Assembly (NCBI RefSeq): GCF_019649055.1
Contig: NW_026570288.1
Location: forward strand, 434,001 to 498,000
DNA length: 64,000 nt
DNA from: Paramacrobiotus metropolitanus
Lineage: Eukaryota; Tardigrada; Eutardigrada; Parachela; Macrobiotidae
Reading direction: 5' to 3'
Shown here: in pieces, positions 1-64,000 of the stretch
How the letters are laid out: each line of letters opens with the position of its first letter
How positions within the stretch are numbered: the stretch's first letter is position 1
The notes under the pieces: model-generated
Database searches by the model: none
What the model was told of the DNA's origin: nothing
Seen by the model: only the letters and a program-made list of their open reading frames with translations
Position numbers and translations under genes: made by a program

Positions 1-2
1 AG

Positions 3-143
3 TGGCGGTCGGCCTCCGTTGGCAACCCGCCACCAGGCCAGCGGCCGCAGTTGCCGCCTTCCCCGGCTCCCAATAGGAGCCCGGGTGGGTTTTCACCGGT
101 AGCTGGCGGGCCGGCCCCGGGAACATCCCAGGGAAACGGCTAA
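3..143 (+). CDS. gag: E1 Gag C-terminal tail (partial)
   Basis: The frame beginning at base 3 is open to the TAA at 141-143 and encodes a Pro/Gly-rich tail ending GTSQGNG. E2 Gag ends in the similar GNSPGNA before an equivalent TAA, which supports this being the Gag C-terminus. The capsid and zinc knuckle would lie upstream of the window. The tail contains a hairpin with stems GGCTCC/GGAGCC and loop CAATA at 65-81, the same form as the hairpins in the 3' noncoding region. Confidence 0.75.
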   Translation, partial: WRSASVGNPPPGQRPQLPPSPAPNRSPGGFSPVAGGPAPGTSQGNG

Positions 144-173
144 GGTCGATGAGCTCCGGTGACTCATTCGACC
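131..173 (+). promoter_or_regulatory. Programmed -1 ribosomal frameshift signal, E1 gag-pol
   Basis: Slippery heptamer GGGAAAC (131-137) is phased G GGA AAC in the gag frame, two codons before the gag stop. After a 6-nt spacer comes a stem-loop: GGTCGA (144-149) pairs with TCGACC (168-173) and TGAG (150-153) with CTCA (163-166), with one bulged T and loop CTCCGGTGA. A -1 slip enters the pol frame, which is open from 131. The module is almost identical in E2 at 41462-41504. Heptamer, spacer and stem match the known form of retroviral -1 signals. Confidence 0.85.
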
Positions 174-3100
174 TCCGTCATCCAGCGGAACCACCGGATA
201 AGGATAACCCTATTAACCGGATCAACCTTTCGGACACAATTCGGAATGACAACCTGGATAAAGCCTCCGCAACGGCCAGCGAAGCTGCCACAACCTTGGC
301 GGCGGGGACGGTAGCCCAACTAGGCACCGGACTTCCCCGGTTCGGAAACCCGGAGAACCGACCCGAACCTCGCAGCACCGACAATGCGGCTCCCGGACCG
401 GAAGAGGTACCCGGGGGGATCGGCCAAGGAACTTTGGTCCGATCGGCAGGAGCAAGAAATGCTCCACCCTGCCCCAGAAGAGGAGCCGGAGGGGTCGGCC
501 GAGGAACTCGGAACCGACCGGCCGGGACGAGAAGCGTCACCGAGCCGCCTGGAGGGTTCGGTACCCAATTAGGTACAATGAACCCCGGGCTTAGCGGACA
601 ACCGGGACGCCGGCCCGCAACCTCGCAGGATGCTAGAATAGCATCCGAACCGTCACCGGTAGGCCAACCGGGGAGACGGCCCGCCGAAGGGACGGAAGAT
701 CCCACCGTACGAGCAAAGACTCCGGAGGGATGGGAGTCAGTCCCATTGGAAGTACAGGCACCCGTCTACTCTCGGCCGGAGGAAGCGGACCTCTTCCAAC
801 GTCAGCCAGCAAGAACCGTAACTGGCTCACGCACGTTCTTCAATATGCAGTACAACCTATCGACGCTGCGAGAGGGAGAACCAACCATGGAAGAACGGAT
901 TAACAGCCGAATAGCCCCGGTAGAAACCGCCGAAGCACTAATGGACGGAGTAGCTAACCGACCGGAGGTGCAACACTCGGTTAACGAGGTTTCACCGAGC
1001 CGACCAGCCCCGGCTGAAGGACTTATCCGACGCAACCGAGCCTCGGATGCAGCTGGAACACTGGTTGTCTACCCACAAGACGGAGTAGACCCACTAAGAC
1101 CAGCCCAGCAACCCTCGCAACCGCCGCGCGTAGACACCAATAGTGTCCCCGGCGAATCAACCCTGATCCCGGTGGAGGTCACCATACGGGAAGTGACCTT
1201 CCAACCGCACTCGTCCACCGGACGACCGAAGGTAGTCCGGGCATGGACCCATGAAGTCCGGATTGGACCCACCACAACCATGGCAATGTTGGACACCGGA
1301 GCCGAAACATCCCTAATAGAGGAGCGTTTCTGCCGGGCCAACAACCTCAAACTTGAATCCATGGGGTGTTACACCAAAATCCTCGGTGTTGGCGGACAGG
1401 TAGCCTTTATCGTGACCCATTGCTGCACCGTACCGGTAACACTGCAAGGGTACACCAGCCCCCATACCTTCCATGTTCAACCGAACAATTCGGACGTTCC
1501 AGTCCTACTTGGATGCGACTACCTGCATTCCAAGTTTGTCCTCACCCGGGCGCCGACCCCCAATGAGGGTCAGCGGAACCCATCTTCGGGTGTAGTGCAG
1601 CCTATCCCGATACCAGAGGCATCGGGCAAGGCAACGAACACGGCTCGGATTAGTCGGATGGTTAACCCGACTATCCCCGGACCCTCGATTTGCCCGGAAT
1701 GCTCGGCCACCGAACGAAGCCTCGTAACGGAGCTGCAAGTCCACAACGCCATCGAACAGCATATGGCTAAAGTACGGACGACCCGACTGGAACCATTCAA
1801 AGGGATATTAAAGTCTATCCCGATACCAGAGGCATCGGCCTCTGGTATACTCTTACAAAGATACCGGACATGGTTCATTGGCATTCGACACCTCCTTGAG
1901 AAGAGAACGGTCGACATAGTGAATGAGCTGGGACGGGTCGGCGCAAGAACCGACGATCAGATCCGCCAAGCCAGGGAGGAATGCCAGACGGTAATCAACC
2001 TAACCGAAGCCTTAGAAGAAGAGATTATCGAATGGGAAGAGGAACGAATTGTACTCCACGCACAATTTGCGGAACATAAGCTCCCCACTCCGCCGGTACT
2101 CGAGATCCAAGCCCACGAACTGGGTCGGCGACTCTTCTGGCACTTCAGAGACCCGTACCACCTTGGTACGCTGGACACTCCTTCATTTTGGAGTAAGTTC
2201 GGTGAAAATACCCGGATAACCCGAGTCGTGCCGGACCCAGAGCCTCCTATCGAACCTTGCAACTGGCATCAGGCCAAGAAAGTGAGGCTTTGCGAGGACG
2301 TACACCCACAAGAAGGGGGTCGTCTAGCAAATACCCGGGCAAATGCCCCGGATCAGGAGTATATGGCCTTGGAGTGCCCGATCTGCCGTCAGAATAACGG
2401 ACTGATCGTCCAAGCCCTCAGAACCCGGAACGAACAAGTCTGGGAGCATGGAAGGCCACCCTCACCCGCACCTCCCGAACCAGAAAGGTGGGTAGGACCG
2501 GTTCAGGAGACCCCAAATAGGGTTACTGACGGCCTACTGGGACCTGAAGGAGACTTAGCCGACGGAGAAGCCGAAATCGACTTTGAAACCCCGGACTCGG
2601 ACGTTTCGGATGTCCAGAGCACAAGTGACTCACCGGACACCGACTCCGACAACGAACCCTCGGATCCCTCGGATGAAGAATCGTCCGACGAAGACGACGA
2701 GGATGACGACGAAGACGATAACGACATCGCCTTCGACCCGTCAGTCCGATGGGTAGGGATCTACACACCCCCGGATGGACCTCCGGAGGGTGGGTCGCCC
2801 GGTCATCAACCCTCAAAAGAAGCCAAGGAGCCTCGGAATGAAGGTTCAGGCCATCAACGGGCTGAGTTAACCGCAATTACGGTTTCTCGCCCGGCTGACA
2901 GCCAGGCAACCCCGGCTACGTCAAGCGATACCGGCCTAGACCCGGACATCGACCCTTCCGAGGATGAAACGTCGGAAGAAGGCTCGACGGACGAAGGATC
3001 CGATACGGAACGACGGGTACCGTTAACCGACGACGAACAGATTGCCCAACAGGCGACATTCGTCGGAGGTAAACCCGTTGTGTCCGGCCAAACCCTGGCA

Positions 3101-6100
3101 CCCGAGGCTCAAGCCTCGGTAAAATCGGCTAAGTCCGAAAAGACCGTGTACAACCCATGGAAAAGGGTTAAGAAGCCGAAGCCAATAGCGACGGCTAATG
3201 AACCTAACCCAACGGTCAATCGCCTTCACGTGCACACGGAGGACAAGGACGACGACCGGCAACCGGTATTCGTCGAGAATAAGTCAACACTACCTCCGTA
3301 CTCAACCTGTGCCATACTGGTACGAACTCTCAAGAACATGGATCCTAAACGAAGCATCCGGTACGAATCATTCCGGCGGAAGCATTCCGGAATTCGTCCG
3401 ATAGAAGACGACATCGAGATTCGACCAACCTGCGATACGGCTTGGATCAAGGTCCAGAACGCGACCGAGTACAGCCAGACACTTCGCAGAGGTGCCAAGA
3501 TCGGTTACATGCACTACTCGGATACCTACGAGTACGAATTCGACAACGAAGGCATCGAATGGGAGATTCCCATGGGAGTTGCCCGGGTCGAAAAGCATGG
3601 AGACCGACCATACAACCTTCCGAAAGCGACACAATATGACGCTACTACGGTTCGGACCCAACAGAAGGTTGAGCTACCACCCCGGGCGGTTGTGGAAGTC
3701 ACGGTAACCATCGACCTGGAGGTGGACACCAGCAAACATCAGTACCTCATGTACCTCGGCTCGGAGGAAGCCTTAGCGGAGGGCATCGAGATGAAGGATG
3801 GTCCAACCCCACACGACGGGAAGAAGTTCACCATCCTGGTGGCCAACCATAACAATAAGGAGGTCATCATCCGGAAAGGAACCCCTATGGGCCGGATCGA
3901 GCCGTACGAACACATGACGGACGACCGGAGGGCCCGGGTCAGACTTGCCCAATTAGGCGAGGAAGACCCGGAAACCCTAGAAGAGCAGAAGAAGGCCATC
4001 AACTCCATGAAGCTCGGAGAGAACCTTACCGACGAGCAGCGACAGGTCTTAAGGGACATCGCATGGGAGTATCGACTGGTCTTCCCGACCTCGAAGCGAC
4101 CCTACGGTGACGTCAAGGGGGTCACCCACGTCATCGACGTCCAAGGCGCGAAGCCCATCAAGATGAATCCGACCAGAACGAGTTGGAAGGGCCGCGAATT
4201 CATCTCCAAACATGTGCAGGAGATGTTGGACCAGGGCGTAATCGAACCCTCCGACGCAGCATGGAGCTTCCCCGTGGTCTTGGCAGCCAAGAAAAACCCG
4301 GACGGCTCCGTCGGAACCCGGTTCTGCATCAACTATATCAAGTTGAATGCGGTAACCAAAAAGAACAACTACCCCCTTCCCAACCCGGACGAACTACTGG
4401 ATAAGTGCGCCGGGATGGAATTTTACGGCAAGGTGGACTGCCAGTCCGGCTTTTGGCAAATCCCAATGGATGAAGCCTCTAAGGACATGACAACCTTCGT
4501 AACCCCGGAGGGCATGTACCGCTTTAACCGGATGCCGTTCGGAGTCTGCAACGGACCTGCAACCTTCCAGATGCATGTCGATAAAATCACGGCAAAAGCC
4601 CGCAAGAAAGGTGTTTTTGCCTACATCGACGACATCATCTTCTTCGGTCGGACCTTTGACGAATTCAAGGAAGCCTTCCGAGCAACCCTGGACTGCCTAC
4701 TGGAGGCCGGGTTCACCATCAAACCCTCGAAGTGCGAGGTTGGGACGGATAAGTTACCGTTCCTCGGACATGTCCTCAGCAAGGCCGGAGTCCAGACCGA
4801 CGACGAGAAAGTAGCGGCCATCGCCCAGCACCAACCCCCGAGAACAGAACGCCAATTGCGGTCGTTCCTCGGGTTGGCCAACTATTACCGGAAATTCATC
4901 CGCAACTATGCCCAGAGGACATCGAAGATGTATGAGCTCCTTCGGAAAGCCAACTCCATCCGGACAGACTGGACGGATGAGCATACGGCGGAGTTCAATG
5001 GCATTAAGATAGCCTTGACCACAGCCCCGGTACTCGCAAAGTTCGACCCGTCCAAGAAGACGGTAATCGAGTGCGATGCCAGTGGAGCCGGGCTTGGCGC
5101 GGTGTTGTCACAAGAAGACCACCCGGTAGCCTTTGCCAGCCGAGTACTCCACGGAGCTGAAAGGAACTACGGGGTCACCGAATGGGAATGCCTAGCCGTA
5201 GTCTGGGCCGTGCAGAAGTTCAAACACTTCATTGACCATGGACCCTTCACCGTCCGAACGGACCACCGAGCCCTGCAGAACCTGATGCGCTGTGAGTCCA
5301 ATAGACCCGGCATCAACCCCCGGTTGACACGGTGGGCATTGGCTCTGCAAGGCAAGGACATTACCATCGAGTATAAACCCGGAGTCTTCTGTGACAACGC
5401 GGACGCTCTGTCTCGATGGCCGTTGGAACGACCCGACGATAACGACCCTCATGAAGAACTCGACCAAGTACCCAACTTTGAAGACTTCAAAGATGAGATC
5501 CAAGTAAGGTCTCTAAGGGTACAACGGAAGGTTCAGAAGGAATGGAGCCGAAGAAACCCGGGCCAGACCCTGGAACCCGGAGGCTTGACGGATGAGGCCA
5601 GAGTTAGGTCTCTTCGAGCGGTCGGATGGAAGCAGACCAACGGAATGCGTCGCCCAGCACCGAAGAACACCCCGCTCCCCGGATGCAAAGTCATTTCTGA
5701 CTGGAATGAACTCGCAACGGCAGACGTATGCATAATTAACGTCATCGTACCGGACGACCCGGGCTCACAAGGCGAGTCGAGGGTCGGAACCGCAAGGGTA
5801 CGAGTAACCGGAGCACCCGGACCGGAGGCTTCGGGTTCACAAGGCGAACCCGAGGAAGAAGAAGAAAAGCCGTTGGAGTCCAACAAGGAGTTACGCAGAC
5901 TGCAACTCCGGGACCCTCACCTCCGGAAACTGATTGACGAAATGGAGAACCAGGACCAGCTGGACCATAAGTCCCGGCTACTGGAACATTACCAGATGAG
6001 CGGAGGTGTACTTTACCGGCTGACCACCCACAACACCAAGCTGGAACGGCGGTTCGTGGTCTTCATGCGAAAAGGCATTATTCGGGCACTTCACGACGGA

Positions 6101-7914
6101 AAAACCGGCAACCACTTCGGCCGTGTAAAGACCCTGGAGGCAGCGAAGCTCCGGTACTACTGGGATCGGATGCTAGCCGATGTTCACGACTATGTGGACA
6201 ACTGCCCCCGGTGCACCCTGGTGAACAAGCCCCGGACCAAACCACCCGGTAAACTCCAGAAGATGGAGGTCGGTGAACCTTGGTACCGCATATATGCGGA
6301 CTTCAAGGGAGACTGCCTCGGACAGAGTCCAAGGGATACCAGTACATCGCTGTCATCACCGACCAGTTCACCAAGTTCACCGTTGCCCGAGCAACCAAGA
6401 CCAACTCTGCAAAAGAGTTCGAGAAGTTCTTTGTGGAAGATGTCGTCCTGAAGTACGGCATGCCGACCCACCTCCATACGGACCAGGGATCCCACTTTAC
6501 GGCTAAGACCTTTGCCAAAGTGGCTAAGATCTTTGGAATCCAACATACCTTTGGAACAGCCTACCACCCAGAAGGGCAAGGACAGGTTGAACGTTCCATG
6601 CAGACAATATGGGATGGAATTAGGAAGTACTGCGACGCCAAGGATGGTCACCGATGGCACCGAGCCTTACAGTACGTGGTATGCGGCATCAACCGTGCGA
6701 AACACGCGACCACCCAGTTCTCAGCCTACTACATGCTGTATGGACGTGAGATGACCATACCTCAGGACGTCATTACCGGCACCAACGCACCGGAGCAGTA
6801 CACCGATAAGGAGCAGTACATCCGAAGGATGAAGGAACGGCTCCAGAGGGCACACGACATCGCGAAAACCAACATTGATGAAGCCTTCGAGAAAAGTGCC
6901 GAAGTCTACAACAAGAAGAAGTCTGTACCAGACTTCAAGAAGAGAGACTTAGTCCTGGTGGAGTATCCCAATAAGGATCCCACCAGGAAGGAACGGTACG
7001 ATGGAGTATGGACAGTACTTAACCATCGCGGACCCAATAACCTTTGGCTCAGAAACGCCGAAACAGGAAAAGAAGACGTCGTTGCGGTGGATCGCTGTAA
7101 GCACCACCCCAGCAACAAACGCCGCCGGATAACCCGATCGTACGGCCAACGGGCCAGGGAAGCCCCGGGTAATAACGTTGCAACGGTGCAAGACCCCCAT
7201 GAGGGTCGGCCCGCTCGCAGCACCCGGGCCCGGAAGGCTGATTTAGCCGAAGAAAAGCCTGAAGGAAGGGTAAAAGACCCTCAGCAACCGGACTTAACGT
7301 CGGTGCAGGACCCCAATAAGGGTCGGCCCGGCAAACCAAGCCCGGCCGCCGAGCCTGAATCGGAGAAACCAAAGGCCAAACGAGGTCGACCGAGGAAGAA
7401 GCCTCCGTCGGACTTCGAAACACCAGCCCTGCAGGAACTGCAGAAACAGGCCATCATAGAAGATGAAGTTACGGCTCCACCGGGGCAACCGGCGGACTTA
7501 GCCAAACCAGCCGAGGCTACCCCCGATAAACCGGAGGAACCCCCTAAGAAGCCTAAGGCTACCCTGAAAAAGCTGAAGGAGCCTAAAGAACCTAAGGAAA
7601 AGCCGGCTAAGGAGAAGAAACCGGTCAAGAAGCGGGAAAAGAAGCAACCCGACACACCGGTCCCGGCTGAACCTTCAGCCACAGCAACCAGCAACCCGGC
7701 TGAGCCCCCGGCTCCGAAGCGAAAGTACGGGACGGCGAAGAAGCCTAAGCCTAAGCTCACGGCTCAGGAGGTACTTGAAGAGGCTCAAGTAGCCGAGGAC
7801 GAAGCCCACAAGGACATCCTCGGGAGAATCACCGAAGGAAGGGCTGAGCCGAAGCCGAAATCAACGAAGAAGGCCAAAACAGCAAAAACCACCACACCAC
7901 AACAATCAAAATAG
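149..7914 (+). pseudogene. pol: E1 Pol polyprotein (protease, RT, RNase H, integrase), frame-broken
   Basis: Frame 149-6451 carries a long Pro-rich N-terminus, retropepsin (LDTGAE near residue 381, VLLGCDYL near 451), an acidic Asp/Glu stretch, a beta-rich linker present in two copies, RT with YIDD at residue 1492, and RNase H (ECDASGAG, Asp near 1643; TEWE; RTDH). The integrase zinc-binding region follows (HDGKTGNH, CPRC). Compared with E2, one base is missing near 6308-6315, just after ADFKG; the rest of the integrase (TDQGSHF, EGQGQVER) is in the frame ending at 7914. The C-terminal tail is Lys/Pro-rich with an AT-hook KRGRPRKK at about 7377-7400. Expression is probably by -1 frameshifting from gag. 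The break separates the first catalytic Asp from the other two DDE residues. Confidence 0.92.
1602..1848 (+). repeat. Duplicated IPIPEAS-coding segment with hairpin (E1 pol)
   Basis: A 22-nt segment beginning CTATCCCGATACC occurs identically at 1602-1623 and 1815-1836, each encoding IPIPEAS after the protease domain. The second copy forms a perfect 11-bp hairpin, ATACCAGAGGC / GCCTCTGGTAT with loop ATCG (1823-1848). E2 has the same two 22-mers at matching places. These may be protease cleavage sites or an RNA element; neither is shown. Confidence 0.7.
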
Positions 7915-8092
7915 GGCCCATAGGGAACTTAGAATTAGTTAGGGCTTAGCTAGGAATTAGTTAAGTTAAGAATGGACCTTTGGTGTCGGAATGGAACCTC
8001 TTCAGTTGTGCATGGAACCTTCAGTTGAATTGCCTGGCTTAATCAGAATGCTAACGAGCCGTATCTCCTTATTTCAATAGCCTCCCATAACG

Positions 8093-10522
8093 ATGTCTGA
8101 CCGACGACGAGACCCTCCATCGAGTGGAAGCGGGAGCAGTAGACGCGACAACCGACGGTCACAGCCCTACCCGCTTGACCGGTCGAGCTCCCGCGCCGAG
8201 ACGCGCTCGGCTACCCAGACGCCAACCCCACAGCCTCAGCCACAGCCCCGGATGGAAGCCTATAATCCGGAGTGCCAGACGTGCCGAGCCAACAATGACT
8301 CGCCGAGGACCCGCTTACCTTGCGCGGACTGCTTGCTACGGAACCTGGACAAGCAAGCTCCGGACAATAGGGCTGACCGTCGAGAACAGGCTGTGGCCCT
8401 ATACCTTCAAGTCGTCACGGGAAACCTGAGCGCGTACCTTCACTTGGTCAGCTCTAGCCGATTCCTGGACCAGCTGCGGTCACAGGAAATACTTCACCTG
8501 TGGGACATGCAGCGTCATCGCCGGGTCCGACAGGAACCCGGATGGCGCAATACCCCACCGGTCCCAGGCAACCCTCGGCTGGTCGAAGCCCGTGAAGCAC
8601 GCCGAGAAACGGAGCGCGAAGAAGAGCGAAGGGAAATAGCGGCAGCTGACCGGGAGATTGCCCGCAGACAGCGCGAGCATGAGGAGCGGATGAACCGGGA
8701 GAATATCCCACCCCCAACGGTCCCGCCCGGCAGGCTCGCAGTGGAACCCAAAAGGTTCCCGGACGAGCCTACCGCACCCTTCACCGCACTCAGTAACGTA
8801 TTAAACGCGGAAGGTGGCATGGATATGTCGGTGGTCGCCGACGCACTCGTCGCGAATTCGATTCCCCTTCAAGGAGCCACCGTGGCACTTATTGGACCAG
8901 ATGGCCGGCAATATATGGCCCAGATCATCCACCCACCACCACAACCGCAAGCCTCTGCGGCAATACCGCAAGCTCAACCGGAACAGCAGCCGGTAGCCCC
9001 GCAAGTGAGTGGCTTACTTCAACCCCCGGCTCAACCGGTAGTTCGCTCGGCTGATCAGCCAGGGACGGTGGCAGTGACCCCAACAGGGTCCACCCCGTCC
9101 AACCGAAGAAGTCAGAACATAGCGGACCTGACCCCCGGCGACTTACGTCACCGGCTGGAGGGCGACTTGCGTCGGAAGCTGGAGAGCCAGAATAGGGCTA
9201 CCACCGGCCTTCCCCCGGTTGACCGAGCCTCGAAGGATCGAACCCGACCTTCTCCCGGCAAACGATCCGGATCAGAAGATAACGGAGGGTTAGTAGTGGA
9301 CTCTAACACTAAGTCCCGCCGAAACTTCACGCAACCTGCGACCCGACACCCGGCACCGACCTCGAGACCGGACCCACAAGTGATGGCCCCGGACGAGTTG
9401 CCGGTGCCCCAGTACCCGATATTGGAAGTCGAGGTGCCAGGCCAGCATGACCCTCGGTACGACCATGCACGCCGACAGGGCATCGCGGTCGAGGCCCCAC
9501 ATCCGACAGAACGGACGGATTACGTCATGGCCACCATGCGGTACCGAGAGGATCGTCGGACCCAAGTCTGGAATATGATGAACGGTCTACGGCAGTTCCT
9601 CAATAACTCGGGTTACCAGCAGATGTTCGAACATCGTCAGTGGTCGGAAGACTTCCAGATGATTGACCGCTTAGCGTACGGCATCGGCTTTCCGCACTTT
9701 CGGAACAACGGCCTGCCTAGCGCCACCGACCCGGCCACCTTAGCCACATCATTGGATCGACCCGATTGGTCTCAGCTGAGTCAACTCCCGATCTATTCGG
9801 ACGGACGCGAGATCACGGATCATACAGAATGGGTTGCGCAGTTTGTACTGCCAGAGGCACAAGCAGCCATGGTAGTCACCGCAGCCCGAGCATCCCGGAA
9901 CATCCCCGAGTACCTTGGAGCCGCGGAACCACAGGCCCAAGGAGATGCCCCAATGGCCTTCCTGACGGCTCAGCGACTGATCTTCGCGGCCCGGCTTGGT
10001 CATCATCACAGCCACTACACCCTGTACTGCGCGTACCGGAATAACAACATTCCGCCCCGGCTGCGAACCACGGTAGCCCTGCTCAGCACACCGATGCGGG
10101 ACGCAGTAGTCGGATTGTGGCTTCGGGACTTCCTCATGACGGCAGAACGCTGGAAGAAGGAGTACCAGTACTACCCGGACGAGAAAAACGACACCGACGA
10201 GGCTTCGACCCTCGCGGAATGGTGCAGATGCAACCGTCACCTGCCGCCAGGGTTCACATCGCCACCGATGCCCGAAGGCAAGTCATACTATCGGTATGAC
10301 ATGTGGCCCGGATCATCATCATCCGGCCGAAATCGCCGCCGTCGGGAAGCCCGCCGCGTGAAGGCCGGAAAACCAGGTCAGGAGACCCCGGATCCCCAAT
10401 CGACCTGCACCCAGGAGGCTGAATCCTCAAACCAGCCGAATCAACGCGGCCCGGATAAGGACGACGACTCGGAAGGATCCCACTTCGGTGGTGGAGCCCC
10501 GGTCGTCGGGGACTTAGAATGA
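8093..10522 (+). CDS. E1 third ORF, unknown 809-aa protein
   Basis: Intact ORF with ATG at 8093, 178 nt after pol, ending at 10522. I do not recognise the family. Visible parts: Ser/Arg- and Pro-rich N-terminus; a CQTC-X12-CADC zinc-finger-like motif (residues ~60-80); a charged Arg/Glu region (~165-205) likely to be helical or coiled coil; a Pro/Gln-rich linker; and a helical C-terminal half (~480-740) ending in a basic and then an acidic tail. There is no signal peptide or membrane span, so an envelope protein is unlikely despite the env-like position. E2 has no equivalent after pol. A CAACA-loop hairpin lies inside it at 9076-9090. The long open frame in an otherwise damaged element suggests the gene was maintained until recently; mode of expression is unknown. 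Confidence 0.8.
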   Translation: MSDRRRDPPSSGSGSSRRDNRRSQPYPLDRSSSRAETRSATQTPTPQPQPQPRMEAYNPECQTCRANNDSPRTRLPCADCLLRNLDKQAPDNRADRREQAVALYLQVVTGNLSAYLHLVSSSRFLDQLRSQEILHLWDMQRHRRVRQEPGWRNTPPVPGNPRLVEAREARRETEREEERREIAAADREIARRQREHEERMNRENIPPPTVPPGRLAVEPKRFPDEPTAPFTALSNVLNAEGGMDMSVVADALVANSIPLQGATVALIGPDGRQYMAQIIHPPPQPQASAAIPQAQPEQQPVAPQVSGLLQPPAQPVVRSADQPGTVAVTPTGSTPSNRRSQNIADLTPGDLRHRLEGDLRRKLESQNRATTGLPPVDRASKDRTRPSPGKRSGSEDNGGLVVDSNTKSRRNFTQPATRHPAPTSRPDPQVMAPDELPVPQYPILEVEVPGQHDPRYDHARRQGIAVEAPHPTERTDYVMATMRYREDRRTQVWNMMNGLRQFLNNSGYQQMFEHRQWSEDFQMIDRLAYGIGFPHFRNNGLPSATDPATLATSLDRPDWSQLSQLPIYSDGREITDHTEWVAQFVLPEAQAAMVVTAARASRNIPEYLGAAEPQAQGDAPMAFLTAQRLIFAARLGHHHSHYTLYCAYRNNNIPPRLRTTVALLSTPMRDAVVGLWLRDFLMTAERWKKEYQYYPDEKNDTDEASTLAEWCRCNRHLPPGFTSPPMPEGKSYYRYDMWPGSSSSGRNRRRREARRVKAGKPGQETPDPQSTCTQEAESSNQPNQRGPDKDDDSEGSHFGGGAPVVGDLE

Positions 10523-10539
10523 AAAAGACCGGTAGCCAG

Positions 10540-13500
10540 ACCCCAATAGGGTTAGGCTTACCGTTAAAACCGGTCGAAGGGACATGACGACGGCCCCAAT
10601 AGGGCCGTAGACGAACTTTACCCGGATAAAACCTGAAGAATCCCCCGGATCGCGGGGCAACCACATCTGCTACCCATACGGACCCTCAATAAGGGATACG
10701 TAGGGTTAGCCCATCCCTGTACTAAGCCTAAAACGAACCCTACGGAACGGATCCCCCGGATTGACCCGGCAATTACGGGTGCAGCCGCCGGAACTCCAGT
10801 GCTCGCACCGTACCGGTACGTCCTCCGCGGTTTCCTCCGGACAGAATCCGTCAGAAGGCTCGGATCCTCCGGCATTAAACCCTTTCGGCGCAGATCGCGT
10901 CCCTAACCACATCCGCTACCAACATCGCAGATCGCGACTTGAACCATAATCTGCTACCATCATCGGCCCAGAACGGAGCCTTCAGCTTAAGTCCGCAGAC
11001 CGCGGCATCTAACCACTTCTGCTACCGAAGAACATCACAGAGGTCGGCCACAAGTACGGCCGTCCGTGGGTATCTCAGCGAAGAATCTGCAGACTGCAGC
11101 CATAACCACGATCTAGCTACTAGCTGGACCCTCAATAAGGGATACAGCTCAGCTAGAAGCCCCGCAGATCGCCGGTAATCCTTGTCCAACCTGCAGACCG
11201 CAGTCCTCGACCCCGCCCAAGTTAGCCGGGTCAGAACTACGATCACGCTACGGAAGGAACAGACCGTTCAATACCTATCCGGACCCTTGAAGGCTCCGGA
11301 GTAGAGGCCCAATAGGCCTCCACCTATGGATGAAATTCTAAGTTCCGTCCTCTAGATGCGGGGAGCAACATTACCTACATCTGGGGAACGGAAATACCAG
11401 AGGAACCTCGGAAGAAGGATCACGGCATCTCGGGAAGACATACCACCTTAAATGCCTCGGTCCAAGAAACAGAGTCCAAAGAAGTGGACCTGACTGGACC
11501 TTAGACCCGTGAAACGTCGGATAGCTACCCCGTGAACCCAATAGGTTCCGTGGAAAGCACTCAAACGGGCTTGGAAACGCGGATGTGGACCGAAGAGTGG
11601 CATCCACATCGGCGTTTCCCGGAGTGAGGCGTCGACTCGGACTCCCACCATCCAGCGGCACCGCCCAGGGGCAAATACCTTTCTTGAGAACCCAATAGGT
11701 TCCGAGATAGGCGCCCAACAGGCCGCCAGTAGACGTTCGAAACCCTATCCCCCGTGGACGATCCGGGCAGAACTGAGACCTCGTCGTCTGCGAGCGATAA
11801 CCCGAGTGAACCCTCGGCCACGCCGGACTGGACTCAGCAAGCACGTTGCTTGGACGGCTCAGCGTGACCACTGATAGACGGCAGGGTCACGGTGCTTGTG
11901 GAAGAGAAGCCTCCTAAAACACCGTGGTCCGACGACCCTTCGTACGAAAGGCGAGAAGCCCGGGATGTCGAACGAGACACGTTCAGCATTCCCGGCTTCT
12001 CACTACGGCAGAAAGGCCCGAGACCCTCGGATGGATCCCTCGGATGAACCCGATAAGTACGTGTTCAACCTGAATGAACCGTACCGGACGTTCCCCCTGG
12101 TTTCCCCTGGCTGAACCGGACAGAATGTTTCGGTCACCGGCGACAATGACAGGAGGCTAACCGAGCCAATAAGCGAGGGTACGCAACGTCACTGATGGAG
12201 CCTAGATATGTGACGGTTTAGCTGGCTTCAGCTGAATCAGCGACTCCGCCACCGTCGAACACTTCGGCAGAGCCTGTGGAGGACAAACCATAGAAATGCC
12301 CCGGACCATGACATCAACCATGGATCGGTCATCGACCTAGGGAGCTGTCCCCAATAGGGACACCCCGACGTCAGAACCCCCGGATTGGAAGAGTGGAATA
12401 GCCACAAATCGCGGTCTAAACCACGAATCTGCTACGTCAACGGGACGAATCGCACGAAAAATGGCCGTCCGACAGCGAACCGTGCCAAACACGACTCGCT
12501 ATCGGCCAGCCATTCCGGCAGAAGGATCCCGGCGAACCAGTCCTCTAACTTGGACTTCGGAGCCCAACAGGCTCCCACCCATCCAATCCAGCCCGGACTT
12601 CTACAGCAAAAGGAAGCCTTAAAAACCTCTACCGATGAAGCCTGGGTGATAACCCATCCTCACGGGATTCATCGTACGAATAGCGGCTGGACAAGCACAA
12701 CTGCGCACAACACAGTTGTCCATGTTCAGGCCCCTCCGGCAGAAGGATCCCGGTGGGACAGGTCCCATACCTTTGACCACGGAGCCCAATAGGCTCTCAC
12801 CCATTACCGGAATGCGGGCCACGGGAGCTAGGGAAGCAACTCCTCCTTAACCCCGGCCCCGCAGGACTTACCCTTAGACCCTACCAGCCCGTACCTTGTC
12901 AGCCTAGGAAGCAATAAGCCCTATACTGATGAAGTCCAGGTGAAGGCCTACCCATTGGACCCTTCGTACGAAAGAAGGTTATCCAGAGGCTCCCAGCGCA
13001 GTCTGCTGGGTCCCTCTGTTTAAACCCGACCGGCAGAAGGATCTTGGTGGAAAAGCGGTTCCGTAACTCGGACCGTTAGAGCCCAATAGGCTCTGCCCAC
13101 CGACCGAATGTGGACTGTGCTGGCCTGGAAGCAGAATCTCCTGACCACTCGATCCACGTGCCTCAACCCCGGACTCTAAACCAGAGAGGATCCCGCTAAC
13201 ATGCGATAGAACACGTCGTTGCCGCGTTCTACCGCATGTTTGCCAATACACCCATGGGTAACCCGGGACTTGGAGCATTAGCTGGCTGCACTTAAACCAG
13301 CGATGAGCCCAATAGGCTCTAGCGAAAGATATCGACTCCACCCGGGATCCCGCGTACGAAAAGCGACGAACCATTGTGGAGGAGGGTAACCCGCTCCGCT
13401 CCAATGGCTCGTCCCTCCGGCAGAAGGACTCCGGACTACGGAAGACGACCGTTACGCAGACCGCGTTAACCACGATCTCTACCTCGATGCTGCTTGCAGA

Positions 13501-15905
13501 GACCCAATAGGTCCCTAGCATAGCTCAGCAGCTCGCGGAGAACCACGATCTCTACCTGTACGGTACCAGTAGAGGCCCAATAGGCCTCCAGCCCGGAGAA
13601 ACCCCCTTCGGAACGGATGGATCGGGACATTAGAGCACATCGATACCATTGCTCCGATCCAAAGGATCGGACTCATGGTATTGGTGACCGGCATGACCAT
13701 TTCACCCGCGAACCGGACCATGGTCACCTCACGGAACGTGTTAGGACATTAGGGAACACGCGTATCCTTGCCCGACCTCGAGGAAGATCGAGTAATGAAA
13801 CGCGTGACCGGCATGACTACATGCCCGACGGAAGCCATGGAAGATTCCAATAACTTCGGCAGGTAGGCCCAATAGGCCTTTGCCGTGCGGACGAATTACC
13901 CTCAAGTCCCCCGGAATGGATCGGACGTAGAGCGGCGCGCCAGCGGTTCGGTGTAGAAATCCCACAACGTACTGCTTGCGGGCCACTTCGACGAGAAACC
14001 CCGGAGTATGGGAACGGAACGAGCCCAACAGGCTCTAACCGACCCCCGGAAGGATGTACAAGGACATCAGGGCACGCGGGTGAACGTGCGTTGGCAAGAC
14101 CAGCTAACGTGCATTCCTCCGCGTCCGACATGACTGTATGCCCGGAAGGAGGCTACGGATACCAGTGAAACCTGCTGGATTACCCGGATAGGATCCAGAA
14201 CGGACCTCTCGTGGAGAATCCCAAGGAACGAACCGCCCAGAACGGACGCGCTCTCCGATGACCAAGATCGGATGCTTCGATACCGGCATCCCGGGTGTTC
14301 CTGCCTAAGTAGAAGCACGGGATCAGCCGAAGGGCGGACCAGAACGGATCCCGTCTTTACAACCTTAGGGTGCCTACCTTGCGGCTTAGACCCAATTAGG
14401 TCTGATACAGCCGCAGGTAAGCCTCTTCCTGCATGCTTTTCGCTAGTCGCCCGGTGAAACACCCCGGCATTACCGACCACAGAGGTCGGACTTTCATCAG
14501 AACATGGAGTCGGACGCCAGAGGCATGTTGGGCCAGTTTCGGTTGGTTCCCAATAGGAACCCCGAAACAACAGGGGCCGACATCGGACTCCACAGCCCAG
14601 AGGCTCATTACCAGACCTGCAGGGCTCGGACCTTGCCCAGAGGCTTTACATCCCGGTAACAACCCTGTCTTCAGCGCCCAATAGGTGCTAGAGGACCATT
14701 TAAAGGGTTTTGCCCGGATGGATCCTTCACCAGACCATCACCTAAGGCTCGCCATCGGGCTTAGAGCTTGAACCCGAGGCTGCCAGTGGACTTAGAAATT
14801 TTTCCTTCGAAACCGGGGCTACCCTCGGACTCAACCCTTGGACCCCGGATTTGACGTCAGAGTCCGGCATCAACCCTACTCTCAGCGCCCAATAGGTGCT
14901 AGAGGGCTATCTAGAGGTTCTGCCCGGACCAGGTACCCAGCACATCGCGAAACCACGATCTGCCGAAGCAGCTAAGGATCCCATCGGACTCTACCTCAGT
15001 AACCGAGGCTGCGAAAAGACTTTAACTTTTTGACCGAGGTTAACCCTCATACACCGAGGCTACCCCGGATCAGACCCCTCAAGCCCGACATTAACCGGTC
15101 CAAGTTGCCCAACAGGTGACAGGACGCGAAATTACGGTTTTTGTCCGGACGAAAACCTGGAAAACGGTACTTCACCGGAAGACTCCCCTGTAAGAAGACC
15201 CAATAGGTCTTATTCCTAACCTAGAGAGGATGCCTTACGGCTTTCGCGTACTGCGACGGTGCCTCTCCATTCACCTTACCGTACGAACCCCGGCAACGGC
15301 GGTTCCATTCAACTTTAACCGGAGGATCTCCGGTCGGAAAGTGAGTTTCTTGCCCGTTTCTCACCCGGCTTACGGAGATCCATGCCTAATCCGAAGTCAT
15401 TTGGTCGGAAGTAAGTTTCAAGCCCGTTTCTTACCCGACCCTCGGTGAATTGAACCGGAAACACCGGGTATCTCGAGAACTGATGCCTCGAACCCGGATG
15501 ACCGGACATCCAGTGGACTGGAGCCCCCGTGCGTGGATTAGCTCTAGTCGGAATGAGCACCCGGACTAAAGTCCCGGACCAAAGACTTTGAGTTTACTTT
15601 TTTTTTTTACTCGGAATGATGTTCTCATTTTATTGGATCTTTTCACTAACCTGCTCACCAGGAATTGTGATGTTTTTTACTTTAACGAGAGAAGAGAGAG
15701 AGAGATTGATTAATACTATTTTTTTACTTTTCGCCGTTACGGACCATCATCAACAGAAGCCTACACCGGTCCAACTACAACACCGACCGACCTTCGGATT
15801 TCTGCCGTGAGTTGTTCCGCCACCACGGGTCCGGAGGAGAGCGCGGTGCCGGAAAGACCCACACCGGACACCCCCGAGGCGATGTCACCGACCCCAATAG
15901 GGTCG
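10540..15905 (+). repeat. Array of 24 covarying hairpins with CAATA/CAACA loops
   Basis: Hairpins at 10540-52, 10590-608, 10683-95, 11129-41, 11304-20, 11534-48, 11688-702, 11710-27, 12346-62, 12559-75, 12782-96, 13078-94, 13305-19, 13501-13, 13572-88, 13865-79, 14021-35, 14388-403, 14545-61, 14673-89, 14884-900, 15104-20, 15195-211 and 15889-905. Nineteen have loop CAATA, four CAACA, one CAATTA. Stems differ but stay paired: ACGGCCC/GGGCCGT, GAGGCC/GGCCTC, GAACC/GGTTC, TGTCCC/GGGACA, AGAGCC/GGCTCT, GGTTCC/GGAACC, AAGACC/GGTCTT, CGACCC/GGGTCG; AGCGCC/GGTGCT uses a G-U pair, and 11710-27 is imperfect. Constant loop plus compensating stems is the mark of selection on structure. Confidence 0.85.
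14517..14537 (+). repeat. Internal copy of the E1 polypurine-tract/LTR boundary
   Basis: The sequence CCAGAGGCATGTTGGGCCAG, plus one further base, is present here and again at 15967-15987, where it spans the junction of internal region and 3' LTR. It may be a second plus-strand priming site or a chance duplicate. Confidence 0.6.
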
Positions 15906-15975
15906 TGTGCGGAGCGGGCACTGGGACGGTAGGAGTCGGGTCCTTCGCAGGGGCTCGGACTCCCGCCCAGAGGCA

Positions 15976-16390
15976 TGTTGGGCCAGTCGCTATGGCAGCC
16001 TACGAGTATGGCAGCCAGCGACAGTCCCGCTTCCGGTGCATGGCTCAGTGGTGCACAATATCGCACACACTCACGCCTGCACGCACTCGCTTAGTCGACG
16101 CCGAATCACTGGCCTCGACTCCGCCTTGCCACACCTACGGCTTGACGTCTCGGCCAATCAGCGTTCGCCATTCGCTCGTGTTGGATCTGCCCAGTGCCGC
16201 ATTAGGCTTTTCTGTGTTATGGCTCGATCTGCCATTCACTTTCATTCATTAGCGTATGACTTGCTGTTTTGACATGATACTGGCCACATCGAGCCTTCAT
16301 GTGCTTTGTGTTTTGGTTCTTGTCTTATTGATTTCCTCAATAAAGCCTGGTTCTCACGCACTCGTGAGCCTTTGTTCGCCTGCTGTCACA
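15976..16390 (+). repeat. E1 3' LTR
   Basis: Begins TGTTGGGCCAG directly after CCGCCCAGAGGCA, the same boundary context as the E2 3' LTR (CCGCCCAGAGGCA then TGTCAGG). It ends ...GCTGTCACA, with a CAATAAAG polyadenylation-type signal about 50 bases before the end. Length 415 bp against 451 bp in E2. The partner LTR is outside the window, so the end point is set by analogy. Confidence 0.7.
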
Positions 16391-16778
16391 TTTACGACCT
16401 TCAAATTTTTGATATTTTTTTAATTAGTGATGTCTACAGGATCTGTGAACTCACGTATATCTTGCAGTTTGCACAGCTGCCCCGAAATGCTTAGAACTGT
16501 CCAATAACAGCATTCGCTATCTAGCTTTTGACACAGTTTGCAATTTTTTTATATTCTCAGTTCTTTCTCATGAGAAATTACTAAACGACTTGGGGGTTTT
16601 CTAAACGGCAGAAAAGCGTACGTAGGAGTACGTACTTTTACAAAGGAAGCACGGCTGAGCGGCAACACATTCTTCCTGCGAGACATCGAAAGTAATGCAC
16701 TGAACTACAAAGTCAGTGACTGCCACAAAAAAATGTTTTTTATAGCAATGAGCAAAATCAAAAATCTTTGTCATTTCA
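16391..16778. other. AT-rich flank, no feature seen
   Basis: AT-rich sequence between the E1 LTR and the stop codon of the Q/G-rich gene. It probably contains that gene's 3' untranslated region on the minus strand. Confidence 0.4.
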
Positions 16779-18451
16779 TTAACCACCAAAATTGACAAAA
16801 ACCTGCAACGGTTTTGGTTTGCCGGCTTTTTGACCAGGTTGTTGAGATGGCTGCCCGCCTCCTTGTTGGCCACCTCCTTGCTGACCACTTTGGTCAGGCT
16901 GCGACCCACCTTGGTTACCTTGTTGGCCTCCTTGTTGACCATTTTGCTGGGCTCCTTGGGGTTGTCCACCTTGCTGATATGGTTGCTGATCTTGTTGCTG
17001 CCCGGTTTGTTGGCCACCTTGAGTAGACTGCCGATTGCCTGGTTTATCACCCTGCTGGTTATTTTCCTGGCCGCTTGGTTGTTGTCCAGCTCCTTGTGGT
17101 TTGCCACTTTGACCAGTACCTTGTTGTCCGCTTTGTTGAGGAATTGGCTGACCTCCTTGGGGACGGGCGTGCATCACAGCCAATAGTGCCCTGCAACGGA
17201 GTACAAAACAGCGTCCAGTCCGATCCAAACTTAAAAAATTTTATCCGAACCCAGTCCGACTCCGAATTCTAAAAATCGTACTCCGACCAATCCGATCCGA
17301 AAATATTTTTGGCCAATCCGAACCTACTCCGATCCGATCCGAAAAATTTTCCAAAAGAATATTACTGTACTTAATTTTATTACACATCCCTACATTAAAA
17401 AATTTTTCATGCCACGTTTTTGGTAGCAAAAAGACTTCAGAATTCACAAGCACAATTTTCTTGGGCATAATAAAGGTTACGCTAGAGGATTTACATATAC
17501 AAAATTTTTTTAGGTAAATTTAGTTTTTTAGCACTATAGTGTTCTAGCAATGGGGGAGGTTAGTTATCTATCCTGACGGTCAGAAATCTGTATCAGTTTT
17601 TTTTGATGTATACGGTTCAGCCCACGGATTATCCACGTATTAGCCAGGGTCAAAAACAGGGAGAGAGAGTTAAAAGAAGGGATATTACTAAACGTCCGCA
17701 ATTAAAATGAATGGTAGTTACTGTATATGTATTTCTTAGGTTTGGTTAAACGTATATATTATTATTATTATCTTAATCTCCAGTTTTAATCCAATTACTA
17801 GTGCTGTAAATAAAACTGGGAAGCCGGTGCCTACCCTAGTGAAACTGACTGAGCCGCACAACACATGTAGTCCGTTTAACCGAAGTAGTTATACTAAAAT
17901 TATTTGATAAGACGATAACAAATGACGACATCACAACAATCGTAAAACACTCTAAATATTAAAATGTGTCCGGAGAATTAATAAAAGAAAGTGAAAGAGA
18001 ATTAACAACAGTCAAATAACAAAAGCAGAAGCTTCGGTGCAAATTAATTTAGCGCAAATGGTAGCATCGCGCGAAGCGCGAAGCTGACGAAGTTTTTTGT
18101 TTTAAAGGCGGGTGAAATTCAGTAAAAATTAATTAATAATATTTATTTAATTTCGGATTATTCGGAGTCTTGATTGCATCCGAACCCGATCCGATCAGGT
18201 GCACATAAACTCCGAAACCACTCCGACTCCGAATTTTCTAGATTGAAATCCGTCCAATCCGATCCGAAAATCGGAGTGGGTTCGGAGCGGATCGGATTTC
18301 CCAGTCCGTTGCAGGGCTCTAACAGCCAAAGTCCCTAGAACACAATATTGCATGAAGAAGTAAGAATCACGAATCATCACGTCACGTAAACATCACGAAG
18401 TGAATAACTATTTTTACCTGCGAAGACGAGGAAAATCAGTGCAGCATTCAT
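16779..18451 (-). pseudogene. Secreted Gln/Gly-rich protein, split by a hAT-like insertion
   Basis: Minus strand. Exon 1 (18451-18418) encodes MNAALIFLVFA and ends at a GGTAAAA donor; an 83-bp intron ends in CTAG; exon 2 starts at 18334. Removing the inserted element and one target duplicate makes exon 2 continue from 17175 to the stop at 16779, giving 147 codons in one frame: a signal peptide (MNAALIFLVFAGTLAVMHA) followed by low-complexity sequence of Gln, Gly, Pro and Asn, ending PLQVFVNFGG. With the insertion, translation runs into the transposon and stops near 18195. Function is unknown; such proteins can be structural, adhesive or mucus-like. Model rests on splice motifs, phase and signal peptide; no database match was possible. 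Confidence 0.72.
17184..18321. mobile_element. Non-autonomous hAT-like element, 8-bp target duplication
   Basis: 1138 bp. Left end TAGTGCCCTGCAACGGAG; reverse complement of right end TAGAGCCCTGCAACGGACTG. Perfect 8-bp duplication ACAGCCAA at 17176-17183 and 18322-18329, the size expected of hAT transposases. Both subterminal regions carry many CCGATCCGAA-type repeats in inverted orientation. No transposase ORF. It sits in exon 2 of the Q/G-rich gene. Confidence 0.88.
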
Positions 18452-19408
18452 TATTGCGAGAGCAGGAAGGCTTCGAAAGACCGGAGAATTAGCGCGGCTT
18501 TGGAAAGACAAACCAAGGAATGCAATGAGGTCTCGTCATAATGACCACCGTTTATATACAAAATATTGCGCTTTATCCTTTGCGTTCTCAGCAACAGAAT
18601 TGAATGCCAAGACCACTTGAAGCCGCCGACAACCAATAATTTCGGCGTATCGCTACAGCTGGCATGCCGACGTTGCAAAGCAGTGCAAGACCGTGAGCAC
18701 AATTTCAACATGCCTTCTCCTTGCTTCTGGGTAAAACTTTTGTCCAAAGCACCATAAGCACGTGTTTTCGCACATTCCCGGTTTTTCCATACTGGTCAGT
18801 TCTGCGTATAGCAGTCGGTGATTCTGGAACATCGCTAACACTGCATTTATTTCAAGAACTACTGAATGTTGGTGCCAGGTTTGCGCAAATTTAAGTTAAA
18901 GTCGCAACAAACTAAGCATTTATCAATTGCAAATTCTTAACAAAAAGCACTTCACTTTATTTTGCAATCATAACAACGCCAAGTAAAGCGTAAGTTAATC
19001 TGAAAGTAACAAATCTCCATTTTCGCAGACCCGGTGTTACCCGGACTGAACCTACAGATACGCTACCTAGACTTGTAGGTTTTGATTTACGGTTTTGATA
19101 AGCCTTTAACGTCGTCCACCTTACATTAGGCTCATCAGAAACTGACCAAAATTCTGCAGTTTTGATTAGATAGCATTTTCAGTCTGTCACAACCGTTATA
19201 TTTGTCTCCTTGAAGCAATTTTACATCTGCAGGAGTATTCATTAAATACTACAGATCTGTATTTAATGAATACTCCTGCAAATTGTTTGCTTGTGTTATG
19301 TTTACGTTTGCTTGTGTCGGTACATCACATCAGAATGTGACCTTAACCAGTATTAATTTACGATGTTATGATGTCTGAAAAACTATAACACCGGATCTGC
19401 GAAAACAG
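18452..19408. other. Intergenic, no gene supported
   Basis: Apart from the inverted repeat at 19228-19280, nothing is recognised. Upstream exons of the GPCR remnant at 19409 could lie here but none is identifiable. Confidence 0.4.
19228..19280. repeat. Perfect 22-bp inverted repeat, 9-bp spacer
   Basis: TGCAGGAGTATTCATTAAAT (first 20 bases) at 19228-19249 is exactly repeated in reverse complement at 19259-19280. Likely a MITE relic or cruciform-forming sequence. Confidence 0.85.
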
Positions 19409-19675
19409 GATATTCCTTTTTACGGCACCCGGCATTTTGCTGTACTGAACACGCTGCTGATTAGCGCGACACTGCTGTGGACACCGTCACATGTGGCGTA
19501 TATTTTAGCCATGTCGGGAAGATACTTTAATTTCACTTTATTGAATGTTACCGGCTTCTTTTTTGACGTGGATTGCACCATCAGTTCGCTGTTGTGCTTG
19601 CTGGCATCAAAAGACTGGCGCAATGCGATGGCGAGGATTTGGAGATCACTGCGTGCTGGTTTCAGCCGCAAGTAA
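19409..19675 (+). CDS. C-terminal exon of a rhodopsin-like GPCR (fragment)
   Basis: Open frame after a possible acceptor (GAAAACAG) to TAA at 19673-19675. The translation looks like TM6 (LLISATLLWTPSHVAYIL, with the WTP form of the CWxP switch), a short extracellular loop, TM7 (FFFDVDCTISSLLCLLAS in place of NPxxY), then a helix 8 with basic residues (WRNAMARIWRSL). No partner exons for TM1-5 were recognised upstream, so it may be a last exon or a gene relic. Ligand class cannot be inferred. Confidence 0.5.
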   Translation, partial: DIPFYGTRHFAVLNTLLISATLLWTPSHVAYILAMSGRYFNFTLLNVTGFFFDVDCTISSLLCLLASKDWRNAMARIWRSLRAGFSRK

Positions 19676-20917
19676 TTAATGCGATATTAAGAGACAAGCG
19701 TTGGACATTCCAAAACGCCATTATGGCTTACACAGATTCTCATGCTATTATTGCTAGACACTGCACTGATGCCGTCCAACGAAATACATTTTGAAGTGCT
19801 GTGACGCGCGAGATCACAAGCAACTGGCACGCGTCGCGCGCCGCAAGTGGAAGACGTTTTCAATTGTTAAAATTCGAAATGCACTCAAATCGTGGAAATC
19901 GCGTATTCTATGTGTAATGAAAGCTAACGGCTATCAATACGAACACATTTGGAAGCAAAATTGTAATTAGCTTAATTGCAATAAAATGCTAATCAAGTGT
20001 CTTCAACTTGGCTGCCGCGCACTGTATTTCGTAAGATTGTTTTTTGTAGCGGCTATGTATGCACCATGCAACACCTCAGGTCCTCAGCGTACGATGTTTT
20101 TTGTCTTGCAAGTATCTAATGTGCACTTAAGTTTTATAATTTAATGAACGCTTATACGTTTACACTTAAACCACATAACTGTGACATGTCACAGTTATGT
20201 GGTTACATATTATTACGGTCTAGTGAAGGATGCTGTAATGCAATATGTAATTTTCTGGCTGCACTAATTTATTGCGTGTAAACAACGGTGACTTCTATTA
20301 AAAATCTACTAAATAGCCTGGAATAAGCAGATTATTTAGCAGGATAATATTGGTGAGTGTCACTGAGTGATGATGTACTTAAGTAGTCTTCGGATTACTG
20401 ATACCAGTTTCGTGCAGCAGAAATATCAGGCATTTTTATTGTAAATAATTTGCTATTACAAAATATTCGAGCACTATATATAATTAAATTGTCTTATTTT
20501 CTACGGTTCCGTGTGTGAAGATTTCCTGTGCAGACGATGTACAGGAGAAAACACGATGGTACGAGCGGTTAATTGCTAACTCACCATCAGTTAATTATTT
20601 TTCGCGAAATCGGACTGCGTCTGCGGAAGTACCGTGTCTGCGCTGACAACGTCAGTACACTGCGTAGCAGAAACAAGCTATCATATCATGCGGACATGGA
20701 TACAGTTGCATCCGGTTTTTTTGCGACGTAAACGAATTTTCTCATGTGACGACACACGATTGCCCGGGAGATGCCCAATCCCCAACGGAAACCGCGAAAC
20801 GTACCGGTGATGTGCAGGGAAAGACGTTATGACCTAAGATTACTAGTGACGGAATAAAGTATGGTGCACGGCAGCGGCTTAGTACAGTACGTTTTGCATC
20901 AGTACTCGTACATGTTT
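19676..20917. other. Intergenic, no gene supported
   Basis: AT-rich DNA with one perfect palindrome (20169-20204) and no credible ORF. Confidence 0.4.
20169..20204. repeat. Perfect 36-bp palindrome
   Basis: AACCACATAACTGTGACA is followed with no spacer by its exact reverse complement. It could extrude as a cruciform; no transposon ends were identified around it. Confidence 0.85.
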
Positions 20918-21245
20918 GTACTTTCTAGCATTTTCCTTTTTGTCTTCGAATATAGTTTTGGTTTTTCTAACCGGATGCGCTTCGCGCCTATATTAGTCCG
21001 AGAGTGAAGTATTTTTGGCATCAGTTCGTTCTCATTCTGAGTTTGGCAGTAGTGTTGGAGTTTTCGAATAAAATCTATCGTCTGAATGCAGTCGATTCTC
21101 GCTTCGCGTAGATCGTAGCGTATGCATACGAAGTATTATTATTTTAGCTATGCCACATTGAGATTATCAGCTCATTCCTGTCGTTGAGTCAGGTCGGTAG
21201 GATTGATATTTCGGTATTATTCTATCGTACTCGTCTCTCCGTCAC
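20918..21245 (+). repeat. LTR-like repeat, copy A
   Basis: Direct, diverged copy of the segment at 21953-22273. Shared landmarks in order: CGGATGCGC, CTATAT(T/A)A, GAGTTTGGCAGT, TCTCGCTTCGCGTAGAT, GCTATGCCACATT, CAGCTCATTC, GTCGTTGAGT, GGTCGGTAGGAT, TCTCTCCGTCA. A possible polyA signal AATAAAATC lies near 21069. Reads as an LTR or solo LTR of a small element. Confidence 0.6.
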
Positions 21246-21952
21246 TCGCTTGCTGTTGCAAGCGATCTTCCATAATCTGCCGATGCAATGCATTACCGAT
21301 GGGCATACAGCTTTTGCCTTTTTAATTCCCGCATCACACGAGCAGAAAAACAAGATGATGGTGGCAATACAATGGACAACAACCCAATACGAAATACGTA
21401 GTAATGAGACAAAGCCACAATACGTAGTAATAAGACAAAGTAAAAACCACTGATTTCGTGAGAAAGAGCGGTTAGAAAAGGTGGACTACAGGAGGCCAGC
21501 GCAGGCTGCAAAAAATGTTGACAGTGCTGTTCAGGTCAGTTCCCATGGGGTTGGATGAATCTTCTCGCTCAAGGCAGCCGTAGTGATTGTGGTCAGTTTG
21601 TTGACATCCAAATCGCCTACATTGGATAACCTCCACTTCCGCCTGTGGTAATGCGTGGACCGACGGGGATCGACACTCTGGTAGCTGTACAGCTCCTACA
21701 ACGCAAAAAAAGGGGAATTTCGCCAGTCGGCCTGCAGTTTTAATTACAGAAATCAATCAACAGCGGGCAACACAGTCACACTGCATAGATCACCAGCGAT
21801 GGATTAAAGACAACTTGCGTTAAAACGACACCTTTTTTGCCCTAGATACATGGGTATTACACGCCAGCAAGTGCGTGCCACCCAAATTCGGATCACATTT
21901 GACGTGATATAGCAGTACTGTAGCGAAGTGTACGTAAAGTGACGGCTTTGCT
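21246..21952. other. Interior between the two LTR-like repeats
   Basis: About 0.7 kb without a convincing gene. If the flanking copies are LTRs of one insertion, this would be a TRIM-sized internal region. A minus-strand Cys-containing ORF at 21472-21756 has no recognisable family. Confidence 0.35.
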
Positions 21953-22273
21953 CGTACTTTCTATTATTCGCTGTACATTCTCGATTGTTTTCTTGTGTGT
22001 TCGGATCTACTTTTGGTTTGGTTTCTACACGGATGCGCCGTGTCTATATAAGTCCGTGAGTGGCAGTATTTTACAGGATCAGTTCTCTCATTACGAGTTT
22101 GGCAGTTTCGGAGTTAATAATTAAATTATCGTCGGAGATGCAGTTCTCGCTTCGCGTAGATTCGTAGGCTTAGCTATGCCACATTCAGATACCAGCTCAT
22201 TCTCTGTCGTTGAGTTAGGTCGGTAGGATAGATTATTGCGGTAATTATTCCTATCGTACTGATCTCTCCGTCA
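21953..22273 (+). repeat. LTR-like repeat, copy B, with TATATAAG box
   Basis: Second copy of the 20918-21245 repeat, with a good TATA box TATATAAG at 22045-22052. The F-box reading frame on the other strand ends inside its last bases (NVTERSVR), so the repeat probably truncated or replaced the 3' end of that gene. Confidence 0.6.
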
Positions 22274-23048
22274 CATTCACACTGTTACAGAGAATTTGAG
22301 AGAAATTAGCAAAATTTATTACCTGGAAAATATTATTTTCGATGTACCGAATTGGTTTGTGAGCAACACAATCCGCAATCCATGCGGTTAACGCCGGCCG
22401 ATCCAACGGTTTCCGAAGAAGCAGGCTGCTCTCGAAAAGATCCCACATCTGCGCCGTAATCTTCTTCTTGTTCAGTTTCAGCAACGCGATATTGAACGTA
22501 TGTTCTATACAAGTTTGTAACTTATCGGCACTAACACGACAACGCTTCCACAAGATTTTTCTGTACGTCGAGGAAAATTCCAAGACCAGGTCCGCCATGA
22601 GCCCGGTCATCCTCGCAATACAATCAACTGTCCCACCGAAATCGACCTTGTACAACACCAGCGTCGACACCAGGTTGGAAGTACTGCGCACGCCATTGAT
22701 CAGTGCGGACAAGTCCGCTCCGCAGCCGTACCAATCCACCTGAATCAGGGCGACTATTTGGGTAACGCGACTGGGACACTTCAGTAAGCACGCCAGCAAC
22801 CAGTGCATAGTGTTCGATTGTTCATCATATTCCCCGTGCCGGCCGGAGACGCGCACATCCGGGAAATACGCCAGGGTGGTCAGGAGGGTGTTCCACACTG
22901 CACACACACGACGGCAACGGACGCGGCCGATGGAGTCCAGTGCCTGGAAAATCTCCACCAGCAGCTCAGCCGGCAACGCCAAACTCACATCAGTACCATC
23001 AGCTTCGCTATCCGCAGCCGTTAGTTGTGTTCTACACGCGATAACCAT
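22251..23048 (-). CDS. F-box protein (C-terminal part of a two-domain protein)
   Basis: From Met at 23048 (MVIACRTQLTAAD) the frame contains a clear F-box, LALPAELLVEIFQAL ... RCRRVCAVWNTLL, followed by about 200 residues resembling divergent leucine-rich/ligand-capture regions of F-box proteins. F-box proteins bind Skp1 and present substrates to Cullin-1 ubiquitin ligases. The frame upstream of 23048 stays open into an inverted-repeat element and is unlikely to be coding there. The last ~8 codons lie in an LTR-like repeat, so the native C-terminus is probably lost. The minus-strand ORF at 24677-24054 probably encodes the N-terminal domain of the same gene. Confidence 0.6.
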   Translation of the reverse strand: MVIACRTQLTAADSEADGTDVSLALPAELLVEIFQALDSIGRVRCRRVCAVWNTLLTTLAYFPDVRVSGRHGEYDEQSNTMHWLLACLLKCPSRVTQIVALIQVDWYGCGADLSALINGVRSTSNLVSTLVLYKVDFGGTVDCIARMTGLMADLVLEFSSTYRKILWKRCRVSADKLQTCIEHTFNIALLKLNKKKITAQMWDLFESSLLLRKPLDRPALTAWIADCVAHKPIRYIENNIFQVINFANFSQILCNSVNVTERSVR

Positions 23049-23192
23049 TTTTTGACGTAGTAAGAGTCGGGATGGTCCTGAAAGCCAGCCGCTCTCCAGC
23101 TTTGCCCGCGAGCTAGTGTACGTTACATCCTGCAAGCATGTAAATCGAATTCCATCTCGAATCCCCAAATACTTTTCAAATCTTTTTTGGGG

Positions 23193-23749
23193 CATTCTGT
23201 AGCTAGATGATTTGTACACGTACATGGACGTAAAAACCGTTTGTGCGCGCAACATTCGGTTCGGGAGTTATGGCTGTAAGCAAATTCCGAATAGCATAAA
23301 TGCATTCACGTGTCCAAAAGTCTCATTGTGCAAGTGCAATCTTCAAATTTTGCACACTAATACACGTAGGTAAGTACGAAGGTACGTGTTTTTACACCGA
23401 ACCAGAGTTGCAACGGTGTTTTCATTCGTTCAAATAATTTTTAAAATGTTTATAATTCATTTTAAAAATCGGAAAAAAATTAAACAATCGTGGTTCGGTG
23501 AAAAAACGATTTCCTTGTTTGTGTGCGTCTACGTGCAAAATTTGAAGGAAATCGGCCTATAATGAGAAATTTTATACACCTGTAGTCCTGTCCTGAACAC
23601 ATTTAAGCTGTACATTTATGCACCTGAATACATTTATACAACATTTAAATTTAAACTTTTTGGAATTTTCTTTCAGTCATAACTCCCGGAATCGAATGTA
23701 GCGCACACGAACGCTTTTCAGGCTAATATAATCATCTGGCTACAGAATG
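23193..23749. repeat. Inverted-repeat element in the F-box gene
   Basis: Left arm 23193-23280 begins CATTCTGTAGCTAGATGAT and includes GGGAGTTATG; the right arm at about 23670-23749 carries the reverse complement with mismatches. About 390 bp of AT-rich sequence lies between. The motif AGGAGTGCGCGAA just after it also occurs near 57961, so this is a dispersed family. Confidence 0.65.
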
Positions 23750-24053
23750 TCATAAAATAAAACAAAAAAGTGTTTAGGAGTGCGCGAACGCTTAAGTTTT
23801 CGGTGCATGTATACGAATTGGGTATCATGTACCGGATCACTTTCTTAAGATTGATTGATCTGTGTCGGTTCATCGAGGTACAGTACTATACTCGTATGTC
23901 TACTGTCTAGAGTAGCTAGCTAGCTTAATAAACATAAGCACTAAACAGTCTTAGTTTGTCAAGTCTTCTTGGATTATTTAGGTTTTCTTTTGTTGCTTAG
24001 ATTTCTTAGTTTTCTTCGGTTTCCTAAATTTTTCAAGTGTCTTAGTTTTTTTC

Positions 24054-24677
24054 TTAGTTAATTGTTGCAGTGCACAGCAAATTACAAACCACGTGCTCGG
24101 CTGTCAGAGGAGCGGCGGTCTGACACTGCAGATAGTGTAGGGTGTGGATGAGCAGGGTGGTGCACAAGACTTGATGTCGTTGGCTCATTTCGCACTGGAA
24201 GATCTCCCGCAGCAGTGGCGTCCCGTCTGCCCAAAAAGTGGTAGGTAGCGGACAGCCCCGGATAACAAAATCGCCCGGCCCCACGCGCCGCCCCCGCAAC
24301 TCCTCGTACGTGGGCGCTAGGCGCACTTGATCGTAAGACACCAGCTCCCTAGCCGTGCCGTAGGGTAGCTGCACTTCCACGTACTCAACATCAGTATAGG
24401 ACTGCAGACCCAGAGGGACGACTCTTCCCGAATACCATATCCAGGGACTGTCGGGATGGCAGCGCAGCAGGACCTGCACGGTTCCTTTCCACGAATACTT
24501 GGAGAGACAGCAGAAGATGCGCCCGTACTGAACAAACTGCGAGCGCTGTGTGACACATTCGAAATCAATTATCAGGCCCCCCTCCGCCAGGCTGATCACT
24601 TTGCCGTGCTGCAGGCGGCCGTCGACGATGACGTCCACGGCGTTCCATGCAGATACAGCGTCCCGATAAATAAGCAT
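24054..24677 (-). CDS. MLIYRD-type domain protein, likely N-terminal half of the F-box gene
   Basis: ATG at 24677 (MLIYRDAVSAWNAVDV) to the TAA at 24054, about 207 residues. The sequence is mixed and globular (VIVDGRLQHGKVISL, GLIIDFEC, WIWYSGRVVPL, GDFVIRGCPLP). I recall, without verification, an expanded invertebrate family in which this domain precedes an F-box in a single protein; here the F-box ORF lies 1 kb downstream on the same strand. Either an intron or an insertion separates them; a weak GTTTGT donor candidate lies near the end. Molecular function of the domain is unknown. Confidence 0.55.
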   Translation of the reverse strand: MLIYRDAVSAWNAVDVIVDGRLQHGKVISLAEGGLIIDFECVTQRSQFVQYGRIFCCLSKYSWKGTVQVLLRCHPDSPWIWYSGRVVPLGLQSYTDVEYVEVQLPYGTARELVSYDQVRLAPTYEELRGRRVGPGDFVIRGCPLPTTFWADGTPLLREIFQCEMSQRHQVLCTTLLIHTLHYLQCQTAAPLTAEHVVCNLLCTATIN

Positions 24678-24923
24678 GGTGCATTCATTCGTGCTCACAG
24701 TTCACTGTTTAGTGTTTACTGATTACAATCAAATTACAGACACAAATCCATGCGTGTGCTTGCTGTTGATGCATTCAGGGAAGGACTGTTGCTTCATCTA
24801 GAGTAATGATTTTGGTTGGCAGCAAACGCAACTATGTGCGGTACGCACACATCCCAAGCGAAAAGATACTGTAATTTACGAATACAGTCCTAGAGTTTCG
24901 TTAATACAATCCTAGAGTATTCA

Positions 24924-25021
24924 TAGAGAAACGAATATTATGATAGTCAAAAATGATATTGAAAATGACATTCAAAAATGATATTCAAAAATGATAGAGA
25001 AACGAATATTATGATAGTCAA
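24924..25021. repeat. Short tandem duplication
   Basis: AGAGAAACGAATATTATGAT occurs near 24924 and again near 24997, with ATTCAAAAATGAT units between. Simple local duplication just upstream of the LINE fragment. Confidence 0.6.
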
Positions 25022-25025
25022 TTCA

Positions 25026-25972
25026 ATCCTAAAAGTCTGTACATATGCGTTTTTCTAAAAAGCGAAGTGTAACAAATGTGCCGAAATACTACCTTGATAG
25101 CACTGAAATCGAACACCGCGCCGTATCCAAATATTTAGGTCTATTTGTAGACAGGAAGTTGCGATGGAGTGAGCATACGGATAATATCTGTATCAAAGTT
25201 CGAAAACGCATAGGCTATATATAGGTACTGTAGCCGCCCGCACAAGTTGCCCCACAGAGTGAGGTATACGGATGTTTGGCCTCACATTGCTCGCTGTTCA
25301 GCGCAGTGTGTGCAGGGAGAAGGCAGCGGCCGGATCTGCCAATGGAGCAACTTGTGCGGGCGGCTACAGTATTCGATTTTCGATCGTTATGATTCAGCGG
25401 CGTTAATATGTTTGTTTAAAAGTCTTGTTTTGCCTCTTTTTGACTACTGTAGTCCCGTTGTTCGACCAAATTTGAAAACCCGTAGAGATGCTCTTGAGAA
25501 ATGCGTTTCAAAGTTTCTAAAACGTTTACGATTAGGCAGCGCAAGTGAGGACTACCACGGTCGTTTGCGAGAATGCGGTTTGGACTCTGTAGAATTAAGA
25601 CGTTTGAAGCATTCCCTTATTCTGATGTATAAATTATGGTTTGGTATGATACCTTTTGGAGAATGCTTTTTTGTACGATATGAGCCCGTTACTGCCGCAA
25701 ATTCTATTGCAGGAAATACACGACAAGCACTGCGTATGGCCCGTCATCCGTATCCAGTGGAAGCAGCATCCACTACATTCTGTGGAACAACTTTTGCGGC
25801 AAGTGAAGAATCGTTTGCAAGCTGTATGGCCAAGTTGTGGAACGAACTAGAGTTGGAAGCATCATCGTACCGTTCTGTACTGTCATTCCAAAAAGCGCTT
25901 GACGAAATCCAGTGGAGAGAAGTTTCGTGGATTAAAGATCATTTCGCTACTGACTTTTTGCGTGTCATTTGA
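25026..25972 (+). pseudogene. 5'-truncated LINE, RT C-terminal region
   Basis: The first frame (KSVHMRFSKKRS ... KYLGLFVDRKLRWSEHTDNI ... RKRIGYI) and the frame from 25371 (FDRYDSAALICLFKSLVLP ... YCSPVV ... YHGRLRECGLDSVELRR) match the post-active-site RT and C-terminal region of CR1/L2/Jockey-type LINEs. The two parts are separated by a MITE at 25228-25369 and a one-base frame difference. The catalytic YxDD region is missing, as expected for a 5'-truncated dead copy. The 3' end carries a CTAAACCTAA-type tail near 26130. Confidence 0.75.
25228..25369. mobile_element. 142-bp MITE with TA target duplication
   Basis: Perfect 23-bp terminal inverted repeats, CTGTAGCCGCCCGCACAAGT at the left (first 20 bases) and its complement at the right, flanked by TA at 25226-25227 and 25370-25371. 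A TA duplication suggests Tc1/mariner-type mobilisation. It is inserted in the LINE relic. Confidence 0.88.
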
Positions 25973-26799
25973 TGATCGTTGTAGTACTCATTAAGTGATT
26001 GTTATATATATGCTTAAAATTTAATGTTATCTAAATTTCCCTGTGCTGTTATTTTTTTTGTTTATTGTCTGTAGATCTTGAGTAGGAGTGATTCCTTGTA
26101 TCTATAGACGTTAAGCATTAAAAACCTAAAAAACCTAAACCTAATGGAAAATCACAACGTGCTCACTGTTATGAAATACTATGTATCAATGGCAAAGCCC
26201 TACGCAACTGCAAGGGGTGAGAGTTACGTTGCCACTTGCTTTGGAGGCGTTCGACGGTACGGTATTCCATAATCCACCGGTACCGGTACCGGCGGTACGG
26301 TATGATGGTATGATTGGTATCTCATAATTTTTGTTTTCTTTTTGTACGTTTGCGCAAAACTCATTAATTTTTGTTTTCTTCAAATCTACCATTTTTATAA
26401 AAATTTATATACTTCTATTCAGAGTTATGGAAGCAGTTAAATTTTGCGTAGAATATTGTGAATGCGAGTGCGAGGAAATGTGAATTTTGAAAATATTTTT
26501 ATTTTTATTCATTCCTTTTACAACTCCATAAACGACGAGCAGTTAAGTAGAATCATAATCAATAATCAACGCTCAGTTCTGGTTAGGAAAAAACACACAA
26601 AGTATACAGTCTGTAATCTTGATGTTCGTTCGAATAAAACAAAAAATCGTTCAGTTGATAACCGTAGTCTCTATTTAGAATAACCAGACTCAGGTTACCT
26701 TTAATAAACCATGACCTTAGTACCTTAGAACATGACACGTATTGACGGTATTGTACAGTGCACAGAGTACTGTATTTGAAATTCGCACGTAAGACAAAA
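25973..26799. other. LINE 3' tail and AT-rich spacer
   Basis: Contains the end of the LINE, a GGTACCGGTACCGG-rich patch near 26276-26300 and AT-rich sequence. No gene supported. Confidence 0.4.
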
Positions 26800-26804
26800 C
26801 AAAA

Positions 26805-27022
26805 TGATAGAATTAACGTGGTTTTGGGAGTTTGCTTTAATGAAGAGTAATTCTCTGTGTAGTTAACATTGTAATTGTAGCTTCTTATATACTCAGTAAA
26901 ACAGTCAGATTGACTAAACTTCTGAGTAACAACTTCGCCTTTAAGGCCGGTGTATGACAAAGGGGCTGGGTGCCAACATGAGTAACAGACATTAGTAACG
27001 GTTACACTCATTTATTCTAACA
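26805..27022 (-). repeat. Copia 3' LTR
   Basis: Identical by eye to 30169-30386; the plus strand begins TGATAGAATT and ends TTCTAACA. Confidence 0.92.
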
Positions 27023-30000
27023 CCCCCCTTCACCCAGTCCGCGGTCATTCAGTCCATGCATCCCGATCAGTCCGGTGATGAACTTGACCTTGATCCCTCC
27101 AAGCGCCTTCGTTAGCATGTCCGCTGGATTTTGATCCGTGGGAATGTAGTTCACTTCGATGGTCCCGGCCTGTGCCTCCTGGCGGATCCGGTGGTAGCGT
27201 ATTCCGACATGCTTCGATCGCTTATGGAATTCCGGATTCTTTGACAACGCAATCGCTCCTTGGTTGTCCACGTACATCTCGGTGGCTTTCGTCATGTCCA
27301 CTACCGTCGTCGTACGTTGCCGGCTGGTCCATATATATGACTTTATCCAAGTCACCGTTCACAAATGCAGTCTTCACGTCAAACTGCACCATTTCCAGGT
27401 TGCGTGCAGCAGCCACCGCTAACACACAGCGCACCAATTCGTGTCGTACGACGGGGGCAAAGGTTTCGCCATAGTCAATGCCTTGCGCTTGTGAGTAGCC
27501 GCATGCCACAAGCCGTGCTTTCCGCTTATCCAGCTCGCCATCTGGAAGTAGTTTCGATTTAAAAACCCACTTACACTTCACAGTGCGCCGGTCTGCTGGT
27601 AGCTGTTCCAAAGTCCAAGTGCCCGTTTTATGCAGCGCTTCAAGCTCAGCATCCATTGCTTGCTTCCACAGGTGCCCGTCTGCTCTCGACAGCGCATCCT
27701 GGACATCAACTGGATCTGCGGCCGTGGCCATTGCGCTCAACGCAGCTCCCTTGGCTCTGGTTTCCATGGGATGCGGAAGAGGCGGATCCTTCACCAGATT
27801 CTTCGATCCCGGTGGTCGCCCTGGCCGTCGCTTCTCAACTGCTGCCTTTTCTACAGCAATCTCGCTTCCCGGCTCATCCTCCGCATCTTCCCACTCTTCA
27901 TCATCATCCCGCTCGTTCTCATCCCCCCTTGAGGCAGGATACCGTAGAGCAACTTCGGGAATCTCGTCGCCACCATCTGCGACAACCACATCTCCAACCC
28001 GCTCCACCTTTTTCGTTTCCCGGTTGAACACCCGGAGCACTTTTGTGGTATCCCAATCGTAACCTACAAACAGTGTTTTTACCGACTTGGGATCCAGCTT
28101 CCGTCTCTGATCCTCCGGAACTTTCACGTAGGCAGTTGATCCGAACACCCGCAGGTGGTCAACTGTTGGCTTCCGGCGGTGCCACAATTCATACGGAGTG
28201 ATTTCCAGCTTTCCCCGATTTGGCACAATGTTCCGTAGGTAGGCGGCGGTTGAGATGGCTTCACTCCATAGGAGATTTCTCTCACTTTTTGTGATGTCCG
28301 CATCGTAGAGCAGCGTTCGCGCACTGTCACAGAGCGTGCAGTTTTCCCGTTCTGCCATGCCGTTTGCTTGCTTCACGTAAGCCGGACTTCTTTCGTGCTT
28401 TATCCCTCTGTTCTGAAACAGCGTTTCAACCTCCTGGTTGATGTATTCAGTCCCGTTGTCCGTGCGAATCGACAACACCTTTCTACCAGTTTCCCTTTCT
28501 GCTGTGATAATCAGCTCTTTGAATGCATTACCCACAGAGTGCTTACTTGGTAGAGTTCGAACCATTCTGTATCCGCTGCTTTCATCTTTGAACGCTAAGA
28601 GATACCGATGTCCTTCCCAGGAGTCGGCGCCCATATGACACACATCACTATGAAACCGCTCACCTGGTAGGCACTCCCTTCCAGCACTGCTGTCATGGGT
28701 GTTAGCCGTTTGCTTTCCCATATGACACGCTTCACAGTCACCGCGCTTCGAGGTCACCACCTCCAGGCCGCCCACCACCTTGTTGCGGACCATGGAGCCG
28801 ACCAATGCGTCGCTGACGTGTCCAAGCCGCTGGTGCCAAATTCCCACAGGCTGCGCCTTCAGCGCATCTCCACTTGGCGGCACCACACGTATGAAAGGTC
28901 GGTACGTTGCACCGTCACCTCGCACTCCACCGAGGAACGCCTTGCCATCTTTGCTGATTGTCATCTTTCCTTTAGCGTGGGAAAATGCGAATCCCTTTCG
29001 CTCCAATGTCACCGTGGACAGCAGCGTAGTGTCGCATGCATCAGGTGCATAGTACACATTTTTCCATTCCGCTTCCCGCCACTGCTTTCCGTCGACGGAC
29101 ATCTCGATGTCGATCGTGCCAATATGGGTGGCCTGGATACTCGCGTTGTTGCCAACCACGAACGGCTTGGGAACATCTAGCTTAACTAGAGTTTTAAACC
29201 AGGTGTACTTATTCGTGATATGGTCACTTGCCCCACTATCAGCAATGATCGCATCCGTATTTCCGGCCACATGCATAGCTGAAACCATTAAGGATTCCTT
29301 CCTGTAACCGTGACCGGACATGTCCTGTCGCTTGTTGGTGCCTGGATCCCCTTTCCGCTTTGACCAACAATCTGCTTCTTTGTGGCCCGCTTTGCCGCAG
29401 TTGTGGCAGCTTCCGGTGAACTTCTTCTTCGCTCCAGTTGGTAGCCGCTTACCTTTTGCGTACAGCGACTCACCAGCTGGACTGGACCCGCTTCCTTCTC
29501 CCTGTCCCTTCATCATCTTTTCCGCTAGGAGCAGCTTCTCCCGGAACTTGGACATCTCAGGATTAGGACCGGCCATCATGTTCCACGACGAAACAAATGA
29601 GGCGTACTGTTTGGGCAAGCTGGCCAGCGTCTTACCGATCAACCAGGTGTCGGTAACCTTTTCCGGCTTCCCGCACGCGTCTATCTTTGCCGCTAGAACA
29701 TACAATGATGCCATGAATGTATTTGCGTCGTCTACCTCCTTCCACTTGACTTCGAAAAATTCGGTCATCGCCGACATCAAGTCGTTGTCAGTCTTCGGCT
29801 CTTTCAGCTCCTGGATCCTCTTCAGAATCTCAGCGGACGTCTTGCAGTCCCGACACTGACTGAAGGTGGTATCATCCACAGTCGCACGCAATATACTTCT
29901 GGCTTTTCCATCGGCAGCTATCCACTTCAGGTGGTGCTCATGCGCCGCTTTATCCGTTGCCGAATCTAGGGGCATCGTCAATGTCCCATTCACAACAGAC

Positions 30001-30101
30001 CACAAAGACTCACCAGTCAACACATCCTCCACCTGTACCCGCCATCGCGAGTAATTGGAGTCGTTCAACTCGGTGACCTTAATACTCTTCAACTGCGCCA
30101 T
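27017..30101 (-). pseudogene. Copia Gag-Pol with RT/RNase H core deleted
   Basis: Start chosen at MAQLKSIKVTELND (30101). Order: UBN2-type Gag; zinc knuckle CHNCGKAGHKEADC; protease (ADSGASDHIT); GAG-pre-integrase (HQRLGHVS); integrase (HSDVCHMG..., IRTDNGTEY, ANGMAERENC; DDE); RT start (CKWVFKSK, ARLVACGYSQ, QFDVKTAFVNGDLD). The frame then breaks near 27310-27330 and jumps to the RNase H end in another frame (YVDNQGAIALSKNPEFHKRS ... DMLTKALGG). The part holding the YxDD active site, several hundred bases, is absent. The element could move only with help from a complete relative. Confidence 0.9.
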
Positions 30102-30168
30102 TGTAGTATCCACACAACAATGATAAAACAACCTCAACACTGCTTAGAGACAAGCAGGTCTCATAATC

Positions 30169-30386
30169 TGATAGAATTAACGTGGTTTTGGGAGTTTGCT
30201 TTAATGAAGAGTAATTCTCTGTGTAGTTAACATTGTAATTGTAGCTTCTTATATACTCAGTAAAACAGTCAGATTGACTAAACTTCTGAGTAACAACTTC
30301 GCCTTTAAGGCCGGTGTATGACAAAGGGGCTGGGTGCCAACATGAGTAACAGACATTAGTAACGGTTACACTCATTTATTCTAACA
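30169..30386 (-). repeat. Copia 5' LTR
   Basis: Partner of 26805-27022; followed on the plus strand by the target duplicate CAAAA. Confidence 0.92.
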
Positions 30387-30763
30387 CAAAATAAATTAAT
30401 GGGTATATTGTGGTCCTGTTACTTATACAATTATGGGAGCCGTCGTTCGAAGTATCTTTGTTTATCGCTTATTTGGAAGATCAATCGGGTGGATATATAT
30501 GTACGTAAATGAATTTAATTTTATCTCTAACGGGTCGATACATACAGAGTACTTCGTATCAATCGTATGTATCATGTATTTATATAAATACGAGGGGATG
30601 TCAGTATCGCATCCCATCGTCTAAACGATTCTCAGGTATCTCACGTCACTGCAAACTCGGGTTGGTTTTGCTCTTTCGGCAAAAAATGCATGTTATTGTG
30701 CACTTATAAAGGTAGATGTGGACGGAAAAACGGTAGCACGACGCAAAGTGCATTTGGTTATAC

Positions 30764-30921
30764 TGCTAGTTGATTTGGGTGTTGCTAAAACCTGGACACG
30801 GCAGGCAGGCAGGCAAGTGGCAGGCAAGTGGCAGGTAACCGGCAGGTTACCGGCAGGCAGGTGGCAGGACAGCGGACGGCATCGCCTTGGCCACAGTCAA
30901 TTTATCGTGTCAATAAGGGCC
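30764..30921 (+). repeat. Dispersed GGCAGGCAAGT-rich repeat, copy 1
   Basis: Matches the reverse complement of 51932-52088 with few differences (GTTGATTTGGGTGTTGCTAA, CCTGGACACGGCAGGCAGG, GCGGACGGCATCGCCTTGG, GTCAATTTATCGTGTCAA). Contains decamer-like GGCAGGCAAGT tandem units. Confidence 0.8.
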
Positions 30922-31730
30922 GCTCCGACACTATCTGTACTGTATGTCAACACGCCATATGCACCATTTACAGCCTTGCCGCGAGAAGTTCGGGACTTTT
31001 TCTTAAAAATCACTACACGTCACCCACCAAGAAATTACTATTTAGTTAAGGCATCCGACTTTTTTATAATTATCGTATGTTTTAATCATTTTCTTCACTA
31101 CGGGTCGCGATGCTGAGTAGCTTGCATTACAGCGAGAATTACTCTGTACATTAAAGCAGACTAGCTGCAGCATAAAAATGCGATGCGACCCATGCACCAT
31201 CATAATCTTCTTCCAAGTAAAAATTGTCAAATTCCGCTAAGGCTCAATTTTAAAATTAGTCCTGCTGAGTTGTTCGTCACCGACTTTTCGTCGACTAACA
31301 CTGTCGACCGAAACTATGACGAGTGTCGACCGCACTATGTTGAACGTCACGAGGGCGACGACTAATAAAACATAAGAAAAACTAAGAAAACCATCGCGCT
31401 GTTTCCTTATATAACGGACATCCAATGGACGGTAACATTTTGAACTGAGAGCTCTCGTGTTTTCTCGTGTGAAAGCATTAGCGTGAACCTACCGGAAGCC
31501 ACATCTCTTTTAATCATTCTGAATAATTACATCTTCCAGATGACACTCGTCCCAGTAGGAACAGGGAACAGTTTGGTAAGTAGAACTTCGACATAAGAAA
31601 ACAGTTATCTTTCTTATTTTCCCACTTTGTCGATAGAGTAAGGTTTGGTCATCCAGTGCGGTGGTCGTAATGCGAATTCCGCATAGCATGTCAACATAAT
31701 AACAATTACATTATGGCTGCGTGGACGTAT

Positions 31731-31795
31731 GACCTTTCTTGGTCCGCACGGTGACCTTTCTTAATCCGCACGGTGACCTTCTTGGTCCGCACGGG
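31731..31795. repeat. 22-bp tandem repeat, three copies
   Basis: Units GACCTTTCTTGGTCCGCACG + GT, with one unit one base shorter. No function inferred. Confidence 0.85.
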
Positions 31796-32954
31796 CGTTG
31801 GCTGCGTGCACAGGAAGACGTACGTCGCCACGGGTTTTGGCTGTGGCACGGAAATTACAAAATATTTTTCAAATATTTTTGAATTTTACTTTCTAAATTA
31901 TAATGTTAAAGCCTGTTTTTCATAGATCGTTACCCGCATTTGGGATAAGTTGTATTTTGTGGTATGCCACAATCGAGGTAAACAGATTACAAAACATAAA
32001 GAAGATCAAGGTTTTGTCAACCTTGTCGGCATTTTGATGGCATCGAATACAGCCTTCAAATATCCTCACATAATTTCCGGTTTACGTTACCGCTTTTGGG
32101 CCAACAAATCGACAAAGGCGGTGACCAAAGCCATAATAATAATAGGCGCCCGTATTCAGCGCTTTTCTGTTTCTGGCATCGCTCCCTGACCACATCCACC
32201 ACATTCACCTCTTTTGTCCCTGTTCTAATTTAATTAAAAGTTTATGATCGATTAGGCGCCTCGTTTCCGTCCTCATATTTCTACCCAAAAAATCGTCTTT
32301 AAAATTTTTTTTAATTATTGCGTATTATTACTGTAGTAAGTGATGCATGGCCATGTCAGGCAGATGAGCCTGTGCGTGGTGCGTACGGCTCAACATAGTG
32401 CGTACTTGCACTCACTTACATGCCCTATTGCCGGCCTACACCTTTGGTCGGAATGGAATACGGAATGCGGAATGATTTCTCGGAACGGAATACTAATATA
32501 CGGAATAAAATTTTCGGAATACGGAAAGGAATAATAATTTCAGTCGGAACGGAATATTATATTTTAAGCGGAACGGAACAATGTTCCTGCGGAATGGAAT
32601 AGCGTAGTATTTTGTAAAGTGGCGACTAAATTCATTTGTAACCCAGGCGGTAATTCATAAACTATCAGGTACAGTAGTCGAAATCATGTACTTAACTGCG
32701 CTCCGATGACACTACTTTATCATATCAGCATAAACTGAAGGTGCCGTACTATCGGGTTAATATGCTGCAAGGTAATTAATTATGGAAAACATTTGCACGG
32801 AATATAACCCGCTGTCGTTGCTTAACACAAAAATATTTGTATGGTCAGTTCAGAAATTATATCATGAGCAAATCAAACAACCAAAACCGTTGCAAAACAA
32901 AAAACAAAAAGTATTGGTGGAAATATGTATTGAATAAGCAAATGACCCAGACGT

Positions 32955-33461
32955 TTAGTTGGTACAACGATGTCTCATAAGCCGCGTCATCAACAAATAT
33001 CCATCCCAAGATGTGAGGAAACGTAAATGCAGGAGCAGGATACCACAAACTTGCTTTGTTACGGTAGGACGTGACAACACGTTGCAGCTTTGTTCTTCGG
33101 CAACCTTCTGGGCTAAATGCAATGTTTCTTTTGAGCTTAATTTCGGATTCTCTGCCGTAACTTTCTTAAGAATGCTGTGGCCGAGGCGAGTGCATCCCTG
33201 TCTACGCTTTCCTCCTCCATTTTCGCGGGCTGCCATAGTAAAGTTAACTGGTGTACTTCCTGTTGCCCATCTGTAATCTACTACTGCACGATTCAACCGA
33301 TGGTTAGGCTCGCACTCCTGAAGCTCATAGGCGTCTTTGCGGTAATTCAGACAGTCCTCAGTTACATAATATGTACATAATGCTGGTCCCACTGGTTTGT
33401 TTGACCCGTTCCTTTTCCAGTTTGCAACACCGTCTAACTTGAAGGTCGATAAATCGTCCAT
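32955..33461 (-). CDS. Hypothetical ORF in the TIR element
   Basis: 168 codons on the minus strand (MDDLSTFKLDGVANWKR...). Contains KKVTAENPKLSSKETLHLAQ and several Cys/His but no recognised transposase motif. It overlaps another minus ORF (33434-33658, LFLDRFGDYVYLKAPTGE) in a different frame, suggesting exons or decayed parts of one gene carried by the element. I cannot name it. Confidence 0.25.
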   Translation of the reverse strand: MDDLSTFKLDGVANWKRNGSNKPVGPALCTYYVTEDCLNYRKDAYELQECEPNHRLNRAVVDYRWATGSTPVNFTMAARENGGGKRRQGCTRLGHSILKKVTAENPKLSSKETLHLAQKVAEEQSCNVLSRPTVTKQVCGILLLHLRFLTSWDGYLLMTRLMRHRCTN

Positions 33462-34172
33462 GGGCTTTTTTGAATCAGAAATACACCAGTGCCCTTAAAT
33501 CCGATAGGGGCCGCCGTATTCAGAAGCTCCTCAGTCTCTTCCGGGTCATCTTGCAACAGCTGCATACAGAGGTTGAATCGCTCTCGTTCCCCGGTTGGTG
33601 CCTTTAGATACACGTAGTCGCCAAATCTATCAAGGAAAAGATCTATATTACAACCCAAGCCAGAACCAATTAAGAAAATATTTAAAAAATAACAACTTGT
33701 TGGAATTTTCTTACAGCCATTACTGCCAAACCGTGCAAGTGAAAGATTTCGTGCATGTACGCAATTTTGATAGTAACTTACTTGCGTCTCTTGTAACTCC
33801 CATCCCAGTGAGTGTCGTCGTCGTCCGATGCATCAACAACGTCGAAGACGTCTTCGTCGTGGTTAGTGCGCGCCGATGCCGTTGAAGCCTCCAGTACTTC
33901 CGGTTCTTCTTCAAGAATGGTGCTTTCACTTTCATCACGACCCGAGTGGTAGCTGCCATGGTTGCTGATGCCGCTCACATCCCTACAATTATTGATTATT
34001 TGGCATTACTAGGAATTCCGTATCAGTTGTAAATTTGAAATAATACTTTCAATTTGTCAAATTGTTATCAATTCCGTAACCATGCAAATTTGAACTGTCG
34101 TGACCGCTAACGCCGCTTGTATCCTTAGGAACAAAAACACACTCATAGAAACAAATCCTGATATCACTTCCA

Positions 34173-34610
34173 ATAACACTTCCAGACCGGCGGTTCACTG
34201 ACTACAGTGCCGCCGGCCACCTCCGACTACAGTTAACACTTCCGGGCCGGCGGTACACTGACTACAGTGCCGCCGGCCACCTGTGATTAACACTTCCTGG
34301 CCGGCGGTACACTGACTACAGTGCCGCCGGCCACCTCCGACTACAGTTAACACTTCCGGGCCGGCGGTACACTGACTACAGTGCCGCCGGCCACCTCCGA
34401 CTACAGTTAACACTTCCGGGCCGGCGGTACACTGACTACAGTGCCGCCGGCCACCTCCGACTACAGTTAACACTTCCGGGCCGGCGGTACACTGACTACA
34501 GTGCCGCCGGCCACCTCCGACTACAGTTAACACTTCCTGGCCGGCGGTACACTGACCACAGTGCCGCCGGCCACCTCCGACAACAGTTAGCACTTCCAGG
34601 CGCCCATGCT
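34173..34610. repeat. 60-bp minisatellite, about seven copies, each a GC-rich hairpin
   Basis: Each unit holds GGCCGGCGGTACACTG ... CAGTGCCGCCGGCC, which folds into a long GC stem with a two-base bulge, followed by ACCTCCGACTACAGTTAACA. One unit is shorter. Located inside the TIR element. Confidence 0.9.
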
Positions 34611-36085
34611 GCAGAACGTAACGCATAACAATACACTACACCAACTGACGCAACCTGATATCATCGTAAAGTTCTTAAGCGCTGAGAACGGAAGCCAAAT
34701 TTATAAATGTTGTTTTTTTACAATAACAACACATTCCCCAAACAGAAATTTCTGCTATAACATTTTACCAATTGAGTAATATCGATACTGCTGCACTCAC
34801 ATCTACTGATTGTGACGGTAGATATCATACTTTAATATGTACCATAAGAGATTACAGCATTTTGCTTACATTACGTTAGCATCTTCGCGGCAGATGTCGT
34901 TACCGGACATGGTACTGGAATTACGCAGGTATAACAGTAATCCGAAATTCCCAGTAACAAAAAACACGGTAATTTCAGCTATTTACAACACTCCACTGTA
35001 GTCCGCATTAGAAGAAAGAATAAAACCGATTAAAAACTGCAAATCAGTTATACTTGATTGGCGCACACGCCGCAGAAACGCACTTCACAGTATTCGACAA
35101 CGTGATACGTAAGATGTCCAGACTGCAGACTGTTTTGATCATCTGGCCAATTTCGTACATTCCTTGCACTGCTTCAAGCTTTTCGTAATCAGCTGTTAAT
35201 TTGTTCTTATTGGCGTTATGAATGCGCAAGTGTTGCATCAGTCAGGAGAAGCCGAGGCGGTATACGCTTCCCATTGTTTTAAAACAAAAGATGTTTTGCG
35301 TTTAGTGTACACTGGTCAGACTGGTAACCGGCGGCCAAAGGGAAACAGAGGAAACGTAGTCTACCTGAATTCTGCTCAGTTAGACTACGAAGGAAACTTC
35401 TGGCATAAGTAAGCGAGTTAGACTGATATCAGACGGCCGAAAGGAAAGAGAGGGAAAAAGTCTCTCCCAGCGGCATTTGATGCCGGCTGGTTGTATTTGG
35501 AAATGCCGCTTATATAGACTCGCGCGCAAGCGCAAAATTAAACCATCCGTTAGAAAAATTAACATTATTAGAAAATAATTTTTTATTCCGTTCCGATGAA
35601 AAGTCATTCCGTTCCGCTTTATCGATAGATTCCGTTCCGACTGAAATTATTATTCCGTTCCGTATTCCGAAAATTTTATTCCGTATATTAGTATTCCGTT
35701 CCGAGAAATCATTCCGTATTCCGTATTCCATTCCGACCAAAGGTTTAGGCCTCCACTGAAGTGGATATACCGCATGCGCCACACTGAGCTGTACTTGCTC
35801 TCTCGTTCCTCTCTCGCAGTACTACTCAGCGTTCATACGCTCGCGTTGGGTAGAGTCCAGTCTGCGCATCACACAGCTGATTCATCGCATGGCCCGCATC
35901 AACGCACGTGCTTGGCGCCAGCATTCTCTCACGTCTGGACAGACGCTCAAGAACCCTTTTAGCAAACACTTGCTAGATTTGGCCACACGTGCCTTGGTTC
36001 TTTCTTCCCGCTTTTACGCGGTATTTGTCAGCCTTTATTTGTCAATAAAGACAGCATCGTGAGCTCCTCGCCATAGTCTGTTACA

Positions 36086-36095
36086 TGGTAGCAGA
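36086..36095 (+). promoter_or_regulatory. E2 primer binding site (initiator tRNA-Met type)
   Basis: TGGTAGCAGA directly follows the 5' LTR and is complementary to the 3' end of eukaryotic initiator tRNA-Met (...TCTGCTACCA). Ten matching bases, no gap after the LTR. Confidence 0.8.
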
Positions 36096-37389
36096 TTCAT
36101 ATGGTTTTCGATCTTTCGGACTATCTGAGGAGACGGTGAAGGCTTCACTTTCGGAGAACTCGTCAGGAACCAAAAGTCACTGTCGGATCGACTGCTGAAG
36201 CAGCCTCCGCCTTGACTTCTGATCGGACTGATCTGCCGTCTTACAGCTGTGGTGAAACGGGGATCACTGAAGTGATTCCTGCCCAGCTGGTGAGCCACAG
36301 AACTTTTGTCTCTTCCACATTGAAGAGCACGTATCCCGAACGCACGGATTTCTCTTCTCCCAACTGACGGACCAGACTCGAACGAGAGTCTGCAGCGCGC
36401 AGGATTACTCCATTAATACGGGGACCTTCACCTTGAACGGTGACCCGCAACTTTAACGGAGGAATTCGACGGAAAACGACGGATTTCCGACCTCGGACGG
36501 AGGAAACCGACCAAAACCGACACCGACACCGACACTGGTAAAGTCACGGTTAGGTCGATTTTAGCCGTAACTAGGTCGGCTTTCAACTTTCTGACGGTAG
36601 AAAACTATTTCTAACGGTTAAATTAAATTTTCGAACGGTGAAAAAGTAATTTCTAGCGGAGAAACCGACCTAGAATTTTACTTTCGACGAATATCCGACC
36701 TGCTAGGTCAACGAACTGTCTAACAAAGGCTAACCGACAACAGGTCGAAAATTTTCTTTCTTTTCATTTCTAACGGCGTTTCGACCGCCAGAAAAATTCT
36801 AAAAATAGAAAAACCTAGTTCTGACGGATTAGATTCGTAAAATCCGACCAAATAAACTTTTTGGCCGACTAAGAATAATCTGTCTCGCTAACGAAAATAG
36901 CGCAAAAATTCTTCGAATTTCCTTGTGACGTCAGAACGACCGATTTTCAGTACTTTAGCGCCAGCCAATCAGCGTGCAAGGGAAACTTCCCATAACATAG
37001 GCGTGAGTCATCATTTCTCGAATTTTGAACGCGGCTCGCTATTCGTGACGTAGGCAGTGAAGTGCAAGACCACTTAACCCTGTTACGTCATACTGGTCAG
37101 CACAGTAGTATAGGACGTACGCTACCGTATTACTATAGCATATTGTACTGTACTATAGCACTGCATTATAACCCTGTGTACTGAGTCACCAACAGACACA
37201 ACAACAACAACAACATCTCTCCGGACGTTCCTGACACTCGGAAGTTCAAGAACCAAAAGACGTTCCTGACATCATTGAACATCTCCACAAAGGAGATAGT
37301 TCGATCTAACGCTTTTAAAGCGAAGTCGACCTCGTCCAACATTGGCGAGGCGACCAAGGAGGTCGGTCGGAAATCGCCGATCTCCGAAG

Positions 37390-37905
37390 TCGGACAACAA
37401 AGTCCGATCTCCGAAGTCCAAAGTCGGACAACAAAGTCCGATCTCCGAAGTCGGACAACAGAGTCCGATCTCCGAAGTCCGAAGTCGGACAACAAAGTCC
37501 GATCTCCGGAGTTGGACAACAAAGTCCGATCTCCAAAGTCCGAAGTCGGACAACAAAGTCCGATCTCCGGAGTTGGACAACAAAGCCCAGTCTCCGAAGT
37601 CGACCAACGGAAGGTCGACCAACCACCAACAAAGGAGTTCGGACAACAAAGTCCGAAGTCCGAAGTCGGACAACAAAGTCCGATCTCCGAAGTCGGCCAA
37701 CATAAGCCGACTTCCGAAGTCGAACAGCTGACAACAGAAGTCGGCAAAGTCCAACCGACCACACAGGTCGGAAGGACATCACCAACCTCGAAGGTCGGTC
37801 AACAGCGACCGACCACGGAGGTCGGACAACAGTATCCGACCACGCAGGTCGGACAGAAGGAGGTCGGACATCCAAAGCCGACCAACCCAGAACAACAACC
37901 AACCG
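37390..37905 (+). repeat. Array of covarying hairpins with AACAAA-type loops (E2 leader)
   Basis: Stem TCGGAC / loop AACAAA / stem GTCCGA at 37390-407, 37424-41, 37485-502, 37546-63 and 37666-83; loop AACAGA at 37451-68; TTGGAC/GTCCGA with a G-U pair at 37512-29; TTCGGAC/GTCCGAA at 37638-57; GAAGTCGGC/GCCGACTTC around CAACATAA at 37689-714; CCGACC/GGTCGG around ACACA at 37755-71; GGTCGGTC/GACCGACC around AACAGC at 37793-814. Further CCGACC/GGTCGG forms follow to ~37905. Part is a tandem repeat, but the later stems change in compensating pairs. Confidence 0.78.
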
Positions 37906-38066
37906 ACAACAGGTCGGACATCGGAGTCCAGCCGACCAAACCTACGGTCAGAACGGAAGAATCCGAAGTGCCGCCACGAAGCGGCCCTCATTTAGCTGGA
38001 TCACCGACCAACATACCGGTACCCAACGAACGGGTTATTTCACCATCGAGTCGACCTCTACCAACA

Positions 38067-39536
38067 ATGGATAAGTCGACCCGAACAACAGAGACCCAAA
38101 CAAAGGGGAAGTCGACAACAAGCCGACCTGTCAACCGAACAGCATTCCCTAGGTTTGCCGTCGGAGACTCGGACAGCGAAACATCACTGCCAACTGACGA
38201 CGTCTTCGACACTATGGTATCATTACCCAACAGCTTGGATGAGTCTCTCCAGACGCCAGCCAAGTCCAACGAGGACAGATACGACGCCGGCTTGCTGGAA
38301 TACACAGCACGGAAGTGGACTTCGGCAACACCGCCGGAGAAGATCGATGACATCAACGTACTTCGACAACGATGTCACCAGCAGATCACACAGATCGTGC
38401 TGGCCGACAAACTCGTAAACTCAGCAGAAGGCTCATCCGCACGGTCGGCAGAAACTCACCGCCTCGAACGGAAGAGGTGGGAAACCGAGAACGAAGGCCT
38501 CAACAAGGTCATTGCCGACCAGCAACGGGAAATGGACCGGCTGAAGGCCCTCCTGAAACGATTCGAAGGACCTTGTCGGTACGACGCCAACGAAGTCGCC
38601 AACCTTAACGACAAGTTGGACCGGTCAACACAGGCCGTCCTCCAACTTGGCAGACAACTCGAAGCTGCAGAGAAAGAACTGGCCGACACACAGTCAGCCT
38701 TGGTCGCCTCGGAACAAGCCGCGGGACACTTCGACGAAATGTTGAATCGGGCTAACGAAGAAGCCGAAGTATACCGCAACGAAGTGGATCGGTATATCGT
38801 CGAACTGCAGCGGGCCGACAACGAGGTCGACCAGCTCCGACAACTGACCGACCGACTCCAAAAGGAGTTGGAAATTCTGACGGCCAGGAGCAGACAACAA
38901 AGTCCAGCTCACCATGGCCGACCATCGGAACGAGGAACCCTCATTGCCGACCTGGAGGAAGCTAACACACAGTTAACCGACCAGGTATACGGCTTGAACG
39001 AGTACCTCAAACAAGAGGAGAAACTCAGAGCTCAGCTGGAATACAGCATGGCCGAAGCTCACAAGGTGAACGAAGCGCAACGGAACCGCATCGCGTACCT
39101 TGAAGCCCGTGAGAACGAACTGTTCGACTACGGCACAGAAGCAGCCAGCAACATCACAGAGATGATGCGGCAAATGGACGAGTTGGACACCGAGATCCGG
39201 TGCCTTCGGGAGGAAAAGAAGGACCTGGAACAAACCAGGGCCGACCCCCCATCCTACAGGACGTCCATGGCACAGGACTACCACCAGTCGCAAACAATGC
39301 GCGACATCCTGTGGGGCAATAATCCGGCCCAAGAACTGTGGAAGAAGGAGACAAACACATCCTACTTCGTCGGAGTCGTCACAACCGACCCGTCCACCGG
39401 AGCGCACTCACAACCGAATCCGGTACCTAGTCAGCCCGAGCCGGAGCGTAACACGTCAACAACGACGTCGTACGTCCCGACCTCGAACGTGCCGACTACG
39501 ACGACAGCAACGGCTGGTGCGAATACGAGCACCTAG
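38067..39536 (+). CDS. E2 coiled-coil protein upstream of Gag
   Basis: ATG at 38067 in good context (AACAATGG) opens 489 codons to the TAG at 39534-39536. Residues ~130-420 are rich in heptad-like Leu/Glu/Lys/Arg (LKALLKRF, LNDKLDRSTQAVLQLGRQLE, LQKELEIL, YLEARENELFDYG), a long coiled coil; the C-terminus is Thr/Pro/Ser-rich. The next ORF, Gag, is in the same frame 18 nt after the TAG, so this could be the N-terminal part of one large Gag separated by a leaky or mutated stop. Giant plant Ogre elements also have an extra ORF before gag; homology is not claimed. Confidence 0.72.
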   Translation: MDKSTRTTETQTKGKSTTSRPVNRTAFPRFAVGDSDSETSLPTDDVFDTMVSLPNSLDESLQTPAKSNEDRYDAGLLEYTARKWTSATPPEKIDDINVLRQRCHQQITQIVLADKLVNSAEGSSARSAETHRLERKRWETENEGLNKVIADQQREMDRLKALLKRFEGPCRYDANEVANLNDKLDRSTQAVLQLGRQLEAAEKELADTQSALVASEQAAGHFDEMLNRANEEAEVYRNEVDRYIVELQRADNEVDQLRQLTDRLQKELEILTARSRQQSPAHHGRPSERGTLIADLEEANTQLTDQVYGLNEYLKQEEKLRAQLEYSMAEAHKVNEAQRNRIAYLEARENELFDYGTEAASNITEMMRQMDELDTEIRCLREEKKDLEQTRADPPSYRTSMAQDYHQSQTMRDILWGNNPAQELWKKETNTSYFVGVVTTDPSTGAHSQPNPVPSQPEPERNTSTTTSYVPTSNVPTTTTATAGANTST

Positions 39537-39554
39537 TTTTCGACGCGTACAACA

Positions 39555-41474
39555 ATGCACGCGCCGATCCCCACCGCGTCCCACCCTGACAACAGCGACG
39601 GAGCGGAAGCGCCGAGGGGATTTCCCTTTAACCGCCCACAACGACGGTTATTGGGAGAACGAACGAACTTTCACCCGGAAATGGGAAATATGGATCGCCC
39701 GAACCAACGAGGGTTCGACTACGAGCGATCAAGGACTCGGTCACACAACATGGCCGACCAGAGCGGATACTACGACCAACAGGAGTCGACCCGCCATCCA
39801 ACTGGCTACCCGGAACAAAGCCGGGCACCGCCATATCGACCAACGGAAAGTCGATTGCCGTCGAGAGGAACACAACCCAACTTATACGGCAGGGTTAACG
39901 AACAGCCCAGGGGATTCTACCCACCACCCTTACGGACGATTCCGGCACCACAAGTGCGACCGGAGGCGTATGAAGGCTACTCGGAACAACCGAGGCCACG
40001 ACAGCCGACATCACAGGCTCGGACGCCGCCCCCACAACAGAACCAGTATGGAGGTCGGCCAGAGCAGCCTCGTCACGCACCGCATCCGCAACAGTATGGA
40101 TATGACGGCCAACATGAACCGGCCTATCATCAAGCGGCACATCAAGACCAACAAGGTCGGATGCCACATGCCGAACCCTTACCTGCCCCGGTCGCACAAC
40201 AAGCTGCACCAATAGCACAGCCGATTCCTCTGGAACAGGACCCCGCACATGTGGCCATGGTACGAGCAATGGCTCACGGACGTAGGCAACCAATGCCGTC
40301 GTTCGATGGTGACCACACCAAACTACACCGGTGGCTTAAACAGATTCGCAGCCTGCACCGGCAAGCCCAACAGTGGTACGAGACCGATCAGACCTTCATG
40401 GCCGACCTGGCAGCCGAACTCAAGGGCCAAGCGGAGGAATGGCACACACTTACAGCCGCCGAGGAACCGCTCGGTGGATGGCCAGTCAACCTGTGGCTGA
40501 CGAAATTCGAGGAACGATTTGCGGATAAGAACAGGGAAATCAACGCCATGACGACGATGGCTAAACGCACGTACCGTTTCGGACAAGAGACGCCGGAACA
40601 GTACTACGACGCTATGATGTACATCAAGTCCCAGGTCCGCAACATCACGGATGAGATGGTACTTTACTACCTCAAGGAGAACATCCTCGAACCCAGACTA
40701 CGGGAAGCCCTGGAAATTAGGATGCCGAAGACACCGATCGAACTTCGCGACTTTATAAGGCAGTTTGTCAACGGCAAGGAAATGTACGAAGTGGCAAGGG
40801 GTTCACGGGACAGTGACTACATTAGAGTCCGGGCCACAACGCTCGTACCGACTCAAACCCCACCATCAATGACACCGCAACAGACCGTATATCAGCCGCA
40901 TGGGCCGCCGGAATACTCTTCATACTGCCAGGATCCCACACAGGGATATAGCGACGGAGGTTACGGACGCGGAGCCGGCCAGAGAGGCGGCTATGGAACC
41001 TTCTCCAACCGCGGCGGTGCTCGGCAGTCTACAACTTACGTAGACAAAATGGAAGCAGCGTTTTTCAAGTGGACCAGGGAACGAACGTTTTCATGCAGAT
41101 ATTGCATGTTTAACAACCACGACGGAGCGCGCTGCGGATATGCCGGCAACCGACCGGCTGACAACCCGAATCTTCGGTGGTACAACGATTGGTACCGCCG
41201 ATACACGACAGATGGCCCGGTTGGCTCGGACAACCCATACTGGCGGGATATTGTGCCACTACCGCGGCCTCGCCAGCAACAGGCTGGTGGCTCGAGCGGC
41301 CCCGGTAACGGAAACCGGTCGCCTGGCAGAGGAAATGGCGGAAACCGCAGGAATAGCGGCGGGAACCAACAAGGGTCCCCGGCATACAGAGAACCATTGC
41401 CGCCCCGCCAGTCCTTGGACTCGACGCCGCCCAACAATGGGCCGGCTCGGGGCAACTCCCCGGGAAACGCCTAA
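39555..41474 (+). CDS. gag: E2 Gag (capsid and zinc knuckle)
   Basis: ATG at 39555, 639 residues. A Pro/Gln/Tyr-rich N-terminal part leads to a Ty3/Gypsy capsid domain (PMPSFDGDHTKLHRWLKQI; WHTLTAAEE; FEERFADKNREINAMTTMA; TPEQYYDAMMYI; LPFIRQF-like LRDFIRQFVNGKEMYEV). A CX2CX4HX4C zinc knuckle, CRYCMFNNHDGARC, lies near residue 515, followed by a Gly/Pro/Asn-rich tail ending GNSPGNA. It is intact. The stop at 41472-41474 overlaps a -1 frameshift signal into Pol. Role: virus-like particle assembly and RNA packaging. Confidence 0.9.
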   Translation: MHAPIPTASHPDNSDGAEAPRGFPFNRPQRRLLGERTNFHPEMGNMDRPNQRGFDYERSRTRSHNMADQSGYYDQQESTRHPTGYPEQSRAPPYRPTESRLPSRGTQPNLYGRVNEQPRGFYPPPLRTIPAPQVRPEAYEGYSEQPRPRQPTSQARTPPPQQNQYGGRPEQPRHAPHPQQYGYDGQHEPAYHQAAHQDQQGRMPHAEPLPAPVAQQAAPIAQPIPLEQDPAHVAMVRAMAHGRRQPMPSFDGDHTKLHRWLKQIRSLHRQAQQWYETDQTFMADLAAELKGQAEEWHTLTAAEEPLGGWPVNLWLTKFEERFADKNREINAMTTMAKRTYRFGQETPEQYYDAMMYIKSQVRNITDEMVLYYLKENILEPRLREALEIRMPKTPIELRDFIRQFVNGKEMYEVARGSRDSDYIRVRATTLVPTQTPPSMTPQQTVYQPHGPPEYSSYCQDPTQGYSDGGYGRGAGQRGGYGTFSNRGGARQSTTYVDKMEAAFFKWTRERTFSCRYCMFNNHDGARCGYAGNRPADNPNLRWYNDWYRRYTTDGPVGSDNPYWRDIVPLPRPRQQQAGGSSGPGNGNRSPGRGNGGNRRNSGGNQQGSPAYREPLPPRQSLDSTPPNNGPARGNSPGNA

Positions 41475-41504
41475 GGTCGATGAGCTCCGGTGACTCATTC
41501 GACC
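41462..41504 (+). promoter_or_regulatory. Programmed -1 ribosomal frameshift signal, E2 gag-pol
   Basis: GGGAAAC at 41462-41468 in G GGA AAC phase, spacer GCCTAA, stem GGTCGA (41475-80) with TCGACC (41499-504) and TGAG with CTCA. Stem and loop bases are identical to E1 while the sequence on both sides has diverged. Confidence 0.85.
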
Positions 41505-44500
41505 TCCAACATCCCACCGAACCACCGGACAAGGATAACCCCACTAACCAGCCGCTTACTTCCCGGAACGAACCGAACTTTACTCCGTTACAAAAACGGA
41601 TAGTAACAGTCCTAAACGCATTAAGACTGGAATGGAACAGGTGCACGGAGGAAGAATTCCTCATGGCGCTGTCGGCCCCCACACAGGAGGCGACGGCTGC
41701 TCGAACTATAGCAGCCGAACTCGGCATTTTCATCAACAATGGTGAAATTGAGATCCGGACCGGAACGCAAGAAATGCCCGCCCCAACCGACCCAGCGCAT
41801 CAACTTGGCGTTGGAACGTCGAAGGTCGGAACGCAAGTATTGCCCGGAACGGCCGACCCAGCGCCTCGACTTGGCGTTGGAACGTCGGAGGTCGGAACGC
41901 AGGAATTGCCCGACTTACGCAGCGCGAACAATGCGACTGTGCCGTCTGCCACACAAAGTGACGCAGTACGGCCCGGCCACGGAAGTTGGACCGGATTGCC
42001 GGTGAGAATAAACTCAACCGAGCAGTCCAAACGAGGCACAAGACGTGGAGGACCGGGACGCCGATCCACGCACAGGGGCAACAGAAACTACCCCAATGTA
42101 TCATCCGCCCGTACAACGGATAGATACGCTGCAACGACGACAGCCATCGACCTCACCGAAAAACCGGGAGGAATCGAGGAATGGGAGACAGTCCCACTGG
42201 AGGCACAGGTACCCGTTTACTCTCGGCCGGGAGTGGCGGACCTCTTCCAACAACGACACAAGCAACCAGCTAGAACAGCAGCCGGACAGACACGACGGTT
42301 CGAAACTACCAATGCACCGACGGACGGAGTCATGAACCGACCTGAGGTACAAGACGTGGTTGAAGTCGGAGTTGAACCTACACAAGGCTCAATTCAACAG
42401 CTAACCGACCACGGACCGGTGTCACTGATCCCGATTAAACCAACGGTACGGGAAGTCACCTTCGAGAAGGGAACTCATAAGAAGCCGAAGACGGTTAGAG
42501 CTTGGACACACGAAATTTAAGTCGGATCCACGCCCACATTGGCGATGTTGGATACCGGAGCGGAGACTTCGCTCATCGAACAACGATTTTGCGAGAGGAA
42601 CGGTTTAACGATGCAACCCCTCGGACATTACACCAAAATACTCGGTTTAGGCGGACAAGTCGCCTTTATGGTCACTCACTGCTGTACGGCACCTGTGACA
42701 ATGCAGGGCTTTACGAGTCACCATACTTTCCACGTCCAGCCGACCGAAGCGGACATTCCAGTGCTACTCGGATGCGACTACTTGCATTCGAAGTTCACCT
42801 TCATCTTAACACCGATCCCTAACCCGGAACCACCGGAAGGAACGACGGTAGTGCAGTCTATCCCGATACCAGAGGCATCGGACATGGTAATAAGTGGAGC
42901 GAGGGTAAACCAGCTTGGCCAGCTGACGGAATCTTCGCGAAACATTTGCCGTGACTGCCGGGACACAAACCGGACTCTGATTGAGGAACTTAAGCTGCAC
43001 AACGCCATCGAAGCGTATGAAGGACGAAAAAGCACCGGACAACTACGATCGGCGAAGACCGTACTGAAGTCTATCCCGATACCAGAGGCATCCGCTGAAG
43101 CGGATGCCCAGAACCTAGAACGAGTACGACAAAAGTACCGAACTTGGTTCTCGGGAGTACGGCATTTCCTCGACCAACGGACGTCGGAGATGGTGGCCAC
43201 TATGCAACAGAACGGAGCGGTAACTCCTGACCAGATACAGGAAGCACAACAAAGATGCGAGCCTGTAATCGCCCTTGCAAACGACATAGACGACGAAGCG
43301 TGGGAATGGGAAGATGAACGAGTTCCGATCCATCGACAGTATATGGAGTACGGACTCCCCATACCGCGCCCACTGGAGACGTGCTGCCATGAACTAGGCA
43401 GCCAACTCTTCTCCTACTTGCAACGCTTACGGCAGTACGGAGTAACCGGAACAACAGCGTTCTGGCAAAGATACGGCGAGGACATCACCATAACTCGGCG
43501 AATCCCCGATCCGTTACCACCAACCATGGAACACTCCCCAAATCAAGTAAAATTCATCAGTAGCTTACCCAAACCTGATGAAAACGTCCTCTTGGAAGAA
43601 ACCGATAAACCCTATCGGTGTATCATCTGTCAAGACAATATTAACGGAGTGGTACGAGCCATAAAGGCTCATCACGACCTGACTTGGTCGGACGGCAGAC
43701 CGTCGTCACCGGCACCTCCGCAACCGGACCGGAAGGTAGACCGTTCTCGGAAGACTCAACAGACAGTCATCCGATGGCCGAGCCACACAGACTCACGGCC
43801 AACCGACCTTGAGAATCAGGATGCAACGAGTCGACTAACCCAACCGACGGATATGGTTGACCAATCCGAACCGCCCACACAGGCCGGATACGGTAACATG
43901 CCGCAGGTCGAACTCGACGAAGAGGGATCGGCCATTGAATTTGAACCCTGCGAGTCGGACGGCTCAGATGTACCAAGCACGAGCGATTCGGCAGACACGG
44001 ACTCCGATAACCGACCTTCGGAAGAATCCCAAGAGGACGATGACGACGAAGAATTCGACCCGTCAGTCCGTCATTGCAGGACGGATAAACCCCGACACGA
44101 CGATACGGACGAATCGTCGTCGGAGGACGAAGAACCGACCTTCGACGTAAGGCTAACAACTGCTCTACGGTCGATCGTCCATACGGAACTCATAGTCGAT
44201 ACACAGTCGACCGAGCAACCCGAACCAGTTGACCCGGAAACGCAAGCCGAACAGGATCAACTGGTAGCCTTATTCGAATGGGCAGGAGGACAACCGGAAG
44301 AAACCGACCTCCGACCTCCAACAGTCGTCGTCCAGCAGTTGTCAACAATGCAACCGACGTCGGCTAACTTAACCGATCAACAGAAGTTGGGACAGCAGGA
44401 CTCACGGAAAGTCCGAACTGTAAAAGCAACGATGGAAGAGCTTAACCTGGACAACAAAAGCCCAGAAGTTTACCATCTCAAACTGGACGGAGGAGATTTC

Positions 44501-47500
44501 AGGCCATTGAACCGACAAGTGGTCTTCAACAATGAACGAATCGCACCAACCACTCGGTCATCCTACGCAAGGGTGCACCGATGGGAAGAGTCGAACCGTT
44601 CAACATGATGACGGACGATCAGAAGATTGAAGAAGCTCGAGTTAACACAACTCACGTGGAAGGAGAAGATGCGGAATCCCAGGAGGAACGACGAAGAATC
44701 ATCGACTCCATGAACTTCGGTAAGAACTTGACCGACGAGCAACTTGCCATACTGAAGGTAGTAGCATGGGATTACCGGACCGTCTTTCCGACCTCGAAGA
44801 AACCTTATGGAGACGTCAAAGGGGTAACACATACCATTGATGTCCAAGGCGCACAGCCGATAAAGATGAACCCCACCAGGACAAGCTGGAAAGGACGGGA
44901 ATTCATCCAGAAACACGTGCAGGAGATGCTCGACCAAGGAGTCATCGAACCGTCATCGGCTGCATGGAGTTTCCCCGTCGTCTTAGCCGCGAAACGGAAC
45001 GGAGACGGCACGGTAGGAACTCGTTTCTGCATCAACTATATCAAGTTGAACTCGGTGACGAAGAAGAATAACTACCCACTACCGAACCCAGACGAACTAC
45101 TGGACCGGTGCACCGGAATGGAGTACTACGGTAAAGTAGATTGTCAGTCTGGTTTTTGGCAAATTCCCATGGATGAAAGTTCCAAGGACTACACCACCTT
45201 CGTAACACCGGAGGGGATGTGGAGATTTAACCGTATGCCATTTGGAGTCTGCAACGGACCAGCTACCTTCCAGATGCATATGGATAAGATAACGGCATCA
45301 GCCAGGAAGAAAGGTGTGTTCGCCTACATTGACGACGTCATCTTCTTCGGCAAAACCTTCGACGACTTTGTCGAGGCCTTCCGAGCGACCCTCGAATGCC
45401 TAAGGGATGCCGGATTTACGGTCAAACCCTCCAAATGTGAGGTCGGAACGGACAGACTGCTGTTCCTAGGACACGTCCTTAGCAAGGAGGGAGTCCAGAG
45501 CGATGATGAAAAAGTGGCCTGTATAGCAGAACAAAGCTGCCCGAGAACGGAACGCCAACTCAGGTCGTTCCTCGGACTGGCCAACTATTACCGGAAATTC
45601 ATCCGAGGATACGCTCAGAAGACATCACAAATGTACGAGCTCCTCCGGAAGCATAAAAATATCAAGCTCGATTGGACGGACGCCCACACGGCCGAGTTCA
45701 ACGACATCAAGAAGGCGCTAACAGAAGCACCTGTACTGGCGAAGTTCGACCCGACTAAGGAGACCGTCATCGAATGTGACGCAAGTGGAGCCGGACTTGG
45801 CGCGGTGATCTCACAGGACGGACACCCAATCGCCTACGCCAGAAGTGTCTTACGAGGACCGGAACTCAACTACGGAGTCACAGAATGGGAATGTTTAGCC
45901 GTGGTATGGGCTGTGCAGAAATTCAAGCACTTCATCGACCATGGACCATTCACCGTGAGAACGGATCACCGAGCACTGCAGAACCTGCTCCGATGCGAGT
46001 CAAACCGACCTGGCATCAACCCTCGACTAACGCGATGGGCACTGGCTTTACAAGGAAGGGACATAACCATCCAGTACAAGCCAGGAGTATTCTGCGACAA
46101 TGCAGATGCCCTGTCGAGGTGGCCACTGGAACGCAGTGACGACAAAGATCCACACGAAGAGTTGGATCAAGTCCCCAACTTCGAGGACTTCAAGGACGAA
46201 ATCAAGACTTGCACCATTCGGACCATCAGACGTCTGAAGTACAAAGCATGGAAGAAGAAACGGAAAGACGAGGAGAAACCACAAAGGTTTCTACCTCCAC
46301 CGCCTCTTCCGGGATGTAATGTCATAACAGATTGGCATGACTTAAGTACCGCACAGGTACATGTCATCAACATCCCAGCACCGGAGACACCGGAACCGAC
46401 GGTTCGGATCCTCAACGCGGAGGAGGAGTCGGACGAATTGGAAGCCGAAGAGACGCTCCCACCACCGGCCCACCCGAACGAAAAACTTCGGAAAGCGCAG
46501 CTGCGAGACCCGCAACTACGGAAAATTATTGATGAGCTGGAGAAACCTGAGAAACTTGATCACAAGTCGAAACATCTGGAACACTACCAGATGGCTCAGG
46601 GAGTTCTGTACCGACTGAAGACAATCAACACAAAGTTGGAACGATGCTTCGTCGTACCGCTCTTCATGCGCAATCAAATCATTCGATCACTCCATGACGG
46701 AAAAACCGGAAACCACTTCGGACGGGAGAAGACGATCGAAGCAGCGAAGTTACGATACTTCTGGAAAAGCATTTCTACGGACATCATCGAGTACATTGAG
46801 AAATGCCGACAGTGCATCATGTCGAACAAATTCCGACGTCCACCACCGGGAAAACTCCAAAAGACGGAGATCGGTGAAGCTTGGTATCGCATCTACGCGG
46901 ACTTTAAAGGTCCTCTTCCTCGGACGGAGACGAAGGGATACCAATACATCGCAGTGGTAACAGACCAACTGACGAAGTTCACCATCGCCCGGGCAACGAA
47001 GACCAACACAGCGAGGGACTTCGAAAAATTCTTTGTGGAAGACGTACTACTGAAGTACGGAATGCCGACCTTCATACACTCGGACAGAGGGACTCACTTT
47101 ACGGCGAAAACGTTCGCCAAGGTCGCACGGATCTTCGGCATCCAACATACACTAGGAACTGCCTACCATCCGGAAGGACAAGGACAAGTCGAACGGCAAA
47201 TGCAGACGATATGGGACGGTATACGTAAGTTCTGCGACGTAAAAGACGGACACCGTTGGCACAGAGCCTTACCCTACGTCGTCTGCGGGATGAACCGAGT
47301 AGTCCATGCCTCGACGAAGTTCTCTCCGTTCTACATGCTGTACGGGCGAGAAATGCCCATGCCACAGGACATAGTGGCCGGAACAAACACACCGGAAACC
47401 TTTACGGACAAGAAACACTACATCCGACGGATAAAGCAACGACTTCAGCGGTCGCACGAAATCGCACGCATCAACATTGATGACGCATTTGAGCGGAACG

Positions 47501-48519
47501 CCGAATATTATAACAAAAAAAAGTCGTCTCCGACCTTCAAACCGAGGGATAAGGTATCGGTGGAAATTCCAACTAAAGACCCAGCTAGAATGGAACGCTA
47601 CGATGGAGTTTGGACGGTCATCAACTACGTTGGCCCAAACAACTTGCTCCTTCGATGCGAAGACGGACGTGAAGATACGGTTGCCGTCGATCGAGTAAAA
47701 CATTACCGAGCCGTGACAAGTCGGCCGGTAACTCGATCATCCGGTTCAGTAGCCGACCTCACAAAGAGGGAGGCAGCTGAAAAACCAAAGAAGAAACCGG
47801 AGGAAACCGTCGAAAAGCCTTCGGATCCGACCAATCATACGGATAAAACCGAATCGACGGTTAAGAAGAAACGAGGTCGACCTCGGAAGAAACCGCCGAC
47901 TGACTTCGAAACACCGGCACTGCAAGAACTGCAGAAGCAGGATGTTATAGCTGCTGAACCGGAACCAACTCCGGAAGAATCAGCAAAGGAAATAGCCGAA
48001 CCAACCACGGAGAAACCGAAGGAGTCGGAGGATAAATCAAAAACACCGACCCGACCTACGGAAGAACCGAAGACAGCGGCAACTAAGCCACCTCGGAAAA
48101 GGAGGACGGTTAAGACAACCGACTCGCCGGCACAGGCCACAAAGGCCGTAGTAGCCGACTCGGCAGTCCAACCGACTAAGCCGAAGCGAAAGTATACGAA
48201 ACGGAAGGTCGACTCGACCAATATACCGGCACCGACTACGGAAGTCGCCGTAGCCAACCAGGCAGTCGAACCGACCAAGCCTAAACGGAAGTATGGAACG
48301 GGTAAGAAACCGAAGTTGACGGCCCAGCAGATGCTGGAGGAAACTGATGTCGCCGAAGACGAAGCCCACAAGGAAATCCTCGAGAGAATCTCAGAAGGAC
48401 GGGCAGACTCGGAGAAACCGACCAAAATAACTAAATCAAAGGCACCCAAGACTATAGTCACAACAGAAGTCACAGCAGCCGGTGACCTACAAGCCAAAAG
48501 AGGTCCATCAATGTCCTGA
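41480..48519 (+). pseudogene. pol: E2 Pol polyprotein with in-frame stop and deletion
   Basis: Three open pieces. 41480-42520 ends at a TAA (42518-20) where E1 continues; the same frame then resumes with retropepsin (LDTGAETSL, VLLGCDYL) to 44608. There about 0.58 kb of the beta-rich linker present in E1 (roughly 3300-3886) is missing and the frame shifts. From ~44570 the last piece is intact: RT (FGVCNGPATF, YIDD at 45324), RNase H (ECDASGAG, TEWE, RTDH), integrase (HDGKTGNH, CRQC, ADFKG, HSDRGTHF, EGQGQVER) and a Lys/Pro-rich tail with AT-hook KKRGRPRKK near 47867. Two independent lesions make the copy defective, although RT to integrase is undamaged. Confidence 0.92.
42858..43107 (+). repeat. 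Duplicated IPIPEAS-coding segment with hairpin (E2 pol)
   Basis: The 22-nt segment shared with E1 recurs identically at 42858-42879 and 43071-43092. The second copy overlaps a perfect hairpin GCATCCGC-TGAA-GCGGATGC (43088-43107), different in sequence from the E1 hairpin at the same place. Confidence 0.7.
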
Positions 48520-51469
48520 TCACCGACCTCGCCCGGACGATGAAAACAAAGAAGACTACTTCGGCGGCGAACCGCCGGTTAACGTTCCATTGGGTTAAGA
48601 TCGAGTTCCCACATTGGAACCCGATCCCCCTCTTCGAACATCTAAGGGGACCTTATGCCGAGAAACGGCATGGTCGAGAACCGACCTGGCTGAGAAACAC
48701 CATAGTCGAGAAACGACTTCGAAACGGAATGGACACCTTTTTCTTTTGTTCTCTTTGCAGTTGTGCCAGTTGCGCCGACTATACAAGTTGGCCGGCGACC
48801 AAACGGAGGTCGGAAGCGTACGACAACAAGTCGGAAAACCAATCAGAAGTCGGATGTCGACCTCCTAGCGCAACATTCTAGCTTTTGGACGGATGGAAAC
48901 ACAGTTCCTCCGACCTTGGGAAGTCGGACATAGCCGACATTGGAATACCGATTTCCTAAACCGACCTCAAATCGAGGTCGGAAGCGACCAAACGGAGGTC
49001 GGAAGAATGCGACAACAAGGCGGCAAAAGCATTTGGAAGTCGGAAACCGACCTCTTAACGGAAAAATCAGCTTTGGGACGGATGAACACACAGTTCATCC
49101 GACCTTCCGAAGTCGACTATAGCCGACCTTGGATAACCGACCACAAGTCGGAAGTCGGCTAACTTAGTCAACATGACGAAAGGAGACGGATAACTGTCTG
49201 CGGTGGAGGAATTCGACCTGAAAGAACTTGTTTAGCCCTACATGGGCATGTTATTGCAGGTTAACCTTAGTCGACCATCGACAGATGGAATGACCGACCT
49301 CGAGTCGGAGGTCGGACGTGACCAAACGGAGGTCGGAAATCCACGACAACAAGTCGTCGGAGTAACCAGAGGTCGGACATCGATCTCTTAACGGAAGAAT
49401 TTAACTTCCAGACGGTGAGAAACACACTTTATCCGACCTTTTAAAATCGGACATAGCCAACCTGGGAACATCCACATGGATATCCGACCTCAAGTCGGAT
49501 ACGTTGACTGACCAACACTGGTCGGTTAACCCAGTCAACTGAAGCTGGACGGATAACTCTCAGGATGAAGTCGAACCAACGAGTGCCGACTAGCCCCACA
49601 TTGGGCGTGACGGTATAAGTCGTCTTGGTCGACCATGAAGAAAAACGTACAACCGACCTCGAAGTCGGACATCGTCAAGACCAAACGGAGGTCGGAAATG
49701 CGCCACAACAAGGTCGGCAGAGCAATCGGAAGTCGGATATCTACCTTCCTGCAGAAGATTTCAACTTTTGGACGGTTAAAAACAGTTTCACCGATCTTCG
49801 GAACCGATAACCGACCTCGAAGTTGGAGGTCGGAAGTGACCAAACGGAGGTCGGATAAACGCGACAACAAGTCGGAACAGCAATCAGAAGTTGGAAATCG
49901 ACATTTGAACGGAAGAATTCAGCTTTGGGACGGATGGAAACACATTTCATCCGACCTCAGGAAGTTGGACATAGCCGACTTCGGAACATTCACATGGATA
50001 ACCGATCTCAAATTGGATACGTTAGCCGACCAACATTGGTCGACTAACTCAGTCAACCATTACGGAGAGGACGGATAACTACCTCGCGATGGACGAATCC
50101 GACCAGAAGCAACTTGCCCAACCTAGGTCGACCATCGGAGTACGGAATTCCGACCTCGGTTCGGATACCATTATGACCGACCCTGAGTCGCACAACATTG
50201 TGACCGACTACAGGTCGGATAATAACGGAACGTATTGGAGGGAAGTCGACTAGACACTTCCACCAAAGGAACCAAAGATGGATAAATCACGTGACTGAAC
50301 CGAGGTCGGAAATGTACGGCAAGAAGTCGATGGAGCAACCAGAGGTCGGACGTCGATCTCCAAACGGAAGAATTCAACTTTCTGACGGTGAGAAACACAC
50401 CTTAGCCGACCTCGGAAAATCCGACCTCACTTCGGACACCATTATATCCGACCTCAGTTCGGATAGAATAACCGACCTCAAGTCGCACAACATTGTGACC
50501 GACTACAGGTCGGACGACAACAGCATGCATCGGATGGAAGTCGACCAGACACTTCCACCAGAAGAACTGAAGATTTCCGACCGGACCCTCGAGCCAGTTC
50601 GCATCGGATGACTTCATAACCAGGCTCGTGGTAGCAGATTTAACGGTTGTACCGACCACTTTGGAACGGAACTGCTGTACTTGACGACCATAAAGGTCGC
50701 ATGAATTTGGTATAGCTTTGTCCGACCTGAACTTCGGAACTCGGAACTTAGCCGGATTCCCGACCTGCCGATCGACGCATCGGTAGTCCGACCTTGGCCA
50801 ACCGACCTCGGTCCAACCCCCATTCAGAGAGGATGCTTCGGCATTTGCAACTGCAACGGTGCCTCTCTCTTCCCAACGGACGGATACGAGTCGGAAGTAA
50901 GTGTTAACCATGCTTATCCGACCCCGACCTCGCCCCGGACCCAACTCACCGGATGAGATTGGACAGGAGACCCCGTGGCAACTCAAGCACCCCGTGGACG
51001 TCATCCTAGTCGGAATAAGACCCCCGGACAGATTTTTGCATTTTTTTTAGAATTCTTTCCTAACAAATGGAATTGTATTTTTCTAGTTCGATCTCTTTGA
51101 CAGATCTGTTTTGTAACCCTTTTGCTCACTTGAATTGTGAATAAAATTTTATTTTTCTTTCGCGCTGTATAACTTTCATTACATTTTTCATTGTTCTCCG
51201 ATGCCAACAGAAGCAAGAAGCCAGCCAACAGATGCATCACCGGCCCAACGAAACGCACGAGCAACTTCCGGATTTCTCGGCCGTGAGCTGCTTGCCTCTC
51301 ACGGGTCTGGAAGTGGATGAAGGGACGGTCAACTAGACACCGGACTCCCAGCTGCCAGAGGACGCGTACCGGCGACCCCACACTGGGTCCAACCGGAGAG
51401 TTGTGCAGTACTGGTGCGGTACTGAGTCGGAGCATCCTTCGCGGGAGCTCGGATTCCCGCCCAGAGGCA
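48520..51469 (+). other. E2 3' noncoding region of diverged tandem repeats
   Basis: No convincing ORF. Units of roughly 180-370 bp carry CCAAACGGAGGTCGG (near 48799, 48988, 49322, 49681, 49840 and a weak copy near 50290), then GACAACAAGTCGG, then TTTTGGACGG or TTTGGGACGG, then ATCCGACCT. Paired GACC/GGTC blocks give many potential stems. Hairpins with loop CACATT occur at 48605-48620, 49593-49606 and as CACACT at 51374-51389, and GCCC/GGGC around TACAT at 49235-49247, echoing the E1 type. Confidence 0.65.
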
Positions 51470-51920
51470 TGTCAGGCAGATGAGCCTGTGCGTGGTGCGT
51501 ACGGCTCAACATAGAGCGTACTTGCACTCACTTACATGCCATATTGCCTCTCTCTTGTACGCACGGGTGACGCTGCACTGCACTCATCCACTGAAGTGGA
51601 TATACCGCATGCGCCACACTGAGCTGTACTTGCTCTCTCGTTCCTCTCTCGCAGTACTACTCAGCGTTCATACGCTCGCGTTGGGTAGAGTCCAGTCTGC
51701 GCATCACACAGCTGATTCATCGCATGGCCCGCATCAACGCACGTGCTTGGCGCCAGCATTCTCTCACGTCTGGACAGACGCTCAAGAACCCTTTTAGCAA
51801 ACACTTGCTAGATTTGGCCACACGTGCCTTGGTTCTTTCTTCCCGCTTTTACGCGGTATTTGTCAGCCTTTATTTGTCAATAAAGACAGCATCGTGAGCT
51901 CCTCGCCATAGTCTGTTACA
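51470..51920 (+). repeat. E2 3' LTR
   Basis: 451 bp, TGTCAGG...TGTTACA, preceded by CCGCCCAGAGGCA and followed by target duplicate GCCA. A CAATAAAG polyadenylation-type signal lies near 51880. From TCCACTGAAGTGG on it matches 35752-36085 very closely. Confidence 0.92.
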
Positions 51921-51924
51921 GCCA

Positions 51925-52596
51925 GTACACTGGTTGACACGATAAATTGACTGTATCCAAGGCGATGCCGTCCGCTGTCCTGCCAAGCGCCGCTTGTGTC
52001 CTGCCACCTGCCTGTCGGTTACCTGCCACTTGCCTGCCACTTGCCTGCCTGCCTGCCGTGTCCAGGTTTTAGTAACACCCAGTTGATTTTACAAAAGAGG
52101 ATCCACAATGCAAGTCCGGGATCGAGCAACAAAATCAACAGACCGAACTTACTGATACAACGTATCCACAAACAGGTCCTGAAATGCAATACCAGACAAA
52201 CCATTTCATAAGTCAACATTGCGCTACAGTCTGCGGTGCAGGTACAGTACAGTTCTGTATAATATATACGTCTGTTGTGGACCTGTGGTGTTATGCTCCC
52301 GGTTTTCACAACATAAGCCAAGTGATCCCATGGCAGTCGGAGCAGTAATCGAATAACTTTCGCAAACCGTATACATAACCGTGATAAGAAAATGGCACCG
52401 ATTTGGAGTATTGCGCAGTGACCTTTGGAAGTCATTTCGTTTATGTCGTTCAATCGGTAAAATGCAAAGGAACAACTTCTGCCAAGCAGACGGCTTCTAA
52501 ATCGCTTTGGGGATTCGGGGAAGTTCCTTTCCGACGAAAGAGTCCAAACCAAACGGACACTAATCCGTGATTCATGACTCTTTCCATTAAAAAACC
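51925..52596. other. Spacer upstream of the receptor gene
   Basis: Includes dispersed repeat copy 2 (51932-52088, inverse of 30764-30921). A minus-strand ORF over 52019-52609 starts in this repeat and has no recognised domain. The receptor promoter should lie in the last few hundred bases but no core element stands out. Confidence 0.45.
51932..52088 (-). repeat. Dispersed GGCAGGCAAGT-rich repeat, copy 2
   Basis: Reverse complement of 30764-30921 with small indels, including one extra GCAGGACACAAGCGGCGCTT segment. Confidence 0.8.
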
Positions 52597-53914
52597 ATGA
52601 CATTCGCAACGGGTTTGTTCAGCGGTAATTTACGAGTGCAGATCATCTTGTTCAAAATCTTCGGATTCTGTTACCGAAGCCATGGTAAATCAGACACAGA
52701 ATGCAGCCGATGTGTGTCAAATTTCGACGATCTGTCGCATCTTTGCACATTCTTTTGGTTGCTAGCCAGTTGGATCTTCGCATTCCTAAATCTGTCCGTC
52801 GCCGTCCAACACATAATGGACCTACCGCATAATCGGTCTCTTACTACGGTTACTGCCTGCTTACCCTGGACAGCCGTATCGTTTCGCGCCGCTGTTGTTG
52901 CCACTGTTTTATACGCGAGAAAAGAGCCGTGGAAAAACCTCCTAATCGAGGCAAACCATCTGTTGAGCCAGTGCTTCCAAAACGAATACGATAAACTGTA
53001 TACAAGGCGGCAAACGTTTAAGGACACCAATCACGTTATGATCATCTTTGCAATTATATTCCAAGTTGGGTGGGAAGTATCCCGCTGCGTACAGCACATG
53101 CAGCTCACGGGAACTTCCTGGATGGACGACGGAGCGCTACGCCCGTTACCGGTGCATATGCGCTGGTGGCTGCTCACCGCGTGGTGGTGTTTCTGTGTCT
53201 CGCTTCCATTTTTCCTGGGTCAGTTGTTGTTCGTATCTGTCGCAATGATCGCCAAAATGTCGGGAGATTGCTGTGTCATCTTAAAGGAATCTGTTATCCT
53301 GGAGGTGGATAACCTACGCTCTCTGACATCTACCACCAAAATTTTCGCGACCACCCAGCAGGATATTAGCATGGCGTTTGCTGTGGCCACTAGCAGGATC
53401 ACAGCCATCAAATGGCGCTACCTTGACCTTTGCCGTCTTTGTGATAAAGTGTGCCGGAAATTTGGTGTCGCCCTGTTTTTTATTTATGGACTGGATCTGG
53501 TAACAGTGTGCGGTTATATCGCGGCAAGCGTCAACCGCTCTGACAAGCTACTTTCCACGGTCGTGTTGAATTCCGTTGGAGCTGTGGTTTATACGGCGTA
53601 CATCACCGTTTATATGTGGCCTTTTGTTCCTGCATATGAAGAGGTTTGAGACGCTTTTGTAAGCAGAAGATTTCAGCTAACATTACGGATTTGTTTACAT
53701 CAGTTCAATGCAGTGCTTTCAGTCGCTGAAACCAGACTGGTCAGTAGAAAAATCGTCCAGTTATACCTGTCGACATTTAGATAAACGGTATGCCGGGTAT
53801 GGGAACACAGTATTCTATAATGATAACGCTTTTTTTTGGCAGAGCAAACACGTTAATGTGGTTCTTCATGATTGTCTGGCACTGATCGAGTCCATGAAAA
53901 TTCTTAAACCGGCA
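52597..53914 (+). CDS. Gustatory-receptor-like 7TM protein (3' end incomplete)
   Basis: ATG at 52597 opens 350 codons to 53649. Hydrophobic helices lie near residues 50-70, 86-106, 146-166, 190-225 (one or two), 290-312 and 322-344; the loop at ~226-288 is long and charged, as in insect-type Gr receptors, whose N-terminus is cytoplasmic. A probable second exon follows: donor GAG|GTTTGAG at 53645, acceptor TTGGCAG, exon 53843-53914 (SKHVNVVLHDCLALIESM...), donor GTAAGT. The last helix with the TYxxxxxQ signature of Gr proteins was not found, so the final exon is missing or diverged. Chemoreception is inferred from topology only. Confidence 0.6.
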
Positions 53915-54808
53915 GTAAGTGCAGCTTGAAGACCAATTTGTTGACTTAAATGTTTCTAGTCATATGTACTCATTATACAGGCACATTCACATTTATCTCT
54001 CCGTCATTGATAATATTTTGGCTTAGTGGTAATTAGGATTATGATTATTACAGATACATAAACCTTTGCGCTCTATGCTAAAGAGTTTCCTGAAGGTCAG
54101 TACTGACCGTCATCTGTCATACAAAGGGGTTGGAATCCTGCATTTTACTCGATCGCTAACTTGCATTGTAAGTTTTACAGCTGTATAACAATTTGCAGAA
54201 GTTGTACATGATAATAAAATCTAAAAGGACGACTTTATTTTTCGGCAATACTTATAGACCTTTGCTGCGCTGGTGTTATTTGCCGTGGTCACCAACGAAG
54301 TACTGTCTAAGGAATCAGCACCTTTGGCCATCACAACGAAGGATATCACGTCTGTCGCACTCAACATCACCGCCAAGACATAGTTGTAGTCAAACGAAGC
54401 ATTGACACTTTGGTGGTATCTATTGGCAAAAACAAAGAGTTATTACTTAAAGGCTGTCGTCGTTGTAGGCAACTTGTTACAAAAGTCTTAGCGTCGGTAA
54501 GCGATGCCGTCGGGATGCAAGAACATGTAACACAGATTGCACTTTTTCCTTACCGTTTACTTTATTGATTCGAAGAGAACAAGCAGACCACATACAGAGT
54601 TGTGTCACAAGAAACTATTAACAATTCTTTTCAGGGCCAATTCACATTTTTTCGGATTGGTTTGAATCTAAGAAATACAAAAAACTGTACAAATGCATAG
54701 TTAAAATTCTTCCAAAATTTAAAAAAATTTAAAATACCCGGCAATAAAAAAATTATGGGAGAAAATAAGTTAAGTGCTAGCCACACATGGTTTCTTTTGC
54801 ACAATGCA
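53915..54808. other. Intergenic or receptor 3' region
   Basis: No exon could be assigned with confidence. A short hydrophobic stretch, TFAALVLFAVVTNE, is encoded near 54256-54300 and could belong to a receptor exon. From 54630 the 3' untranslated region of the kinase gene (minus strand) is expected. Confidence 0.35.
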
Positions 54809-57800
54809 TCACGGTCGCAAATTGTTTTCTTCGTCTTCGGTGTGGCAAACAAATTCCTCGGTTTCAGTGTTCACGGCACGATTACAGTTAAACGTGACGT
54901 ATGGCTCGTCGAGCTGCATGTAATGGTTTACTTCATCTCCCTGCAAAAGCTGCTCAATTTCCCGTCGTAGCGCGGAAAAATTCGGCCGATCTGCGGCTTC
55001 GAAATCCCAACATTGCCTCATGATAGTGTACCTTAAGGGACAGATAGTGTTCCTCATGATAGAGTACCAGATAGTGTACGGCTCCTGATAGTGAACCTTT
55101 AGTTAACATTAAAGCAAACGAAGAATTAAGCTCCGTTTACGCGCATAATATCAGGTAGGTTACTGAAAAAGGTCATATACTCACATATTTCCTGGACATG
55201 CGGAAGGTTTCGACAAGCGTAATCCAGCTTTAAGAACTGCAACCCAGCTGTCGATCTGACAGCAATCATCTTTCATTTCAGCACTATATGGACTTTCACC
55301 GAATGTGAAGATCTCCCACACCACGATGCCAAACGACCAAACATCAGATTTCTCTGAGTATAACTTCTCCTGCAAACTTTCAGGTGCCATCCATTTTACG
55401 GGCAGACGGATATTCTGTAAAGATAGGAAATACTGCTTTTTCAAGCTTCTGCTCGACATGTTTACGATTTTCTTAAACTTCTACTCGACACTTTACCTTT
55501 GAGTCGACCATGCGATAGTATTCAGATCTCTGCTTGGATAGACCAAAATCACATATTTTTACCACCTTGTTCTCATACACCAGTACATTTCGAGTTGCTA
55601 AATCCCTGTGTATAATGTCATGATGGGTCAGGTATTCCATTCCCCGAGCGATCTGGTAAGAGAAGCTAGCAAGTTCCTCCAATTTCTCAGACTTCCTCAC
55701 GTTGCAATTCACAACGGCGCCGTCCTTCAGTACTTCTACTGTTGTTTCTTGCGTGCAGGAATACTGTGCTGCCGTAAAGAGTGCTTCGTCTTCAAACGTC
55801 TCACGACTATCTCGAAGATAGTTCAGCAACGATCCGAATGGCGAATATTCCAGTAATATTTGCAAATCACCTTTCGAAAAAAACATTAGATTGTCAAGTG
55901 GTGTTAGCAGCGTTTCAGTGGCAGTAAGTAATAACCGTTTGTGCACGGACAGACAGGCATGCTGCTTCGTTATCTGTGATTTTTATTTCAAGCCAAACAA
56001 GTACACGCTTTAAGAAACATCGAAATAAGAGCGCATTGAACATTTCCGCTCTCTCTCCGCGATATCTCTGATTGACTTTACTATACGATTTTTTGTTGTT
56101 AGCATTAACCGCTGTTTCCTGGCGAAAAGAACTGGCCTTTTCTATTTGTTACATCGGTTATACCTGACAACGTCATTCCCAGAAGGTTCACAATATTCAG
56201 GTGACGTCCCACTTGAGCATGAATTGTAACCTCCTCCATCAAAAGCTTGTGCTGGTATTTGTCAATTGGGTTTTAACACATTTTACGGCGACTAAACAAG
56301 GTACCGGATTCAGATATAGCTTGTGCGCCACAGCTTTCCACACTTCACCAAATTCACCTTCGTCGAGCTTTTCCTCTATAAAATTAAGAAGTTTGAAAAT
56401 GACTGTACTGTACATAGAAGGACCTACATTCACAAATCAATCATTCTTGTCTTTAAAAAACAGTGCAATTCTCACCGATTTCTATGTCCTTTGCCGGCAC
56501 GATCAGTCTAGCAGCACAAGATGGCATTTGCCAAGATGCATACAGACTGTTGATGTCCCCTCTCCTCAAATACTCACGATCAAACTGGCGTACATGAGCA
56601 GGCTGCATTCTTGCCACTCCTACGTATCCTTTGCGTTGCATCATTTTGTAGCAGCATACAGCACTAACAGCACATACAGCTACCATAATTACTGCAGCTA
56701 CTGCCCAGATTTTCCACTGCGAATCAGCATCGATGAAATCGACACCACTAGCAAAGCCCGAATGAGACCTCGTTGTTGTCGCGGGAAAAACGTCGTCCAG
56801 TTGGCGAACAACGAGGTAATCGATTGCAAGGTCCGCTTGAGCTTTTACCGGGTGTAATTGGGGGAAAATAACCATTTCAAATAAAATCTGCATATTTGCA
56901 GACGGGATCATGCTGGGCTTAAGCAGTTGTAGAATTTGAATTTCGTCAATATACCAAATAATCGTACCCCTTCTCCAGGCCATCGTAAAGATATGGAACT
57001 CCCCATCCCACACACTGGTGTTTAAAATGTTTATCCAAGTTTTTTCTTTACCCTCGCCATAATTTACTCCAATGTCGACCCGAGATGGTTCCATGCTTCG
57101 AAGGTCTGCTACGGTGATGGCTTGGTTTTGACATGCTGATGATGGTGCAATGAATGAACATCGGGAATCAATTAAGCGAAGCATCGCAACCGCCGAAATA
57201 TTCTCGTTCGCTAGTAGTTTGGCTCGTATCTCGGTTTCCCCATAGGCGAAATTCATATACGGGCCCGAGCTAATATGACCAACATGATAGTTTGTGTGAG
57301 TCGTGTTCTGCGGTTCAGTTCGTGCAGCCACATGAAGAACACCGTTGGTAATCTGTATATTAGCAGAATTAGTATAAAGCGTTTCCTGCTTCCTTCTTTT
57401 AATGCTGTTTCCCATCTCCCATCTTTTGCTCCATTCGCTATCTTTAAAATCTTCGTAATATGGCGCCGAAAGATCTACGTTAAATAAGTAGGCAGTAAGT
57501 TTACAACAACAACGCGAACTGGCTATGCTACGAGCCTACGAGTATAGTATATAGGTGCATATAGTAAGTTACTTAAATAATGATTGTTAGTGCGAATAAT
57601 GTGCAACATCTCGCTAGTACGACTGTTGTCATACAGAATTTAATTCTGCGTTTACCGAAACTAATATCTGACCGCGACTGACCGTATCTGTACGTCGTTT
57701 AAACGCAAACAGTTGACCAAAAGCCAAGAACGATTATCATACAGTACTGACATATCCCTATATATTCAAAATTTAAGGAGGATCGGTACATAATTAAATT

Positions 57801-59570
57801 TTTGATACATCTGATGCGTTTGACAATTAAAACGTTATATGGAAGTTCTTTACAGCCATTCCTATAGCAACCATTCGGCAACATCACGTTATAAAACAAA
57901 AATGCAAAAAGGTGCTTAGGAGCAATGCAAAAAGGTGCTTAGGTGCAATGCAAAAAGGTGCTTAGGAGTGCGCGAAAGCTCAGTTTTTCGTTCATGTACA
58001 GAGTACAAGAATTTGGTACCATGCACTGGTATCATGTTTCTGAATCGCTGTTCTGCTTCCGTTTCTTAGCTTCCTGACACCGACGCAACGCAAATCTAGT
58101 AGTAAATAGCACCTTCAAATGTCTGTTACGTACTCAAACAGATTCGCTCGTTAAATCCCGTGGCTGGATTCATCCAACGGACAGCGGACTGGTTAAGCGG
58201 TTTGCTTGGACAGGTCAGGCGATCACGATCACCGGATTCGCAGGCTAAATTGCGTCTCACCTGCCCTTTCAGTGCGTGACTCCACACCCACAGTGCTCGT
58301 TTACCAGTGCGAACTCTGTCTGAATACAATTTTACATGTTAAAATTGCTTTCAAGTAGTAAAAACGTACCAGCTCTCACTTCATTACCAATTGCTATTGT
58401 ATAGTCGAATTGTACAAAGTCGGTTTCTGGATCGAGGTCGCCGTTTCTCACTAATCTTAGGATGAAAGTGACATTGTGGCGGAATTTCTCTGTCTCGAAT
58501 TGGTCGACGCTGATTTTATCGGTTCTTTGTGGTAATTCCGATAAACCGCTGGGGAATGGGCGAAGAATTTTCAGTAAAGCCATAGTCCCGTTTGGGCTTT
58601 GCTGGTACACTTGAAGCTCATCTTGTTTAGGCATGTGCAACTTTCTACAAGGTTCAAATTGTATGTTTGTTTGTTTGTTTAATCGGCTTAACGTCTAAAC
58701 CTATCACGTACAACCGGCACGAGGTTGTAGACAAAACGTTCAAGATTAGCTGTCACAGCGAAGGACTCAATGATTACCGTGAAGGTGGCAGTTTTAAAAT
58801 ATGTGACTAGAAAGTTGTCCACAAGTGGTGGTTGAAAACTAGAATTGATGTTGCAACCAGTTCTTCAATATTTTGGCGTTATTAAAATAAAAGAGTAGAA
58901 GCAGAATGAGCAAGCACCTAATTGCTTTATTCATCCTTCTACGGGTAGTCTTACCTGACATTCACATACGCGCTGTATTTCCTGTTGTCTGCCGACAGCG
59001 ACGGCACGGCGATTGTAATCGTTACTGTGCAGCTCTGTTGCGGGTAAGCTTGAAACATCATTGTGCCGCCGTAATTTTCATTATGGATTACGAGTGAACT
59101 CTTGTTACAGTACTCCTCCAGACGAATATCGTCCTCATCTAAAAACTGGGTCTTGAGCAAACGCCTTTTACATCACACTCACAGTAAATTTTGACTGTTG
59201 TTTAGCTGCTCGGCTTTGTCTTCCCTATCTCTCCTCACGACAGCATGACTGAGTTAGGACATCAACAATATTTTGTTTTACAACCAATTGAACCATTCCT
59301 GTCTTAAATATTGGTCTAAGCCATTGAACCGCTAATGCCGTTACTCAGACATTCTATGGTTCTTCCCCGTTAAATTTACTTACACTTACTTTGTCTGTGG
59401 CCAACAGCTACATGCATCACATTTTAGTTTCTTTGGGCAATTACACCGAAAAGTTTACGCACTTTGAGCAATAGTGAGTCAGTACCTGTTATATCAGCAC
59501 TAACGGCCGACGTTAGCAGTTGGAAATTTATGGACATCGCCAAATAAAGCAGGAATTTCATGGGCTTCAT
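54809..59570 (-). CDS. Receptor tyrosine kinase with GH16-like ectodomain
   Basis: Minus-strand exons: 59570-59486 (signal peptide [19 protein letters not shown]), 59151-58955, 58644-58370, 57474-56476, 56375-56164, 55870-55497, 55414-55185, 55031-54809; all with GT/AG ends; about 865 residues. Exons 2-3 encode an unknown extracellular region. Exon 4 encodes a GH16/concanavalin-like domain ([52 protein letters not shown]), then one membrane helix ([20 protein letters not shown]). The kinase follows: DEGEFGEVW loop, [46 protein letters not shown], and a short tail with YMQL. The GH16 acidic catalytic motif is not seen. Two problems: exon 1/2 phases do not match, and one base seems missing in exon 5 after VAVK. 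Likely role: carbohydrate or glucan sensing with tyrosine signalling. Confidence 0.82.
57902..57970. repeat. 23-bp tandem repeat in kinase intron
   Basis: Three units of ATGCAAAAAGGTGCTTAGGA + GCA. The neighbouring AGGAGTGCGCGAA and TTCATGTA match the right flank of the inverted-repeat element at 23750-23830, so a relative of that element lies in the 895-bp intron between exons 3 and 4. Confidence 0.75.
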
Positions 59571-60239
59571 CTGAAATAGCAAAACTTGTCGCTGGAAAGT
59601 GAAATTACTGACAATCCAGAGATTTGGCAACGAACATTGAAAAAAAGTAACAGTGGTTACGTGCTGCTTCCAACCGAAATACGTTAGGTTTTTTCGCACC
59701 CGCGGTACCCTACATTATACTAGAACTTCTTATGCTAAAATTAAAGCGACCTACTACTGCGAATGTCTGCTAATGAAAACGCTCAAGTGCTGACTGTGTT
59801 GTGTGTATCTGCACATCAACTGCATGCTGTACCATGGAGCCCATCCTGTTTCGGTGTGGAGTGTACAGACTACATACGTAGTACTATAATCCGATGGACG
59901 ATCTTTACAGATAGAAATCGCCCAAGCATTTTTCAGTGTTGCTCATTATACGGTATGTATGTGTCTGTAGCTGGAATTTTAACTTGCTTCTTGTTGTTCC
60001 CCAAATAATAATCATAATCAACAACAGCGGACAGGAGTCGCGCTGATTCTTTTAATTATACAAAGACTTTTAGTAGTAAAGACTTTACGACTTAGGCTGA
60101 CTCTACCTAAATTTGTATTAATCGAAAATAAAAGGACTGTAATTGTGTACTGATATTCGGACGTTGCGGGAACAGTTCAGTTAAGGGCCATTATCTGCTT
60201 TTATGTTTCAAAGGATAATGCAAAACAAACCATGACCAT
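59571..60239. other. Intergenic between kinase and GPCR
   Basis: Both genes are on the minus strand; this interval should hold the kinase promoter and the GPCR 3' end. No clear core promoter or other feature recognised. Confidence 0.4.
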
Positions 60240-61460
60240 TCACGCTGAATTTATTACAGCTTGAGCATAGTGATTCCATTTTGAATTGTTATTACAATCA
60301 AACGGAGTGTTTTTACGACTGCCAGTGCATACAGCGAACGTTGCGCGAAATCCAGAGCGAAAATTTCTACAAAGTAAAAACAGCAGCACGGGACTCACTA
60401 AAGAATTCAGAAACGCCAAAAGGTCAATGGAGCGGCGGAATACATAATACGGCACCTTCTTGTAACTAGCCGGCAACAGTTGACCTTCCTGCATTGCATC
60501 GAGCAAAAGGTCACTATCCCACGTCGCGTAGCCAAAAGCCGAAATAAATTGCTCGAAAGCGTGCGGTCCCCACGGAATAAGGAAAGCAATCATAACGAAT
60601 AAAAACATCCGAATACTGCGGTATTCTTTGGTCGATAGAACTTTGATTACTCCAGCAAACCATCTAAGGTTTAACTTCAAAGTGCTGGGCGCTTCGCGGC
60701 TAAGACGATTCGATAGATCAGAGTGTATGCGCGCCCGTAATTCGCCTGATTTTTTTAATCGCCGAAACGCAATAACCAGGATGCGGCTGTACGCAAAGAT
60801 CATGATTCCCATCGGAACAAAATATTGGAGGAACGATTCGGTGATCAGGGAAGCGGAATTAAAGCAGGTCAAACACTGACACGGTTGGCGATTGTAGAGG
60901 GCGCAAGTGTCGTTCATATTCCCGGATAAAGTATCTTCGTCGTACGGATAAAATCCGAGAAAATACGGGAACGATATACGGAAATACGTGGGTATTGTTG
61001 GATAGGCCCAGCACGCTAGGATAATCCATCTAAACCGCTCTTTAAAGCAGATCTTGTACAGTTTACTGCCGTTATGAAATAGACGGCAGTAGCGTTCCAC
61101 CGCAATGGTCATCATGTGGACGACGCTCACAGCGATGAAATATTCTTTGGTTGCGTAATAAAAGACGCAAGCAGTATGCGAGAACGGCCAACACCAGTCG
61201 GTGATCCATAAGGTTATCTGGGTGGGAATGACGAAGAGTCCCACATGCGCATCCGCGACAGCGTTTAACACCAGTAAAATGTTGACGCTGGATCGCAGTC
61301 GGTGGTGGGGGAGAACCGAAAAGATGAAGCAGAGATTGGAGATTACAGTTAAAAATGCCAATGTAAAGACAAAGATGACTAAGGATGTTTCCTCTGTTGT
61401 AAGGAGAATTCCAGCTAAGCAGTTGCAGGGTACAGCTTCGACGGTGCGGTTGCGATGCAT
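60240..61460 (-). CDS. Class A (rhodopsin-like) GPCR, intronless
   Basis: ATG at 61460, 406 residues, single exon. Seven helices: TM1 LVIFVFTLAFLTVISNLC; TM2 with LNAVAD (Asp 2.50); TM3 preceded by the conserved Cys and ending ERY in place of DRY; TM4 RWIILACWAYPTIP; TM5 with Pro (YFVPMGIMIFAY); TM6 FLIPWGPH (WxP switch); TM7 FLNSLVSPVLLF, where NPxxY has become SPVLLF. The second extracellular loop carries several Cys (CALYNRQPCQCLTC). Overall pattern is nearest amine/peptide-type or opsin-like receptors; ligand unknown. The changed NPxxY suggests a lineage-specific orphan receptor. Confidence 0.82.
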   Translation of the reverse strand: MHRNRTVEAVPCNCLAGILLTTEETSLVIFVFTLAFLTVISNLCFIFSVLPHHRLRSSVNILLVLNAVADAHVGLFVIPTQITLWITDWCWPFSHTACVFYYATKEYFIAVSVVHMMTIAVERYCRLFHNGSKLYKICFKERFRWIILACWAYPTIPTYFRISFPYFLGFYPYDEDTLSGNMNDTCALYNRQPCQCLTCFNSASLITESFLQYFVPMGIMIFAYSRILVIAFRRLKKSGELRARIHSDLSNRLSREAPSTLKLNLRWFAGVIKVLSTKEYRSIRMFLFVMIAFLIPWGPHAFEQFISAFGYATWDSDLLLDAMQEGQLLPASYKKVPYYVFRRSIDLLAFLNSLVSPVLLFLLCRNFRSGFRATFAVCTGSRKNTPFDCNNNSKWNHYAQAVINSA

Positions 61461-62001
61461 TTTCGACAGTGTGTATACATTGCTAGTGCACTATACAATA
61501 CAATTGTATATACAGAGTATAAACGCATATCACGAAATTGCAGTACTGTAAAACTGCAGATTCTGTTTGTATTGCGACCGCCGAAATTAAAGGTGTCACA
61601 CAGTGATTCCGTCACGGCACTCACGAGTAATCTGGTTTGCCATTACTGTTAGTACACATGGTAAACACTCGATTGATACCTAATACGGAATGTCTCATGT
61701 AAACGTAAACCTAGAAAAAACTGATAAGACTACGTGTTTGCTTTACAAAGATAAGTACTGCATATATCTATAGTGTATCCGTGTACATCATATTGGAAGC
61801 AAACACGGTTAATCTTATGAGGATTGTCGCTTTAACTGTTGTCGGAGCAGAAGCTCTTCCTACTGGTAAGTGGTAGGTATCCAAATATTTGTTCTGACAC
61901 AGTCATGCTTTTGTGCCTTTTCTTATATTTACTTCGGTTATTTATGTCCTTGTACATTTAGCTTATACACAACAGTTAACATCACTACGCAATACACTCA
62001 A
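61461..62001. other. Intergenic, no feature supported
   Basis: AT-rich region upstream of the GPCR and downstream of the LINE-like element. No gene recognised. Confidence 0.4.
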
Positions 62002-64000
62002 TCAGCAGAAAACAGCCTCGGGAGGTCTAAGAACAGAGAACAACTGATCTAAATTTGCTCCCGGTGGAGCTGTTCCCTGGACGGAGGCCGCGTTCCCGCG
62101 CTGGATTTCTACGCTGATACGCTGGCGCAGGTATTCCGGTGCTCTTGCCTCGCCAGTTTCTTGCCGCACCCTTCTACCCACTTCCGTGAGCAGACGGGAA
62201 GCTTCCGGTCCGTTTGGTCCTAGCGTTTCAAAGCCCAAAGCGCTGAACAGGTAGTCCGGGGTGATGTTCTGGTACTTGGTTGCCTTATCCTGTTCAGCCT
62301 TTGCCGCCGCTGCTCCAGCTCGCTCGGATGTTGCCACGATATGCGATAATGCCACCGTACAGACGCAGGTGACATCCCACGTCAGCATTCTTCCTCTTTC
62401 CCACGGTGCTAACGTAACGCCATCCGGGCGTTGGCCATTCGTTCGACATAAGCCCACTGGTTCAAGCTCTGTTTCAATTCCGGCTGATGCGAATGCTCGT
62501 TTCCAGACAGCATTCAAGCTGCTGTGTCTGGGCTTCCTGCCTCGACTTTTCTTGCAGCTTAGGCCATGGTAGCCTCGGGCGTCCACCCAGTCCCCGCAGA
62601 TGCAACGGTGCGGAGTGACGATAGCTGCTCCAAGGCGTAGCCCAACAGCGATTCTCAGGGCAGAATCTGTCAGTAGGTATCCAAGTGATGCTGCCGGTAA
62701 CGCCTCTAGCCAAGCCCCATTCTCTTTTGTTCTGACGCCGCGCAGCCGAGCTTGACTGGATAGGTCATCCTGGGCTTCAACCCGCAACATTTCCACAGCT
62801 TCCGCGATTAGAGGTTCATCCCACACTTTCTGTAGGTTGCGAATACTGACATCCGGCGTATCCCTTTTTGTAATTGCCTGCCATTGTTCTACTGCCGCGC
62901 TACAGTACTCATCAGGGTGAAAGTCCGAAGTCTCGGATGCCAGCGTCGCGATTGAGTAAGCCGAGGCCAAAAGGGCTAGCTTCTCAATGCTGCGAATTCC
63001 AAGACCGCCCTCGGAGATCGGCAGGGATGCCTGCGTCCACATTTGGTCCGTGATGGCAACGTTTGTAATCGTGCAAAGGCTTTCCCGGATTACCGCGTCG
63101 AATGCTTGCAAAAGGCCGCTATGCATGTAGCATCGACCCGTATGTAGTTTATACGTCATTCTGACTGGTCCCATGCTGCATCTTAAGAGATACAACGCCT
63201 GGTGTGCTGGTATCATTTGCAAGCGCTGCTTCATCTTTTCTGCAACCTCTGTCGCATTAACAATAGCTCCCGCCGTAGCATCGTCGTGTAGCGGTGCACC
63301 CAGATAGTGTAGCTCGTGTAATTTGGGACACTGTAGATCAGGAAACACATCAAGGAATGCAGCTGTACTTAGACTTTAGATTCTTGTGTGGTTTTACCGT
63401 GGACAGGCAGTACAGTAGCGGGCCGAGCGGGTCTCCTTGCTGGATGCCCGCCCTGGAAAGGATTTGATGGGATCCGTGCAACAACACTGAGGGGGTTCCA
63501 TAGCACTGCCACACGAAGTGGTAATACGCAGGCATATGTTCTTCCGCAGCTTTTAAAATGCAATTTCGATCGAGGGAGTTGAATGCGTTTTTCACGTCCA
63601 GCTTTAGAAAGACTTGTGGGGATTCCATTTGAAGAGCGTGCTCGATAAAATACCGACGCCGCCTTTTGTCGCAAATCCTAACTGCACGGGCCGTAGCACG
63701 TCATTCAAATGGGTACATCTGTATGACACGATGCGGCATACTATTCGCCGAAGACAAAATCCGACAGCTATAGGCCTGATGCCACCGTCCTTTTTCTTGA
63801 AGGCAAAGAGGCTGGCACCATAGAAGACATCTGCAGTTTCCTGGGGAACTTTTCCCTTCAGCATGATGTTCGCAACGGCAGCTAATAAATCGGTAAGCTT
63901 TTTGGATTGTTCGTTGTGCTTCATACCGATTAACTCTTTAAGGTATTGTGGCCTCAGTCCATCGGGACCTGCAGCAGAGCCGTTGGGGAAGGCACGGATG
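62002..64000 (-). pseudogene. LINE-like element: RT with restriction-type endonuclease tail, broken
   Basis: Minus strand, running in from the window end. RT fingers (NGSAAGPDGLRPQ, FKKKDGGIRPIAVG) to ~63604; palm start LKLDVKNAFNSLDR and QQGDPLGPLLYCLS in the next frame; then a junction near 63350-63380 where the YxDD region should be. The ORF 63348-62002 holds the thumb (YLGAPLHDD; SEGGLGIRS), a zinc motif CICGDWVDARGYHGLSC and RPDGVTLAPWERGRMLTWDVT, which fits the RPD...D restriction-like endonuclease pattern. RT order followed by a C-terminal nuclease is typical of R2/NeSL-type LINEs; a related invertebrate family with this tail is widespread (from memory). The frame break and lost active site make it a relic. 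Confidence 0.8.

Follow-up and report, generated by a model that had tools for sequence, protein, structure and literature searches.

The question raised by this locus was what a long array of short hairpins, alike in their loops and variable in their stems, does in a giant transposable element of Paramacrobiotus metropolitanus. The window, that is the whole 64,000-nucleotide stretch analysed, contains most of this element, E1, which is ~22.7 kb long (C68:427691-450391); the 5′ LTR, the leader, and the greater part of ORF1-gag precede the window, in L039. The two LTRs (L039:3691-4107 and window 15975-16391) are 417 bp long and 99.76% identical, with TG...CA termini and a TTTA target-site duplication (both flanks, by eye), as in LTR retrotransposons. 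The Pfam domains of pol follow the Ty3/gypsy order protease-RT-RNase H-integrase, with the protease match barely reaching its cut-offs, and a CCHC knuckle (C-x2-C-x4-H-x4-C) is found in Gag when E1, the second element E2, and a third protein, P0121, are aligned. By its LTRs, pol order, and Gag knuckle, E1 is, as judged from sequence, a giant Ty3/gypsy-type LTR retrotransposon. Its parts within the window are as follows.

1..15975, + strand: E1 portion, by LTR match, ORFs, and Pfam
102, + strand: stop codon ending the gag frame
149..7914, + strand: pol (protease, RT, RNase H, integrase), in overlapping frames 149-6451 and 6280-7914, by ORFs and Pfam
8093..10522, + strand: ORF3, 809 aa, conserved in related elements
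10523..15974, + strand: 3′ region, 5.4 kb, main hairpin array; an ORF search gave no sense frame of ≥150 aa
15975..16391, + strand: 3′ LTR

The initial annotation had counted 24 hairpins with a CAATA or CAACA (CAAYA) loop in the 3′ region. Between 10523 and 15950 there are 22 with a stem of ≥4 bp (G-U allowed) and 23 at ≥3 bp, and 24 is reached only by adding a hexaloop, CAATTA, at 14393. The extra copies that it had placed in gag (65-81) and ORF3 (9076-9090) are present, and it was right to call two copies in pol looser because their stems, GACCC/GGGTC in each, close a loop of six nucleotides (CAATAA) at 7309-7324 and of seven (CCAATGA) at 1555-1571. A further 11 CAAYA hairpins lie upstream of the window in L039, and the whole element carries 38, spread between the leader and a point shortly upstream of the 3′ LTR, most of which share the core CC-CAAYA-GG. 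Those in the window are listed here.

65..81, + strand: GGCTCC-CAATA-GGAGCC, last codons of the gag frame
1133..1147, + strand: GACAC-CAATA-GTGTC, pol
3042..3056, + strand: TTGCC-CAACA-GGCGA, pol
8956..8970, + strand: TGCGG-CAATA-CCGCA, loop at 8961, ORF3; not conserved, most copies being without it
9076..9090, + strand: GACCC-CAACA-GGGTC, ORF3
10539..10553, + strand: CAATA loop at 10544
10590..10608, + strand: CAATA loop at 10597; compensatory change at three pairs in copies
10683..10695, + strand: CAATA loop at 10687
11129..11141, + strand: CAATA loop at 11133
11304..11320, + strand: CAATA loop at 11310
11534..11548, + strand: CAATA loop at 11539
11688..11702, + strand: CAATA loop at 11693
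12346..12362, + strand: CAATA loop at 12352
12559..12575, + strand: CAACA loop at 12565
12781..12797, + strand: CAATA loop at 12787
13077..13095, + strand: CAATA loop at 13084
13305..13319, + strand: CAATA loop at 13310
13501..13513, + strand: CAATA loop at 13505; second motif (M2) 37 nt before
13572..13588, + strand: CAATA loop at 13578; second motif (M2) 37 nt before
13865..13879, + strand: CAATA loop at 13870
14021..14035, + strand: CAACA loop at 14026; the only one absent from the local fold
14545..14561, + strand: CAATA loop at 14551
14673..14689, + strand: CAATA loop at 14679
14884..14900, + strand: CAATA loop at 14890; compensatory change at three pairs
15104..15120, + strand: CAACA loop at 15110
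15195..15211, + strand: CAATA loop at 15201; 5 aligned rows
15889..15905, + strand: CGACCC-CAATA-GGGTCG, loop at 15895; no aligned copy

With stems of ≥4 Watson-Crick bp, 19 hairpins were counted, against a mean of 0.036 and a maximum of 1 in 1000 dinucleotide shuffles, and the comparison with shuffled sequence that the initial annotation had proposed thus does not refute it. At ≥5 Watson-Crick bp, CAATA occurred 13 times and CAACA twice, with each other pentaloop among those listed occurring once. Of the 27 window hairpins, 26 were present in the local minimum-energy fold, with a mean closing-pair probability of 0.93. Folding energy was lower than in shuffles across E1, with mean z values for the sense strand of -1.73 (3′ region) and -1.49 (ORFs), for the antisense strand of -1.34 and -1.17, respectively, and for host sequence of -0.38. 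An Rfam search of positions 1-17500, up to E = 1, found no known RNA family at gathering score; its sole match (17463-17498) was below that score and outside the array.

The stems had been described as varying around a constant loop, and this holds for the outer stem, with 11 distinct 4-bp stems among the 22 hairpins. The two loop-proximal pairs, however, are nearly fixed (the closing pair is C-G in 20 and T-A in 2, and the second is C-G in all 22), so the variation is confined to the outer part. The contrast drawn earlier with duplicated DNA has to be softened: at least 9 of the 22 sit inside local duplicated blocks with a spacing of 73-297 bp (families D4, D7, D8, and D10), and the hairpins are therefore not all independent in origin.

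Diverged copies of E1 were aligned; the single-hairpin pair counts given below come from alignments A1, with 23 of 24 prepared sequences, and A2, with 14 of 15, one being truncated, and do not include A3 or the 12565 set. At orthologous hairpins, taken as the 24 window hairpins beyond position 6000 less the one with its loop at 15895, divergence was 27.0% in flanks, 10.0% at stem sites, and 5.3% in the loop. Ungapped pair cells were unchanged in 1779 of 2072 cases; of the 293 that had changed, 155 remained paired, 81 of them altered on both sides, and 138 were broken. Stem changes between copies are thus partly compensatory. Pooled over 22 of the 24 hairpins (the other two had <6 distinct rows, and rows with >2 hairpin gaps were excluded), two-sided compensatory cells numbered 48 against 21.3 expected and a maximum of 34 in 500 shuffles, a test that ignores the relatedness of the copies; they were spread over 14 pairs in 10 hairpins. 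Among the weaker measures, pairs changed on both sides in single hairpins were not outstanding (3 versus 1.5, reached in 27 of 500 shuffles, and 3 versus 2.0, in 122 of 500), nor were further pair types (6 versus 5.3 and 6 versus 6.5 in single hairpins, 44 versus 46.4 pooled). The check for covariation across copies suggested at the outset therefore does not refute the array either.

In coding sequence, ORF1-gag contains ten of the hairpins, against 0.44 expected, a count reached by none of 500 synonymous-codon shuffles; they occur in all three reading frames, with the same loops on different stems. The hairpin at 9076-9090 is almost invariant in copies whose ORF3 diverges by 21%, and its five third positions are unchanged against an ORF3 mean of 0.368, which 3 of 804 five-position runs equalled. 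Most ORF3 copies among the matches listed carry stops. No CAAYA hairpin with a stem of ≥4 bp was found on the antisense strand of E1, including L039, and 33 copy segments held 450 hairpins in sense and 1 in antisense, the strand having been chosen by hairpin count and agreeing by eye with that of the ORF3 or DNA match in 33 of 33. Selection for RNA structure is indicated by the divergence, compensatory, and coding tests, though not by the weaker covariation measures. Given the strand bias, compensatory evolution, and constraint in coding sequence, it is well supported, if indirectly, that the hairpins function as RNA.

Comparable arrays built on different loops (CACAGAA; ACAAA/AGAAA-like) occur in related elements of this genome. 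One such element lies in the window.

35752..51920, + strand: second element, E2, with its own hairpins, loops of ACAAA/ACACA/ACGGA/AGAAA kind

The LTRs of E2 (35752-36085 and 51587-51920) are 334 bp long and 100% identical, and the nearest named database proteins to its pol are uncharacterised and pol-like, with an identical Pfam set. Its motif, ACRNA, was initially read by eye, and the backward control was also positive (4 hairpins, 3 stems, versus 0.17) because ACACA fits the motif both ways. A motif-agnostic test, which presupposes no motif but pools ACAAA- and AGAAA-like loops, showed loop enrichment in E1, E2, L070, L071, and L072 and none in two host stretches and one copia-like frame. 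Among the matches listed, which run to C54 in one table and C94 in the other, all 6 copies whose ORF3 frame is 713-715 aa long had CACAGAA downstream and none of 6 others did, whereas ACAAA lay downstream of 5 of 8 other copies and of none of the 6 with such frames; within these matches loop class tracks element clade, clades being set by open-frame length among the best-scored ORF3 candidates rather than by a tree. In one case a loop has been swapped while the stem is the same, the CAATA hairpin at 15889..15905 facing GACCC-CACATT-GGGTC at the homologous site in L071 (E 5e-44).

Genome scans for fixed stems gave GGAGCC-N5-GGCTCC at 14 places (7 with CAAYA; backward control 25), GCCGACC-N5-GGTCGGC at 6 (all with ACANA; control 10), and GTCAAC-N7-GTTGAC at 25 (20 with CAC[AG]GAA; control 37). 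These place counts are not above control, so only loop identity is informative, and control places were counted without reading their loops. CCGACC-N5-GGTCGG was found at 419 places versus 18; by hand count, AC[AG]NA occupied 26 of the 50 listed, the rest being AACAA, AGCAA, ATAAA, ATAGA, AACCA, TTGAA/TCGAA-like, and one CAACA. Many of the CCGACC-N5-GGTCGG places are copies of one family site. The scan for GGCCCAATAGGCC gave 106 sites versus 11.

The initial annotation had proposed binding sites for Gag or another element-encoded protein. Its RNA-level part is strengthened by the strand bias, compensatory changes, excess over synonymous shuffles, and family-specific loops, but ORF3 has become the less likely binder: E2 has its own hairpin set, no ORF3 among the matches listed, and no sense frame of ≥150 aa after pol, which points to Gag. 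The nucleocapsid part of E1 Gag has one CCHC zinc knuckle plus an RGG stretch, the CCHC domain being conserved in E1, E2, and P0121 with differing residues; Gag gave no Pfam gag domain above cut-off and only 4 PDB matches (E 0.19-0.36). We infer Gag as the reader and packaging as the purpose. E1 genomic RNA would then carry 38 dispersed hairpins to which an element-encoded protein, the nucleocapsid part of Gag being the best candidate, would bind, and through this binding RNA of the same family would be gathered and condensed into particles. The proposal as a whole, sense-strand RNA tags bound by the family's own Gag so that a giant genome is packaged selectively, has in our judgement an even chance of being correct. 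The observed pattern of loops suggests that the loop may label the family and evolve together with its reader. More tentatively, the loops may form a code for self-recognition: each of several giant families in this one tardigrade genome would bear dozens of hairpins whose private loop (CAAYA; CACRNAA; ACRNA-like) is read by the matching Gag, RNAs of rival families being excluded from the particle, and loop and reader would switch together as families diverge.

Other readings were weighed against the same evidence. Chance or composition might be suspected since the GC content of the region is above that of the surrounding host sequence, but the dinucleotide and gag synonymous shuffles leave it a negligible probability, and it was rejected on these and on the motif-agnostic enrichment. 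CCCAAT includes a CCAAT box, as sites for a DNA-binding protein would, and MITEs or recombination sites were also considered; such DNA-level readings are extremely improbable when 450 of 451 hairpins share one orientation relative to transcription, stems covary, CAACA loops break the box, and other families carry other loops. The strand bias was the ground for rejecting antisense as well as DNA-level readings. Hairpins that merely compact a very long RNA, with loops as neutral passengers of segment duplication, would fit the local duplications, which account for part of the repetition, and the low folding energy throughout E1; this is very unlikely, as loops vary less than stems and flanks and recur on unlike stems in gag.

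Binding by a host protein, to keep the long unspliced RNA stable or to aid its export or translation, would suit hairpins that are densest in a 3′ region resembling a long 3′ UTR. We consider it unlikely: loops differ between families of one host, which is not favoured by a single host protein, the excess extends into gag coding sequence, all 7 CAAYA-loop GGAGCC/GGCTCC places are on E1-family contigs (with total places below control, as above), and 55 of 55 GAGCCCAATAGGCTC sites are on contigs with E1-family matches. Somewhat less likely still is another element protein (ORF3, RT/integrase) that marks the RNA not for packaging but for translation, dimerisation, or reverse transcription. ORF3 is conserved in related elements, has an arginine-rich stretch in its C-terminal part (by eye), and had no homologue outside this genome in one protein-database search of 8000 candidates sharing most words, nor a Pfam match above cut-off or a PDB match; the hairpins of E2, with no visible ORF3, stand against it.

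How an LTR retrotransposon picks out RNA of its own kind is not settled in the part of the Ty1/Ty3 review cited (PMC4974528). Read as Gag-bound tags, the array would add an example from evolution to the study of dispersed packaging signals, the relevance of which is still under study in the cited part of work on, for example, STNV-1 (PMC6475782). It would offer a view on the handling of a 22-kb RNA, and because one genome holds several such arrays in parallel, their loops differing, specificity and co-evolution are testable with short RNAs and one small protein domain. A literature search found no retrotransposon with such a hairpin array, in line with the initial annotation.

Retroviral psi occupies a compact region close to the 5′ end, and Ty3 is far smaller than E1. 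In MMTV, for example, Gag selects RNA via cis-acting sequences (PMC8096270, section cited); unlike psi, the E1 sites are dispersed and densest toward the 3′ end. Ty3 NC has one CCHC zinc finger, critical for packaging, and the review, in the part cited, holds that cis-acting packaging sites of Ty1/Ty3 still lack a clear definition and that a number of sites scattered along the RNA may play a part (PMC4974528). E1 shares the single CCHC motif in Gag/NC, whereas the cited portions of the encapsidation accounts describe no array of common-loop hairpins (PMC4974528, PMC11381356). Burro and Ogre are likewise giant LTR retrotransposons, gypsy-like, >20 kb, and with additional coding capacity; E1 differs in its short LTRs (~417 bp) and 5.4-kb hairpin-rich 3′ region, no hairpin array being mentioned in the part of that account cited (PMC6431247). 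A close likeness in form is that to dispersed packaging signals of RNA viruses, multiple stem-loops with a common short loop motif recognised by coat or core protein (PMC6281560; HBV, PMC7612645; MS2, PMC4751978; parts cited): many stem-loops over one RNA, a shared loop motif, and variable stems. The tardigrade loops CAAYA, CACAGAA, and ACAAA differ from the RGAG given for HBV in that part, and the candidate signals of E1, known from sequence, belong to an LTR retrotransposon, number 38 with a near-exact loop, show compensatory evolution between copies, and have counterparts with other loops in sister families.

In the 169.8-Mb genome containing contig C68, of which the window spans positions 434001-498000, the giant LTR retrotransposon E1 was delimited by two 417-bp LTRs with 99.76% identity, one in L039, the stretch that holds the 5' part of the element (L039:3691-4107), and one in the window (15975-16391), with, as read by eye, TG...CA termini and TTTA flanking either side. 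Its features were as follows, bare coordinates being window positions.

C68:427691-450391, plus strand: E1, LTR retrotransposon of ~22.7 kb, from the LTR pair
L039:5333 to window 102, plus strand: ORF1-gag of E1, open frame
149-7914, plus strand: pol of E1 (protease, RT, RNase H, integrase), from open frames and Pfam
8093-10522, plus strand: ORF3 of E1, an orphan open frame

The pol region consists of two overlapping frames that divide inside the integrase part. ORF3 had at least 59 matches in the host genome among the matches listed, several of them fragments of a single copy, with no Pfam match above cut-off and none in the PDB or the protein database. No sense frame of 150 aa was found in the 5.4-kb region between ORF3 and the 3' LTR, and an identical 21-base duplicate of the 3' LTR junction (15967-15987) lies at 14517-14537, 1.45 kb upstream of the true junction. 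Two frames that by eye resemble both each other and membrane proteins flank the E1/E2 insertion area (L039:1120-2271 and window 52597-53649). A minisatellite of 7.2 copies of a 60-bp unit (93% matches) occupies 34174-34601, and a long minus-strand frame at 27222-30140, copia-like by eye only, served as a control for loop enrichment.

Hairpins with a CAATA or CAACA (CAAYA) loop and a stem of at least 4 bp numbered 38 in E1, 11 in L039 and 27 in the window, where the local fold contains 26 of them. Twenty-two of the 38 lie within 10523-15950, a region in which a strict count gave 19 against 0.036 expected from 1000 dinucleotide shuffles. Here the loop-closing pair was C-G in 20 of 22 hairpins and the second pair C-G in all 22, with variation in the outer pairs, and CAATA or CAACA accounted for 20 of the 24 CC/GG-closed pentaloops whose stems reach 4 bp or more. 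Local duplications hold at least 9 of the 22. Degenerate tandem blocks of ~220-297 bp lie in 12500-13420, carrying a CAAYA hairpin together with an element resembling TCCGGCAGAAGGATCCCGG, and the array seems to grow through segment duplication.

Selection on the CAAYA hairpins at the RNA level is well supported. Across 33 merged segments of element copies (184.6 kb), with strand picked by hairpin count, 450 hairpins were sense and 1 antisense. When 24 reference hairpins were compared across copies (one having no aligned copy), divergence was 27.0% in flanks, 10.0% at stem sites and 5.3% in loops; among 2072 ungapped pair cells, 1779 were unchanged, 155 changed with pairing kept and 138 changed with pairing lost. 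The initial annotation had described the stems as covarying, and pooled two-sided compensatory cells numbered 48 (14 pairs, 10 hairpins) against a mean of 21.3 and a maximum of 34 in 500 shuffles redealing the 3' letters, figures that are not probabilities because this control does not preserve the relatedness of the copies. On the same control, the pooled paired percentage was above all shuffles (93.8 versus 92.2, maximum 92.7) and the number of pair types showed no excess (44 versus 46.4). The hairpin with its loop at 10597 was 94.4% paired versus 88.7%, with 9 two-sided cells versus 2.4, and that at 14890 was 97.6% paired versus 84.0%, with 15 versus 5.6, each value being reached by 0 of 500 shuffles; pairs changed on both sides were not in excess (reached by 27 of 500 and 122 of 500 shuffles, respectively).

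Hairpins inside coding sequence were counted against 500 synonymous-codon shuffles per frame: 10 in ORF1-gag versus 0.44 expected (maximum 4), 2 in pol versus 0.13 (equalled by 2 of 500) and 2 in ORF3 versus 0.07 (equalled by none of the 500). The ORF3 hairpin at 9076-9090 diverged by 0.6% versus 21.5% for ORF3, equally low windows being 11 of 2412 with its own neighbours included; its third positions showed zero change versus a mean of 0.368, as low as only 3 of 804 runs of five. Conservation between copies was not found for the ORF3 hairpin at 8961. Each of the three reading frames contains gag hairpins (6, 3 and 1 of 10), the six in the commonest frame all encoding a P-I-G peptide; this speaks against their having arisen from a protein repeat.

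Other element families of the same host were found to carry other loops, among them E2, the second LTR element of the window, and the related elements in stretches L070, L071 and L072.

35752-51920: E2, LTR element with identical 334-bp LTRs, young, pol in overlapping frames, own hairpin set
48661-48709; L071:278-313; L072 (reverse) 329; L070 past ORF3: AGAAA/AGAAC cluster

This small cluster of G-C-closed AGAAA/AGAAC-loop hairpins follows immediately on the final ORF, both in E2 and in the relatives with ORF3; for the window portion of E1, one AGAAA pentaloop was counted. ORF3 of the elements in L070 and L072 is ~41% identical to that of E1. CAAYA hairpins with 4 bp were absent from L070 and those with 5 bp from L072, and both stretches contained CACAGAA/CACATAA/CACGGAA heptaloops on varying stems; pentaloops of the ACAAA/ACACA/ACGGA/AGAAA kind occurred in E2 and L071. 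A motif-agnostic test scored the largest number of distinct 5-bp stems sharing a pentaloop or heptaloop within one mismatch against 100 shuffles per sequence, with loop lengths of 4-7 nt tried. In the two pieces of E1, the top loop was CAANA, with 12 stems (shuffle maximum 4) and 10 stems (maximum 3). AGAAA-centred loops, ACAAA included, were top in E2 (10 stems, maximum 4) and L071 (5, maximum 2), as was CACAGAA in L070 (5 stems) and L072 (6 stems), with a shuffle maximum of 2 for both. In E1 and E2, certain related loops of 6 and 7 nt likewise exceeded shuffles, as did a single 7-nt loop in L071 (2 stems versus 1); none did in two host stretches or the copia-like frame. The genome contains 210 occurrences of CGACCACAGAAGTCG and 186 of CGACCACAAAGGTCG, and neither control gave a hit. 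Among the matches listed, the 3.5 kb following ORF3 on its strand contained CACAGAA in 6 of 6 copies whose frames are 713-715 aa long, against 0 of 6 others; for ACAAA the respective figures were 0 of 6 and 5 of 8. The homologous 3' ends of E1 and L071 (65% identity, E 5e-44) have GACCC-CAATA-GGGTC versus GACCC-CACATT-GGGTC.

A second recurrent motif, M2 (GCAGATCGCG...AACCACGATCTGCTACC), is probably a short helix containing an internal loop. A single regular expression placed it as follows.

10659, 10905, 10942, 11011, 11104, 12419, 13468, 13541: M2 in E1 (n = 8)
L070:4184, 4660, 4838: M2 in L070 (n = 3)

The same expression found three in L072; neither the antisense strand of E1 nor E2, L071, L039 and two host stretches had any. 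M2 was retained between E1 and L070, in contrast to the hairpin loop. The family hairpin lay 26-37 nt past it at 4 of the 8 E1 sites (CAATA), at 2 of the 3 L070 sites and at 1 of the 3 L072 sites (CACGGAA).

Among open-licence papers, a scope that makes absence weak evidence, no report of a common-loop hairpin array in any retrotransposon was found; neither 'hairpin' nor 'Paramacrobiotus' occurs in the main text of a tardigrade repeat paper (PMC11071193). The hairpins, their strand, compensatory change, coding constraint and interfamily loop differences are established. That families in one host have different loops suggests a reader encoded by the element, as initially proposed. ORF3 was not found in E2 in sense frames after pol or among the matches listed, which leaves Gag as the common candidate. 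The Gag proteins of E1 and E2 and a third Gag-type protein, P0121, have a common C-terminal domain, ~90 residues long, in which a single CCHC knuckle is accompanied by residues that differ between families. Were Gag the reader, the hairpins would most simply serve to package and condense a very long RNA, and loop and reader may have co-evolved. Such a packaging role would be in line with the dispersed packaging signals of RNA viruses (PMC6281560) and with Ty3, whose packaging needs the zinc finger (PMC4974528).
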